Below are positions 1-64,000 of a DNA stretch of 64,000 bases, piece after piece. The stretch is from Isoetes taiwanensis (lineage: Eukaryota; Streptophyta; Lycopodiopsida; Isoetales; Isoetaceae). Under the pieces are notes generated by a model. The model was not told where the DNA came from. It saw nothing but the letters and a program-made list of their open reading frames with translations, and searched no databases. The translations under genes and the position numbers were made by a program. The stretch's first letter is position 1; every line of letters begins with the position of its first letter. The stretch covers positions 312,284 to 376,283 of the forward strand of contig JAJEKV010000094.1 in assembly GCA_021234155.1 (NCBI GenBank). The letters run 5' to 3'.

Positions 1-1462
1 ATTTTCCCTTTGTGGGCTACGAAAGTGCAAAATGAAGAAAGGAGAATAAAAAGTTTTGAAGCTAGTAGAGCAGGAGACGCAAACCCCGTTCTTGCTAACT
101 ACATAAAAGGGCTGGCAAGTGGAATTGGATGTCCATCTGCTAGCTGTCATCAACAATTCTAACCTGTAACATATGCCAAACTCAAAGCGTTATTCATGAA
201 CAACAAATGCTGAGGCCACTTTGAAACCGGGCTACCTGAAATTACAGCCTCAAGCTATCACCGCAGCGAGGGCCGGTACTATGGCATGAAGTCGAAGCTC
301 AAATCAAGAAAACAAAAGCAATGAATTCATATTGATGCTCTTAAAGGATCAAACCACGCAGCGTAGTATCAATGTGCTATATAGACCAACAACCGCTCCA
401 TTGCACGAATTGATCCAAGATCCTGGACAGTAATGACGTGACTCCAATAGAAAAAATACTATAACATATAATGGAGCGTAACATCTCTAGCACATTCTGG
501 ATTCTATAATATACCCGGACATATGAAGTTACAAAGCCATCAACTTCAAGAAGTCGCTTTGTTTTAACATATTTTGCAACAGATCCTTCCATGTCAAGAC
601 TCTTCATCATAAAATGGTTCTCGAGTATAAATCTTAAATGGACAATACTATCCAAAGGATTAAAGCTAACTTTGAGATTATCCCAAGAAATTTACCACCA
701 ATTTTGAATATCGCATCTTTGAGATCTTTGAGGATAACCGCATCGCCCATCCGCTTATATCAATTTTTGAGTTTATGCTTCCATCTATCTCGCGGCCCAA
801 GTAGAGGCATTCGGGATTGGAGGCTTCCACATATCCCCATGTTCTAAGTAGATGCCGCATGGCCGTGACAAAAAGGTTAACCGCGAAACCATAACCAAAA
901 CCCCGCCCTATTGGGATGCCGAAATATCCCTAAATGCAAGTTTGATTTAATATAGCCGAAAAGCAAACCAGACAAAGCATCAGCCCCTGGCCGTGGTTAA
1001 ACTACTTAAAACATGCTATTGAAGTTTTTGATGCACATGTAACCCGCCGCCCAAACCGGCTGAATCGCAGCAAAATCAACTTGTTTTAAGCAAAGGAAAG
1101 GGCGCGCTGGATCGGGCCCGATGGCAAATAATAGGCTAAATGGTTTGGGCCCTAAAATATGAGCTGGCCCCAGAGGGAGGCGCAGATGGTCTACTGGTCG
1201 GTGATGTCTTTGATCCGACTCAAAGCCGGATATCAGATGGTAGAGCTGCGGTCCCCAGACATCTTCGCCACGATTTGCATGCCGTAGTTTTGAATCCGGC
1301 CACCCAGCTGTTTTCAGAATCGGCCTGTAACCAGCAACCGGGTTGCAACCGTGAACTGCTGTGAAAGCCTGTAAGGGGAAGGCTATTCCTTTTTCCCGGA
1401 ATAATCACGCACTGCCTATTTAAGAGTTAGGGCCTGACCAGGGTGCGGTCCATTACACAACA
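1..1462. other. Left flank without a recognisable gene
   Basis: I see no protein family, RNA gene or structured repeat here. Open frames are short and overlap on both strands, which is typical of non-coding sequence. The stretch before 1462 ends in a host A that precedes the Helitron-type TC terminus at 1463. Confidence 0.5.
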
Positions 1463-1500
1463 TCCTATATTATAAAATTATAGCGTGTCTTCAATGGTTT
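1463..1500 (+). mobile_element. Isolated Helitron 5' terminus
   Basis: The sequence starts TCCTATATTATAAAATTATA and is preceded by A. It matches the 5' ends of the three Helitrons defined at 13340, 30038 and 50917 (consensus TCCTATATTATAA then TTATA). Helitrons begin with TC and insert between A and T, so the context fits. No plus-strand 3' hairpin plus CTAG was found downstream. This is either a truncated copy or an element whose interior includes the purine tract that follows. Confidence 0.6.
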
Positions 1501-1589
1501 CTAACTGATTTGTCGAGGATTTGATCAATTCAATGGTGGAGATGTGATGTGTTGTTCCAACTAAAATTTCATCTTGACTATGGCTTCAA

Positions 1590-3890
1590 TATGAAAGGAA
1601 AAGGAAAAGGGAAGGATTCATTATGAAAGGGAAAAGGAAAAGGAAAAGGAAAAGGGAGTTGAAAAGGAAAAGGAAAAAGGGGAAGGGAAAAAAAGAAAAC
1701 GATGAAAGGGAAAAGGGAAAAGGAAAAGGGAAAAGGGAAAGGAAAAAGGGGAAGTGGAAAAGGAAAACGAAGGAAAGGGAAGGGAAAGGTGAAAAGTGAA
1801 AAGGGAAGGGAAAAGAAAAAACGATGAAAGGGAAAAGGGAAAAGGAAAAGGGAAAGGGAAAAGGAAAAACGATGTGAAAGGGAAAAAGGGAAAAGTGGAA
1901 AAGGAAAAGGGGAAGGGAAAAGGAAAACTAAGGAAAGGGAAAAGGAAAAGGAAAAGGAAGGGAAAGGAAAGACTTTATGAAAGGAAATGGAAAAGAAAAG
2001 GGGAAGGAAAAGAAAAACGATGAAAGGGAAAAAGGAAAAGGGAAAAGAATAAAAGAAAGGTAAAAGAGGAAAAGGAAAGAGAAGGAGAAAAGGAAAAAGC
2101 AAGATAAAAAGGAAAATAGAAAAGGGAATAGAATAGGCGAGGGGGAAAGGGAAAGGAAAAGGGCACCATGAGAAGGGTAAGAAGTTAAGGGTGAGAAAAG
2201 GGAGAAAAGGTAGGAAACAAGGAAAAGGTTGCAAAGTCCATGGGAAAGAAAAGTAAAAAGGAAAGTAGAGGGGAAAAGGGCAAAAGAGAACTTGGGAAAG
2301 GGAACGAGAAAAGAGAAAAAGGAAAGGGTGTGAAAAAGGGAAGAGAGAAAAGGTGAAGAAAAAGAGAAAAAGGGAAGCAAAAAGAGCACGAGAAAAGTGA
2401 GGTGGAAAGGATGGAAAAGGAGGAAAAGGGTGTGGGGGAAGTAGGAATAGACAAAGGGTAGGGGAGAGCAAAGGAATAGAAAAGAGGAAAAGAGGGAAGG
2501 AGAAAGGGCACGAGAAAAAGGAAGAGGGAAAGGGTGAGGAGATAGAAAAAGAAAAGGGAAAAAGAGTATGGGAAAGGAAAAGAAAAAGGAACAAGAAAGG
2601 AGAAAGTGAAAAGTGGAAAAGGGGAAGAGGATGGGGAAAGAAGGAAAAAGGGTACATAAAAAGGTTGAGAAAAGGAAATGGAAAGAGGCATATGAAAGGG
2701 AAAGGGAACGGAAAGGAAAATGTAAAGGAAGGGAAAGAGAAAAGGAAAAGGGAAAGCCGGTAACAGCGCAGAGCAAAAAGGGTGGGAGGAAAGTATGAAA
2801 AGGAAACTGGAAAGTTGAAAGGAAAAGAGAAGCTTAAAAGGAGAAGGGAAAGCAAAAGAGTACGAGGAAAAGGGAGAGAAATGGGAAAAGAGATGGGAAA
2901 AGGGCACGTGATCAAGAGGAAGAGGGGAAATGAAAAGAAAAGAAAAGAAAAAGAGTATGGGAAAAGGGAAAGGAAAAGGAAAGAGGGAGGGAGGAAGTGG
3001 AAATGGGAAATGGGGAAAAGGAAGAGGAAAGGAGGAAAGGACACGTAAAAATGAATGCAAGTAAATGTCATGGAAAAATAAAAACCTGAAAGAGAAATGG
3101 AAAAGGAAGGGGAAAAGAAAGTGAAAAGGGGCAAGAAGGGAAATGGATCTAAAAGGGAAGGCAAAGGAAAAGAAAGTGGGCGAGGGTGGAAGGAAGGGAA
3201 AAGGGCCAAGAAAAAGGAGAGAGCACAGAAAATGAAAGAGGCAAAGGGTGAGGAAAGGGAAAGAAAAGGAAAATAGAAAAAAAAGAAAAGAAAAAGGGGA
3301 TATGAAAAGGGAAAACGAGTATAAAAGAAGTAAGGAAAGAAATGAGTAGGGCAAAAATATAAAAAGGTGGGAAAAAGAAATGATGTAAAAGCAAGGGAAA
3401 AAGAAAGGAAAGAGAACTAGGAAAAGGAAAGGGAATGGGGAAAAAGAGAGGAAAAGGAAAACGGCGGAGAAAGGGATGAAAAGGAAAAGGGAGGGAAAAG
3501 CAAAAAGGATACAAGAAAAAGGGAGAGAACAAATAAGAAAAACGGAGGGCATGGGATAAAGAGGAAGAGGGCCTTTAAAAAGGAAGTTAGTAAGCATGAA
3601 AAAGACGGAAAATGAAACAAAAAACTGCATGGAAAAGGGAAAGGAAAAGAGAAAATGAAGAGGAAAGGGAAAGGGTGCGGGAAAAGGGTACTAAAAAATT
3701 AGAAAGAAATGGACAAGAAGGGAAGGGAATTGAAGGAAGGGAGAAGGTGGTTAAAATAAGGAAAAAGAAAAAAGGGAGAAGGAAAAGAAGACATATAGGG
3801 TAAATAGGAAAATGGAAAAGGAAAAAGAAAGTGCGTAATAGAATGATGAAAAAGAAACGATAGAGAAAAGACAAAAAGAAAGGAAGGGTG
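1590..3890 (+). repeat. 2.3 kb polypurine (GGAAAA-type) satellite tract
   Basis: The plus strand is almost pure A and G for about 2.3 kb. It is built of degenerate GGAAAA, GGGAAAA and GAAAAA units, with rare pyrimidines near 2760, 2905 and 3045. The reverse strand therefore reads as long FPFPFS-type open frames, which are composition artefacts. Units are most regular at 1590-2000 and more diverged to the right, suggesting expansion from the left side. Long homopurine tracts can form triplex DNA and are hard to replicate or assemble, so the true length may differ. Confidence 0.95.
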
Positions 3891-5339
3891 TGCCCAATAC
3901 ACAAAATCCTATTATACCCGGAAGAACACCGGACGGGTTTCTATTATAGTAGATTTGGCGAAAAGCGGAGTCCGAGATGAACAGGGCGTTTCCATCCACA
4001 AGAGCCCTTTAACTTATAAACAAAGAACTGGCAAATTCATTACTAGTTATAATATAAGATGATTAAGTAGTTGGGACGGGATCCCAGCCTTACCTCCGAA
4101 AACTATGAGGAAGAGCTGTCTACAGAGATAACTATCCCCGAATAAGATTAACAAGGTTCAAATTTGTCCTTCAACGCTATTATTGAGAGCTTTACGCTAT
4201 ATTGTATAATCATTCATTCATATGATGATACTAAATAGTAATATCGTAATTTTAGCGGAGTTTTAGATTAATCGGAAATGTACCTTACAATACCAATTAT
4301 ATTTTAAACCATAGTCAATGCCAGCACTTCCTTATAGCTTCATGAGACGCCGTGTTGAAACTATATTTGAACCATCGACGAGTGGCCCCGCTGCATCCGT
4401 AAAATGCATCTTTTTTACAAAATCACTATGCATCCGTGAATGTTTTGCTTTAACCATCAATGGATCAAGTAGCTCATCAATACTAATTCATGGTTTGACT
4501 CATATATTAATACATAGGTGGACTTACATGCATCAAGACGCAATATGTGCCTTGCAATGTAAGATGAATTTTCCCTTTAACAACCTTGACCAACCCACGC
4601 TTAGAAGATTAGGGGCAACGCGGAATGGTCGGAGGAGGGCGCTCACGCCCGCCGCATATGATGCTCCTCAACAATCAAGGATGAAGCAAACTGCTGATCG
4701 GTCGCCGATCACGACGGGCGTGATTTTCAATCGAACAAGACGCTGGCAATGTAGCCGGTTCAAAACATGTCGCAATCAAAGGTCAAAAAATCTTGAGCTT
4801 TACTCACTTATGTAAATAAGTTGCATGTTAATCATATCCAAATGCTATATTTCGCTTAATCAACACACGCAAGGGTCCTCAAAAGTTCGATCAGTTGCAA
4901 AAGACAACCATGTTATTGAAGTCTACCGAAGTCGCTTCCGACCACTAATGGAAGAAAACCAATCACAACCCGATCGCCTAGTCTTTTTCCCAACCCCGCT
5001 CGCTGGGGTTCTTTCATAGTTAAAGAGTTGCCGGCTAAAGGTGGAAGTGGAACCATCAAACCTTATAGCGTATATCGATCTCAAATGCTTTTGATGAATA
5101 TGTGGAAGCACAGGATAGGAAACAAAGAGCCCTCAATCGAATTGTGTCCGTCGAAAGGAACATGAAGATACCAATCAAGTCACCAGATTTTCAATGAAGA
5201 GAGATGCAAGCTAAGGTCAATATAACAGATGCATTTAGACTTGGGAAGAGACCGGGGGACAAGACACATACCGGTGAAGTTCACAAACCGAGAGGACCGT
5301 TTTCAAGTAATCAAGCAGACACATCTTGAAAAACAAATT
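3891..5339. other. Unassigned region between purine tract and LINE
   Basis: The longest open frame (4318-4815, plus, 165 codons) has no recognisable motif and mixed low-complexity residues, so I do not call it. The segment from about 5200 may belong to the 5' part of the following LINE, but I cannot place an ORF1 domain. A small inverted repeat with arms AACCCC/GGGGTT lies near 4994-5012. Confidence 0.4.
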
Positions 5340-5489
5340 CATATGGGTAAATGATGACCCTCACCAAGGAGCAAATGCAAGAGAAAAAGGAGATGGCTAA
5401 GTATAAAGAGGCACAAAAGAACAATCAGAAGGTGAAATGGAACAAAGGTAAGGCGGTAATAGAATAGGGACTAGGTGGGGGAGGCCTCC

Positions 5490-5980
5490 GGTGTAGTGAT
5501 TTGGAACATTAACAGTGACCATAAATAAGGTACTAAGTATGCGGGAGATTTTGGATCAAACCATGTAATATGCGTTTGGTGGAAACAAAAAGAGCACGAT
5601 TTATTTGTTTTACCGGACATTGATGATTTTGATTTAATATATTCAGTTAAAAACAAAAGACTTAGAGACACAGATATGGGTAATGACGGTGTTGCCTGCT
5701 TTGTCAGACCAAAATTTAAAGAACTTGTACAAGGAGTTAGCAGAGACATAAATTGTCAGTATATATGGCTAGAAATAAAGGATGTCAAGAACGCCATTAC
5801 TGGCTGTATGCTACTTTTGCTCCTAAAGCATAAACAAGCAGAAGCATAGATAGATACCAGCGATGATGCCCGGCCGATGGGAAGACATATTTTTTCAGAT
5901 TAGAGCAAGATGTCATGAAATTTCGGGAAATGGGGAATGTAATCCTCACAGGATTTAATGCCGAGCGGGTAATTTACGAG
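5490..5980 (+). pseudogene. LINE endonuclease domain remnant
   Basis: One frame reads from VVIWNIN through SDHK, an internal stop, then HDLFVLPDIDDF, a block resembling KNKRLRDTDMGNDGVACFVR, and NCQYIWLEIKDVKNAITG. This resembles the middle of an APE endonuclease of plant LINEs. After a frameshift the block near 5935-5985 reads VILTGFNAE, where the family has LTGDFNAR, so the catalytic Asp of the GDFN motif is missing. It is non-functional by stop codons and by this loss. Confidence 0.7.
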
Positions 5981-7126
5981 CCACCTCTTTTTACCGGAGA
6001 GAAAAATCCATTATGGTTAGAACCCGTGGACGAGGCGAAAGCAGCAAAGATGTGGGCGTAAAAGAGAATCAAAAGACTTGGTAGTCACTAAGACAGAAGG
6101 CAATTTCTAAACTGTAGCAAAACAAGAAATCTTATGATATGTAATGGAATAAACAAATTTGTCGACACCATTAAGAACACATGCGAATGAGAAGCCGCGA
6201 TGAGACTATTTGGTTATGTCGAACATCTCTCGAATTCACCCACGAGCCTTCAATAGGGGAAGAAACAATGGAATCGATCAACGCCTAATCGGCTTTGGTC
6301 TACAAGTGGATGTACCGCTGTCCAGCCATGTTAATAAACAACGGGGTTATTACATGAAACCGTACCTACAAACCTTGATACAAAAGTTATTAATACAAAG
6401 CAAGCTGATTGATATTGACACACAAAGTCGGACCGCATGATGTAATCGATTTAACAAAGGTATTGGATGAAGCTGCCCGAGGTTTCACATCCCTCGAGCA
6501 CAAAAAGGTATGCCATGCATCATGGTTTGATTCTGAATCTTAAAATGCAAAAACAATGGAAAATCTGTGGTACCGAACATAAGGAGAGATGAAACACTTG
6601 TGCCAAGCCCAATCGTGGAGGAAGAAGAAGAGATGTTACATTCATAAATCGACAAGTCCTTCGTGTCGGCGGTATTTGGATGAACCAAAACCGTTTGGCA
6701 AAAGCTTAAAAAAGGAGAAAACAAGATGACATACCACCTGAGGCCTTGGATCTATGGAAATATGTACATCATTTGTACCACAAATGGAAACACAAAGAAA
6801 AGAGGAAGGCTATAACAGGTCTGATCTGGAAAATTACGCAGTAAGAAGTAGAAGATGGCATAAGAGCACTAGCAAATGGCAAAGCTCCGGATCTTTGGGT
6901 CTCAAGGAAGCGTAACATTTAAAGTGGGCGGATCAGATGTACATCCAATAATAGTAGACATGTTTAATAGAGCAAATGAACAAGGATTCCCAAATTGAAT
7001 GGTGTAAAAACAGAGTTGTTCCAATACACAAAGGAGGAGCAAAACAGGAAGTAGGCAACTTCTGGAACAATCCTTGTTAAGTAGTCTTTTTACCAAGTTA
7101 TATTCCACTATATTGGAGAAAACTAA

Positions 7127-8620
7127 GTGTTTGGGCAGAATCCAATCAAAAGAGCGGAGTCTCAAAATGGTTTTCGGGCAGGCGATCCACGCTTAGACCA
7201 TCCGGTGACACTAAAAGCCGTGATGATAAGGTTAAAGGTTCAAAAACCAAGCAGTATATGGCTTTTGGGACTTTTAAGAAAGCCTTTGACAAGGTTCCTC
7301 GGGAACAAGGATGGAGAAGATTAGAGAGGCTGAATGTTCCCCTTAATCTAAGAAATGCAATCAGAGTGCTAGTATACTTATCTCATCCGTTCTCATTGGA
7401 AGATGAAGGAGGGATTGAGAGTAACATCGGAGTTCCCTTGTCCCCGATGTTATTCGGTATTTTTATTGATAGTTTAGGACAGTGGCTGCATGAGAATTGT
7501 CCGGAAGGTATGGAGTTACATGGATATATAGTACAATTGTTGATGTATGCAGATGATGTTATTATTCTTGCGAGATCGAAGGAGCATATGCAGAAACACT
7601 TAGATAACCTGGCAGAATTCTGTGAGCAAACAAAGATGCAAGTAAATTTGGAAAAGACAAATACGATGACCGTAGGTGCTCTAAGACAAGCCAATTTCAG
7701 TTTTAGGAGCAGCCCGATAAATGTTTGTGATTCATATAAGTACCTGGGTCTTATCTTTAGCAGAAACCACAGTTGGCATGCATGTATCTCGCAAGGATAG
7801 AAGGAGGGCAAAAAGCAATGTATGCTTTGCAGAGCATGTGTAGGAGATCACACCTTTGGTCGTGGCAACTCAAGGTACGGTTATTTCATTCACTGGTACA
7901 GAATGTGATATTGTATGACTGTGAAATATGGGGACCAAGTCTTCCTCAATGTTTATGGGAGGATATTGAACAAGTTCTTAAGAAATTTCTGCGCCTGGAG
8001 CTGGGGGTTAAAGCCCAAACGCCATATCCTATGATGTTGACGGAATGTGGACTATTATCATTAGAAGGAGAAGCCCTTATTAAATGCATATCCTACATCA
8101 AGAAGGTACTTACAATGGATAATGATCGGATTGCATATAAAAGCATTAGTATCAAGCCGAGATAAAGGGCTACTTTTGATGAAGAAGTGGTTAAGCAAAT
8201 GGGGGATATCGTGGGAGGAAGTAGCGGCTGACTCAGATTTAAGGAAGTGGCTCTCGGATAGAATCGGGGAAGAAACTATGGGCCCAACCAATGACAAAGA
8301 TGATATTATACGAAGTTACACATCAATCCCAATCTCGGAACCCGACCTCACATCTGAAAGAAAACATATCCATACGAAAACGGCATGCCATTTGTAGGAT
8401 CGTTTGAGCTCACATCATTTAGGGATTGAAAACAGGGGAGATGGGGACATATCATCCCGAGAGATCTAAGATATTGCAAAGTCCAATCTTTGACCCGGAG
8501 AAGAAAGGCGAAGATCATGCACTACTTAGGTGTCGGGCATATGTGAATATTAGAGAAAACTATGACATATCCCGGAGAATCTCCAATCACTATTCACTTT
8601 GGATGGGGATACTTTAGGGA
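7127..8620 (+). pseudogene. LINE reverse transcriptase and C-terminal region remnant
   Basis: The RT core is readable in pieces. A finger block (QNGFRAGDPRLDHPVTLKAV) lies near 7153-7215. The palm reads FKKAFDKVPR near 7270, then GVPLSPMLFGIFIDSL near 7427-7475, and the catalytic block LLMYADDVIIL near 7536-7570 (YADD). A thumb block CDSYKYLGLIFS follows near 7730. After a frameshift at about 7780 the frame continues with YDCEIWG and LECGLLS-like blocks typical of the region after RT. A late block HALLRCRAYVNIREN lies near 8515. RT would copy the element RNA at a nicked target; this copy cannot do so because of frame breaks. Confidence 0.88.
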
Positions 8621-8809
8621 AATATGTAATTGAACTTCTCGATATCGCGGACTCACCGCCTAGATGACAAACAAAAGATGATGTAGAAGATACATTAAGT
8701 GAGAGTGATGAGCTAGATGAGGACTTCGAGACTCATCTATTGTTTTACTGACATCGTTTGATGATTGTTGTCTAATAGGCCTTTGAGGCCTCCCATAGAC
8801 ATAATACAC

Positions 8810-8829
8810 TTTCTTTCTTTCTTTCTTTC
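8810..8829 (+). repeat. (CTTT)n microsatellite, LINE 3' tail
   Basis: Five tandem TTTC units close the LINE at its 3' end. Plant LINEs of this kind often end in short tandem repeats rather than poly(A). Confidence 0.7.
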
Positions 8830-8833
8830 ACGA

Positions 8834-9890
8834 TCTTCATCTCTCTCACGATCTTCATCGCTGCCGCCCCTTGGGTTTAGCGGCCAAAGTCCCGAACTCG
8901 AACTCGTGGATTGAAGTCTACCCTGAGATGTATTTATGGTGGGTAATAGGTATGGAATCACTTGGCCACCGACAGCAGCGAGGGGATTATTGGGGCGGTT
9001 TGCTTTAGGTTAGGTTTTTGTTTAGGTCTATTGATGGGCGGCGGCGATGGCGGTTGAGGAGATCGCACAAAATGCGACCAGCCTACGCTTCAATCCATTG
9101 CGCATACACGTTGATCCTCATATCAGCGAGAAGAATGTACGATAACAAATCAATCCTCATATCAGCGAGAAAAATATACGAGATTAGATCAAGAACTTGC
9201 CGTGGTTACATACTCATATTTTCTACTGGTAAGTTCAGAAAGTTCTCTTTTAAATCTGTTTTTTATTTTGTCTCTTTATGCTGAAACACATTAGTTTCAA
9301 TTTACAGCAATATGGAGTAGCGATTTTGGCAGATTCTCTGCCTTTTACATGCTGCTCACAATGGATGTTATTGTTCAAGAATCTAAAAACATTCTTTCAT
9401 TCTGCCTTCTTTCCGTGCTGCAATCTTCAACAAAGGTATGCATTTATACTTTCACGTTTTTAGTGCAGGAATGGTAAAGAATCATGGATGCTCATTTCGA
9501 TATTCTTGTGGTTTTACACTTCTGGTTTTGCAAGAAGATAGCTTTCATTCTACAAGAAGAATGAGCAGTATTCGTTGTTTGATGATGTGCCATTTGTTAA
9601 AGTAATAGTATTTCGTTTTTTATTTCATAATATTTTTCAATGGAAGAACAATACGGAACTGCAGTAAGACATATCTTGCGAATGACAGGATTTTTCATGC
9701 TGGCAGGGACACTCTAGCCCTCTTCTTCTCTTTCTACTGGCTTCTCTGAAGTCATAAGAGCATGAAGCTTTGATGTGGCAAAGCATCAGCAATGGTCTCT
9801 CCTTGGAGGAGCAGGTAATGGAGGTAATGGATGCAACGCTTCTCGGCTTTGAATCTTATGCTATTTATATCATTTCTTCATATCATTCTC
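8834..9890. other. Unassigned region with a small direct repeat
   Basis: No gene is recognised. A direct repeat with core CTCATATCAGCGAGAA occurs at about 9116 and again at about 9156 (40 bp period). Short open frames on the plus strand have no family resemblance. Confidence 0.4.
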
Positions 9891-9894
9891 GTGC

Positions 9895-10046
9895 ATGTAT
9901 TCTAACTGTGCCTCTCCTAGAAAGTGATGTCGTATATTCTATCTGTGCCTCTCCTGGAGAGTGCTTTAATCTATTCTAACTGTGCACTTTCTTGGAGAGT
10001 GCTTCATATATTTTAACTGTGCCTCTCCTGGAGAGTGATGTCATAA
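9895..10046 (+). repeat. Short tandem repeat, about 40-50 bp unit, four copies
   Basis: Four imperfect units share the core CTGTGCCTCTCCTGGAGAGT. The right part CTCTCCTGGAGAG is itself palindromic, so each unit can form a small hairpin. The third unit is the most changed (CACTTTCTTGGAGAG). Confidence 0.8.
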
Positions 10047-10439
10047 TTAAAGCTTTTTCTTCATTAATCTTTCATACTTGCAGGTGGTGGATCCAGGTGG
10101 CAACAAATTTGGAACAAATCTGGGAGGCAAATGGTGAATGCCTTAATGCCTTGCTCTCTTTTGATCAGAGTGACTGACATTCCTTTGAATTCAGGCTTCT
10201 ATTACTGCTTCCATAGATACCAATAGATACCAATGTTGCGCAGATTTAAATGAAGGGATGAATTAGCTGGCACGGAATGGCAAGTTTTCAGAATGATTTA
10301 ATGATTGAAATGAATTTGAGTACCGGGATTGGATTGGTCTTGCATAGTGTAGACTAAACAGATATTGAGATTCCAGTACAATGTCATTTAAGGGATTTGG
10401 ATTTTCTCAAGGTTCGACTCCTTGTTCCTATATAGAGAT

Positions 10440-10694
10440 TTTTAAAGGCCCCCAAATCATACCTATAAAACACTATATATTGCACACCATATATTATATC
10501 TACAAACCATACCTATGAAACAACAATACCATATCTATAAAACACTACATCGTACATACCTATGAAACACTATATTGTACAATATCATGTTGTATCACAC
10601 TACTGTAAATCAAGGAAGATAGATGGGGTAAAACATCATATCACAAAACTTGTTATATTAAGCAATATTACACATCGTACACTTTAAGTAGAAA
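10440..10694. repeat. AT-rich AACCAT/CCTATGAAAC-type repeats, left of Helitron 1
   Basis: This stretch holds repeated ACCTATAAAACAC, ACCATAT and CCTATGAAACA words. It resembles 13341-13560 on the far side of Helitron 1 and, in kind, the ATGGTT-rich blocks at 40.09-40.56 and 44.9-45.6 kb. I read it as part of a subterminal repeat region of element 1 that Helitron 1 has split. The element boundary itself is not fixed. Confidence 0.45.
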
Positions 10695-13340
10695 CTAGTA
10701 ACGATGCCCAGCGTTGCTGGGGTAAGTTCAAAGCCTGTAGATGTTGTACCCGCAATGAGAAAAGGTGCAGTAATAATCCAACTTTTGTAACTTTCTATTA
10801 TAACAAAAAAAATTTCAATTAACGTCGTCTAAAAGAAATCTAGCTCAAACATGGACCATTCAGCAAGTGTAGACATCACCTACCTTTAAATTTACATGAT
10901 CTAGCATTTTTGGATGGACAGACCTGCAAAGCAACCAACACTAATGATGTGCATTGTAAAAACACATGTATCATATTTTGCCTGCATTATTGGTATAGCA
11001 ATTGATCTCATGTATACGGCATGATGAATTCTCAAAAGTTTCTGTCATCTACAAATGAAATACCTTTACATTCCTTTTGATTGATCATGGCAGAAATTGA
11101 TATAACACAATTGGTTACAACTTTCTTCAAATTGATGTTGGTAAAGTAAAACTATGATAACTTCATTCATAGTTCAAACGTAGATTATTCAGCAAATGTA
11201 GATGTCAATTTCTTTTGAAATAACATAACTGGTTTATTCCTAGCACTTTTGGATGGACAGATCTGCAAAGCCGCCAACACTAATGGCACGTCAGCGTAAT
11301 ATACAAACTGAACACGCCCATGTCACCTCTAGCGTGAATCCTAGTTAATATTCATGAGGACTGGAAGCGGGGCAAACTTGCTCTAGCGTGAATTCTAGTA
11401 GCGTGAATTCTGGAAGAGGGGCAAACTTGCAAAAAAGAACATGGTAGACTATGTTGGATATTGGCGGAAAACATATTTTAAAGAGAGACTTAGTGTAACA
11501 ATTGTCCTGCATTTCCAAGACAAACCAGATGCTACTTGCAGAAAACCCACAAACATAAATGTTGCTCCATCATTCAGTTCACAATTGGTCCTTTGCTTGT
11601 GCACCTCTAAGGTTTGCAAACCTGTTTTTACCCGTTGCATGGCTTCATGTAGGTGTAAGTCTAGCCCGCTGGCCATGATTCTCAGAAATTCATTCTGCTG
11701 CAAAAATTAGCAAGATATAATGGAAAAGCTTATTAGACTCCCAAGCAGTGCATGCTTGAGATGAAATTAGATGTGCGTTTTGTAGTAGTAAGTGTTCTGT
11801 AGCCTTTACTTGATGGCATAGGGACAACATTGCAAGCGTGCCAAACTATTCAGCATGGCATTTTTCGGAAAGGTAGAGACCACATTGTTGAATAAATTAT
11901 CTCAAGTGGTGTGTCCCTTTGTAGCAAGCTCCACTTATAATCCCAGTAAGATGCATAATAACTCTTCAAACTATGGAAACGTAATTAAGTTGCATAAGTT
12001 TACTAATCCATGAGAAGGGCAACACTGTATGTAGAGGACCATAGTGGAACATCATAGTTAGTTAGTTGCAAGATACAACCAAGCTCCTTGAGTGAATGAA
12101 GAGCAGAGATAGAGCTTGAGGTGGTTTGGCAAGAAAAATGGAATGGGGATTACAATTTGCTAGAATATGGCCAATAATATCTTCATAAAATTAACTACCC
12201 GACAAAAACGTAAAAATTTCTGAAAAATTTAACTACCCTAGGACAAGAATAGATACTTGAATCCCTACAAAATGTAAAATAGAGGCCATGGCATAAGATA
12301 GCATTCAAACTTTGGCCCTTCAAATAATCGTATAAAAGACCTCGCCTTCATACAATTCTCGTATCACTTACTCATGGTTAAGAATGATATTGTTGACGAG
12401 AGAAGATCGGTTTACCACTTGTGAAATACCTGATTTTGTTGTTGTTTCGCACATAATCTCGCAAAAAGAAAACACATTTCGGTTAGCCATCTTGCCAAGC
12501 ATGGGCAAACCTAGAATATAGAAATTATCTCCACATCTTCATGTTTCCTAAAAAGCTCCGTAAAATATAAGATGGAAAATGCACATAATCTCTCGCAAAA
12601 GAAAAACACAACTTCGGTTGGCCATTTTTGGCGATATAGCTTAAATCATGAATTATCGAGCATCCTAAGCTCGATGGATCACAGAGATGAACGAAAATAC
12701 TACAAAGAGGGTGAAGCCCTTGTACAAAACAAAATCCAAGAAAAACACGCTTCGGTTGGCCATTTTTGCGATAGCTTAAATCACGAATTATCGTGAGCAT
12801 AGATGGACGAAATACTACAGCAGATGAAGCCCTTATACAAAACAAAATCCGTGAAGTAAAGGAGCTTACAATGCAAAGAATACCAGGATGGGTTATAATG
12901 TAAACGTATCCAAGCATGTCCGGTCATGCCAGGGTATTACCGTTACATTCTCAAGCCTCCAAAACTGACCCTTTACAGCCTCTTGAAGAATTCCTTTTGG
13001 TGACCATAATTCAGAATAGTCCATAGCTTCCCAACGAAAAACTCTACCTGGCTTTTATCGATGTGCAAGACTGCTTATTCTGCGCCATAGCCCTTTGCAA
13101 AATCAAGCCTCCAGCTATTGTATCTGATGGGTTCCTTCTTACGCCAGACTTGTCCCAGGTTCCCATGAAAGAACGGCCTCCCCTAGACGGGACAGCGGGA
13201 CAGCCATGGCCCGATATTATCAGCCTAACCCTAAACGTGCCATTATCTTGGCCTTTGGATGCGATGCGATGGAGAACTTAGGCCGTCGATTAGGGCTAGG
13301 GTTTCATTCACGACATACAATATAACTTTATAATATAGGA
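10695..13340 (-). mobile_element. Helitron 1 (non-autonomous, 2646 bp)
   Basis: Read on the minus strand it begins TCCTATATTATAAAGTTATA at 13340 and ends with a hairpin (CCCAGC-aac-GCTGGG, 10707-10721), a short spacer and CTAG at 10698-10695. The flanks are A (10694) and T (13341) on the plus strand, the exact AT target expected for Helitrons. No helicase or Rep is inside, so it is non-autonomous. It carries tandem repeats at 12.44-12.86 kb and a minus-strand open frame at 11703-11449 (84 codons) with no recognisable family, possibly a captured exon. Confidence 0.92.
12440..12860 (-). repeat. Tandem repeats inside Helitron 1
   Basis: Three diverged units share the core TTCGGTTGGCCATTTTTG (first unit TTAGCCATCTTG) with CTCGCAAAAAGAAAACAC before it. 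The second and third also share GCTTAAATCA, GAATTATCG, ACGAAATACTACA and GAAGCCCTT. The period is about 145 bp. The 130-codon minus frame over it is a translation of the repeat and is not called as a gene. Confidence 0.8.
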
Positions 13341-13596
13341 TAAGGATCAACTATATTTACCATGTCAAAAACCTATGCTCATTTATCATACTATCAAATT
13401 GTATAAATGAACCACCTTGCATAACTGTACACTTAACCATGTAAAACAATAATATTTGTTTATCATATTATAAGACCATATTACCAAACTATGTTGCATA
13501 ACCATACATGGTTTGTAAACTTTTTGGCCCATATACTAGTACTGATTTAAATGTTTGGCTTTCACTAACAAAGCATGGTTAAAAAGTCATACTGAT
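13341..13596. repeat. AACCAT/ATGGTT-rich subterminal region of element 1
   Basis: The words ACCATG, AACCAT and ATGGTTT recur in both orientations up to a boundary word TTTTGGGTGCCTTGTG at 13599-13614. The same boundary word occurs inverted at about 40065-40078 (CACAAGGCACCCAAAA), and as TTTTGGATGCCTTGTG near 45447. In each case an ATGGTT-rich block lies on one side. Confidence 0.5.
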
Positions 13597-14107
13597 TCAA
13601 TTTTGGGTGCCTTGTGTTTGTAGACAAGTCGTGGTGAGAAAAGTGATGGAAAACTTCACATTCTTGTGGGCGTGTTGCAGACCTTGTACTTCTTCCTGTA
13701 GCAGGAGAAGCTACAAATGGTGGGGGCAGTCTCCTTCGAAACACCTGTTGTGGTGCAGCATCTGCAGCTTCTGGTGATGGTATAAAAGGAGGTGGTAGCC
13801 TATTGTGTACAGGTGAAGATTGAATGAAGGGAGAAGGCAACCTACTTCTTAAAGGGCTCGGTGACGGTTGGAAAGGTGGTGGCAGTCTGTTGTGTGTTGG
13901 ACTTAGAGAATCGTCTAGAAGTGACAAAGATGTTGTTGAGGCAGGAGATGAGGAAGCCTGGACACCAGGCAAAAATACATGTTTATCAAGAATTTCCTCT
14001 GATGTAGAGGAACTAGGCACAAGAAAAGGTGGTGGAAGTCTGTTCTGGATGCAGTTAACCATCTTCAACAACGGGAAATAGTAGAGAGAGGGACACAACT
14101 TCTGCAA
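13565..14107 (-). CDS. Proline-rich repeat protein of element 1, divergent to the methyltransferase
   Basis: The frame encodes up to 180 residues. A start at the inner Met (MVNCIQNRLPPPF) is also possible. Five repeats are seen: NRLPPPFLVPS, NRLPPPFQPSPSP, SRLPSPFIQSSP, NRLPPPFIPSPE and RRLPPPFVASP, joined by Ser/Ala-rich linkers. It is low-complexity and probably disordered, with no catalytic motif. It is transcribed away from the ParB-methyltransferase gene, with palindromes between them. The same position in element 2 (31.02 kb) holds a similar proline-rich start that runs into a DUF7869-type protein. Here the last part crosses the TTTTGGGTGCC boundary word, so the frame is probably only a first exon and the rest of the gene appears deleted. 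Function unknown. Confidence 0.55.
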   Translation of the reverse strand: MQKLCPSLYYFPLLKMVNCIQNRLPPPFLVPSSSTSEEILDKHVFLPGVQASSSPASTTSLSLLDDSLSPTHNRLPPPFQPSPSPLRSRLPSPFIQSSPVHNRLPPPFIPSPEAADAAPQQVFRRRLPPPFVASPATGRSTRSATRPQECEVFHHFSHHDLSTNTRHPKLNQYDFLTMLC

Positions 14108-14153
14108 GTTTGCTATTTGAGAATAAGAAGTGTCAACCCAAGGAGAAGACTGC

Positions 14154-14686
14154 TATTCCGGAATACACGTTAGCAGAAAGTTTGAACCACACGTTTTCGA
14201 TTTACATAGAATTAAGGAAGTGTCCATGAGTGACCTTTAAAAGGAAATTTTTTGGCGTTCAGTTGTGTATTCCGGATTCGACGCTCTAGCCGTTCGCATC
14301 CAGCGCATTCGAACTTCTTCTGCAGGAACTTATTCCGCTTTGCATAGCGCCAAGCATGGAGAGGTAAGGGGAAAAAGTACAATGTACGGGTTTGCAAAAG
14401 TGTTGTTTAGGTAGAAGCCAAAAGTGTATTCCGGAATACATTTTGGCCTTTTGTAAGTAGCCAAAATACACTTTGGCTACTATCGACAAGCCAAAGTGTA
14501 TTCCGAAATACACCTCGGCTTAACCTAAAAGCCAAGGTGTATTCCGGAATACACTTTGGCCTTTCAGTAGCTCTCTTTTCACTACAAAAAACGTAAATTT
14601 AGTGCAAATTTAGCTTTTCTTTTAGCTCAAACAGACTACGCTTTGTGTGTTTTAATCTAGATGTTTGTCATTTTTATTCCGGAATA
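14154..14686 (+). repeat. Palindrome cluster A (TATTCCGGAATA), intergenic part
   Basis: Copies start at 14154, 14269 (changed half), 14427, 14499 (one mismatch), 14540 and 14675. The best copy is an 18 bp perfect palindrome, GTGTATTCCGGAATACAC, at 14537-14554. Several are preceded by AAGCCAAAGTG or AAGCCAAGGTG and followed by ACACTTTGGC or ACATTTTGGCC, so the symmetry sometimes extends further. They lie between the proline-rich gene and the methyltransferase gene, where a shared promoter is expected. Further copies lie in the methyltransferase introns. Confidence 0.95.
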
Positions 14687-14744
14687 TACTTTTCTGTTTC
14701 TTTTCACTAGTTCTAATGTAGTTAGCCACTGTGATTTTGCAGGC

Positions 14745-15180
14745 AAGAACAGAGTGTCCCTAAGCCGAAGAGAACCATCAAGATCACTAGTAGAAAACCT
14801 GCATCGGAACAAGGACAGGAGACTGCTACGCCACAAATTTACGAGAATTTCCAAATGCAGTGGTTCGTTACACGAGGCTTCGCAGGAAAGTACAGCAACA
14901 TAACTTTCCTGTACGTTTGTCGAAGCTCAGAACAAAAAAGATATGATGACTCTGAGTTCGAGTGTATGGGCTCAATACAGCACATGGAACCTGTTGCTGG
15001 GTAGTTCAAGCAACAGGCAAAATTGTCCTTCCGGACATCACAAGGCTTCATCATCGTCAATGCAGCTTACTTCAAGTTGGTCAACGTGTAACCTCAATGA
15101 CTTTACAAGTACTGCGCCCACTACATAAACAAGTTGGCGTTGTCCACTATTCTTGGGATGGTTTCAAGCAGCAGAAGTGA
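14745..15180 (+). pseudogene. Upstream (N-terminal) coding stretch of methyltransferase copy 1
   Basis: After an acceptor-like TTTTGCAG at about 14743, one frame runs QSVPKPKRTIKITSRKPA, then YENFQMQWFVTRGFAGKYSN and FLYVCRSSEQKRYDDSEFEC, up to a stop near 15004. The next frame continues WVVQATGKIVLPDITRLHHR to GVVHYSWDGFKQQK and stops at 15178, overlapping the start of the main exon in a third frame. The composition looks coding. The two frame changes suggest damage or unrecognised introns. I recognise no domain; it may be an N-terminal DNA- or chromatin-binding module. Confidence 0.45.
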
Positions 15181-17897
15181 AGCACTAGACTACAATGCTT
15201 CTGAAGATGAAGAAGGGCGTGGAGAAAGCAGTAGTGAATCTGGTGGTAAAGATGTCGACGCTGAGTTCGTGGAATCGGAACCTGAAGCATCACCACCACC
15301 ACCAAACAAGCAAAGACAGACTGTGACTGCTAAGGAGCCAAAAAAAAGAAAAATCGTGCAACTTGCAATAGAGAAAACACCTCAGGAATCTAGCAAAAAG
15401 GCAAAAGGAAAGGGCAAGCTCCCAGGAGTTGCAATAAAAGAAAAAAAAATTGACAAAACTGCAGAGAGAATGGAAGAAATAAACAAGCACAAATACGTGC
15501 AAGGTGTCATTTACCTTCCAGTCACATGCATGAAGTTGCCATCCAAGGACGAGACTGGAGAGAGGCCACTTCAAGTAAGAAAACTCCACGCTGACCACGT
15601 TAGAAACTTGAAGGACCGGATAAGGAGCAATTCAAATGCCCATGTTGCTCCAATAGTAGTGCTTACTGACAGGAATCAGTGCCTGCACCCGGCATATTAT
15701 GATAAAAAGTGTGTTGATCAGTACACGCACTATGTGCTGGGTGGAAACCACAGCTTCAAGGCACGCCAACAACTGTTTAAGGAGAAACAGAATTCTAGAT
15801 ACCTCTCTGTTCTCTGTGTGGTGTATTGCAGCCTGACTGACGAAGAGGCAAAGATAGTGGCCAATACATATAATGCTGATAACGAGTACAAACTCAAAAT
15901 GAGTTTTGTTAACAAAATAAGATTTATGCACAGAGAGTACTTAATTTTTAAGGAAAATTATGGTGAAGACCTTAAGAAACCTGCGCCATCTCTGGAGCTA
16001 AAGGAAGCGTGCGCAATAGAGTGCTGCCTCAAATATGATGAAGCAAATAAGAGGCACTCCTTAATCAGCCACGACAATTGGTTTCAACTCGCCTTCAGGG
16101 ATGGCAGGGTAAGAACTTTTGTATTCTGGAATAGCCCTTGCTCTTAAGTATTTTGTTTTTTCTTCATGGAAACTTAGTATTGTGTATTCCAGAATATAGT
16201 AAGCTGATTTTAACTTGTTTTGGTGCAGATTTGGGACTTGCAAAATGAAATTTTTACTGCATTTGAGCGCGAGGAACTAAAAAGCAAAGGGAAAGCCTCT
16301 GAAAAGAAAAAAGGCACAGACGTGTCAAAAAAGGAAATGACAATTACAGTTTGGAGAGAGCTGCAGGGCTTTACCGACACCGCCATACTTGAAAGAGTAC
16401 TCCCGAAGGTGGTGAATAAGGAGTTCACCTTCGAAGAGATGTCCAAAGGATTGCACAAGTAAGCTTAGTGTATTCCGGAATACGTTAATGTCTTCTGCTT
16501 GATTTTTTCGAATCTTCTAGCTCCAGTGTATTCCGGAATACGCAATGTGTTTATATGTTTTTTGTTAATTAGCCAAAAGAACGTTGCATGCCAGACATGC
16601 TTGATGGAACAACTGAATGTGAATCATGGGAAAGGTACAAGGAGCTCTACCCGGTGGCCACTTCAGATGAGCGTATCATACAATATGCTCCTAATTTTGA
16701 AGGTTGGGTATATTTTCTACTTTGTCGACTTTCGTTTTTTCTTCAGCTAATTGTCCATTAATTAACTTCAAATGCATGTGCAAAACAAGGAAAAAAACAA
16801 AGACATTTCTGAAGGTTTCATGCACCTTCTGAAGCTTGTTCATGAGGAACGGACCTTGGCTGACAGGAGGCAATTAGCGATTGAACCTTCCGACTATAAG
16901 AAGTTTGCCTTGTTCGACCAAGACAATCTTTTTTCAATCATTCAAGGCGACTGTACTAAGTTGGTGGGAACTATCAAGCCCCAGAATTTTACCCTAGTTA
17001 TTGCGGACATACCTTATGGGTTCAAAATCAAGGACAGCCGTTATGACGACCTACCTTTCAGGAACTCCGAGTTCAATAGTTTTAAAGATGGTATAAAGCA
17101 GATAACAACGGCTAAACACCAGCGGTTGGTGGTGTTTCACTCCAGTATACAAGCAGGGATGGTCGAAACCAGCTTTAAAAATTATTTCGGATCCCCTGCT
17201 CAAGCAGGCTATGAGAATTTAGTTTGGTGAGTCTTTATTCTGGAATACACCTTCTTTCTAATGCTATTCTGGAATAGTAAACTTCTTTCTTAGTTGCTAG
17301 ATTGCTAACTACACTTCTCTTTCAAAGGTACAAAACAAATATAAATTACCATGCTGGAGGCCCCATGTTGTTAAGCAAGCCCGAGGTTGTTAAGCAAGGT
17401 AGAATACCCGCATGTTGCCTACTTGACCTTCGACGGCAAGAGGACAATGGAGCACTTCAACACTTCTGGATGCTCTGACTTTTCCAATGTCTTAGAGTTT
17501 CCAGCAATGTTGCAGAAGCTGCAGGACCCAAGCGCAGGGTAGAATCGTCAATCACTATCAGAAGCCCCAGAAGCTAATCAACCATCTTATTGACATGTTT
17601 TCACGTCAAGAAGACTGGATACTTGATGCTTTCTCGGGCTCTGGTATTACCATCGCCTGCGCACTTAAGAAGGGCCGCAACTGTGAGACAGTGGATATAG
17701 ATAAGGAGGTCGTGAACTTCATTAAGATGAGATTGGCTGCACTGCCTAGTTTACCAGACAAGAATCAAGAGCTAGGTGCCAAATCCTCATCTGATTTCGC
17801 CAAAATGACATCATCAAAAATACAACTGCCTTTTGCTAGCTCCACAGAGGACGAGGTCACTTTTGCTGAAGGATGTGGCTCTAGTAGTGGAAATTGA
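15134..17897 (+). pseudogene. ParB-like / beta-class DNA methyltransferase fusion, copy 1 (element 1)
   Basis: Probable exons are 15134-16108, 16229-16458, 16573-16702, about 16790-17226 and 17328-17897, with GT-AG introns. Exon 1 encodes an acidic Ser-rich start, a Lys-rich stretch and a ParB/sulfiredoxin-like domain (about residues 110-290): LQVRKLHADHV, NAHVAPIVVLTD and the box VLGGNHSFKA at about residues 200-210. Exon 2 begins IWDLQNEIF. Exon 4 holds the methyltransferase catalytic block IADIPYGFKI (Asp codon 17006). Exon 5 holds HYQKPQKLI and the SAM-binding block LDAFSGSGIT (17625-17650). Catalytic motif before SAM motif is the beta-class order of N6-adenine/N4-cytosine methyltransferases. 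A duplicated 19 bp segment (near 17377-17398) and a 1 bp shift near 17542 break exon 5, and the exon 2-3 phase does not fit, so this copy is probably inactive. Copy 2 at 24-27 kb shares every block. Confidence 0.85.
16122..17276 (+). repeat. Palindrome A copies inside the introns of methyltransferase copy 1
   Basis: Copies are at 16122 (TATTCTGGAATA), 16185 (TATTCCAGAATA), 16471 and 16529 (both perfect TATTCCGGAATA), and 17236 and 17265 (TATTCTGGAATA). They fall in introns 1, 2 and 4, two per intron, and none falls in an exon. Some start within 15 bp of a 5' splice site. The C-to-T or G-to-A changes at the central CCGG look like methyl-C deamination. Confidence 0.93.
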
Positions 17898-18500
17898 AGA
17901 CAACATCTAAAGCGTATATTAAATCACCTGAGCAGGAGAAGCCGGTTCAGGAGAACATTGCAACTACAAGCACACACCATGAGGAAGATTATGATATTGA
18001 TCTTTGACTCATTGTGTGAAACATTTTTCAGATTAAAATCTTCTAAAACTGATATTGAAAATTTAATTTATTATTATTTATTCCCATCAATTTTGGTATT
18101 TTTTAGGTCTTGCTTGTCTAGATTACACAGTCAACTGTAAAGTTTGCTCTTTTCAGCTAACAAGTGACAGAAAAGGAAACAATTAGGAATATTATGATTT
18201 TGAAGTTACACTTGTTGTCTGTAGCATTCTAGTGTTAACATTAACTTTGCCTTCAAAACTGATGTATTCAAAATTCAGATTAATGCTAACGTCATTAATT
18301 CTTTTAAACTAAGATGTTTCTGAGGTCTTCATTTCATGGATTGTATAGTCAGCTGTAAATTTCGTTCTTTTTAGCTGTGACATTACATAGAACGAAAGTG
18401 TACACCTACTGGGAAGCTAAAATGCAAGAGAAAAAAAGTTTACCCTTACAAGATCCTTTACCTCGGCCAAAACGTTCACTTCTAGGAGCATGCCATGTTT
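17898..18500. other. 3' flank of element 1, no gene seen
   Basis: AT-rich sequence with the word AGGTCT or GAGGTCTT followed by a TAGTCAGCTGTAAA / CAGTCAACTGTAAA segment twice (about 18105-18145 and 18325-18365), an imperfect direct repeat of about 220 bp period. No coding signal is recognised. Confidence 0.4.
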
Positions 18501-18527
18501 TTTTAGGGCATCTTTGAAACGGAAGTT

Positions 18528-20480
18528 GTGCAACACTCCCGTTTCAAATGCAACCTTGTTCCCTCTATAAAATGCCTTTCCCTACATTTAAAAGGACACA
18601 ACAGAAACTGTTTCAGAATCACATCCGTAGACACTGGAATTTCTCTGCTAGACAGGTATTTCCTACACCTGCTTACTTCCAGATTTGACCCCGTTACCTA
18701 CATCGAGTACAATAAACAATATACTACTACATGTAGACCGTACATTGTCCTTAAGCCCACCGATCATCTAGAGCAGAAACCCGCAGGCGCAACCCAAAAC
18801 ATCATCCACGAGAGAACAAGAGGACAGTTAATCTGTAGAATACAACTACTAGTTTCAAAAGTTGGAGAGCCTTTCTACCTTAGACTCATCTTACTCCACA
18901 AAGCCGCATGATCTTAGAACAAACTCAATCCATGATGAAAAATAGTACGAAACATATCAGAAAACCGCCCAGGCTATGGGACTAATTGCACCAGCAACCA
19001 AAACCATAGCAGTAATGCAGCAGGCAATCTCATGCCTACAGACTCCATCACAACTATGATTCCTATCCGCGGTTCTAATACGAGATTCCGAACCAGCACT
19101 CCAACTATGGGAAACATTTCAAGACCAGATGATCGTTGACTTCGTACAACAATACCTAGAAAACCAATTAGCTGCCATCAATTAAAGCCTTCTCACCATC
19201 AACATCTTAAACGAGCATGGAACCAGCGCTGAAGCTTTTGGTCTGCCTTCACACAACATCCCATACAGAGAAATACAGAATGAACTCAGCAAATTCCCCG
19301 ACCATGAAGAGTATCTTACAAAGAGCTCAATTATGTTCGTGAACCAAAACCAGACCTCAATCTACACATATATATATATATGCAAACTTATCAACAACAA
19401 AAATTCTCCAGCCCCAATCTTCGTGTATGGAAAAGCCAGAACAGGAAAAATATACGTACTCAGTGCCATCTGTCTCTACGTACAAGGACTCAATCAAATA
19501 ATCTTACCACGCGCCACTATGGCATTAGCATCTCTACAGTACCTCGTCGGAAGAATTTCACACTCTCCTTTTCAAATACTCGTCATCGACAACAATATTG
19601 GAATCTATTCACTACTCGAACCACATTCTCCAAGGGCCCTATTGATCAGCACCGCAACGGCAATCATATAGGACGAATTTCCCATGCAAACAGAGCAGTC
19701 ATAAAGGCAGTTGATATCCTTCTACAAAACATAGCAGGCGTAGCCAGCCCCTTCGGAGGCAAGCTACTTATAGCAGCTGGTGATTTTAGACAGATCGCTC
19801 CCGTTGTCCAACGAGGAGGAAAAACAGCAATAATAAACTCATCTATCATCTCTTCCCACCTATGAAACCACTTCAAAATCCTAGAGCTTACTAAACCAGT
19901 AAGAAACGCAACTGATCTAGAACTCATACGATTCGTTGATGAAATCGGAGAGGGCCATCTACTCAATGACATTTTGCTAACACTATTCAAGATAACAACC
20001 AAAATAGGGGACACCGTCAACTTCTTATCTAACACATACATATTACTAACACCTATCCTATATGAGAGGAGAGCATTCCTATCTCCCAAGAACATCCCCG
20101 TCGACGACTTCAACATCGAAATCATATGAATGATTGCTTAGCAAACTATAGAAGCTACTTTAGCATCTACAGACTCACAAAAAAATGACCAAACCATCGA
20201 GGACCATCCAATGGCAATGATAAACTTCCTCAGCGGCTACAAACACCCAGTGCTTCCAAACATGAACTCCAATTAAAGACCAACACCGTATGCCACATCA
20301 CAAAAACATTGGACAAGGACAGAGGACTCATAAAAAACGCAAGGATCATGTATGCTCAATGCACACCAAATTCGTGACTGTCAAAGTTCTAACAGACCAA
20401 CTACGGCACGTGGGAAACATGCACCCCATATCCCGAGTTGACTTCTTCCACCAACCAGACAACTGGCCCTGGACAATTAT
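18528..20480 (+). pseudogene. Helitron RepHel helicase (Pif1-like) remnant
   Basis: Blocks of a Helitron helicase are readable in order across shifting frames. RIQLLVSKVGEPFYLRLILLHKAA lies near 18834-18907; this is the block in which the family has GE-FYLR-LL. AQAMGLIAPA lies near 18970, and a Walker A-like PIFVYGKARTGKIYV near 19414-19460 (family G-GGTGKT). The plus-strand block FGGKLLIAAGDFRQIAPVV lies near 19750-19810 (the GDFRQ motif of Pif1 helicases), then ILELTKPVRNATDLELI near 19880. TVCHITKTLDKDRGLIKNAR lies near 20286-20345, where the family reads LRN-DP-KGLCNGTR. Frameshifts and stops make it dead. It could be a relic of the autonomous partner of Helitrons 1-3, but no termini were found around it. 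Confidence 0.8.
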
Positions 20481-20900
20481 ACTCTTAGATGTTTACTAAC
20501 CATATGGGACAAAGGATAGTTATAAGGCTTATGATTCCCACAAGAAAATATGATAGAAATATGCTTAAGCTGAAAAGCAAAGCTACTATCATTGTCATCA
20601 GCAAGCAGGAAACTAGCAAGTCCATCTTTCTTGAACGACATCTAATGCAGTGTGAAACCAGAGGGAAGAGAAGGAAGAACTCCAATCAAAATAACTTCAT
20701 TTGCAAAAACTAGAATTCGAGATAACTTGATCTAAGTGGTATTTAATTAAAAGTGGGACTCATTCCATTCCCATTTTTCGAAACCACGTTAATTTACACG
20801 AAAAGCACCGGCCGAAAACTATCCTTAATTGATTTTTGTCTAGAACTCTTGCATCCCGAGCTTTCCTCAGGTTTTCCCCGGATAGCGAGTCGAGAACAAA
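20481..20900. other. Unassigned spacer
   Basis: No family recognised. Short open frames overlap on both strands. The left boundary of outer element 3 should lie in or near this stretch, but I cannot identify a terminus. Confidence 0.35.
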
Positions 20901-20974
20901 GAACAATGCAAAAGCAAAACAAAGGAAATTCATTAAAGATTGAAACCAAAGCTCTAGTTGAAAAAAAAATTTTA

Positions 20975-21358
20975 TTAATAAATTGAATAGATACAATGTA
21001 TTTTACATGGGGCCCAGGGGACCATGGCGATCTTCTTTGTCACTCTGATTACATCATCTTGGTAGGTGGTCCACCTTAGGGGATTAACTTTGCGGCGCCT
21101 TCTTCTGCCATTTGTAAGCCTTGGAGGCAACACGAAGAGTGTGGAATGCCTCACGATGGAGTGCCTCGCGGAACTCCCGTACGACCATCCACGGGCTTCT
21201 CCACTTTCGCCTCCATGACTTTTCATCGAATATGCTCCTTCCCCAACCTCAGTGGATATTATGCAATGCTTGCAAGATGCTTTTTGAGCTTCTGGGGCTG
21301 TCTCAAATTTCTTGGCGTGTTCTTTATCCCAGAGGGTGTGCATAACATCCCAATTCAC
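20975..21358 (-). pseudogene. Short coding piece at the left part of element 3, unknown
   Basis: The frame from 21358 reads MNWDVMHTLWDKEHAKKFET and EAQKASCKHC. After a shift a second frame reads KWRSPWMVVREFREALHREA and HTLRVASKAYKWQKKAPQ. The basic, Lys/Arg/Trp-rich style looks like real coding sequence but matches no family I can name. It is minus-strand, like the phosphatase gene, and could be its last exons or a separate gene. Confidence 0.35.
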
Positions 21359-21609
21359 GAAACAACCTTATTCAAAGGCCGGGCAAAGTGTAAACGTGGC
21401 GGGGATGCGATGCCGAGAACGGTATTTCTTACGCCTTGGCGGGGATCATCTGCTTTGGTGGTCTCACGAGATGCACGAGCGGGATACGTCTTTGGGTTAG
21501 GATCGTGCAGAACAACGCAAAGGAGAGTCTGATGATTAACAATTACGGTGCCATTAGTCAAAGCGAAGAAAAGAATGTTGAAATCAAATTACAATGGAGA
21601 ACATTCATT

Positions 21610-21960
21610 CCATATAACTGCATCATCCAATGGCGTGGGAAGTAGTGTCTTTCTAGACTTCGCGAAGTCGAGAAAGGCGAAAAAAAGTTAAAATGCGACC
21701 ATTCTCATTAGAATATAAGTGCATCCAATCACACGGGAAGCATACAAATGGTTTAGATCCAGCGAGACAAGCGGTGCCTTTCTGTTCGCGTCGAGAAAAG
21801 GCCCAAAACAATGTACAACCATTATCATAATAGATTGTGGCTGCATCCGATCCTGACAAACAAACATACAAATGGTCTCATCAACGGGACAAGCATGCCT
21901 TTCTCGACTCGTTGGTCGAAATAAAAACTTCGATATACAAGTATATTCATTACAAAATGT
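21610..21960 (+). repeat. Three tandem units of about 120 bp, each with a palindrome B site
   Basis: Units start near 21615, 21721 and 21841, each with GCATCC(A/G)ATC and, in the last two, CATACAAATGGT and ACAAGC. Each unit carries one palindrome B: CTTTCTAGACTTCGCGAAGT with its mirror half at 21649-21676, CTTTCTGTTCGCGTCGAGAAA at about 21774, and CTTTCTCGACTCGTTGGTCG at about 21896. The palindrome was apparently amplified together with flanking sequence. Confidence 0.75.
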
Positions 21961-22039
21961 AGTACATTTGTTCATGTTTGTTTAAATATTCACTGGTTGA
22001 CTATCGGCGGCCGGTCACTCTTCTTGATCACCAAAATAT

Positions 22040-23204
22040 TTGCCGTCCATAGCTTTCATCATGCTCTGCTCTGGATCCGGGTTCCGTGAGGCTCGGATAG
22101 TTTCTAATCACATCGGCGACAAGAATGGCAAAGCGGGATTCGCCAAGCGGACAAAGTCGAAAGACAACCACCTATCCATCTCATACTCTTGGTCGATATA
22201 CCTTAGCAAGGATTGTATTTTCAGTTATGATAACACTTGTAGGCGAGTCGTCTATGATCGGCGTGTTGTGTTTGCCATAGTCCGGGAATTGCTCATAAAC
22301 CCTGTCCAACCTTTTCACCATAATATGCTTCCCCTTTGTGATGGCTTGGATCGAGGTAAACACATGCTTTCGACCCTTTTGTTTCCCAAGCGAACTTGAA
22401 CTTCAAAGCTGGAAGGCCGAGAACACCAAGAACATTGACAATATTTTCTTTTGCCATACAAGACCATATGGCCGCCGAATCCCCATTCGGGCACCATTCA
22501 ACAATTTCCTTTGCTCTAGCCTCGGATACCGCGATTTTATGCTTTCCGTTTTTTTCGGGATCTGCGAGGTGTTAAGCTCGAGGGGCGTCTTTATCGTGGT
22601 ATCTTTGCAGCTAATACTCCATTGGCGTCAAATATTACAAAAGCTTGGCGGGACCATCGGATCCGGTTGGAGTTTGGCTCGACCATATTTCGGTTCATCC
22701 GGGATCCATATCGCGGGATCATTATTTTTTCAGGTCCTTTCTTGCTGCCCGCAGTGTCTTGCTCTTGATTGTCTTTGGGGTTTGCATTGTCCTCCTTGCG
22801 ACTAGATACTGTCAATGATCCGGAGTTGTTGGCATCGATCTCCCTGAAATGATGAGAGATGTCAGAAAGAAAACGAGTTTTCTCGACTCGCGAGTCGAGA
22901 ATGGAAAAAAGTTAGTCCCAAAAGGTTTCTCGACTCGCGAGTCGAGAAACATCGAGAGAGAAAAGTGAAATCACCTCAATCTCAGATTCTCAATAATGTG
23001 TTCGGTAGCATTCTGGTCTAAACCTTCGACATTCTCGTCTCCGTCAGGTTTCTCTCCCTCGCTCCCAGCTTTGTCTTCGTCATCGTCGTCCTTACTGCTT
23101 CCATTTGTCTTCCTCCCTTTGAAATGCTCATGAAGCAGATCCAGGTATGACCGAATGTAGGTTTCATTCCATAAAGCATAAACAAGGTTTAAAATGAAAC
23201 GCAC
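22040..23204 (-). pseudogene. FCP1/NIF-like HAD phosphatase region, C-terminal part of the element 3 gene
   Basis: Blocks in order on the minus strand: an acidic linker KTNGSSKDDDDEDKAGSEGE (near 23110-23050); an intron-like gap with two palindrome B copies (22950-22880); FVIFDANGVLAAKI at 22636-22600, matching HAD motif I (Asp-x-Asp/Asn-Gly) of the NLI-interacting-factor group; EWCPNGDSAAIWSCMAKENI near 22515-22450, matching the family block with WSS--K-NV; and DRVYEQFPDYGKHNTPIIDD near 22310-22245 followed by SP, matching the NT--IDDSP block. A tail LRYIDQEYEMDRWL then SFDFVRLANPALPFLS follows. Members dephosphorylate phospho-Ser/Thr, for example on the RNA polymerase II tail. Motif I has N (family D/N) at its third position. 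Frameshifts between blocks suggest decay. Confidence 0.7.
22880..22948 (+). repeat. Palindrome cluster B, two perfect 22 bp copies
   Basis: Positions 22880-22901 and 22927-22948 are identical perfect 22 bp palindromes with the core TCTCGACTCGCGAGTCGAGA. They are 47 bp apart and lie in a likely intron of the HAD phosphatase gene, just as palindromes A and C lie in methyltransferase introns. Confidence 0.97.
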
Positions 23205-23210
23205 TTATTT
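23187..23210 (+). repeat. Left terminal inverted repeat of element 2
   Basis: Perfect inverted match to 34563-34586. It is followed at once by AAGAAGTGCGTTT, so that AAACGCACTT and AAGTGCGTTT form a 10 bp stem with a 7 base loop at 23197-23223. At the right end the second AAGTGCGTTT lies as a direct repeat instead. Confidence 0.93.
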
Positions 23211-23900
23211 AAGAAGTGCGTTTGAAAGATTCCTTTATAAAAATTGGAAACTTGAAAAAAATGGACAAAATAGGGAGCAAAATAGATTGTTGAGCAAATA
23301 GCATTCGAAATACCCCAAAAAAAGCAACATTTTTGAAGCCTTTTCATTTTTTAAAAGGGCAAAAAAAAAAAAGCTTGTTTTGAGGAGAAAGACATTACAT
23401 TTAAAAACTCATTAAGTATTTGTTGTTGAAAATAGAAGGAAATATAGTTTTGTGTTTTTGCAAGCTTAATATAAGTACTAAGAAAATCAAACATAGAAAA
23501 GAAAAAGAGTCTGAAAATCATGAATCAAAAAGAATTGTTCTAATTAAGCATTGTTGAAGAGAAAAAGTTTTTAGTTGAAATCTTCATCAAAATATATTAA
23601 AATTAAGTAACACATAGATTACAATGAAAGATAGTTTAAAATCTTTCTGCGTATAAATTTATCACGGAGGTGGCTCTTCCATCCACGGGGACTCTCTCTC
23701 CCCCCATAGATCGGTCTCTTTGCGAGGTTATAATAGCGAGACGCCCCTCGATTCCAATAGTGCAGTGCAGTGTTTCTCGGCTCGGGCACCACAGGCTCCA
23801 GATCGACGAACTCCACCTCCTCATTTCTTCTTCCGTATTAAGTGGAGGTTTGGATTTTGCAATATGTGCCTTTTACATCGCCGGCACCATTTTTGCTCCC
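23211..23900. other. A-rich left subterminal region of element 2
   Basis: AT-rich with runs such as GGGCAAAAAAAAAAAA near 23357. No coding blocks of the methyltransferase are recognised before about 23930. Opposed short open frames at 23619-23824 and 23670-23954 are overlapping and unassigned. Confidence 0.4.
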
Positions 23901-24385
23901 AATTCCTCGTTTTCATCGGAAAGGATTCACAAGAGCTTATCCTGGTCCCGATGAAACTTATTTTGTCGGTCTATGTCGGACGGAACAACATTAAGCCCCT
24001 TAAAAGGCAAACTCTTCAATGGTGCACGAGCGCAGAAAATCGTCTAAGATCCAGTCCCTGTGGCGAAAACCATCATATCAAATTATTTATAAGTCGCTGT
24101 GGCTTCTGATAATGGGACACCACAGCGCCTTGTCGCTGTGGGTCTCTTAATTTTTGCAAAACCGCCGGGAACTGAAACGCATTGCAGGGAGGAGTCTTTT
24201 CATTCTGCGTATTAAAGTGAACCATGGTTTTTGGCGTCAAAAAACCCATGTGAAAGTGCTCGAAACAACTTACTAGCGCGGACCACCACCATGACCCTTA
24301 ACGTTTGTTTTAAGCACCCGCTAAACACAACAATGAAATATTAGTAAAATAAAAACAAGGAAAATAAGTTAGCTCAGTAGTGTGG

Positions 24386-24544
24386 CGGTATAAATTTATA
24401 CCAGGGTTGCCTTGCGGTATAAATTTATACCAGGGTTGCCTTGCGGTATAAATTTATACCGCGGCTGCAAACCGTATAAATTTATACAGACATTGCCTTG
24501 CTATATAAATTTAAACCTTAGGGTTGTGGTATAAATTTATACCG
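24386..24544 (+). repeat. Palindrome C array, intron between the catalytic and QKP exons of copy 2
   Basis: Six copies of GGTATAAATTTATACC (some with one or two changes) at a period of about 31-33 bp. The first spacers are near-identical AGGGTTGCCTTGC. The full 16 bp palindrome predominates here. Confidence 0.95.
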
Positions 24545-25617
24545 TGGAGTTACTAAAAAGAAAAGCGTTAAATGTTAAGCTTACCAAATGGGTTTTCAAA
24601 GCGGCATTACAGGCGACTCCCATAGGTTTAAGCAGGACATTGTTTGTAGGTCCGAATGGAAAATGATGACCCTCCGGTTAGCGGATAAGGTGACTTCCTT
24701 CGGGCCTTCAAAAAGAGTGGACTTGCGATGCGTGAAAACCTCCCCTCGTCAAAAGCGGCTGTCGCTTAATTTTGAAACCATAGGGAATATCGCAATGCAT
24801 AATGTGAAGTTCTGCTTCTCCAAAAAGTGTCCCCACCTCGTCTGGATCACCCTCAACAACTCTTGTTTTGCAGTTTGACCAAACGTTGTAAATCTTTCAT
24901 AAGAAGTGTCAAAGGCGCTGGTGGCGACCTCCTTTCCATTGGATTGCCTTAAGTCTCCGCCTCTTCCTTGGCCCTCACGAACCAGGGTTTAAAAAATCCA
25001 AATGGAGCCCTTTTTCTTGTTACGTAAGAATATTGTGAGAAAGGCACAAACCGCAGAGGAACATATTTTTAGCAAAACTTACCCGACCACTAAAGTTAAC
25101 GGCGTGCTCTCTAATAATACTATCGATTGGGTACAACTTGGGTAGAAGCTTGCACTCCTCCGTCCTCAAGGTTTAGCTTTGCTTCATTAACTTCGGCCTG
25201 GCGGGGTAACAATGTCTTCGGCTGCAAAGAGAAACATGTTGTAAGACCGAGAAAAATGTAGAAGAAAAGGCGGCATTGCAAATGTGGCTTCGTCTTAGCT
25301 TCCTTGGCCATTTTGGTCTAATGTAAATTCCTTGGCCCGCGACTTTTCCAAAGGCGAACAAAATTTCTTTGCTTTTTAATCCACAATCGCTGCGTCCGGG
25401 TACAATGCTCATATTTTTACTTTTAATTCTCCACCCTTTTTGGTTTTTCCTATAGCGGGCTGGCTTGCTCTTTAAACTCACCATCTTGAACATACAAAAA
25501 ATTCTTTCTTGAAGATCCCACACACTGTAAATGGACAAACGCCATTAGTTTAGTGTTGCTTAAGCGTAAGAGAATATGTTGCGATCTACTTTCTAAATGC
25601 GCTGGTGTGTAGTCCGC

Positions 25618-25977
25618 GGTATAAATTTATCGCCGTCCACGGACCTGGTATAAATTTATCTGCGACTGAATCGCGGTATAAATTTTTCTGCCGTGCCTGG
25701 TCGTGATATAAATTTATCCGTGCCCATTTCTGATATAAATTTATCACCGTGCCCTCCACCGGTATAAATTTATCGCTACGACTAGGCCGCGGTATAAATT
25801 TATACGCGACTAGGGAGCGGTATAAATTTATCGCGTCTTGGGGCCAAGATATAAATTTATCCCGCTGACTATTAGTCAGCGGTATAAATTTATCTGCGTT
25901 CCGGAACTGCGATAAAATTTATCACCGTCCCTAGTCGCTGCATATAAATTATCTTGTACCCACGGTATAAATTTATC
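25618..25977 (+). repeat. Palindrome C array, 13 sites in a 360 bp intron of copy 2
   Basis: Thirteen sites at a spacing of about 25-32 bp, mostly in the 14 bp form GGTATAAATTTATC followed by GCG, TGCG or ACCG. The spacers are GC-rich and not conserved. The array fills the intron between the FRDG-equivalent and VWDLQE exons, the same intron that holds palindrome A at 16122 and 16185 in copy 1. Confidence 0.95.
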
Positions 25978-27030
25978 ACGAAGTGCAAGGCACTTGTAAC
26001 CACGCTAAACATACTACAAAACATAGAAAAGAAGCGACTTCTTGCTTGACCATCTCGAATGCCGGTGAAAGTAGTTATCGTGTTGCTTTTCGCCATAATG
26101 GGCTTCTTATCATAGTCATAGGAGGCGACACTTTCATCGCACCTTGGGCTTCTCAGCTCCTGCGGCTTGTTCTTTTGCTTTTTAAAATCCTCTCCATACA
26201 TTTGTTTAAATTCCACGTACTCACGATTGCATGAAAGCGGATCTTGTCTATTAAACTCATTTTTAATCTGAAGTCATTGTCGAGATTATGACTCCGCGGA
26301 ATGACTTTTGCTTCTTCATCTGTTACACCAACGTATATATGTGCTTCTCACGCTCTTCCACGCCGTTCACGGCTTTCCTCTTTTTGCTAGTTCTTTCCTT
26401 GCCTTGTAACTATGTGTGCCTCCAAGAACGTGGTATGTGTAATCTTCAAGTCGACCTTCTTGTAATCTTTTAGTTGGTTGCACTGACTCCTGTCCACCAT
26501 AACAACTAGTGGCGACACATGGGCATGAGGATTTCTTCTCATTCTTTGTTTCAGTATAGCCACATGTGCCGCATACAGCTTCCGGACCTGTAGCACTCTG
26601 ACCCCATCTTCATTTTTAGGTGGCCTCTTAATGGTGCTCAATGTCAAAGAAATAGTTTGCTTTAGCAGTTTAGTGTCATTCACCCGCTTGAGAATAGCAC
26701 TTGATTTATCTGCAGGCTTCACAACAATATCTGCTCCGGGCCTTCTGAAGAGCTTCTGTTGACTCCTCTATAGTCAAAGCCTTTGTGCCTCTAGATTTCT
26801 TTTTTGTAGGAGCCTGTGTATCTACTACGAGGGAATGCTTTCTACCCTTTCCCTTTGTTACCACTGGTTCCTCTTCCTCTTCTTCTTCTACTTCCTCGTC
26901 CTTCTCTTCAAACTCTTCGATAGGAGTCGGGTACCAGAGACCTTTGACCAACTTTGTTTCTTCGCAAAGCACAACTGACATTAAAATGTCCACTATATCC
27001 TGTAATGCAGGGTTAAGTTAGGAAGATGAC

Positions 27031-27044
27031 GGTATAAATTTATC
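27031..27044 (+). repeat. Single palindrome C site in the first intron of copy 2
   Basis: One GGTATAAATTTATC followed by GCG lies between the exon ending at 27057 and the exon starting at 26993, again in an intron. Confidence 0.85.
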
Positions 27045-28365
27045 GCGTAAAAGACACTAAACAATACTTACATGGCCACTCTTGTAATTGTCAGCCACGT
27101 ACTCTTGCACATCTTTGGGTTTGCACATGCTTATTCGAAGCATTTTACTTTCAAGAACGTAGAAGACTTCCCCCTTGTCATGCATGCACTTCATTAAGAT
27201 TTCATCATCGACCTCTGTAGCAATAAGGTTGACAATTTGTGGTGGGGTAATAATCGTCACTCTTGTACTTGCCCTTCCCGATTGATGACACAAGTAAAGG
27301 TGCGCCTCGATGGGTTTGCTCTCTCTTGCACCCATTTGGGCGTACCACATCCGGTTTCGGTTCGTATGTGCGTGGCTCTATTGGTGCGACCTTTGATGGT
27401 GGCCCTTGTTTACAAACGATCTTGGGGCTGGAAAAAGCATAAAGAGGCCATTTTTATGCAAGAAACAGAACCTTTTTCGACCTTTTGTACCATAAAAACA
27501 GTAAAAATAGAGGCGAAAAGAGCATAAAATCTACACTAAATTATCACTTTACTAGTTACGGTGCCCAGCGTTGCTGGGCATAATTGGTAACCTGCAAATG
27601 TTGAAAACTTGCTCGGCATAATTTGGCAACTTGTAAATGTTGGAAACTTGCCTTGTTGGGAGCATATTTTATGTTGTCTTTAATTTGTGTCCCAACTTAT
27701 TTCTCGAGCTTATTCAACGAACATTTTTCACCTAACTATTTGCATGTCTTTTAATTCATTAGCAACATAAACATACTTATTAACACTACTTGATGCAATC
27801 GAAGGGCCCTTTGGGCATCTCCAAGTGTTTGTTTATTGGGTATCAACACTTAAAAACATCATCAAAGATGTTTCTTTGAAACAACTATTGTATATGCAAG
27901 GATGGTTTTTTTAACAACTATTTATATTTGTACATGCAATAACTATCTTTGACATCGTTTTTGCACAATATTCCATGTCATTCTAGCTTTGTTACATGAA
28001 CTTGGAGTCTCTCTTATAATGTTTGTTCTCCTAACAATTCAATATAGTGTCTATTTTCTACATATATTCCTATTAGGGGATTAACATTTTACAGTTGACA
28101 AAAATATGAATTACAAAAAATATGAATTACACTTCTGGCATAGGCCAATGCCGATAATAATTTTACTCTATGGAAAGACCTACTAATCTGCTTATTTTAT
28201 GGAGTGCATGTAGATCTAGACAAATACGTTGCAAGTTTAGCCCATAGTTTAGCCCATCTTTTTCTGTAACATGTCTATGCCTTGCAATTTTGTAAGCTTT
28301 ATACATGATACAACAAATTGACACTGCAAGGCACCTTTGGGTTAGTTCAAATCTCTGTTTCTTCA

Positions 28366-28425
28366 TACATGCCCTCTCACATTGGGCAATGCCATTACAT
28401 GCCCTCTCACATTGGGCAATGCCAT
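28366..28425 (+). repeat. Perfect 30 bp tandem duplication
   Basis: Two adjacent identical copies of a unit that begins ACATGCCCTCTCACATTGGG, within Helitron 2. The perfect identity points to a recent slippage event. Confidence 0.9.
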
Positions 28426-28776
28426 TGCAGAATATGACATATACCAGGGACATCTAGACAACTGTGTTTTGCTGCTATTGTAGAGGGTAAATACTGTAAG
28501 TGGGATTGAAACTCCTTATCCAATGAAGCTAAATATGTTAAAACGCTGGCAAAGCCTGACATGCTTCAATAAAAGGTATATGTTAGAAAGTGAACTTTTA
28601 TGCTATCTTACATGTTTGAATATAAGCTACGCAAACCAAATCCAAAGCAAATAAACAGATCCTTTTTTGAAACCAAAAGATTTTTTGCTTCATCAAAAAA
28701 CATGTCCCCTCCCATGCATGTTCTGAGGGAAGGCTGAACATGTGGCCAGTTTGAAGACTGTTGCAGAAATTCACAA

Positions 28777-29933
28777 TCATATACCAGCAAATTCAATAAA
28801 AAAACAACTGATGCGAATTTTCCTAACCAGGCTTTGTGCACTTAAACTTCTTGAAAATGCATGGTCACCACCAGCTCCACAGTTGCGAGGGCTGGTCCCT
28901 GGCGTGCTCCCTGAAGATGTTGCACACTGCTCTAGAACTGGATCCAGCATATGGCCTCTTGTTTCTGAAACCAAGTCCTGGTTGGCAGTAGAAGAACTTG
29001 GTGACTCCACCTCTAATTCTGCTATGGAGCTAGCAGCATCTGAGCAGGTTGGAACACCTCCTGACTGAGTGGTACCTCGAGATGCCTTGGCTGTAAACAT
29101 GTACTTTATTCCTTAGTGTTTTAAACCTTATACTTCTGTCACATGTCAGAATATGAATTTTCCATTGGAAATTCACCTGATGCAGACATATATAGCAGGA
29201 TAATAGAATCCAGCGGAAGCTCTTCACAAGCAGTAGCTAAGACCTGTGAATGGAAAAGATATAATCCATCAAGAAATGGAAAGTAAAACAGCAAAGCATC
29301 TAACCAAAATAGGGTCTTACCAATAATAACCTCGGTATACTTGAACGATAGAGAATATGCTTTTCAGAATTTGGTGGCAAAGTGGGATCCTTTATTTCAT
29401 CGACAATGTTTGTTCTTTGAAGTGTCATTTCAGGCAAATAATTTTGAGCATTCTCTGGAGACTTTGAGCAGATAAAATCAGGATGCAGATAGCTAGAGCA
29501 GATAGTTGAAGATTTGCCCTTTTGCAACATAGATCTAGAGCAGGATGGACGGTTTCCAGATGCGATAGAGACTTCAGAGCTTGGATTTGGAAGCCGATGG
29601 CTTCTTACATTGTCACTGGTTAGTAAAAGGAAAATAGATGCCATCTAACCTTTGTAAAGAGGAAATAGGCTTGAGTGCTACAGCCGCAACCGGCATAGCT
29701 AAAGCGCGGGGACGCCCAACAAAACCCTGCACAGAAGAGGGGGGCTGAACCTGATGGGTTGGATCTGACCATCGGATTGCTACAGGCCATTCTTTGCTTT
29801 GGTGTTGTATGTCAAGCTCTATAGAATATCTTGCCAGAGATCCAACGACCTCTTCTGAGCCTTCGATTTTTAGGAGTTCCAGATGCATCTTGCTTGTAAC
29901 GCTCCCTTCAGCAGGGAGTTCTATTGCGGGCAA
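28777..29933 (-). pseudogene. Captured host-gene pieces in Helitron 2, unknown family
   Basis: Three minus-strand stretches look coding. 29933-29640 has LPAEGSVTSKMHLELLKIEG, then EEVVGSLARYSIELDIQHQS and WSDPTHQ. 29644-29300 has NVRSHRLPNPSSEV and SSYLHPDFICSKSPE. 29100-28777 is Ser/Gly-rich. The first two are joined by a 35 base segment that starts GTTAGA and ends TACTAACCAG, with intron-like borders but too short for a normal plant intron. I read it as exons of one host gene carried by the Helitron. I cannot name the gene. Confidence 0.45.
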
Positions 29934-30141
29934 GCCCTAAAAATCCTGACCAGTCGAAATTACTAAGATGGATCCCAGCCATCCAATCTAGGGCTGGATC
30001 CAAATCCAGGAATTACAGCAAAACATTATAATATAAAATTTGTGTTATTTAGGCTTAAAACGCAAGAATATTACTGAAATATTAAGGTTTGCGACACTTC
30101 TTCAAGCACTAGACACCAAGATTCCAAAATGGTTCTGGATC

Positions 30142-31014
30142 GGTATAAATTTATCTGCTGAGACGAAATGGTATAAATTTATCTGCGAACCATACGCTTC
30201 TGATCGGTATAAATTTATACCGCGGTGCTTTCGGCGGTATAAATTTATCTGGATGTTCGAGACACGCGATCGGTATAAATTTATCTGCAAGAATTTTCGG
30301 GTATAAATTATACCGATTGGTCTGGACCGGTATAAATTTATACCGCCGAGCACTGCTTGTTACTTTTATCCGATTCAGAGAATTATATCGGTATAAATTT
30401 ATATCGATCGCGTGTTCGAACAGGCGGTATAAATTTATCTCTGGCTGATTATGAAGCCCGGTATAAATTTATACCCATTCAGTAACCATATCGGTACTCA
30501 ATTTATACCGAAGCGTGGTGAACGCAGATAAATTTATACCGCTAGATTCGAGCGGTATAAATTTATACCGATCGAGAACCATATCGGTATAAATTTATAC
30601 CGCAGCCGCCACACTCCAGCGGGTGATTAAAACAAAAGAGAAACTAGAACAATGCGGGTAGTAGACTTCACGCGGCCATGACCCGATAGACCCGCTGCGT
30701 ATAGGCGTTCGCCCAGCAAATAGGGGGTATAAAGCGCCTGCTTGGCGCCGACTCCGGTGGAAATATATATAGAAATAGAGGTGGTGGGCGCTGGCTTAAG
30801 TACCTCTCGCTAAGTGCGCTTCATATAGCTTCTCCATAAAGTTTTCAATACAAGTGTCAATGCGTGAGTTTTAGGTATAAATTTATCTCCTTTCGTTCTA
30901 TGTTGCCCTCCTCAGTATAAATTTATACCATCTCAGGTATAAATTTATCTCTAATCTGCGCCTTAAGTTTTTCTTCCCTGTATAAATTTATACCAACTCT
31001 AATATAAATTTATC
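30142..31014 (+). repeat. Palindrome C array in the divergent intergenic region of element 2
   Basis: About 14 sites lie in 30142-30602 and five more in 30873-31014. They mix the full 16 bp palindrome GGTATAAATTTATACC with the 14 bp form in both orientations. The last site ends a few bases before the ATG of the plus-strand gene at 31022, so the array overlaps the likely promoter and leader. A TATA-like TATATATAG lies near 30765. Confidence 0.95.
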
Positions 31015-31021
31015 TTACCGT

Positions 31022-34000
31022 ATGGCTCGAGAGAAAAGCTGCGAGCCTCCAACTCTTGTTCGCGGGGCTTCCTCTGCAATGGCTTTCACACCTCCTCAAC
31101 GGACACCGAGAAGTAGCCACGAATATTCTACATCCAGGCATTTCAACACCCACTCACGGTTGAGTTTACTCCGGCAAGACCACCTCGGCTTCCACCACCC
31201 GGTTCAATTTACTCCACCACACCACGCTCACGAGCGTCATGCGCCCCCACCAATGCGTTTCACCCCACCTCGGGCTAGAGAGGTCGGACTACCTCCTCCA
31301 ATTCATTTTAGTAACATTAAGCCCATAGTCCACCGTAGGCTCCCTCCCGCGGAGGCAAATCACACCAACTCCATCCATTTAAGCTAAATGGTACTACAAC
31401 AAATGGGGGCTTGATCGGCACCGAACTATCTGTGTTCTCACGACGCCCGGGGAGTCCAACTTCGTCCACCGGCCTCGATTACTTTTTCGAGAGAGAGGAA
31501 AGCACCTCCCCGGGCCTTGCCCACATCAAACCTCTCAAAGATCTACAAATTACACCTCATGTTGATCTCTCGGGGAAGAAACACCTCATGTTGATGTCTC
31601 CGGGGAGGGACCTACCAAAGCCACAAGACTCCATGTTGAATTCAAAGCCCCGCAAGTAAAAATCTTAAAGCGTAACTTACACAAGGCGGCATGTACAACC
31701 GTTAGAAGAAAGAAACTCATGGGCGAGGCTCACTTGCGGGCAACACATACAAAAGCACTTGTTGTTCTCAACGTTGTTTGCTTAAGATTGGACTAAAGGG
31801 AATTGAGGTTGCCGTTGATAGTTCTGAGTTCAATGACTCACCGCTAGACCAAAGGGGCTACTTAGCCTTCAATATTAGGCGGATGATGGTGAGAAGTTTA
31901 CTTACGGTGGTGGCCACACGTCACAATCAAAGCGGCCTTCAAATTGATTCATGCTTTAAGCGTGACGGCGACTTGACGCTGAAGAAAAGGCTTGACAAGA
32001 ATCCGGGCATCAATGACTCTTGCCATTCGGGAGGCATAACGAATTCATGCTCTTCAATGTGTTTCTGGATGGAAGGTTTCTTTAAGGAGTCTTGTGAGAA
32101 ACTCCCCTAACGACCCTATGTACCACTTGGTGACAATTTCCACGAAACAAGAAGTCTCGATAATTATAAGGAGATGTGTGTTGAAATTTGGAGAGCGGCT
32201 TTATGCCTTTACTCTTACTTTCACGTGCTTTCTGGAAAAAGAGTTTTCTCGTGTAGCCATTCCTAGAAAGCATAGGATGTCTGTTTGTGCTACATGCTCA
32301 CGAATTAAAAGCTTCGAGACAAAATGCAAGGACACTTCACACTAAAAGTAAGCTTCGGGGCGTGTTCTTGCCTAGTTCTACTTAAAGTAGGTTCTTTCTA
32401 AACATGTTTTCCTTTCCCGGATGCATTGAAGGAGAAACCCGAACAAAACCGCCTGAGAACAACAATCTTTGGAAAGGAGAAAATTGACAAAACATAGGAA
32501 AAAGAAAGACTTTGGAACAACCACTCAACTACATATCGGTTGTTATTGATGGAATGGACCGAAGAAGACCACCCTACCACATTTTGTCAATGTGCCTAAG
32601 GATCTTTCTTGAAGAAGATTTCATACATCGCATGTTGTTGGTGCTATGGTATTTAATGGAAAACTATCTTGCAAGGCATTTTTTTGAATTATCAAACATT
32701 CATCTTTGATCCAAATCTCACTATCACAATATTGAATAAGCTTCTTTCCAATCTAGAACATATCTGCCCGGGTTACGTATCTTCGACTAGATAACCACGA
32801 CAAGGGGAAAATAAGAATCGGCGTTGTTTGCTTACTTGTGCTATGCTAGTAGAAACAAATCTTCAAGAAGGTGAAGATTGGTTTCTGCTTGTTGGTCATA
32901 CACCGCGACCAAATTGATCGGATGTTGATGGGTTCTCTAAGCGTCTTGCTTTCGAAAAAAAAAAGCTCTAAGCACCTTACCCATGATTGAGGTCATCAAG
33001 ATTCCTACAATCCCTCGTCCGGACATCGAGTTATTGGAAGAAACTTATGATTTCAAGGAATGGATTTTTGAAAAAGAGATCAACTAGGTCAACGTGCTAT
33101 TGAGCCCTTGAGAAAACATTACATTCCAAAGCTCGAGATCAAAATTTCACTTGTAGATGGCAAGGCCATCTTACAAGGAAAGAAATATGCCACATCCTTG
33201 CGATGGCGACCCGGCACAGTATTCAATTCATTACCAACATCCCCAATACTAGTTCCATGCTCTCTGCCCAGAGCAAATGCCTCTAAAAAGCTTGAAAGAA
33301 ATCACAAAGAGTAAAAAAGGAGGGAAGAGCATTTGACTCAAATAAATCATTGGATTGTATTGAGACAAGTATTCATCTGCTCTAACCACTTTGGGGGCCC
33401 GGATGCTTTATGGTGGCCTCAATTTTTTTTCGACAGCGTGACATGTTGCAAGCTTCATTAAAGGTCGAAGACCGGTTATATTCAGCGGCCATCTAGGCAA
33501 ACCCTCCTCAGCAAGTTGAGAATCAAGAGGAACATGTAGAGATATTGGCTAGCTTCAGGATGAAGATGACGAGAGTCATGTACACCGGCCCTAGGCATAC
33601 AAAGACAACAAGTTGCTTTCGAGTATCACGGTTCAGTTCCTCGAGATTGAAAAAGGAATGCTCATAGTTGTCCCAAATGATAATGATGAATCTGGGAGGC
33701 CATTACGCTAGCTAAAAATCTTGGAGGTAACAAGAGAGGATGGAATTCCCACTCAATTAAAAGTGCACTGGATGAGAACGACTGCTGCCAATGCTTTCAG
33801 TGGGAGTTATACTTTGGAGATGGTAAAAACAGGAGTGGGAAAGAGAGCAAAGTCCAAAGCAAAAATCTGGCTGTCATAGATCTATCCTGAAGTGAAGGTT
33901 CTTGCATATGACTTTGTTCATTTCTGTACGCTAATAAGTTACGTATGGTCACTCAAACTTTAATAAGGTCAGCATGTGGATTAGACAAACAAGCCAAAAA

Positions 34001-34167
34001 GGTGGCCAAAAAAGATGATGATGAAGACTCACTTGTAGACAGTGAGGAAGAAGATCGCTTCAGTACATCCGGTCTTTGAGAGTGAAGCCGAGGATGAAGG
34101 CTCGAGTGATCGGGGAATAAATGAGTCGAGGGATGAGATGCATCCCCGATCTTGCTGCAAAATGTAA
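31022..34167 (+). pseudogene. Proline-rich / DUF7869-type protein of element 2
   Basis: The start (31022-31387) has repeats QFTPPHHAHE, MRFTPPRARE and RRLPP, like the proline-rich gene of element 1. Later pieces are a block near 31800-31950 with SEFNDSPLDQRGYLAFNIRR; LNYISVVIDGMDRRRPPYHI near 32521-32580; NKNRR near 32813; FLLVGHT near 32890-32910 with DQIDRM in the next frame; a C-terminal block with KGMLIVVPNDNDESGRPL and IPTQLKVHWMRT (33655-33785); and an acidic tail DDDEDSLVDSEEEDRF near 34015-34065. The VIDGMD, NKNR and VGHTH-DID blocks are those of the DUF7869-type proteins of plants, also present in element 4. Several stops and shifts break the frame. A transposase-like role is inferred from its place in a TIR element; the family function is not established. 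Confidence 0.6.
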
Positions 34168-34562
34168 GTTTGTCCGATGACTCGAACATGTAAAGAACAG
34201 AAAGTGCAGGTGATGATTGTCTGTCAAAATATCCTATACTTTTGACAATTTTGTTCATAATTTTGTACAATTTTCACAACCTTGAATATATCACTTCTTT
34301 GTCACTCTACTACCCTTGCTATTTTTTTTATTGCCCCTTTTTTGCTACACTTTATAAAAGTAACTATTTTTTGTTCTAGTTTAGGAGGATGAAAATTGCT
34401 ATTTAAAATTTTTGCACGAAAGTTATGTTCAATCAACCCCTCAAAAATGGTACCTAAATTACTTAAATTGTCACACCTGTCACAAAAAAATCTTAAAAAT
34501 GGACTTTTTTAAGGGAATTTTAGGGAATCTTTCAAAGATTCCTTTTGAAGTGCGTTTCCAGC
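34168..34562. other. T-rich right subterminal region of element 2
   Basis: No gene. AT-rich, ending in GAATCTTTCAAAGATTCC (an 18 bp region with near-perfect symmetry) just before the terminal repeat. GAAAGATTCC is also found next to the left terminus. Confidence 0.5.
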
Positions 34563-34586
34563 AAATAAGTGCGTTTCATTTTAAAC
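34563..34586 (-). repeat. Right terminal inverted repeat of element 2
   Basis: Perfect inverted match to 23187-23210. A second AAGTGCGTTT at 34548-34557 lies as a direct repeat 11 bp further in. Confidence 0.93.
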
Positions 34587-37090
34587 TTTGTTCATAGCCC
34601 CCTGAGAGAACAAGCCATTCATGTACCACTCGCATACAATTTGATCTTCCTCGACCAAGCTGGTTATGAAGTACTTGATAACTCTTGGCCGGATAGGAAT
34701 TCTATGTATAGGACCTGTCGCACCATCTTTGCTGACTTTGTCCATCGATGGCACATCCTCCATAAATCTGCCGCCCTTCCGGGTTCCATCCGCTCTTTGA
34801 GAAATCATGAACCCATGTCGAGATAATGATGTTAAGCTAGACCACCACTTGTCCAGTCTGGTACCATCTTGAAACCAAAACCAAAATTATATTGGCCTTG
34901 ACAAGTCAAAGTCTACACTCATGTTCAAGTTCATTATATGGAGTACATGATCTTGTTGGTGAAGTTAATATCGGTTGCCCATTTGGGAGAGAGGCGGTTG
35001 TCCGATTGCGGCATGCAAAAAAGACAAGGAAACCGAAAGTATCCAAAGTCGGGTCATGTCGGTTACACGCCTTGTACCAATTTGCTCTATGTCGGCTTTG
35101 TCATAAAAAGGGTGGGGTCTTCGATCATATTGATGGCAAATAGTGCCACCGGCTCAGTGCCGATTCTGCACCACCAAAATCCTTGTGTCCCAAAGTTACC
35201 GAAATGGAGGGGAGCTATCATCGGCCTTAAATGGGACCACCCCTCAATCCAAGCTTCCTCTTGAATTGCCATAGCACGCCTTCGGGGAAGGGAAGGGTTT
35301 TGACGCTTACGCTTTAGCTTGGTGTTGATGTAGGGTTGACATACACGGTTCAATTCCTTCATGTCTTCCTCATAAAGGGCGGCCTTTTCCTTTGTAATAA
35401 TCAAAGTCATGGTATTCATTAGAAGCAACGTTGCGAACTTCCTCGTGATGCCTTCTTCCAACGCCGAGACGTCTCTTTAGGGACCGTGGCATAGTCCTTT
35501 TCGTCCGCATTTTAGAACTCCTAGTCTTCCTTAGCATGATTGTTCCATCCAAGATTTTGACTTGTAGGTCAAAGCGTTTCTTTGTCCGGTCGTGCCACAG
35601 ATCCCTTTTCATGAACTCGCTTGTCCGAACAACTTTGGGTCCGGATTGCATGGGAATTCTCCATTGTCGTCCCGGCTTGCCTCTTGTCCATTGAGCCCAT
35701 ATCTCAGTCCATTTCTCCCGGGCCTTCGGTGCTAAGAATGAGGTCATATTGGTCCGAGAGACTCCCCTCAGCCCCTTCCTTGGTGTTCTCTTCTTCTTCT
35801 CCTCTTCATCCTCTCCCTCATCATCTTCACGGCCTTCTAGCGAACATATCTCTTGAGTTTCTCAAAGGTCTTACGACTTATCCCAGGGAGCCCTATTTCC
35901 TTTAGGACAGGACAACCCAATGCTTTCCACTTGTTCTTAGCCTTTGTATGATCTGGTGGGGATGCGGGCTGCATTCAAAATGTCCCAATGTTAGAGCGTG
36001 AAAGTATCTACTAACACCCGGCAAACACTAAATAAGTAAACACTAAATAGGCTTTGCTCTCCGATACATTAATCTCAGTGTTCTCTCTATTGCCCGGGGT
36101 TGTCGAGAAAGTGAGAGGAGCACAAGTAAGGAGAAGATTCAAGGGGGCTTTCTCGACTCCTCGGTCGAGAATACCCTCCTGAGAGGAGAGAACATAGTCA
36201 GAGTGAAGGCGGTGAAAGCACCGGGCTCATTCCCCAAATCCTTTCTTGCCCTCGCCTCTTGACGATGCAACTTGAGAATAGAAACTAAGCTTACACTGCC
36301 CAAAGAGGCCGAGGAAGAAAGGATGGAAGGTTCGATGCTTTCACCTCGTCGACCAATAATCTCGAATGTCCTTTACCCCCAGGGGTTTCACCGCTGAAGT
36401 TGAGAAAAGCTCTCGACTCATGAAGCCTCGAAAAGTCTCTTTGAATGTTTAATTTCCTTTACTTCAAAGGGTTTTCCGAAGTCGCGAAGTCGAAAAAGCT
36501 CCTCGCGATCCTCGATTTTTCAGTTCCCACGGTTTCTCGGACTCACCGAAGTCGAGAAACCCGAAGAAAACCGCTAAAATGATAGGATGTTAGGGCTTTC
36601 TCGACTTTTGGCGAAGTCGAAATGGAAAGAATCAGAGAGTTATTTACCTTATGTAGCCGGCACTAATTCGCCGCTATTGTGTTCGGGTAAAGTATACGCC
36701 GGCCAGTTCGGGGTAGTCGGCGCTCATTTGAAAGAACTTCTGACTTCTTTGGCATATCTATCCTGATCCTTATGCGGCACCTCCTTCTCTCAATGCGCAA
36801 TACTTATGCTGCCATTGCTTCAATGCTGACCGCCTACTACCCGTAACGGGGCGTCTTTTCCTTCGGTCTTCCTCGGACTTCCAACTCAACAACCGGAATT
36901 TGGCCGATCTGCCGAAAAGGTATGATATCTGCGCAGTTTTGGATGCGCAATGGGATGGCGCACCATCGTTCGTTGAATCCAAAGATGTGTGTCGGATTAA
37001 ATTCCCACAATGTTGAACAAGACGACATCTCCCGCAGGCAAACCTTCAAATTGCCTAATGTCCAAATCCGCAGTTGGCTTGTGTGATATT
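34581..37090 (-). pseudogene. Upstream exons of the element 3 gene, right of the element 2 insertion
   Basis: Coding-like pieces in minus order: MGISHKPTADLDIRQFEGLP followed by AGDVVLFNIVG near 37100-37010; FNPTHIFGFNERWCAIPLRI and PVVELEVRGRP (37010-36850); PVLKEIGLPGISRKTFEKLK (near 35905-35845); WTEIWAQWTRGKPGRQWRIP, FMKRDLWHDRTKKRFD-QVKILDGT (35715-35530); RVCQPYINTKLKRKR (near 35345-35300); HFGNFGTQGFWWCRIGTEPV (35205-35145); and RVIKYFITSLVEEDQIVCEW ending MNGLFSQG at the element 2 terminus. I recognise no domain in this part. It is likely the N-terminal portion of the phosphatase gene that resumes at 23.2 kb. Palindrome B copies lie between the pieces, in likely introns. Confidence 0.5.
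36100..36630 (+). repeat. Palindrome cluster B, diverged copies right of element 2
   Basis: Six imperfect sites: GTTGTCGAGAAAG near 36100; CTTTCTCGACTCCTCGGTCG near 36150; CTCTCGACTCATGAAGCCTC near 36408; CCGAAGTCGCGAAGTCGAAA near 36475; TTTCTCGGACTCACCGAAGT near 36531; CTTTCTCGACTTTTGGCGAA near 36597. Arms are kept (TTCTCGACT / AGTCGAGAA) while the centre varies, as in the left copies. Confidence 0.88.
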
Positions 37091-37719
37091 CCCATCAGCC
37101 GCTCCATTTTCTTCGTGCCCCTCTCAGGAAATCCGATCCATCATCTCGATCCATTATTGGGGAGTTGACCATATCTTCGCCTCCTTCACATTCCCGATTC
37201 CTCTTGTGTGATCTCATCTCGCATCCGAGGTCCTCGTCTGAGATTTATCTTTATAAGGCACAACATCCTTTAGTAATCGCCAAGTGTCAGAGAGTCTTCA
37301 ACACACCAGAAGTGAAGCTCTCCGTGTTGAAATGCTTTTCCCCCTCGAAATCTCCATTCCAAGCTCCCTCGATGTTAGGGTTCCGCCTCCTTCATCCCTC
37401 ACCCACCTGTTCTCGACAATTTAAAGGCGCTGCCTTTGCTCCAAGGCTCCCTTCGCTTGTTCATTGAAGAGTGAGAATAATTTGAAATCGATAATTTTTT
37501 TCGCGGTGGTAGAACTTACTCTTCTCTCGCGCCTTCCACATGAAATGTTAGATGCGCCGAATTGGCGCTACCGAGATGGAGAGCACACACCGACCTTTCT
37601 TGTACTTGTCTCCCGAGCTCTTCTTATCCCTTTGGTGGAGAAACGACTTTCTCCCTTCCCACTTGTTGATACCCTCGACATACCACCAAGAATCCGCTAG
37701 TCGTGGATAGGTTCAATAT

Positions 37720-38400
37720 CAGATAATGCTTTATACGCAATACGTATTTTTCGCTTGATACGGCACAAATTTGACGCTTAATACGCCAAAAATAATGACT
37801 AAAAAATTTCCTGGCTGCCGAAAACTTTCGCCAGAAAGGAAACAACTGCTTTACGCTGAATCGGTTCCGCTGTGTTTAAACAGGGGTTTTTTTCGCCACG
37901 CCAACCGCAAATAGTTTCGCGTAAACGAATGAACTGCTTTCGCCACGCCAAAACATCTTCGCTGGTAGTTTAAACAAATTAAGTCGCTACGCCGAAATTT
38001 TTAGACGCCGAAATATATATATAGAAAACTTCGCTGCAGTTTAGTTTCCTCTGCCGGGCTGAACGAACCGCCTTTAAAACGCAAAGAATGCTTACGCTAA
38101 CAAAAAGTTTCAAGGCAGGTTTAACCTTTATACTGCCACGCCAAAAGAGTTTCGCCGCCAAACATTAAGGCTTTCGCACGCCGAAAGCCGGCGAGGGATC
38201 TCACGAAGTTTAAAAACTTAGACTTCGGGCGCATTGAAGAAAGTTCGCGGAAAGGAACAGAAGGTTTCGCCACGCCGAACTTTTTTTCCCACGGGCTATA
38301 TAAATACAAAAATACGCATTTTCCCAAAAATACGTATTTTTGCACTTTATACCGCCCGAAAAAATAGTTTCATACGCATTTAACCTATCCCCGCCGCTAG
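37720..38400 (-). repeat. Dense short-motif cluster (TTCGCCACGCC, AATACGTATT, GTTTAAAC)
   Basis: The word CGCCACGCC(A/G)AA recurs near 37898, 37941, 38136 and 38261, with further ACGCC(G/A)AAA, TACGC and TTCGC words. Two AATACGTATT palindromes (37742 and 38330) and three TACGCATTT or TACGCAA words lie at the two ends, and GTTTAAAC at 37876 and 37969. The stretch resembles a regulatory or array region and lies upstream of the minus-strand element 3 gene, the same position as the palindrome arrays of elements 1 and 2. Confidence 0.6.
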
Positions 38401-39540
38401 TGTGTCAAGAAGCTCGCTCACCTCGATGACGGCGAACTGAGTTCGCCCGCTGATCACTAGTGAGTCCATGGTGGAATGCCGCAAGACCAAAGGATGGATC
38501 GCAAAGGTATTCACCAAAGAAAACCTCGAAGCTCACTCCTTGTTTTTTTTTTCTTGTCGCCGCTAGAACCAGCCAAGCCCGGCCGCTTCTTGGACCCGAA
38601 GTCGCCATATCTCGTATGCCCTCAAGATCTTCTTTCCCGCGAACCTTTCAGAGAATTAAGTTTCCTCCGCGACGCTGTAGGTTTTAGGACCGCACGTAAA
38701 AAGATCGGGTGTTCTTTAATTTGAATTTAAGGACATGCAATCATTTAAGAAAAAAGCTGGCTAAAGGTACAAAGACGGTCGTGCTTTTTAGCCCTCGCCC
38801 AAAACACCATTTCCTCGAAATTGAATCACATCCAGGGACTTAGTGAGCTTGAGTGTAGATTATCTTCAACTGCTGACATTGGCGACTTTGAGTTGGGAGG
38901 CGAGCATCGACTATAAGCGACTTCCTAATGGCGCCGACGCGGAAAGCTCCTCACGGCTTTTGCTCGTATTTTTCTCGACCGCCTTATTGCAAAGCGTTGG
39001 ATTTGATCGATGAGCACCTGAAATAAGGTAGGGAAGCTTTTAGAGGAGCCGCCGCAATACCGAACTCTACACTACCGCCATGGAATCCGGATACGAGAAT
39101 CGCATTGATACAAGTATTAGATGCGAATGCACTCTTGATGAGACCCACGTAAGAAGTAAAGACTCTCGAGGTCCGCAGATCTCGGTGGATACAAAGGGCC
39201 CAAGGAATTACCGCATGAAGAGGTGAGTTTCGCAGATGCCTCGCTATTTTGCGGTAGAACATGCCGCCCGGTGTTTAAATCATGGAACCGCCATAAGCTC
39301 GACGGATTTATTGTTTCCTTTTCCAAAGATTTTTCGCCTTCAGAGATGATTTACTGGGTTGAGAGATGCTCCTCGAGCGGAAAACAATGGATCTGGGGTA
39401 AACTTGAACAGCTCCATTTTAGGTGTATTTTTCTTGGAATGTTGTATGTAAATCGGGTAGGTCTAAGGCCCGTGAGATGCGGGTTCAATGCATCCTCCCT
39501 CGGTGGTTGTTTGAGGCCTCCACTCACCGGAACCACTCCT

Positions 39541-40014
39541 CTCGCAATATTCGAGGAAGATGGTTCAAGGAGAGTGGCTCGCATAAAAGGAGGCACTTGG
39601 GACTAAAAACACGAGAATACAAAGTGCTTAGTTGTAGAGACTGCTAAGACAGTAAGATAGGGTACAGGCCACTTCCCTTCGCAATATTCGAGCAATATAG
39701 TTTGAAGGAGAGTGGCTCGACCGCTCAAGAAACACGGAGAATGCACGGAGCTGCATTGCTATGTGGGATCGGGTAAGGGATTTCGACTATGCGAGTCGAG
39801 AATGCAAGCCTTGGCTTCCTTCGCATTCTCGACTCGCAAGTCGAGAATGCTAGCCATCGGTGAACTCCGTGATGGTACAGCATTCCCACTCGCGAAGTCG
39901 AATGCGCATGCGCAAGCTCGCGGGTTTCCCCGTGGTTAGTGTAGAGGCCTCTCCACCTAGTCCCAGCCCTCCCTTCGCAATATTCGACGAAGATGGTTCG
40001 AAGGAGAGTGGCTC
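39541..40014 (+). repeat. Three direct repeats of about 40 bp in element 3
   Basis: Copies at 39541-39580, 39679-39718 and 39974-40014 share TCGCAATATTCGA and GGAGAGTGGCTC. The first and third also share GAAGATGGTTC. AATATT with TCG on both sides gives each copy a small internal palindrome. Confidence 0.85.
39783..39910 (+). repeat. Palindrome B copies near the right end of element 3
   Basis: Three sites: TTTCGACTATGCGAGTCGAG near 39780, ATTCTCGACTCGCAAGTCGA near 39828 (nearly the perfect form), and TCCCACTCGCGAAGTCGAAT near 39884. Confidence 0.88.
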
Positions 40015-40084
40015 TGACTGGGTCGAGGCCACTGCGACCATACACAGGAGAATTGGCTGGCTAACACAAGGCACCCAAAACTTT

Positions 40085-40560
40085 AATCACTATAATAAAC
40101 CACTATAGATGTGGTTTTTTATGATAAAAGTTTTATTCTTAATAAAAACCACATAACATAGTGGTTTTTATAACTAGTACGTGGTTATTCATGTTGATTT
40201 TCTGTTGTAGCATGGCTTTTCAAAACCAAAATTAGTTTATTTTACAGTTTCTAACATCAACGGTGGTCATTCATGTTGGTTTTCTAATGTACCATGGTTA
40301 TTAATTCGATATTGGTTTGCAACATAGTTTTTCAACACCACTTTAAATATGGTAATGGTTGTTTATGTTGGTTTTCTATTGACACGGTTGAAGTACTTTA
40401 TGGTATGGTTTTTTAACCAATTTAAATGCCATGGTGGTTATTCATGCTAGTTTTCTATTATCATAGTTTATGTTATAAAATGGTTGTGGTTTGTAGCATA
40501 CTTTCAATACTGAGCTAATTGTCATGGTGAACATTCATAAATATCACCTAAAAAGATGTC
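40085..40560. repeat. ATGGTT-rich subterminal block
   Basis: Words such as ATGGTT, GGTTTTCTAT, TGTTGGTTTTCTA and TTCATGTTGGTTTTCTAATG recur about every 50-60 bp. It is bounded on the left by the inverted boundary word at 40065-40080. A mirror-image block with AACCAT words lies at 44.9-45.44 kb. Confidence 0.65.
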
Positions 40561-43500
40561 ACTATTCGTAGTCTGTAAACCAACATAGAATTGAATTGAA
40601 TGTTTTTATCGCCCAAGGAGACCAATCGGATAGTGGTGCGCTTTTGCATTCACACTTCTATATTAACTAAGGTTTATATCATGATTTCCATTTTTCGATA
40701 CCAATTTAGTATCCCATGGCCCAAGTATGTATTGAGAAGTAAAATATCATGCTATAACGATCTTTGAAAGATGGGAATTATTCTCGAGATGACTTTCTCA
40801 TTAATTAAATTGTTTTTTATCATCTATAGTATCCAAATTATCTACGAGACTTAATACAAGGACTTCATAGAAGGACAATCACAAGCATGCAAACCAATAA
40901 TATAATTTCTTAAAATCTATTCAATTAAAATTGAAGGACATGTTTTATTATATTTCTTTCTTGAAGAAAGTAAAAAATATATATATTACCACAAAAGCCT
41001 CTTTCTTGAAGCCTCTTTTAGTGGAAAAAAATATTTAGCTACTTCATGTTTATCGTCTACACAAAGAACAATCTACTCATTTAAAACATTTTAGGGACTG
41101 CTTGCCTAACGTCGTTAACACTAATTTCGGTGTTCGCTTAAGCCTTTTCCGGCTTGGTTTCCTTCATTTTTGTTTTCGAACAACCTATTTTGATTCACTT
41201 GGTGCATTCTAGATTTCTTCTTCCTTTCATTTTGCTCCTTCGCTCTGGTTTTCAGATTTTACAGATTCTTTCTTTCACTATTTTGCCACACCAATTACCT
41301 AGCAAACAAGAGCTCACTTAACAACAAATGCAAAAATGACACAATTGCTCAGCACCTGCCTCAAATGTGGTTCTTGCCAAAGATGCAAAAATAACATCAT
41401 TTCGTAGCACACTACCTGAAATGTACCTCCTAAACTTTGTTTACTATCTTTCTTTTATTCATACATTATTGAGTCTAAAGATGACAATCCTGTGGTTCCT
41501 ACACCCCCGAGGGATGCACATAGTAATAAGGGGGTGAACATCTGCATTTGAAGGGTGGCCAAAAACATCCCTAGTATACTGATCTTTGGAAACTAATTTA
41601 ACCCCTAAGGTATATATTTTACCCCAGATAGTGGCAAAGAAAACCCCTAATGGTAAGTATACAAGTACGAAATGGTAAAGAAAGAACCCCTTTCTTGCAC
41701 GCATCCCATACTACAAACAATACTGAATCCCCCGGGGCTACACCGAAATGATTTATGCCATAGAATGGAATGGAATGGAATGGAATGGAATAGAACAAGC
41801 TCAATGAACCTATTTGAAGCTCAAACCGCAGAACACCTCATACCAGAGATAGGACTAATATTGGAACACCACTCCCTCCATACAAAAATGACCAGAACCA
41901 AACAATTGATGCCTCCCAAGTACTTAATGTGTACAACTGCAAACTACGCAATCACCCACAAAATCCATTATCGTTGCTATAGGAGCCCCATTTATTGCAC
42001 TCATGTTACTACCAAACAATTTATTCTCAGTAGTTTTTCATTATTTGTGTCAAATGCTTGAGCACATACATGGGGGTACTCGTACCACCACCAAGTGTGC
42101 AATTAAGACTAGGGTTTGAACTCGACAACATGTAACCTTGGGGAATGCAACCAAGAAGGTTGGTTACCATGATAGAACAGAAATAGTATAAAACATAGCT
42201 AAGAATCACACACATGGAGAGACTTACATCAAACTTACACCTCCAACATGGAAAATTACAAATGGGCACTAAATATACCCCCATGCATGCATATTAGTCC
42301 ATCTGGTACATTGGGAACTCATAACTCTGACCATACACTATAAACAATCATAGCATCTGAACAATCACGCGGGCTTGGTCCCTAAATGATTTGGAAAAAA
42401 TAAAATAAAATAAAATAAAACTACAACCTAAGAAACCGCTTTGATTTGAGAACACGTGGGATTTGAACCTCGCCGCATTATTGCCCCATGTTCTTTTCCC
42501 AAAGGATAGATGGGTGCTACGATCGATGACCCTGGGATTCCCACTTTTGAATTCCTATCAAATTTTCCCACTTTAGATTCAAACTTAAAAGTTTCACACG
42601 TCTTAATGCTTCAAAGGACCAACCAAATTCAACAAGAATATGGTTCTAATTGTATGGTTCAACAAAGAATATGGTCATTGTATGACAAATCATTGTCCGT
42701 GCTAATCTACCAAATGAAGTTTTCCACGTCCACTACTCATACATGAAGCAGTTGGAATGAGGATCACCACCAATTTTTTAAAATAAAACAACGGAGAAAA
42801 CAGATGGAAACCTAACCTCGATTAAAGGTGGAAACCTTCCTTTGTAAAGTGTTATCACCAATAAAGCGGTGGCGAAGAGGACATCAACGACAAGTTGAAA
42901 AATTAGGTAGACACGTGGGGTTTCCTGTGTCGTCGCCTCCAATCCTCTCTCTCCATACGAAAAAAAATCATGACAGATCAGATCGTCCGGGGAAAATTCG
43001 AGCTGTCACCTTAACATTTTCTTCCTCCGCTTTAGCGTAGAGGCCATGGCCATGGCGACCACCCATTTTCGCATGGTGAGATTTTAAAGCTCCAGCTATG
43101 GCGCTAACTCAAAATGCTATTCGCACCACCATGCAACCGCATGAGCTGCTTGATCTCTCCGACATGAGCTTGATCTTTGTCGTGATTGTTCTTTGATGCC
43201 CATTCCTAAGGCACTTTTTCGTGCATTTATACATGAACCCGATTTCCCTATAAAGCTAGATCTTCATGTTCCTTCCATGCTTAATCCATCGCTTAATCCA
43301 TCGAGGCGGAGCTAAGGGGTCCCGCCAAGAAAGAAAGGTATATTTATTCTTCAACTCCCGATTCTATTAACCTTGAGTGAAGAACTCGATTAACCTTTTC
43401 TATTTTTAAAATCTGGACGCCCATATCCGGCCTCATTTTCCAATCCGGCCCTAATAGCTGCCCTCTCACTGAGACCCCTATACTTTTTTTTTCTTGCTTG

Positions 43501-43600
43501 CATGGCGGCCGGTTAGTTTGATATAAAGTTTTTTCTTCTTCTTGGAAAGTATGGAGCATCCCGCTTGTCGGAATGCCATGGCATGGCATGGCATGGCCTT
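40561..43600. other. Unassigned AT-rich region with microsatellites
   Basis: No gene recognised. Contents are (GGAAT)5 at about 41765-41789, (AAAAT)n near 42399-42420, (CATGG)4 near 43577-43597, and the SINE-like segment at 42445-42545. Confidence 0.4.
42445..42545 (-). repeat. tRNA-derived SINE-like segment, copy 1
   Basis: On the minus strand a segment with ATCGATCGTAGCACCCATCT is followed about 50 bp later by GGTTCAAATCCCAC, a perfect Pol III B-box type word. The same arrangement is found at 53360-53455. No cloverleaf can be folded with confidence, so this is a repeat derived from a tRNA-like sequence and not a working tRNA gene. Confidence 0.45.
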
Positions 43601-43659
43601 TGCTATCGCTCCTATAAAATCTCTCAGTAGCTTGGTTTCTCGCCTGATTTTTGGCATCA

Positions 43660-43775
43660 ATGGAGCCGCTTGGCGATGGCGATAAGCTTGGTGATGGCAT
43701 ATCCAAAGGCAAGTGGGCCTTAACTAGCAACCCATTTGAGAGCTGGAGTTGGGACCGCAACCTTTATTACGAAGG
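43660..43775 (+). CDS. Possible first exon of an unknown small gene
   Basis: An ATG at 43660 opens a frame MEPLGDGDKLGDGISKGKWA, then LTSNPFESWSWDRNLYYE, ending at a donor-like GAAG|GTAATT near 43772. A TATA-like CCTATAAAATC lies at 43611-43621, about 45 bp upstream. No family is recognised and no second exon is certain. It may be a small gene of a mobile element. Confidence 0.25.
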
Positions 43776-43995
43776 TAATTTAGCTTCGCTACTCTATTCC
43801 TCTCTTCATTCTAGCTCTAAAACAATCCATTACACGGGGCCCTTTGCAATATTTGGCTTCTACGGGCCGAGACGAAAATCAATGGAGGCGAAAATCAATG
43901 GATCCAAAGAATGTTTTTTTTACGCAAATGGCTATAAGAGCGATAAGTCACCTCCGGCTAATATATTCCAATCGCAAATGGGCCTCATTTTGTGA

Positions 43996-44900
43996 TGCAA
44001 CTATGTTGGGCTTGCTAAGTATTTGAGCTGCAATTCTACCTCCGTGTCTCCTTACTTGTTGTTCTTTGTTTGGTTCTTCCCTTTTATTTTCTTTACGGTT
44101 ATAACCTTGATTCCTTTATACTACGAGGCATACCAAGGAAATTTAGAGGCATAAGAAGGAAATTTATTACCTTCCCGTGAAACTACACCTCCGGAAAATG
44201 GAAGCTCAGTCAGTTATGGCAACTTATTCCAACCTTTACCTTTTGCTATGCCATTCATGTAGCTATTGTTTTTATCTTGAACTCCCTTTGCGGAAATCTT
44301 GGTCCGGACTAATTTAATGATGCTTGGCGGCTTGTAACTTAGTAAAAATGCCATTAAAACATTCGTTTCCTGAAACTCAACCATCGAAAACAATCAGGTA
44401 TTATTAGAGGTTTTTTTTTGTATTTTAAAGTTGTGAAAACAAAAAGAGATCCAACATATCTTGAGAAGTATATCTCCAACATAGCTTGAGTAAAATCTCT
44501 TTGCAATCTTTCTGCTACAAGGTATGTGAGTTTATACGCTTTTATATGTCAGATCTTGGTACAATTTACATGAGCCTTTATAGACCTTAAAGTAAGAAGT
44601 TATCTTTTCATACTTTATTGCATCACCGGATGGAAGTAGTGGTGATTGGTTTAAGCTGAATTAATGTTTCTGTTTTTTATGTACTTACCTACAAGTGCAG
44701 TCAATACTTTCTTTTATAAGATGTTTCTATCTGAATTTGTTTTCTATGTATTTTTGAAAATAGATTTATTATTGTTTATGAGTTTTGGAAATGGTTGGGG
44801 TTCAAATCCCCTTGCTCCGTGAAAGCATCAATACATAAAAAAAACCATCCACATTCTTGTTAAATAATCTTGAAATGCTTTAAACAACAAAACATTACTC
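43996..44900. other. Unassigned AT-rich spacer
   Basis: No gene seen. A tRNA T-arm-like word GGGGTTCAAATCCCC lies near 44798-44812 without a supporting cloverleaf. Confidence 0.4.
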
Positions 44901-45640
44901 CTTAATAGATTTTAGTTAAATAAAGTTGAAATGGTTTAAACAAAAGTGTTATTGGTTATCATCACAGGTTTATAAATGATAACCATGAAGATAATGCATA
45001 ACAAAACCATGCACATTTGGAATAAACTATTACAAATAATAATAGTAATTTGAATTTAACACATTGCGAATCGTGTGCATTTACCATGACAATTAGCCAT
45101 GTTAGTTCACCACAATAACCAACCACACTATAGAATCACATTAATAGAGCAGCATATTAAACCACATCCACACCATCGTGTTATACCATAGGGACAAACC
45201 ATAGCCTTAAAACGCTGTAATATACCATATAAATTTACCAACATGCTATACCACTTTAAAAAACACTACAAGGATAGCCATTAGCAATTACCATACAATG
45301 ACACCACCCTAACAAACCTTACAAAATAACCCATTAGTTTAGCCTCATATGGTTTTTAATGATATCAACCCACAAACATGTATTGGTTTTGTAGAATGGT
45401 TTTCTAGTCACAACCATGGGAAAAACCATGTAGTGTTTTAATTTTGGATGCCTTGTGATAGTTTCAATGGTTATATATGGTTTTAATGTTTACATATGGT
45501 TTACATTGAATATGGTTGTATGGTTTAATATGGTTATATGATTTTAGTGGTTATATATGGTTGTATGGTTTATATTTAATATGTTTGTATGGTTTTATAT
45601 GGTTTATATGGTCATATTTGTGGTGTTTGGGGCTATATGG
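44900..45640. repeat. AACCAT then ATGGTT-rich subterminal block left of element 4
   Basis: Up to about 45440 the words are AACCAT, ACCAT and CCACA. After the boundary word TTTTGGATGCCTTGTG near 45447 the repeats become TATATGGTTT and TTATATGGTTGTATGG. It mirrors 40085-40560. This suggests the 40.09-45.44 kb interval has inverted repeat-rich ends, or that neighbouring elements share such ends. Confidence 0.55.
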
Positions 45641-48600
45641 TTTTAATGTATGCTTTTTCATTCAGGGAGCATGTGAGATGAGTAAAATGGAGCCAAGGAA
45701 GTCCAGCACAGGCCATTGCCCTAGGCTCCAATGGAGGAAGATGGGTTGCTTCTTGTTGCACCATTGCAACGAGACGGTATTTGCAGAGGGCATAATAACT
45801 GCAGTTGATCCTTTTGATAGTGTGAATGATGAAAGGCTAGGAGATGATCATCTTGGAGTTGGCATTGTGAAGCTTCTTATCGAAGTTGATACAATCAGGG
45901 AAGCTCTAGTGATTGCATTGTGTGCTCTGGGTTGCTGGAGTCCCAAACTCAGTTGAAATGGCCAATTAGATATATTACACACAAGAATGGTGATAGTCTG
46001 GAATGCCCTACTGAACTACATACCCCAAAACCCACCCAACGCCATGTGGAAGATTTGGTGGTCGATGAGCATCCTTTGATCACAAGGAAGAGATGCTATG
46101 TTTTTCATAAAAGGCAGCCAAGGGTGCCCAAGAGGCCTAGAAGTGACAAATATTTAGAAAGGATGGAAAGTATGGCACCAACCAAAGAAAACCTAGAGGC
46201 AATTAGGGGACAAGAGTGTTGCAACCTAGATTGCACATGCAGTGACAAAGATGTGGATGACCTCGATGGAGATAAGGTCCCAATACATTGGGCAACTTCA
46301 AAAGATAGGATTAATTTCATTTACTCCTTGTGTAGGAATTCCGGACTATGATGAAAACACACGGAAGGTCGCTATATCAATTGAGGGGCATGAAGGTATG
46401 TATGAGAGCATTGAGATGGATTCTTGGGGTGAGCAAGTCTTCATTCTACGAATCGGGGCAAGTTAGAAAAGGGCACGGTTTGTTCCAACATGGTAATGCA
46501 CTCACTTTGAAACCTAGAGCAAATACTCTCAAGGCCATTGCGGTCTTAGAGCTTTGTGAGATACATGTCTCAATCTATGCCCCACAAGTCGAAGGTGAAC
46601 GCGAGTACGATTATGTGAGTGGTGCAAAGGGTGTTGCCACAACACTATATCCAAAAGGAGTGCCTTAAAGAGGTCAACTCCATCCCGGAAACTACCGGAG
46701 GTAGGCCTCTTTCTCAATCACATTTCAAGAAGTTATGGAGCACTCACTTCTGGACGTGAGTGTCACGCAACACATGCCATTCTCAAAGTGCAACACTTGC
46801 ATTCAACTCAAGGATACACTTGCATCAACTGCAATAGAGAAAGAAAGAATGGCAATTAGGGGAGCAATTTGCGGATCACCAAAAGGACCAAATATCATGT
46901 AGACAATTGTATTGGCGGAGGAGAACATTTTTCGAGATGCAAACGGACAAATTTTTGTGTATAATTCATGATAAGATGGACCAACACAAGACTTTCTTGC
47001 CAAAGCTAGATCCTTTACCCAAGCATTGTCAAAACGCTTTTCGGATGAAAGTAAGTCTCATGTGTCTTAACACATGGTCATGGAACTGGAACATATGGTC
47101 ATTTTGTGCTTGATCTATGGAGGGATTATCCAAACTTCCATGTGAGCTCTATTTTCAAGTGCTTGAGCACTAGAGAAAGGATCGATATAAGGAAGGAGGT
47201 TTTCCCCTTCAGCACCCATTTTTGAGGCTTTGATGGATGATCAACCGCTTTGTTACCAAAGGCAGATAAAAAAACTCACATCCAAGGTGTCTAGTGAATC
47301 AAGGAGGACTTGGGATGATTTCCCCTTACTTGAGAAAGCACAGCTTGAGGAGCTATGTGTTCAGTTGGAGAACTGTTGGAAAGAAAACAAGAATAGATGG
47401 ATGTTTGGGGCAATGTCATACTTGACAGCAGTGGGAGTATTCAAAGTTGTGAAAGTGGGATTCATGATGGTTGGGCATACGCATGATGATATAGATGGAT
47501 TCTTTGGAACTTTCTCCACCAAGCTCAAGAGAAAAAACGTGACTAGTCTCCCTGAACTAATGGATGTGTTTGAGAGCTGCATTGACCCCAACCCAATGGC
47601 TTTCTTGATGGACTAGTTATGGTGCCCAGCGTTGCTGGGAATAGGTTGGAACTTGTAATGTTGGGGACCTATAAATGATAAGGCTGCATTGTAAAACTAC
47701 ATAACCTGGTATTGTTGGGCAGAACTTGGAAACCTGTAAATAATGAAGTAGCAATGCATGATCACTATGAGGATTTCAGCCTCATAATACCCAAAACATG
47801 TTAAACCACTACTATTGTAATATTTAATATTTAAGCTCAAGTGGAAAAGAAGATAAGGAGGGGTTTGTTTCCAGAAAGACATTAATACAATAGGGCATTT
47901 TAATACAATAGGGCATTTTAAAGTTCTGGATATGCCTTACAACATATAATCTCTATAGGGCATGCCATTATGAAAAGGGCATACGTCAAAATACATAGTC
48001 TAGGCGATGCTATAAAAACCAAAGGGATCTTGAAGTCCCATTGTAATATAGGATTCATCTTCAAGCCCTATGGAAAATATAATGTTGGGCATATGTTGGC
48101 AATATAAGGTCAATAGTGCTGTGCACTCAATGAAAATTCTATTCGCTATACATATGATCGTAGAGCAATAAGCTGCAATTGGGATCAAGAAAAAATTGCA
48201 TACACATATCCTTTTCAGAAATGTAGTCCTGACTATTTTCCCTTATAGTAATAAAGAATGATAGCTCAGGATTGTTGTATCTCGCATTTGTGCTATAAAG
48301 ATTCATTTCATTTCATTTTTGAAATTTCTATACATTATAGGCGCATGCAATGTCTGTACATTATAAAATGAATGGTATAAATTTCAATTAAAATGAAAGG
48401 TAATGTCTATACAAGGGGCTTTTTTCAACAATCCATAAAATCGCTTCTACATTGTAGATGCATTTATGATACACTTTGAATACATGTCTAGTATATTAGT
48501 GTGTACACTCCATTGTAGTAAATGTGGATGTCTTCGAAAGCAATGTGTTTTTCTTTTCCCCTTGCTAATATATAGGAAAAGAAAATTTGAGAATCAAGTA

Positions 48601-49119
48601 ATGTATGTTCGGCCTTTAAATTTTAGAATATTCTGGCAACTATTCCAAAATCTGCAAGGCCAGACCATCGGATCTCAGACTCTGTTATTTCTTACTTGAC
48701 CCATCCCTATGCCCTAAGGTTGAGGTCAGCATATTCGAATATTGTATTCCATGTTCCATGGGACCGCACTATTCAACCATTGAACCATGCAACATGACAA
48801 TCCACACAAAACATGGTTGCAAAATGTAGCCATTTAATTCTAATTGTCTACTTGCTAAAAAGCAGTGGTCAAAAACATAAGAACAGCAAGTGGCTTACTT
48901 TGACACGGTCTCAAAGAAGCATCAGTTACAAAATTTAAGCCAAATGTTGGGCACTTAAACTTATGAGAAGCAACAACTTTCTGCATCAAACTTGTTGTCT
49001 ATTATAATGCATCAAAGACTTACAGTATCTTTCTCAAGAATTCGATCAACCTTAGAAGCATATCGAAATATCTTGGAGCTTAAGCAATGGAGGCAATTGG
49101 AAAAAGGAACTGGAAAAGC

Positions 49120-50740
49120 TCAAGGACCTCCTTTCCATGTCCATTTCCTGCATATGCTGCAAGTATGGCAGTTTTTAAAATATATCATGATGAGCCATCG
49201 CGTCAAATACTTCCACAAATATTGCCACTCCTTCTTAGGACAGCTATACTTCCTTAGCAATGCCAAAAAAGACGCCAAAACTGCACTCAGATCTCTGCTC
49301 AAGAAATTCAAAGTTAAAAAGTAAATTATTCAACACATCTCTGCTCGGTAGGTTTCTGTTGCTCTTGAATGTGTCACAATCATCTGGGAGTTTTGTGGGC
49401 AGCTTTAGTCCTCCAAGAATATTTATCATTTCTGATGATAATACTGCCTCTGTGAGCCATGCTTTATGAGCAGGTCCTTTGCTCTGCATAAGCAAATAAC
49501 TTTCAGCTTTACATACACGGGATGAGAAACACAACATGGTAATTGAATGAATGATGGCTAAAGGGTAAGCAAATGAATGATTTATGACTTACCATCATTA
49601 GCCATCAAAAAATGTAGCTGCGTACCCAGATTTATATCTTGCTGTTCTTTGCATCTTTGCATCAAGCTAAAAGCTAGCTCTCTGGAATTTGGAAAACCCT
49701 GAGAATGAATGTGAAAAAAAAGAAAGGAAGCGAGAATACCTAAGTTGATGGTATGCCTGCTACACCATATACACCACAGCCATGGTTTTTTCCTCCTACT
49801 CTGATAATTCTGAATGGGTACATGGGTTTTTTTTAACAATCCGTGGCGCCCTCATTCCTAGATTGCATTTGACCTATCTTGCTTTTGCCCAGATGTATAC
49901 ACCGGAATCTTCTATAAAAGATATATGAGCTCAAAATTTCAACATAGTTTTAATTAAGCAATTCAGCTGGTTAATCCATGCCTCACAACTAAAATAGGGC
50001 CATTGAAACAAAATAACTTTTCCTATTGTTCTATTTATCGTAAGATCTTACCCTTGAGAGGGACTTATGCATGAAAAATAAAATCTTGCAGTATGTGCCT
50101 CTAATCTGGGCAAATCTAAATGCTCTGCCCAAATGATCTCTTCATCAGATGAGCTAACATTTTCGTCGGAATCATTACTAAATTCCGAGGTATTCATAAT
50201 AAATTCATCCTTCACAGCATGCAGTAGGTACCAATGGCTCCTTTTTCTTCTGAACTGCTCTACCAATCATTGCAAATCTTATAAGGATTCTTAGGGTCTT
50301 AACCCTAACAATCATGCCAGGCATCAAGATGGGTAAAGGAACAGGCTTAAGCTTATTAGAAACAGATCTGGGAACAACTTCCCTGAGCTGTCGTGTTTCT
50401 TCAGATACAAAAGTCTCAGTTTTTAAGTTTAAGAGGTGGAAATTGCTTAAAAAAAAGCTAGACCTTTCTCTTTCTCGCCTCCAAAGAAAGCCTCCTGTAA
50501 GACCTAGAAGCTCCTTCTCATGGCGTTGCCAGATTGAGGCAGAATCTCATATATTGAAGAATTCGAAGAAGAATAAAAAGTAGACAAATCGGAGCTAGGA
50601 GTGGATGCGCCGTTTGACGCTGATGCCGTCTCGCCTGTGAAAACTGAATAAAAAGTAGACAAATCGGAGCTAGGAGTGGATGCGCGTTTGATGCCGATGC
50701 CATCTCGCCTGTGAAAACTGTCTTCGTATTCAAGCTATGG
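49120..50740 (-). pseudogene. Captured multi-exon host gene in Helitron 3, unknown family
   Basis: Minus-strand exon-like pieces: TASASNGASTPSSDLSTFYS within 50700-50520; DEFIMNTSEFSNDSDENVSS, DEEIIWAEHLDLPRLEAHTA (50210-50080); NSRELAFSLMQRCKEQQDIN, LGTQLHFLMAND (49690-49590); LMQSKGPAHKAWLTEAVLSS, EMINILGGLKLPTKLPDDCD, VLNNLLFNFEFLEQ (49490-49290). The acidic Ser-rich start and helical later exons look like a real conserved plant gene, oriented with the Helitron. I cannot name it. The lack of frame breaks inside the larger pieces suggests a fairly recent capture. Confidence 0.5.
50572..50720 (+). repeat. Tandem duplication of 74-75 bp in the captured exon
   Basis: Copies 50572-50646 and 50647-50720 each begin AATAAAAAGTAGACAAATCG and end GTGAAAACTG. 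They differ by a few substitutions and one base of length, so the second copy shifts the frame relative to the first. Confidence 0.92.
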
Positions 50741-51860
50741 CTCTTGTTAGGGTTTCAGGGCCAACAGTGGAAAATAACTCGTGGTGATAGTTGGCTCTTT
50801 TTAATCATGTCCGTCCAACATTAAAGGTCCTCATGGACCATGGTATTAGCAAATCCTGCCCGTCCGAATTAGGGCTGGATGCAAAACGGACACATACTAT
50901 AACATTATAATATAGGATGCGGTTGCAGATTGGAAATCATTTGTAGAGGGATACTTGCTAGATGGTAAGGACCAGTTGACAGGACACACAAAGCCACTTC
51001 AGTTCAAGTTTTGGGTTAGGGATGGAATACCAATCATGCAATATAAGTGGAGACCAGAAGACAAGTTGTGGATGCCTGTACAAGGAATCGAGTTGTGGCA
51101 AAAGAGTGCTGCTGGTGAAGTTCTCATTCCTAAAGGGCAGCCAAAACCACTACCTCCCTTCAAGACTGTCAAAGACTCTAGCCAACTAGTGAAGGGCATC
51201 AAGGATTACATAACGCACTAGGATGATGTTCGAAATGGAAAGCACACCTCCACTCTTAAGAAAAATCAAATGGACTCCCTAATCAAGTACTGGGAGAAAG
51301 TTGTGACATGCTTAGAAACTGAACAACCATGTGGGAGGGAGCTAAGGGACGGGTTCTTGCCAGAGTCAAGATGGGAGGGTTCTCAAGGTGCAAGCGCGTC
51401 TAACAATGCTCACTTGGGTCCTAACAAGGGTTCCAAGTGGTTTGTGGGAAGTAAGGCCTCAAAGCCGAAGTGGTTTGATCTTCCTGAGTGGGATCCCTTT
51501 GAGGACATCAAGGAAGGATATTTTGTGCTAGTAAGGCCCGATGATGAGGATCGGCCAATATGGTTAGGGTGGCACTCTCGATGTAACCACCACTATGCCC
51601 GATGGAGAGGAGTTGCGTCCTGGATTCCAAATTCAATATTGGGAGCCCATTGGGAGACACAAGAAGGGCAACTTGAAGGAGCAATACACTGACTGCTGGG
51701 AGAAGAAGTGAAGGGCAAATTATACTGGTCCTCAAAGGAGGGAATTGGTGGAGTGTGTGGTATGGTCATATCCAAGTTCTCACATTGCAAAGGACAACAC
51801 ACACAAGATCCCAAAAAGGGAGATGGACAAAGCCATGAGCAACCTCCATGCTATATCATT

Positions 51861-52092
51861 GTATGAGGGTACATAATATTGAGAAGCTTGAAAACTTTCT
51901 CAACTAGTGGTTTGTAAAATTTATGAGGAAAACAAGTAACCCAATTCTTTGTGTGTCATGTGTAATTCTATTCAAGCAATCAATTCAGAATTTTTTTTTT
52001 TTGTTATGTGAGTCCCATTTTAAGTCCGAGTCCCAAAATTCAAGATTTGTCCTTTAATTAAATACGACTTCTAGAAGCAACCAAGATAGATG
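51861..52092. other. 3' flank of element 4
   Basis: AT-rich, no gene. A T-run of 12 lies near 51990-52002. Probable 3' untranslated or flanking sequence of the DUF7869 gene. Confidence 0.35.
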
Positions 52093-52641
52093 CTACAATA
52101 GATGAATGCAATGAGATATCTGCCAGAACTGGTTGTGGTGAATTTTAAAGATACTTGACTGCTTGTTTATTGCCCACAATGAACTTAGAGCAGCTATAGC
52201 CATGAAAAAATAGATGAACAATAAGAAGACATACGATTGAGGCCAAAATAGAGTGGGAACTAGATGCATGCCATGACATAAAGCCTGCCTTGACAAAACG
52301 TGTCAGGTTAAAAATAGATTACGCAAATTTCAAGGAAACATTCTCAAGGGCAAATAAGAATGCACTATCCAGAACAGTGATAAGAGCATGAATCAGGACA
52401 AGAGCATAGCTTTCTAGCATGGAATTGAGAGCAGGTGCCCATACACTTGCCACTGTGGAAACGACACACACATACTGTGATATTGCAACCGAGTCTTGCA
52501 TCACTGTCCACAAGTCACGCTTCACAACATGGGCAATCATTATCATTGCTTGCAGAAATGATGGATTGTAATTATCTGAGAACCAGACTGCATCCCACCA
52601 TAAAGTACCTTTTTCCACCTTTCCTTGCCATTTGGATCCAT
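52093..52641 (-). pseudogene. PIGC: Truncated PIG-C (GPI GlcNAc-transferase subunit C) gene fragment
   Basis: From the ATG at 52641 the frame reads MDPNGKERWKKVLYGGMQSG. After a 1 base shift it continues FSDNYNPSFLQAMIMIAHVV, KRDLWTVMQDSVAISQYVCV and ASVWAPALNSMLES. This is the N-terminal region of PIG-C/GPI2, whose plant members have WRKV-YGGMQ, DN-TD-SFLE-MVMNANVVKRD and KVMQDS-SISQYLC-V. PIG-C is an ER membrane subunit of the enzyme that adds GlcNAc to phosphatidylinositol, the first step of GPI anchors. The central membrane part is missing. A second piece near 52230-52160 (CLLIVHLFFHGYS) resembles the family block CLLIVHLFLHDYS, so the copy has an internal deletion. It is clearly non-functional. 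Confidence 0.72.
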
Positions 52642-54563
52642 GGTATCTGAACCTACTTGGTATTTAACAAAATTTAGACCCAGAATCACTCGCACAAAAC
52701 TCTAGACTACGCATGCATTGTTATAAGGGAAATGTACTTGTATTATTCCATATGAAATTTATTTTTGAGAGGTACATCTTTTCTTGATCGGAGCCAAGAA
52801 CGATGTTTTACCTCCTTGAACCTCAAAAAACAAGACCTGTATTCACATGTCACTTCATCTAATACATGTTAACGGACAAGCCTTCAAAAACCAGGCCTGC
52901 ATATTCAGTTCTAACTCTACCAACCTTTCAAAACAGATGTTCTGATACCTGGAGGTTGTTTGAGCTTTGTGCCATTTCATTTCAAAACGTGCATCTATCA
53001 ACCTTTCAAAGTACGGACCTCCTGTGCTAATTAAACCCTTGGAAAGAAATTCTTCAGGTTCAGCTCAGCTGCGTCATTCGCAAATCCTTCCAAAATTAAT
53101 ATTAGTCTGGCTCCTCTAAATTGTCCCATTACATTATGCAACAGTGTGATAAGAGAAACCTTCACCCATGATGCTTTAAGGATCATCTTTACTGATGACT
53201 AATGTGCTTTGGATCAGCTGAACTAACTTGTAATTTTATCTGTTTATCATTACAAGAAATTTATCACGGCGGCCAAGGCCGCCGCGAACATTTCTCTTTA
53301 CTCGCTTGGTGTGAGTTCCAGGCATGCTAGTTGTATGTATCAATTTAAGAACACAATTAGAGAACATTCGGGAGTTGAACCCGTATTATTACCGTGTGTT
53401 TCTGTGCCCGTATGATAGATGGGTGCTATGATCGATGACCACGAGATTCCCACTATTAGACTGTTATGATTTGGATTTCTTTCATTTTTTGTCATTATTT
53501 TTAATCATCCGATGATAGTCAGTGGGTTTTGGGCCTGGGTGGGGATCGCCCATAATCCTTGGTCCCATGCTCTCCAAAATTTGTGTGTTTTTCTTGATCC
53601 CCTATGGGCACCACCTTGTCACGCTTTATGTTATTTTATGTGCAAGCACGGTATAAAGTGGGGGTGGGGGGATTGTCCATACTCATTTACATCCAATGGT
53701 TTTTATGCTAGCTAGAGGGAGTGGCTAAGCCTCATATGTTTTGGGTGATAGTTATATGGGTTAAAAAGAATATTTATTTTAAGGGTTAAAACCTAAGGTT
53801 GAAAATAACTTTAAAGAATTAGATTGTTGATAACGGATCAACGTCCATTAGAGCCAAGGCACGAACAGAATATCATGCAAAGGCCTGATCCATCCAAAAT
53901 TGGTTTCTCACTCCACAATAGGCCAACTTGCAAAACATAGCCAAACAAAGGCTTTGCATCCACACTTGCCTTTTCTGATAGATATTTCAAAGGTCTAATA
54001 AGGTGATTTAGGAAAAAACCTCTCGCTTTTGCTATAAATATCAGAAGCTCTATAGATTTGTTAGGAAGTTCTTCTTCTGCCGTCTTCCAAGCCCAACAAA
54101 TTGCCTATCTTAATCTGAAGCCTTACAGTTGCCTACCTTGAATATGTCTGTGCTGGTTGATTCTGTCTTAGCTCCATCCTTGCCCTATAATTGATTATTG
54201 CTATCTAAATTCTATCTTATATTAAGTTCCTATCCCTGTGACACAGTGTCCATATACCTTGAGTGTGAGAGAAAACATAAAAGGACTTTAATGTGCAAAA
54301 AGACTTCAAAATTATTTTAGTCGAAACATAAAGTTTTAAGTGGTTCCATTTCTAACAAATTATGAGGCATGTTAACCAAAATCAAGAGGGTGTTAATGCC
54401 GCTGGCTGTCTGCCGCTGGCACGGTCCTTTGTTGTGGACTTTTGTAGCATTACATGAGACCTAAAATGCTTATATATCTTATCGCTCATATAAGCCTCTC
54501 TTCATGTTTTTCTTTCGTTCTTGAGCACAGCCTCAACAATTTTGAGTTGCAGAAGCCGCAGAG
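52642..54563. other. Unassigned region
   Basis: No gene recognised. A palindromic word GGCGGCCAAGGCCGCCG lies at 53269-53285 (arms GGCGGCC/GGCCGCC). The SINE-like segment at 53360-53455 is listed separately. A direct AACCTTTCAAA word recurs at 52921 and 52999. Confidence 0.4.
53360..53455 (-). repeat. tRNA-derived SINE-like segment, copy 2
   Basis: Homologous to 42445-42545: the plus strand shares GATAGATGGGTGCTATGATC (one change), GATGACC and GATTCCCAC, with GGGAGTTGAACCCGTATTAT in place of GGGATTTGAACCTCGCCGCA. On the minus strand this gives GGTTCAACTCCC, a B-box-like word. Confidence 0.45.
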
Positions 54564-54724
54564 ATGGCGGGTGGTTTTTCTGTGCAGGGAGGGAAAATCG
54601 GATAATCGGACGGTGGATCATGTCGGAAAATTCACAGTACGTCTTTGTGGCGTGTATCTTGGCTGCCAATGGAGGGCTTATGTTTGGATATGATGTGGGA
54701 TACTTCAAGAAACATGGCAAATAG
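54564..54724 (+). pseudogene. N-terminal exon of a monosaccharide (STP-type) transporter, truncated
   Basis: The ATG at 54564 gives MAGGFSVQGGK, the typical start of plant sugar transport proteins (MAGG-----GG). After a frameshift the piece MSENSQYVFVACILAANGGL is followed by MFGYDVG (54619-54700), matching the family block -YVVVACVLAAMGGLIFGYDIG in the first membrane segment. It then runs into unrelated sequence and stops at 54722. STPs are 12-helix proton/hexose symporters of the plasma membrane; only helix 1 remains here. Probably a retained or transduplicated first exon. Confidence 0.7.
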
Positions 54725-55995
54725 AACGTAAGTTCCAGGCCCCTTTTATTTTGAATTGCTTTAATTTTAAGTTCCCAAACTCTGTTTTTTCTGCAGAGCC
54801 CTTGCAGTTTCCTCATCAATCGTTATTGGGTATTTTTTCCTTCACTCAACCTTAGCATTATTCATCCTAAAATGATTCAAAGGAGGTTAATCGAGCAGCA
54901 GGCATTGCCATGTGGGTAGTAACTTATTTCTGTTGCCCAGCTTCTGGCATACTTGCTGCTGGAAACAGGAGCTGCTTCGGCAGAGGTCAGGTAACTTACA
55001 TATGCAGTGTGTTCAATGTTCTACTACTCACCTTATGAAGATACAAAAGCAACAGCCAAGGCCCATTGAACTCGAACTTGAGCCATTGCCTTTGGCTAAC
55101 TGTTTGTCTGATGTTTGTCTGACATAAGGAAAATCAAGCAACAACAGGCATTGATCAAAGGAAAGCACTTAAAGGAAAAGGAAAAGCAGTGACTTCCAAG
55201 CCAAAACTCTAGGGCCGATGCAGTTGTAGGGCAGCCAAGGCAGAGCAGAGATTTCGATTCTTCTCTGCTAAATATTTTCACTCTTCGCGCATTAGCTAGA
55301 ACATTCCAAGGCCTGCGGGATTTTTCCATCCAAACTGAGGGCGGAATGAGCGTAGAGCTCAAAACCAAATCTTATGCAATCTTATAATATTTTTATCAGA
55401 GATGTAACTTCCAAATTCAGGGCATATACATCATTCAACAATTCAACAATGCAGGAAACCGAAGCCATGAGTTCAGAAAGCCTTACCCTTACCTGAAAGT
55501 GAAGCCAGAACAGCGCCAAGCCTAAAACTAAACAATGGGCCGAAACTGATTCAAACATCTGGCTGAAGCACGAATCTCTGGCAGTGGCAGTGCTCAACGG
55601 TGAAGCGTGCACCTTATTTATCTGACGGTCGAGATGAATGCCTCGACGTCGAAGGTATAGGCATTATATATGTTAAGATAACATTGTTCATGCCACAAGG
55701 TCAACAACCCTGTTGACTATTGCAATGGGAATTTTACTAGACACGCCTCCACTAGTATGAGGGATGAGATACAGGTTCAAGGAATTTGTTTGGTACTTAT
55801 GGTCTTATGCCACACATCTATTAGATTCTCTAAGCAATCTGCCACTTCAGCAGCTTTTGCGCTCGTGGTTGAATTTTAATACCAAAAGATGACAAATTTG
55901 GCTCTCAACTAACCTAAAGAGTGTCCAATCATTCCAGTCTGTATCCTCACCTCATGACAAGGGGTATGTCGCGTATCTGGATAGACTAGACAAAG
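54725..55995. other. Unassigned region after the transporter fragment
   Basis: A frame near 54895-54985 reads AAGIAMWVVTYFCCPASGIL, hydrophobic but not assignable. No other coding match is recognised. Confidence 0.35.
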
Positions 55996-55999
55996 CAGT

Positions 56000-58900
56000 C
56001 ATCACAGATAAGAAGCACAGAGCATAGGAAGTAAGGACCTTGCGGGTGCTAGCCTGGAACGTCCATGGATTATCTCAAGCAAAAGTATATGCTGCTGAGA
56101 GCTTGTGGAACCAGACCGATTTGGTTTTATTGTCTGAAACATGGAAACATCAATCTCGGAACTTACCACAAATTCAAGGCTTTTATTTAGTTGACTCGAC
56201 TTGGAATGTGAAGGAATGGGGTTGGCAGAGGGAATGGAGGATTAGCAAATATATTAAGTAATGAATTTAAGGATAATGTGACAATTATGTCAAAGCATTC
56301 TTATAACCAATTCATTTGGCCCCGAATTGAATGTGGTGGTAAGCTAGCTTATGTAGCCATTATGCTACTTTCCACTAAATATGAAATTGTATACGCTTGA
56401 AAGGGATGGATAAGGAAAAGCCATTGCATGATCTTACGAAAATAGCTCTAGAATATAGAAAAAAGCGAGGAGACATTTTACTTGTTGGAGACTTTAATGC
56501 ACGAACCAAAGGGATGCAAGCAATCTCCTATGAACATGCAGAACTGTGGAGACAAGCTTCTTCTTGAGCGAGAAGATTCAAACTTCATCGAGATCAAATG
56601 ATAAGATTAAAAACGGTATGGGTGATTTCTTGCTTGAATTTGCCAATGATTTGTGGAATGAAAATCTTGAATGGTATTAGTAAGTTTAAAGACTCAAACG
56701 AGTCCACATGCTTTACTCCCACGGGGATAGTACTTGTTGATTACTTGCTAGCTCTGAATCGATTCTATGGTTAAGAGCTTTAGAATTTTGGAAAAACTGC
56801 GAATCTCATGCATGCCTTTTGTTCGAAATGGATATGAAAATATGTAAAGGATTACAATGAGATGTGTTTATACCGAGCTGGAAACTAGACTATAATAAAA
56901 AGGAAATGTTTCAGAATAAACTTACAAAGATTGCTTGAACAAACTTCGGTGGGCGGGGAAGTGGAAGGAGATTCTACACGTTAGCAAACATATTGAAGGA
57001 CAAATGCTTGAAGTAGCGCTTTGGGTATACTAAGAAGAGGTTGAATGGTTTACCGTGGCAATAACCGGTGGATTTAGAATGTAAAGAGGCAAGAAATCGT
57101 ATTCCCAAAGGATGCAAGGTGAAACCGGTATGGTATAAAGCGGTTGATCGAATGAAAAAGAGAAAATATTATGCTAAAAGGCAAACCTGAACGGGGGATC
57201 TTTTCAAGAAACAACCAAAATTATTTTGGACTAAACTATTAAGGAGGCGGATAGTGCAGCTAGACATAAATGATCCGGTCCAACTGGTAAAAGAGTTATA
57301 CTTTTGTAATGATGAACTTAGTATGGATGTCGCAAGTTAAAGAGGACATTTTTGTCAAAGAGGATGTGTATAGGCAACTTAAGAGAATGTATAATGGTAA
57401 GGTCACGATTTTTTCTGTATACCTTTGAGCTCATTAAGGGGCGTGAGATGATATAATTAACAAACTCACGTAATTACTGAATAAAGCGGTCCAAAGAAGG
57501 TTTACCAAAAGCTTGGTGCGAATGTAAGGTGGTTCCCATTCATAAGCGAGGCAAGAAAAGGGAGCTAAGAACTATAGAACTATAATGATTGGGGAGTGTT
57601 TTTCAAAGCTTTTTTAGGAGGCATGTTGGAGCATAAGATCAGTACTTGGGCTGATGAAAATGGGAAAAGGGCACATTCTCAAGCAGGTTTTAGAAAGAAT
57701 CATAGCACGTTGGATCATCTGCTTACATTAAGAGTGATGATTGAGCGGGCAAAGGGGCCTAGGAAGGCTCTATTTCTAGCCTTTATTGACTTCTCCGAAG
57801 GCATTTGACATTGTGCCTCGAGAAGGTTTGGGGTGCTAGGATGGAGAGATTGGGAGTTCCATTTGCTTTGAGAGGCTAGAGCACGCCTATCTGAAGAAGT
57901 CCCGCCAAGTTGTCAACGGAGATGCCCATCGAGATTAGAAGCACAATTGGAGTCCGTCGGGGGTGCCCATTGTCCCCGGCGTTGTTTGGTTTATACATAG
58001 ATGAATTGGAAGAATGGCTCAGGCCAACGGCATGTAGGCTCCAAACTAGGTGATTTTTGTGTGATTCACCTTTTGCTTTGACTGTGATGATGTTGTGTTA
58101 TTGTCCGAGTCCCCGAAGGGCTCCAAAACATTTGAGATTCTCGCATTTTGTAGTCAACGAAGATGAAGGTGAATTTGTCAAAGTCTAAAATAATGGTATT
58201 TGGTACCATTAAGAGCCACGCTTTTCTATACCGGGGGAAGAACTTCGAAACTGTGGACCGCTACAAATATCTTGGTCTTGAGGTATGCTCTAATTACAAA
58301 TGGAAAACATGTGTGAGGAAACGAATTGTAGGGGAAAATCAGCTCGTAGATGCAAAATGTCATTGATAGTTGGGGCTAAAAAAGATGATGTTTAAGACCT
58401 TAGTACGCATTTCCGGTGGTATTGTACTTGTTCCCATATGGGGGCTTCCATCTCTAGAAAACTCTGGAGTGAGGTGGAACAAGTGTTGAAGATATTCATT
58501 CAAGAAGAGCTAGGAGTCGAAAAGCAAATTCCTTATGCTATATTAATTGGGTGAACCGGTCTGCCTGCTCTAGAAGTCGGAAGGGTTTATATGTCCACCG
58601 CTAATTTTGTGAATAGACTAAGGAAGATGGATGATAATAGGTCACTTGAAAATGGCAATGGAACATTCGGGTACCTTGGGCTGGTATCACAATGTACTTG
58701 AATGGGTTAAGAGTCAGGGGTTTTCGGATGCAATTTTACCCACTCAATTAGGGGTTAGGAGATGATACATGATCGGTAGTCGAAAAGATTTGGGCGATAA
58801 GGGCACTAGGATGACCTTCTATCGTGAGGAAGTAAATCCTATGTTGGTATATGCAGACCCGGGACTATCTAAATGCACCTATGTCCGGCATATGAGATAC

Positions 58901-59230
58901 ATTATTGCTAAGTCACAGACATGATCACATTCTCTAGGATAGAAACAGGAGATGGGCTCGAATACCCCGAGAAGAAAGAGTTTGAAATATGCGGTCGGGG
59001 AGGTAGAAACCGGGATCACGTTTTTTTATACATTGCGCTTTTATGAAGACATTAGAGAGAGACACAACATTGCATATCCAGATTTTCATTTACTTTTGTC
59101 GTTAGATCCTAGAATATTGTGTAGTTTCTTAAAAGATGTCGATTCTCATCGAGACTTGTTGATAAAATTGAACACGTGATGTAGTTAGTTGCTCCATGAC
59201 CTTCAAGGTCCTTAAGGGGCATGATAATAA

Positions 59231-59271
<41 letters not shown>

Positions 59272-59275
59272 ATAC
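56000..59275 (+). mobile_element. Second decayed LINE with (TTA)n tail
   Basis: The endonuclease begins near 56043 (VLAWNVHGLSQAKVYAAESL, then DLVLLSETW), with GDFNAR near 56490-56510 (LLVGDFNARTKG). RT blocks follow: QAGFRKNHSTLDHLLTLRVM (near 57680-57740), FIDFSEGI and KAFDIVPREG (near 57785-57820), IGVRRGCPLSPALFGLYIDE (near 57946-58005) and a thumb NVNLSKSKIMVFG plus VDRYKYLGLEVCSNYKW (58163-58300). The catalytic YADD region near 58080 is frameshifted. Frame breaks are many. It ends in about 14 TTA units (59228-59270). It is the same type as the LINE at 5.3-8.8 kb but a different subfamily, judged by sequence and tail. Confidence 0.87.
59228..59271 (+). repeat. (ATT)n microsatellite, LINE 3' tail
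   Basis: Perfect trinucleotide run at the 3' end of the LINE, long enough to be length-polymorphic. Confidence 0.9.
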
Positions 59276-59436
59276 TCATCTGCAAGGAACAATATACATG
59301 ATTGCAGTGTTGAGAGAAACATGGTCCCTTATAGTTGTTGGTGACTTTGACTGATGGAAAATTCCTATTCCTGTAATACTTGGGTGCACACCTTGGGAGC
59401 TTCGACATCAAAAGATTATGAAATTCATCCTGTTTC

Positions 59437-59484
59437 TTTGCTGACCTTAAACATAGTTCTTTGCTGACCTTAAACATAGTTCTG
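59437..59484 (+). repeat. 24 bp perfect tandem duplication
   Basis: Two adjacent copies of a unit starting CTTTGCTGACCTTAAACATA. Confidence 0.85.
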
Positions 59485-59688
59485 AATGACTACATCCAGA
59501 TGCAGAGTATGATGCCACTTCAACATATCAGCAAAATCAAGAGACATTACTTTTTGTTTCTAACGATCTCATCAAATTATAATCTAGCTCAAAGGAGTTT
59601 GTTTTCTAATATAATAGTAACCAAGATGTTAAGCATATTATGGCTACAAGAGAATATGAAAAAAGCAGAGACTAACTAGTCTGGTCCG

Positions 59689-59883
59689 CTTCAAGTTCAT
59701 CCATGATAGTGTCCTGGATCCATTCCTTTGCCTTGGCATAACTGGGGCTAATTCTGAAGATAAAACTAGTTTTCACTTCATAAACTTCAAGTTCATCCAT
59801 GATAGTTTCCTGGATTCATTCCTTTGCCTTGGCCATAACTGAGGGGCTAATTCTGCACATTAGAAAACAAAACTAGTTCTCGC
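59689..59883 (+). repeat. Tandem duplication of about 96 bp
   Basis: Two copies share CTTCAAGTTCATCCATGATA, then GT(G/T)TCCTGGAT, CATTCCTTTGCCTTGG and GGGGCTAATTCTG, ending AAAACTAGTT. They differ by scattered substitutions and small gaps, so the duplication is not recent. Confidence 0.85.
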
Positions 59884-61480
59884 ATAATGCTCCTATCTCC
59901 ATCCTGGTCCAATGCTAGGAGGGCTTGACATAAGGCCCTATTTGTTTCATCATGCATGGAACATTGCACGTGATAAGGAGGGGGAACCAGTCATACTAGA
60001 TCCAGCATTTTACTGCATTTGAATTTAACAAAGCCCATTGATCTGGAATCCACCATTTATTTACCATTTTCAGTGAATGCCCTTCAATGTGAACATTGTG
60101 CAGATGGGCACAATGAAGCAGAGTTTGGGATGTGATGATGTGCATCATTTGGAACAGGCTCCTGTCCAGTCTCACTTGTAGTAATACAATTGCAATTCTG
60201 TCCAGTTTCACCTGTAATCATACACAATACAGAAAACATAATCGTTCTGGTTCAGACATGATCTTTTAAACATCATGCCTGCACGTCTAATGTCTCTATC
60301 TAATGCACATACAAGAACCTCTAAATTTATCAACCAATTTCATTGGAGGTGCGCAAACACCCTAGCGCTGCAGGAACGGAGCCTCTTAAGCTGTTTCCAC
60401 TTACACCGAACACTGCAAGATTAAGAATGGCACTAATCTCCAAAGGCATCCTTTGAGAACATGGTTCATAAGCACACAACGCATCAGGATCTAGGATTTG
60501 CTCCAGCACCATCTGCACATATAAGAATCAAAGGAAAAAAAACAATGTAGATCCTTGTTGATGCTTTTTGAGAGGCCAAACAATTAGTTTAGCCCCTGCT
60601 ATATCTATCTATTATCCCTGCACAAGAAATATACTAAGAGTCTAGAAGATACCATAACCATGCTCTATATCACCTTAATCAAATGTAATCGTCAATTCCA
60701 CACCTTTAACTTTGATACATCTATTTGGTTGTGGTCTTCAAACTCCTGCAGCCCAACAGTTTGAAATTAGTGCATTTAAGGCGAGCAAATGAATGCTTTG
60801 TATCCCTACAACATATTGCCAGTCACAATCGCAGATACTAGACATCCTTACAGAGATCTCTTGCCTTGCCTCAGATAATTTACAAATTTTAGAAGAAACC
60901 TTTGCTTTAAATATACATAAAAACTACAAATTTTGACTCATCTCTTCTTTCAAAAATGGTGGAAGGACCAAGATATTTCCAGCGAATTTCTACATCATCA
61001 TCACACTGAGATGGTAAAATAACAAAATCATAGCCTATACTAGCCTACAAACTATTTCCGCATCATTATCCAGCTCTACAAACAGAATAATACTATGTAC
61101 ACAATATTTGCAGCTTGAGGATGGCCATAGTGCCTCTGTGGGCTTGACAGACCCCAACTAGAAATCAGCCTTTATGAACATAAGTAGCATGGGAATCGCA
61201 ATTTAGATCACTCAGTAGATGCAGGGCATTCAAGGAAATTTGAAACTGAAAGCAGATTTGATACCTGGATTTGCATGAAATTTACCCGCTTGTTTGCAAA
61301 GTTCTAGTCGTTCCAACAGTGGACAATGAATTTCTATTGTTCTAGGATCTGAATCTGAGGTCTGCTGACTTTCACATGCATAAACTACTTTAAAGGTTTC
61401 GTCCATGTGGTGTTGTGATGCCACGTAGACTATTTTGCCTTTTTAGCAATAGGCACATGGGAAGCGACTAAATATAAGAC
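59884..61480. other. Mostly unassigned; a possible LRR scrap at 60330-60518
   Basis: On the minus strand 60518-60330 includes LNLAVFGVSGNSLRGSVPAA, which resembles one leucine-rich repeat of a plant receptor kinase (L--L-L--N-L-G-IP). It is too short to be sure. The minus frame 61424-61230 (SDPRTIEIHCPLLERLELCK) is not assignable. Nothing else is seen. Confidence 0.3.
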
Positions 61481-61529
61481 CTGGGCAATGAATAAGGTCA
61501 TTGTTTAAAGCAGCTTTAGCTTAGGAGAG

Positions 61530-62290
61530 ATGGCGACAACAAAGATGGAGATGGCTAAGGAGATATGCAAGAAATACAAGGGATGTTTTCCTTGCCCAAG
61601 CTGCTTAAGCTACGAAACAAGGTTCGATTTCTTCAACAACAAGAACATCTGGCAAGGGCGGTTCAAGTGTGTCGAGGCCAAACGAACAAAGAAGGAAAGG
61701 GCGAAGCATAACTCACCATTTTTCGCCCATGGGCAAAATCAGAGACATGAGCTACAAAAAATTCGTGCGCAATTGTCCTGAGCTAGGTATGGAGCAAAAA
61801 GCTCTGGCTCTGTCCATGCTCGCCAAAATGGAGTCGGAAATTCACCAGCTACAACTACAACTGGAGGAGGTAGAAACGAACGAAGTGGAGTCAGTCGATA
61901 GCTCTGGTGAGAAGGAAAACCCTAGTTCTAGTTTTGGTTCTAGTGGTGGGGAAATTTCTGCCAAATCTGGCGCTAAACCAGGTTCCAGATATTGTTGTTG
62001 CTCTTCCAGCCTTTGATCCAAATATGCCTCTCAATAATAATATGGCAGATGGTAGTGCATCTGTGGAAGAATTTTATAGCTGGAGTATTAGTCCAAACAT
62101 GGCGGAACCAGATGCCCACAATGAAGAAGTTTTTGATGGACATAGCTGCTGGCAAAACTTGCCAGTCTTTGAAGAAGATAGCCCATATTCTAACAATCAT
62201 GAATTTTTGTGGTGTCCACATAGTATGATGGAGTTGCTAGAATGTGATGATTCTCGTGTCTGGTTTGATCAGCAATATACAAGTTTGTAG
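61530..62290 (+). pseudogene. Dof-type zinc-finger-like gene, frame-broken
   Basis: The ATG at 61530 gives MATTKMEMAKEICKKYKG, then CFPCPSCLSYETRFDFFNN and KNIWQGRFKCVEAKRTKK. The spacing Cys-x2-Cys-x21-Cys, with SYETRFDFFNNKN-WQ-R-KC, is that of the plant Dof DNA-binding finger ([23 protein letters not shown]). The fourth Cys is replaced (CVEA for CxxC). After a +1 frame change the second part reads GMEQKALALSMLAKMESEIH, LQLQLEEVE, an amphipathic helix, then a Ser/Glu linker. A third frame gives an acidic C-terminus ending FDQQYTSL. Three frames used in order suggest one gene with two indels (or unrecognised introns). An Inr/TATA-like TAAATATAAG lies about 60 bp upstream. Dof proteins are nuclear transcription factors binding AAAG; this one is probably unable to fold its finger normally. 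Confidence 0.5.
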
Positions 62291-62410
62291 CTCATTATCT
62301 ATATGTATAAAGATGTTTTCCAAATTGAATATAACAATCTCATTTCTTCTCTTTAGTCTTTTGTTCTCTTACACAATTAAGTGTTTGATAACATTCTTTG
62401 TCTTTTGTTA

Positions 62411-62442
62411 GAGAGAGAGAGAGAGATAGATAGATAGATGGA
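62411..62442 (+). repeat. (GA)n(TAGA)n microsatellite
   Basis: Compound repeat: eight GA units, then four GATA-type units. Confidence 0.85.
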
Positions 62443-63004
62443 TCGGTCTAGGACATCTAGCTCTTGGTAACATGAATAAATGAAACTGGCATGATTGACA
62501 TTATAGTAGTGTATGAGTGTGAGACACCAACGCATTTCATGCCTTTGGCTTTGCACGTGAAGAGATTAAAGTTTCTTCAAATACAATTCTAATATATAAA
62601 CAGGGTTGCATTATTGAGGTAAAATTGATAAAAGTGCAGAGGGGTTTTAGGACGATGCTACTTGGAGCACAATCGATGATATCTATCTTCTTTATTAAAA
62701 AAGGAAGGTTTTGGTTTTTGTGCGAGAATGAAGCATGTGTAGACGCATGCATCATTTCCTCTCTTCCCTTACGGGACGCCGCAATACCAATTTTGAACTC
62801 TCTACAGCCCATCTATATCTACTTTTGGTATTTTGCCTAAGAGGAGCGATTGCAACGTAGTATGCTGTAGCATTTTTATCTTCTTGAAGAATGATTATTT
62901 CCCTTACCCCTTTTCCATTTCGGTTTTGTAGTCGGGACCATTTTCCATTTCAGTTTGCAGTGGGAGATTGACATTGCCGTAATATTGGCCCTTTTGCAAT
63001 CAAT
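62443..63004. other. Unassigned spacer
   Basis: No gene or structured repeat recognised apart from a short ATTTTCCATTTC word repeated near 62910 and 62940. Confidence 0.4.
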
Positions 63005-63796
63005 CTAGTTCTGGAAAGAAATATTCTGGAGAAGAGAACAGTTAAACTTGAAAGGAATATTTCTATCCTTGGGAGAATTCAGCAGATGCTTAGTGCTAAG
63101 AAATTGGGGCTGGTGGTCAGATATAGAAGTTCCATCATCACTTGTCACAAAGCAATTGTCCCAGAAATTGGAATTTGGATTAGAAATATAGAATCTATCA
63201 AGGGCACAGTAAACTCTGTCCTTACCTTTTTGTTTGTTAGACCATGAGTAAATAGAGGTAGAGGAGGGAATATGAATAAAGGACGAGCCAGTTACAAGAT
63301 TATCCCAATTAGATCTCTCAGCTATGGTAATATTTATTTTATTTCCAAGTTTCATATCCCAGGTAGGAGTATTATTAAAATCTCCAGCAAGGATCCAGTC
63401 AACAGAAGAGTTACTTGAGATCCAAGAATTAATTGTAGGCCAAAGATTCTCCCTCTCCTTTGGACAGGTGGAGGCATAAACATTTATGACTCCAATGGTG
63501 GAATTGTTTATAGAGAAAGTCACAGCTTGCCACATTTTAGTAACACTGTTGCAAAAAGAGATGTGATGCAAATTTTTCCAAATAATAGCCATCCCCCCTC
63601 GAGTACCATTTGCCTCCATCCAAATTGAAGAAGACCCAGGGTAGATCCAATCTCCCAGGTTAGAAGCTTCAAATTTAGGAAGCTTCAACTCCTGGAGTAA
63701 GATAATGTCTGCATTATATTGTCTTAGCTGAGAAATAGCTCTCCTTCTTTTAAGAGGTCCCTTGATACCTCTCAAGTTCCAACTAATTATCTTCAT
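63005..63796 (-). CDS. LINE APE-type endonuclease, open frame
   Basis: The start at 63796 (MKIISWNLRGI) is chosen because SWN-RG is the canonical first motif of LINE endonucleases. The open frame extends a little further upstream without a Met. Motifs in order: ISWNLRG (residues 3-9), ILLQELK (with catalytic Glu, near 32-38), GGMAIIWK, AGDFNNTP (catalytic Asp/Asn, near 136-143), an ALDRFYIS block and SDHQP (near 226-230, the His of the active site). All active-site motifs are present over 264 codons with no break. The enzyme would nick target DNA for reverse transcription. The usual RT that should follow is lost, so alone it cannot support retrotransposition. Confidence 0.85.
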   Translation of the reverse strand: MKIISWNLRGIKGPLKRRRAISQLRQYNADIILLQELKLPKFEASNLGDWIYPGSSSIWMEANGTRGGMAIIWKNLHHISFCNSVTKMWQAVTFSINNSTIGVINVYASTCPKERENLWPTINSWISSNSSVDWILAGDFNNTPTWDMKLGNKINITIAERSNWDNLVTGSSFIHIPSSTSIYSWSNKQKGKDRVYCALDRFYISNPNSNFWDNCFVTSDDGTSISDHQPQFLSTKHLLNSPKDRNIPFKFNCSLLQNISFQN

Positions 63797-63837
63797 CAAA
63801 AGAGGAAAGATAATTAAGGTGCAATGATAGAGAAAGA

Positions 63838-64000
63838 TCAATTTTTTCTCCCTGATTTTTTTCCCCCTTTCCTGCTTCCTTGCTTAGCTTTTTTGCTTCT
63901 AGTGTTATTGGCTGGGGTATTAGGATCCTCTATATTAACCAAAGCTTTAGATGAAGACTTTGCCTTTAAAAAGATATCTCTAAGTAACTCATCATCTCCC
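63838..64000 (-). CDS. LINE ORF1 C-terminal end, partial
   Basis: The frame entering the window reads GDDELLRDIFLKAKSSSKAL and ends with a Lys/Arg-rich tail (RSKKAKQGSRKGGKKSGRKN) and a stop at 63838. A basic tail is common for RNA-binding gag-like ORF1 proteins of plant LINEs. The zinc knuckle, if any, lies outside the window. Confidence 0.55.
   Translation of the reverse strand, partial: GDDELLRDIFLKAKSSSKALVNIEDPNTPANNTRSKKAKQGSRKGGKKSGRKN

What the first reader, a model, noticed from the sequence alone, without database searches (positions are those of the whole stretch)
14154..31014. Each ParB-methyltransferase element carries its own private palindrome array
Element 1 (13.6-17.9 kb) carries about 12 copies of TATTCCGGAATA. 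Element 2 (23.2-34.6 kb) carries about 39 copies of GGTATAAATTTATACC or its 14 bp form. Neither palindrome appears in the other element. Both sets sit in the same two places: between the divergent genes and inside methyltransferase introns. ParB proteins classically bind palindromic parS sites and spread from them, and beta-class methyltransferases modify short sites. A eukaryotic element that encodes a ParB-methyltransferase fusion and is studded with element-specific palindromes suggests a self-recognition or self-methylation system that has diversified site by site with the protein. I know of no described plant system of this kind.
Basis: partly seen in the sequence, partly recalled or inferred. 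Interest (0 to 1): 0.95.

Follow-up and report, generated by a model that had tools for sequence, protein, structure and literature searches.

The report
Jumping genes with private palindrome tags
A large family of jumping genes in this eukaryote carries a bacterial-type DNA-methylating protein, and each sub-family examined sprinkles its own short palindrome through its non-coding DNA, which looks like an address tag that lets the element recognise its own copies.

Summary
Both elements belong to DNA transposon families with terminal inverted repeats, 4-bp target duplications, a DUF7869-type transposase gene and, divergently, a ParB-like/beta-class methyltransferase gene. Element 1 has 12 palindrome sites (TATTCCGGAATA, up to 2 mismatches), all outside my exon model; element 2 has 36 (TATAAATTTATA).

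In the window's own 1.66-Gb genome, 30 of 30 fetched element-1 copies carry palindrome 1 and none palindrome 2 (up to 1 mismatch); 6 of 6 element-2 copies show the reverse. GTATAAATTTATAC occurs 12,556 times (reversed control 17). The two share a frame, GTAT-N6-ATAC. A third family, picked by its methyltransferase, then showed GTATGAATTCATAC (64 genome-wide, control 11; 36 of 50 listed places clustered). Sites persist where synonymous sites are saturated.

Best reading: family-specific recognition sites of an element protein, most likely the ParB-methyltransferase, for self-marking or anti-silencing, like Arabidopsis VANC/VANDAL. Such genes in algal transposons are published; limited searches found no published target sites. 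At 5 of 8 sampled palindrome-2 places I detected no element gene.

The parts
13565..14152 (-). Element 1: N-terminal part of the transposase gene, with repeated RLPPPF motifs; cut copy
   Evidence: 76-79% identical to the N-terminus of the transposase ORF in relatives; homology to L055 ends at 13617
14154..14279 (.). Element 1: 2 palindrome sites between the divergent genes (14154 exact; 14268 with 2 mismatches)
14356..17900 (+). Element 1: ParB-like/methyltransferase gene, exons about 14356-14363, 14743-16108, 16229-16457, 16573-16701, 16790-17226, 17329-17900; broken in this copy
   Evidence: exon model; PF01555 E=1.9e-13 on 17496-17897; motif IV ADIPYGF in 16790-17226
14427..17276 (.). Element 1: 10 intronic palindrome sites (14427, 14499, 14540, 14675, 16122, 16185, 16471, 16529, 17236, 17265): 5 exact, 4 with one C>T or G>A at the central CpG, 1 (14499) with G>A at the next base
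18535..18560 (-). Element 1: right terminal inverted repeat, exact match to the TIR taken from L055
23178..23210 (+). Element 2: left TIR arm (element starts 23181, TSD CATA 23177-23180)
   Evidence: 33 nt, 94% complementary to 34563-34595
23651..23664 (.). Element 2: single one-sided palindrome site (2 mismatches)
23822..26767 (-). Element 2: ParB-like/methyltransferase gene, decayed; matching exon pieces 26767-26013, 25523-25359, 24907-24608, 24276-23822
   Evidence: tblastn with element-1 family exons
24388..24542 (.). Element 2: palindrome array in an intron (5 exact GTATAAATTTATAC, 1 with 2 mismatches)
25619..25978 (.). Element 2: palindrome array in the intron after the ParB-like exon, mostly one-sided GGTATAAATTTATC
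27032..27045 (.). Element 2: single one-sided palindrome site (2 mismatches)
30143..30993 (.). Element 2: largest palindrome array, upstream of the transposase gene
30986..33852 (+). Element 2: decayed transposase gene with FTPP/PPPxRFTP-like repeats at the N-terminus
   Evidence: tblastn with transposase ORFs of L055; ORF list
34563..34595 (-). Element 2: right TIR arm (element ends 34592, TSD CATA 34593-34596)

Best explanation
These are DNA transposons whose sub-families each own a private ~14-18 bp palindrome of the form GTAT-N6-ATAC (N6 = TCCGGA, AAATTT or GAATTC in the three families seen). The palindromes sit upstream of, and in introns of, the methyltransferase gene and are recognition sites for an element-encoded protein, most likely the ParB-like/methyltransferase acting as a symmetric dimer. 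By binding arrays of its own sites, and probably by placing N6-methyladenine or N4-methylcytosine there, the protein marks copies of its own family and keeps their non-coding DNA transcriptionally open or controls transposition, without touching other families. Shown: private, conserved, mostly non-coding, recurrent sites in three families; methyltransferase family and motifs; purifying selection on the ParB-like domain. Inferred: binding, methylation, effect on silencing, and which domain reads the site (the N-terminal domain is the most diverged between families, so it is a candidate too).
For: Mutual exclusion in 30 element-1 and 6 element-2 copies and in 5 more distant element-1 copies. 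Third family L057, found by its methyltransferase, carries GTATGAATTCATAC x4, 3 intronic and 1 upstream with unrelated flanks; genome-wide 64 against 11, 36 of 50 listed places in 11 clusters, four of them (L057's own included) with nearly the same 5-site layout. The GTAT-N6-ATAC frame was written down, before. GTATAAATTTATAC 12,556 against 17. Element-1 sites: 8 of 217 inside the ParB ORF, 209 outside, in 16 loci. Constraint: of 357 element-1 sites within 1 mismatch 153 exact, 171 changed only at the central CpG, 33 otherwise, although synonymous sites are saturated (pS>0.5 in 105 of 136 pairs) and ParB-domain pN/pS is 0.080. Element-2 flanks beyond CGG-TATAAATTTATA-CCG are variable in 66 sites, so the conserved unit is the palindrome, not a long tandem unit.
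Against: No binding or methylation data. ParB assignment weak by sequence; three structure jobs failed. Counting sites within 1 mismatch hides sites that decayed further. Regular spacing (42 bp in 96 of 207 neighbour gaps under 150 bp, element 1; ~115 bp in the third family) shows that tandem duplication helps to spread sites, and in element 1 the conserved flanks reach about 12 bp beyond the 12-mer on each side, as a tandem unit or a longer site would give. At 5 of 8 palindrome-2 places no element gene was detected. Two of 6 element-2 copies (L044, L049) have only 1-2 sites in the 3 kb fetched. Motif IV is DIPY, not the usual DPPY. Only three families, so no formal test of co-variation. L057 is one fetched copy of family 3; its siblings are known from site positions and one methyltransferase hit only.
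Confidence: 0.6

Rival explanations
1. The palindromes are binding sites of the transposase, as short motif arrays are for some other plant transposases (recalled), and the methyltransferase acts elsewhere.
For: The transposase differs between families as well (its N-terminal repeats are RLPPPF in element 1 and PPPxRFTP-like in element 2). The DUF7869 element at 45.5-51.7 kb, where no ParB-methyltransferase was detected, has no repeated palindrome, but that is one element and speaks rather against this reading.
Against: Sites cluster between the divergent genes and in introns of the methyltransferase gene, not at the TIRs: in L055 (element 318-8428) the 15 sites lie at 1541-4795.
Confidence: 0.17
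2. The palindromes are operators: an element protein binds them to control the shared promoter, and intronic copies are by-products; no genome marking.
For: Sites lie upstream of the methyltransferase gene in all three families; that this is a shared promoter was seen for families 1 and 2 only.
Against: Intronic sites recur in copies with saturated synonymous divergence; 5-18 sites within 1 mismatch per ~4-kb stretch exceed what an operator needs.
Confidence: 0.13
3. Neutral tandem-repeat drift: a short palindrome spread by slippage in each family and was carried along by transposition.
For: Regular spacings; tandem units around three of four sites in L057; palindrome-2 places without detected genes.
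Against: Only the palindrome survives while flanks differ (element 2; fourth site of L057); 10 of 12 positions of palindrome 1 hardly vary among the counted sites while CpG decays; the same frame recurs in three families.
Confidence: 0.07

Closest known systems
VANC/VANDAL sequence-specific anti-silencing system of Arabidopsis (PMC5735166, PMC10398659; passages read)
   Same: Transposon-encoded protein tied to short family-specific motifs arrayed in introns, intergenic and terminal non-coding DNA; motifs spread by tandem repeats; related families have different motifs
   Different: Here a methyltransferase-containing protein, a DUF7869-type transposon with 4-bp TSD, palindromic sites that share a GTAT-N6-ATAC frame; the VANC21 motif YAGTATTAY is arrayed in one orientation; anti-silencing is not shown here
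ParB-methyltransferase accessory gene of Sola1-1 in Ectocarpus and similar algal transposon genes (PMC12477816: abstract, passages and one part of the reference list read; Iyer 2011 and Petroll 2025 seen only as references)
   Same: ParB-like domain plus N4C/N6A methyltransferase, on the strand opposite to the transposase; authors propose that such proteins may bind and modify their own transposon
   Different: The word palindrome does not occur in that paper's main text and no target site is named in the passages I saw; the elements here have thousands of first-look candidate matches in one genome
Bacterial ParB/parS (recalled)
   Same: A palindromic site near the gene of its presumed binder
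   Different: Arrays of sites, eukaryotic transposon, methyltransferase domain; spreading untested; no significant ParB profile hit
Bacterial beta-class DNA methyltransferases (CcrM-like; NCBIfam CcrM E=2.7e-09)
   Same: Domain order motif IV then motif I; PF01555
   Different: DIPY in place of DPPY; sites much longer than a usual methyltransferase site

Membership tests
Beta-class amino DNA methyltransferase (N6_N4_Mtase) | PF01555 over cut-off and FxGxG motif I | tested here: met
   51.3 bits against cut-off 26.7; DAFSGSGTT in L055 and L057
Beta-class amino DNA methyltransferase (N6_N4_Mtase) | Catalytic motif IV (D/N/S)PP(Y/F/W) | tested here: inconclusive
   DIPYGF in element 1, L055 and L057; that I is tolerated at this place (NIPY in Erm enzymes) is recalled
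ParB | ParB N-terminal domain by profile or fold | tested here: inconclusive
   TIGR03764 E=0.018; no ParB family in Pfam at E<=0.1; no convincing PDB match; structure jobs failed
ParB | CTP-dependent spreading from parS | not testable with these tools
   needs biochemistry
TE accessory ParB-methyltransferase (algal) | Gene on the strand opposite to the transposase inside a TIR element | tested here: met
   window element 2, L055, L056
VANDAL/VANC | Motif arrays private to each family in non-coding DNA | tested here: met
   but palindrome-2 sites also occur where no element gene was detected
VANDAL/VANC | MULE transposase with 9-bp TSD (recalled) | tested here: not met
   TSD 4 bp in 3 of 3 elements read; transposase has a region like PF25273 DUF7869
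VANDAL/VANC | Loss of DNA methylation on expression of the protein | not testable with these tools
   needs plants or cells
Sola1 transposons | 4-bp TSD (recalled) | tested here: met
   CATA, ACAT, GAAA
Sola1 transposons | Sola-type transposase | not tested
   no Sola reference protein was compared
Restriction-modification | Cognate endonuclease | not tested
   no systematic search was made

The most novel reading that the evidence does not exclude
A eukaryotic self/non-self code: each transposon family writes N6mA or N4mC at its own palindromes through a ParB-methyltransferase whose specificity has been re-tuned in the central six bases of a fixed GTAT-N6-ATAC frame, giving many mutually blind anti-silencing or marking systems within one genome.
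Probability: 0.33. Interest if true: 0.95.

Novelty: new variant of a known kind. Interest (0 to 1): 0.82.

Why it matters
It gives the ParB-methyltransferase class of transposon proteins concrete candidate target sites, three of them, with a shared frame and a variable core, so specificity can be tested at once and predicted for further families. If methylation is confirmed it would be a transposon-borne, sequence-addressed adenine or N4-cytosine mark in a eukaryote, and a second, apparently unrelated invention of what VANC does in Arabidopsis.

Tried and rejected
Rejected or left: chance. ATGTGG palindromes at C4:6789-7008 and GCATGC words in L052 as further families: not followed, so neither shown nor excluded. 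GTATTGTACAATAC in L016/L056 (one copy) and L020: one place per copy in the methyltransferase gene, not an array. TTCTAGAA words of L012: look like a simple repeat; no ParB-methyltransferase hit there. Protein searches against 5.8 billion proteins gave nothing at E<=0.001 or E<=0.01; that tool needs shared words and similar length. PDB search: only four weak matches, none convincing. PHROGs and NCBIfam: methyltransferase families, the weak ParB hit, and a few other weak hits; Pfam also gave two weak unrelated hits. dN/dS with a multiple-hit correction was dropped because synonymous sites are saturated; pN/pS is given instead. A TIR search for element 1 inside the window found none; solved with relatives.

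Selection of copies: L014-L043 are the 30 best of 116 scored matches, the window's own copy included; L044-L049 are 6 of 150 picked by hand over the identity range; L050-L054 are 5 picked by hand among the weaker of the 116; L057 and L058 are 2 of 150 methyltransferase hits, picked by hand for odd open frames or profile coverage, before their palindromes were known. One search used 16 and 17 of the 30 loci, those with long open frames. L018 and L055, and L016 and L056, are the same copies.
Full report
What is there. Element 2 is a TIR transposon at 23181-34592 with TSD CATA. Element 1 is a cut copy: its right TIR is at 18535-18560, no left TIR was found in the window, homology with a full relative (L055) ends at 13617, and its methyltransferase gene has three in-frame stops and frame shifts. 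Two full element-1 copies, L055 (8.1 kb) and L056, have the TIR AACAAGGTTGCATTTGAAACGGGAGT and 4-bp TSDs ACAT and GAAA; the TIR of element 2 begins AACAAGGTTTAAAATGAAACG, so I take both to belong to one superfamily. One gene is a transposase with a DUF7869-like region and, at the N-terminus, repeated proline-rich motifs that differ between families. The other, divergent, gene encodes an N-terminal domain of unknown kind, a linker, a ParB-like domain and a beta-class amino-methyltransferase (PF01555 E=1.9e-13; motif IV DIPYGF, motif I DAFSGSGTT).

The palindromes. Element 1 has 12 sites within 2 mismatches of TATTCCGGAATA; by the exon model two are intergenic and ten intronic. Element 2 has 36 sites within 2 mismatches of TATAAATTTATA, of which 14 are exact; many are one-sided (GGTATAAATTTATC). 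Both exceed shuffled controls by far. The two sites share the frame GTAT-N6-ATAC, which I wrote into the notebook.

Family-wide test. The ParB exon of element 1 found 116 scored matches out of 3966 first-look candidates, that of element 2 150 of 3061. In the 30 best element-1 loci (the window's own copy included) there are 5-18 sites within 1 mismatch of palindrome 1 and none of palindrome 2; within 2 mismatches palindrome 2 appears once in 5 of 30. In 6 element-2 loci there are 1-18 sites of palindrome 2 within 1 mismatch and none of palindrome 1; within 2 mismatches one in 1 of 6. Two of these 6, L044 and L049, have only one and two sites in the 3 kb fetched. Five more distant element-1 copies have 2-13 sites of palindrome 1 and none of palindrome 2.

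Out-of-sample test. A PF01555 search gave 150 scored hits of 1443 candidates, all 150 over the cut-off. Two were fetched. L058 is of element-1 type and has palindrome 1 twice. L057 is a third family: its ParB-like stretch is 45-62% and its methyltransferase exons 44-64% identical to the other two families over the aligned parts, its N-terminal domain 24-28%. The only perfect 10-bp palindrome found more than twice in it belongs to GTATGAATTCATAC, four times: three in the intron after the ParB-like exon in ~115-bp tandem units, one upstream with other flanks. Genome-wide that 14-mer occurs 64 times against 11 for its reversed control. Of the 50 places listed, 36 fall in 11 clusters and 14 are single; four clusters, one of them L057's own, have five sites with nearly the same layout, and the four sites on contig C1059 lie beside another methyltransferase hit. 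By my own estimate the chance that a third palindrome would show the same four outer bases per half is about 1 in 256 with equal base frequencies; no call computed it.

Constraint. Among 17 open element-1 copies (136 pairs) synonymous sites of the ParB-like domain are saturated (pS above 0.5 in 105 pairs) while median pN/pS is 0.080; the N-terminal domain and linker have 0.33. Neutral non-coding DNA at that distance should hardly be alignable, yet the sites persist. Of 357 sites within 1 mismatch, 153 are exact, 171 differ only by C>T or G>A at the central CpG and 33 otherwise; sites further decayed were not in that count. The CpG change is what cytosine methylation usually leaves behind; CpG is depleted elsewhere in these loci as well (0.56-0.68 of expected in 5 loci examined). 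So the working motif of family 1 is probably TATTC-YR-GAATA. Its flanks are conserved too, as AAGGCCAAAGTG and CACTTTGGCCTT. In family 2 the conserved block is CGG-TATAAATTTATA-CCG, with variable flanks (66 sites). Sites avoid coding sequence: 8 of 217 lie in the ParB ORF of 16 loci. Neighbour spacing is 42 bp in 96 of 207 gaps under 150 bp in family 1; 28, 29, 30 or 32 bp in 37 of 65 in family 2.

Against the reading. GTATAAATTTATAC occurs 12,556 times. Of 8 places sampled from the head of that list (two of them, on C7 and C9, hold a single exact site), 2 carry methyltransferase-gene and transposase pieces, 1 only a DUF7869-like piece, and 5 no element protein at E<=0.001 in the 9.9 kb fetched. 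They may be shortened or non-autonomous copies, but that was not shown. The ParB label rests on a weak profile hit and on recalled resemblance. No structure could be computed. The transposase also differs between families. I have no binding or methylation data.

How it most likely works. An element-encoded protein reads its own family's palindrome. The ParB-methyltransferase is the best candidate: it is the gene studded with sites, its presumed relatives in prokaryotes bind palindromes or methylate palindromic sites (recalled), and its ParB-like domain is under strong purifying selection. The N-terminal domain diverges most between families with different palindromes, so the specificity may lie there. 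The outcome is probably protection from host silencing or control of the shared promoter and of transposition, as VANC does in Arabidopsis.

Literature. Ectocarpus Sola1-1 has a ParB-like/methyltransferase gene opposite the transposase, and the authors cite similar green and red algal genes and suggest self-binding and epigenetic modification (PMC12477816: passages, abstract, part of the reference list). VANC proteins bind family-specific motif arrays in non-coding DNA (PMC5735166, passages; PMC10398659, passages). Passages of PMC4455052 were seen for the Sola classification. Searches for ParB with transposon and methyltransferase terms (one search listed 15 of 441 papers) and for DUF7869 (none) showed no paper whose title or abstract start names such target sites; only open-licence papers are searched, and for most listed papers I saw only the listing.

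Noticed in passing
window 45510-51692: A further DUF7869-type transposase (PF25273 E=1.3e-29 on 47191-47616) with no ParB-methyltransferase hit and no repeated palindrome nearby; a single natural negative control.
   Followed up: partly
L042, L050 and L021, L031, L037, L039, L040: A shorter palindrome TATTCGAATA (palindrome 1 without its central CG) occurs 1-3 times in 7 loci, perhaps a variant site.
   Followed up: no
window 25619-25978 and 30143-31013: Many element-2 sites are one-sided, GGTATAAATTTATC, nearly all with the same orientation on the + strand; full palindromes are more common in the other copies fetched.
   Followed up: partly
L044, around 480-540: A much longer perfect palindrome is built around one palindrome-2 site (AACCTTGAAAGCAGTGCTCGGTATAAATTTATACCGAGCACTGCTTTCAAGGTT, by eye).
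   Followed up: no
window 13568-14152, 30986-31387; C4 12289-13662 and 14706-16004; L055: The transposase N-terminus carries repeated short proline motifs, RLPPPF in family 1 and PPPxRFTP-like in family 2; they may be family-specific docking motifs.
   Followed up: no
L007 (C4) 6789-7008: Palindrome CACCACATGTGGTG repeated about four times shortly beyond the methyltransferase end of the element-2 copy; could be a simple repeat or something of its own.
   Followed up: no
window 1578-3690: Long low-complexity GGAAAG-type satellite with open frames in several frames.
   Followed up: no
window 27500-30100: Stretch inside element 2 without matches to the element proteins, probably a later insertion between its divergent genes.
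   Followed up: no
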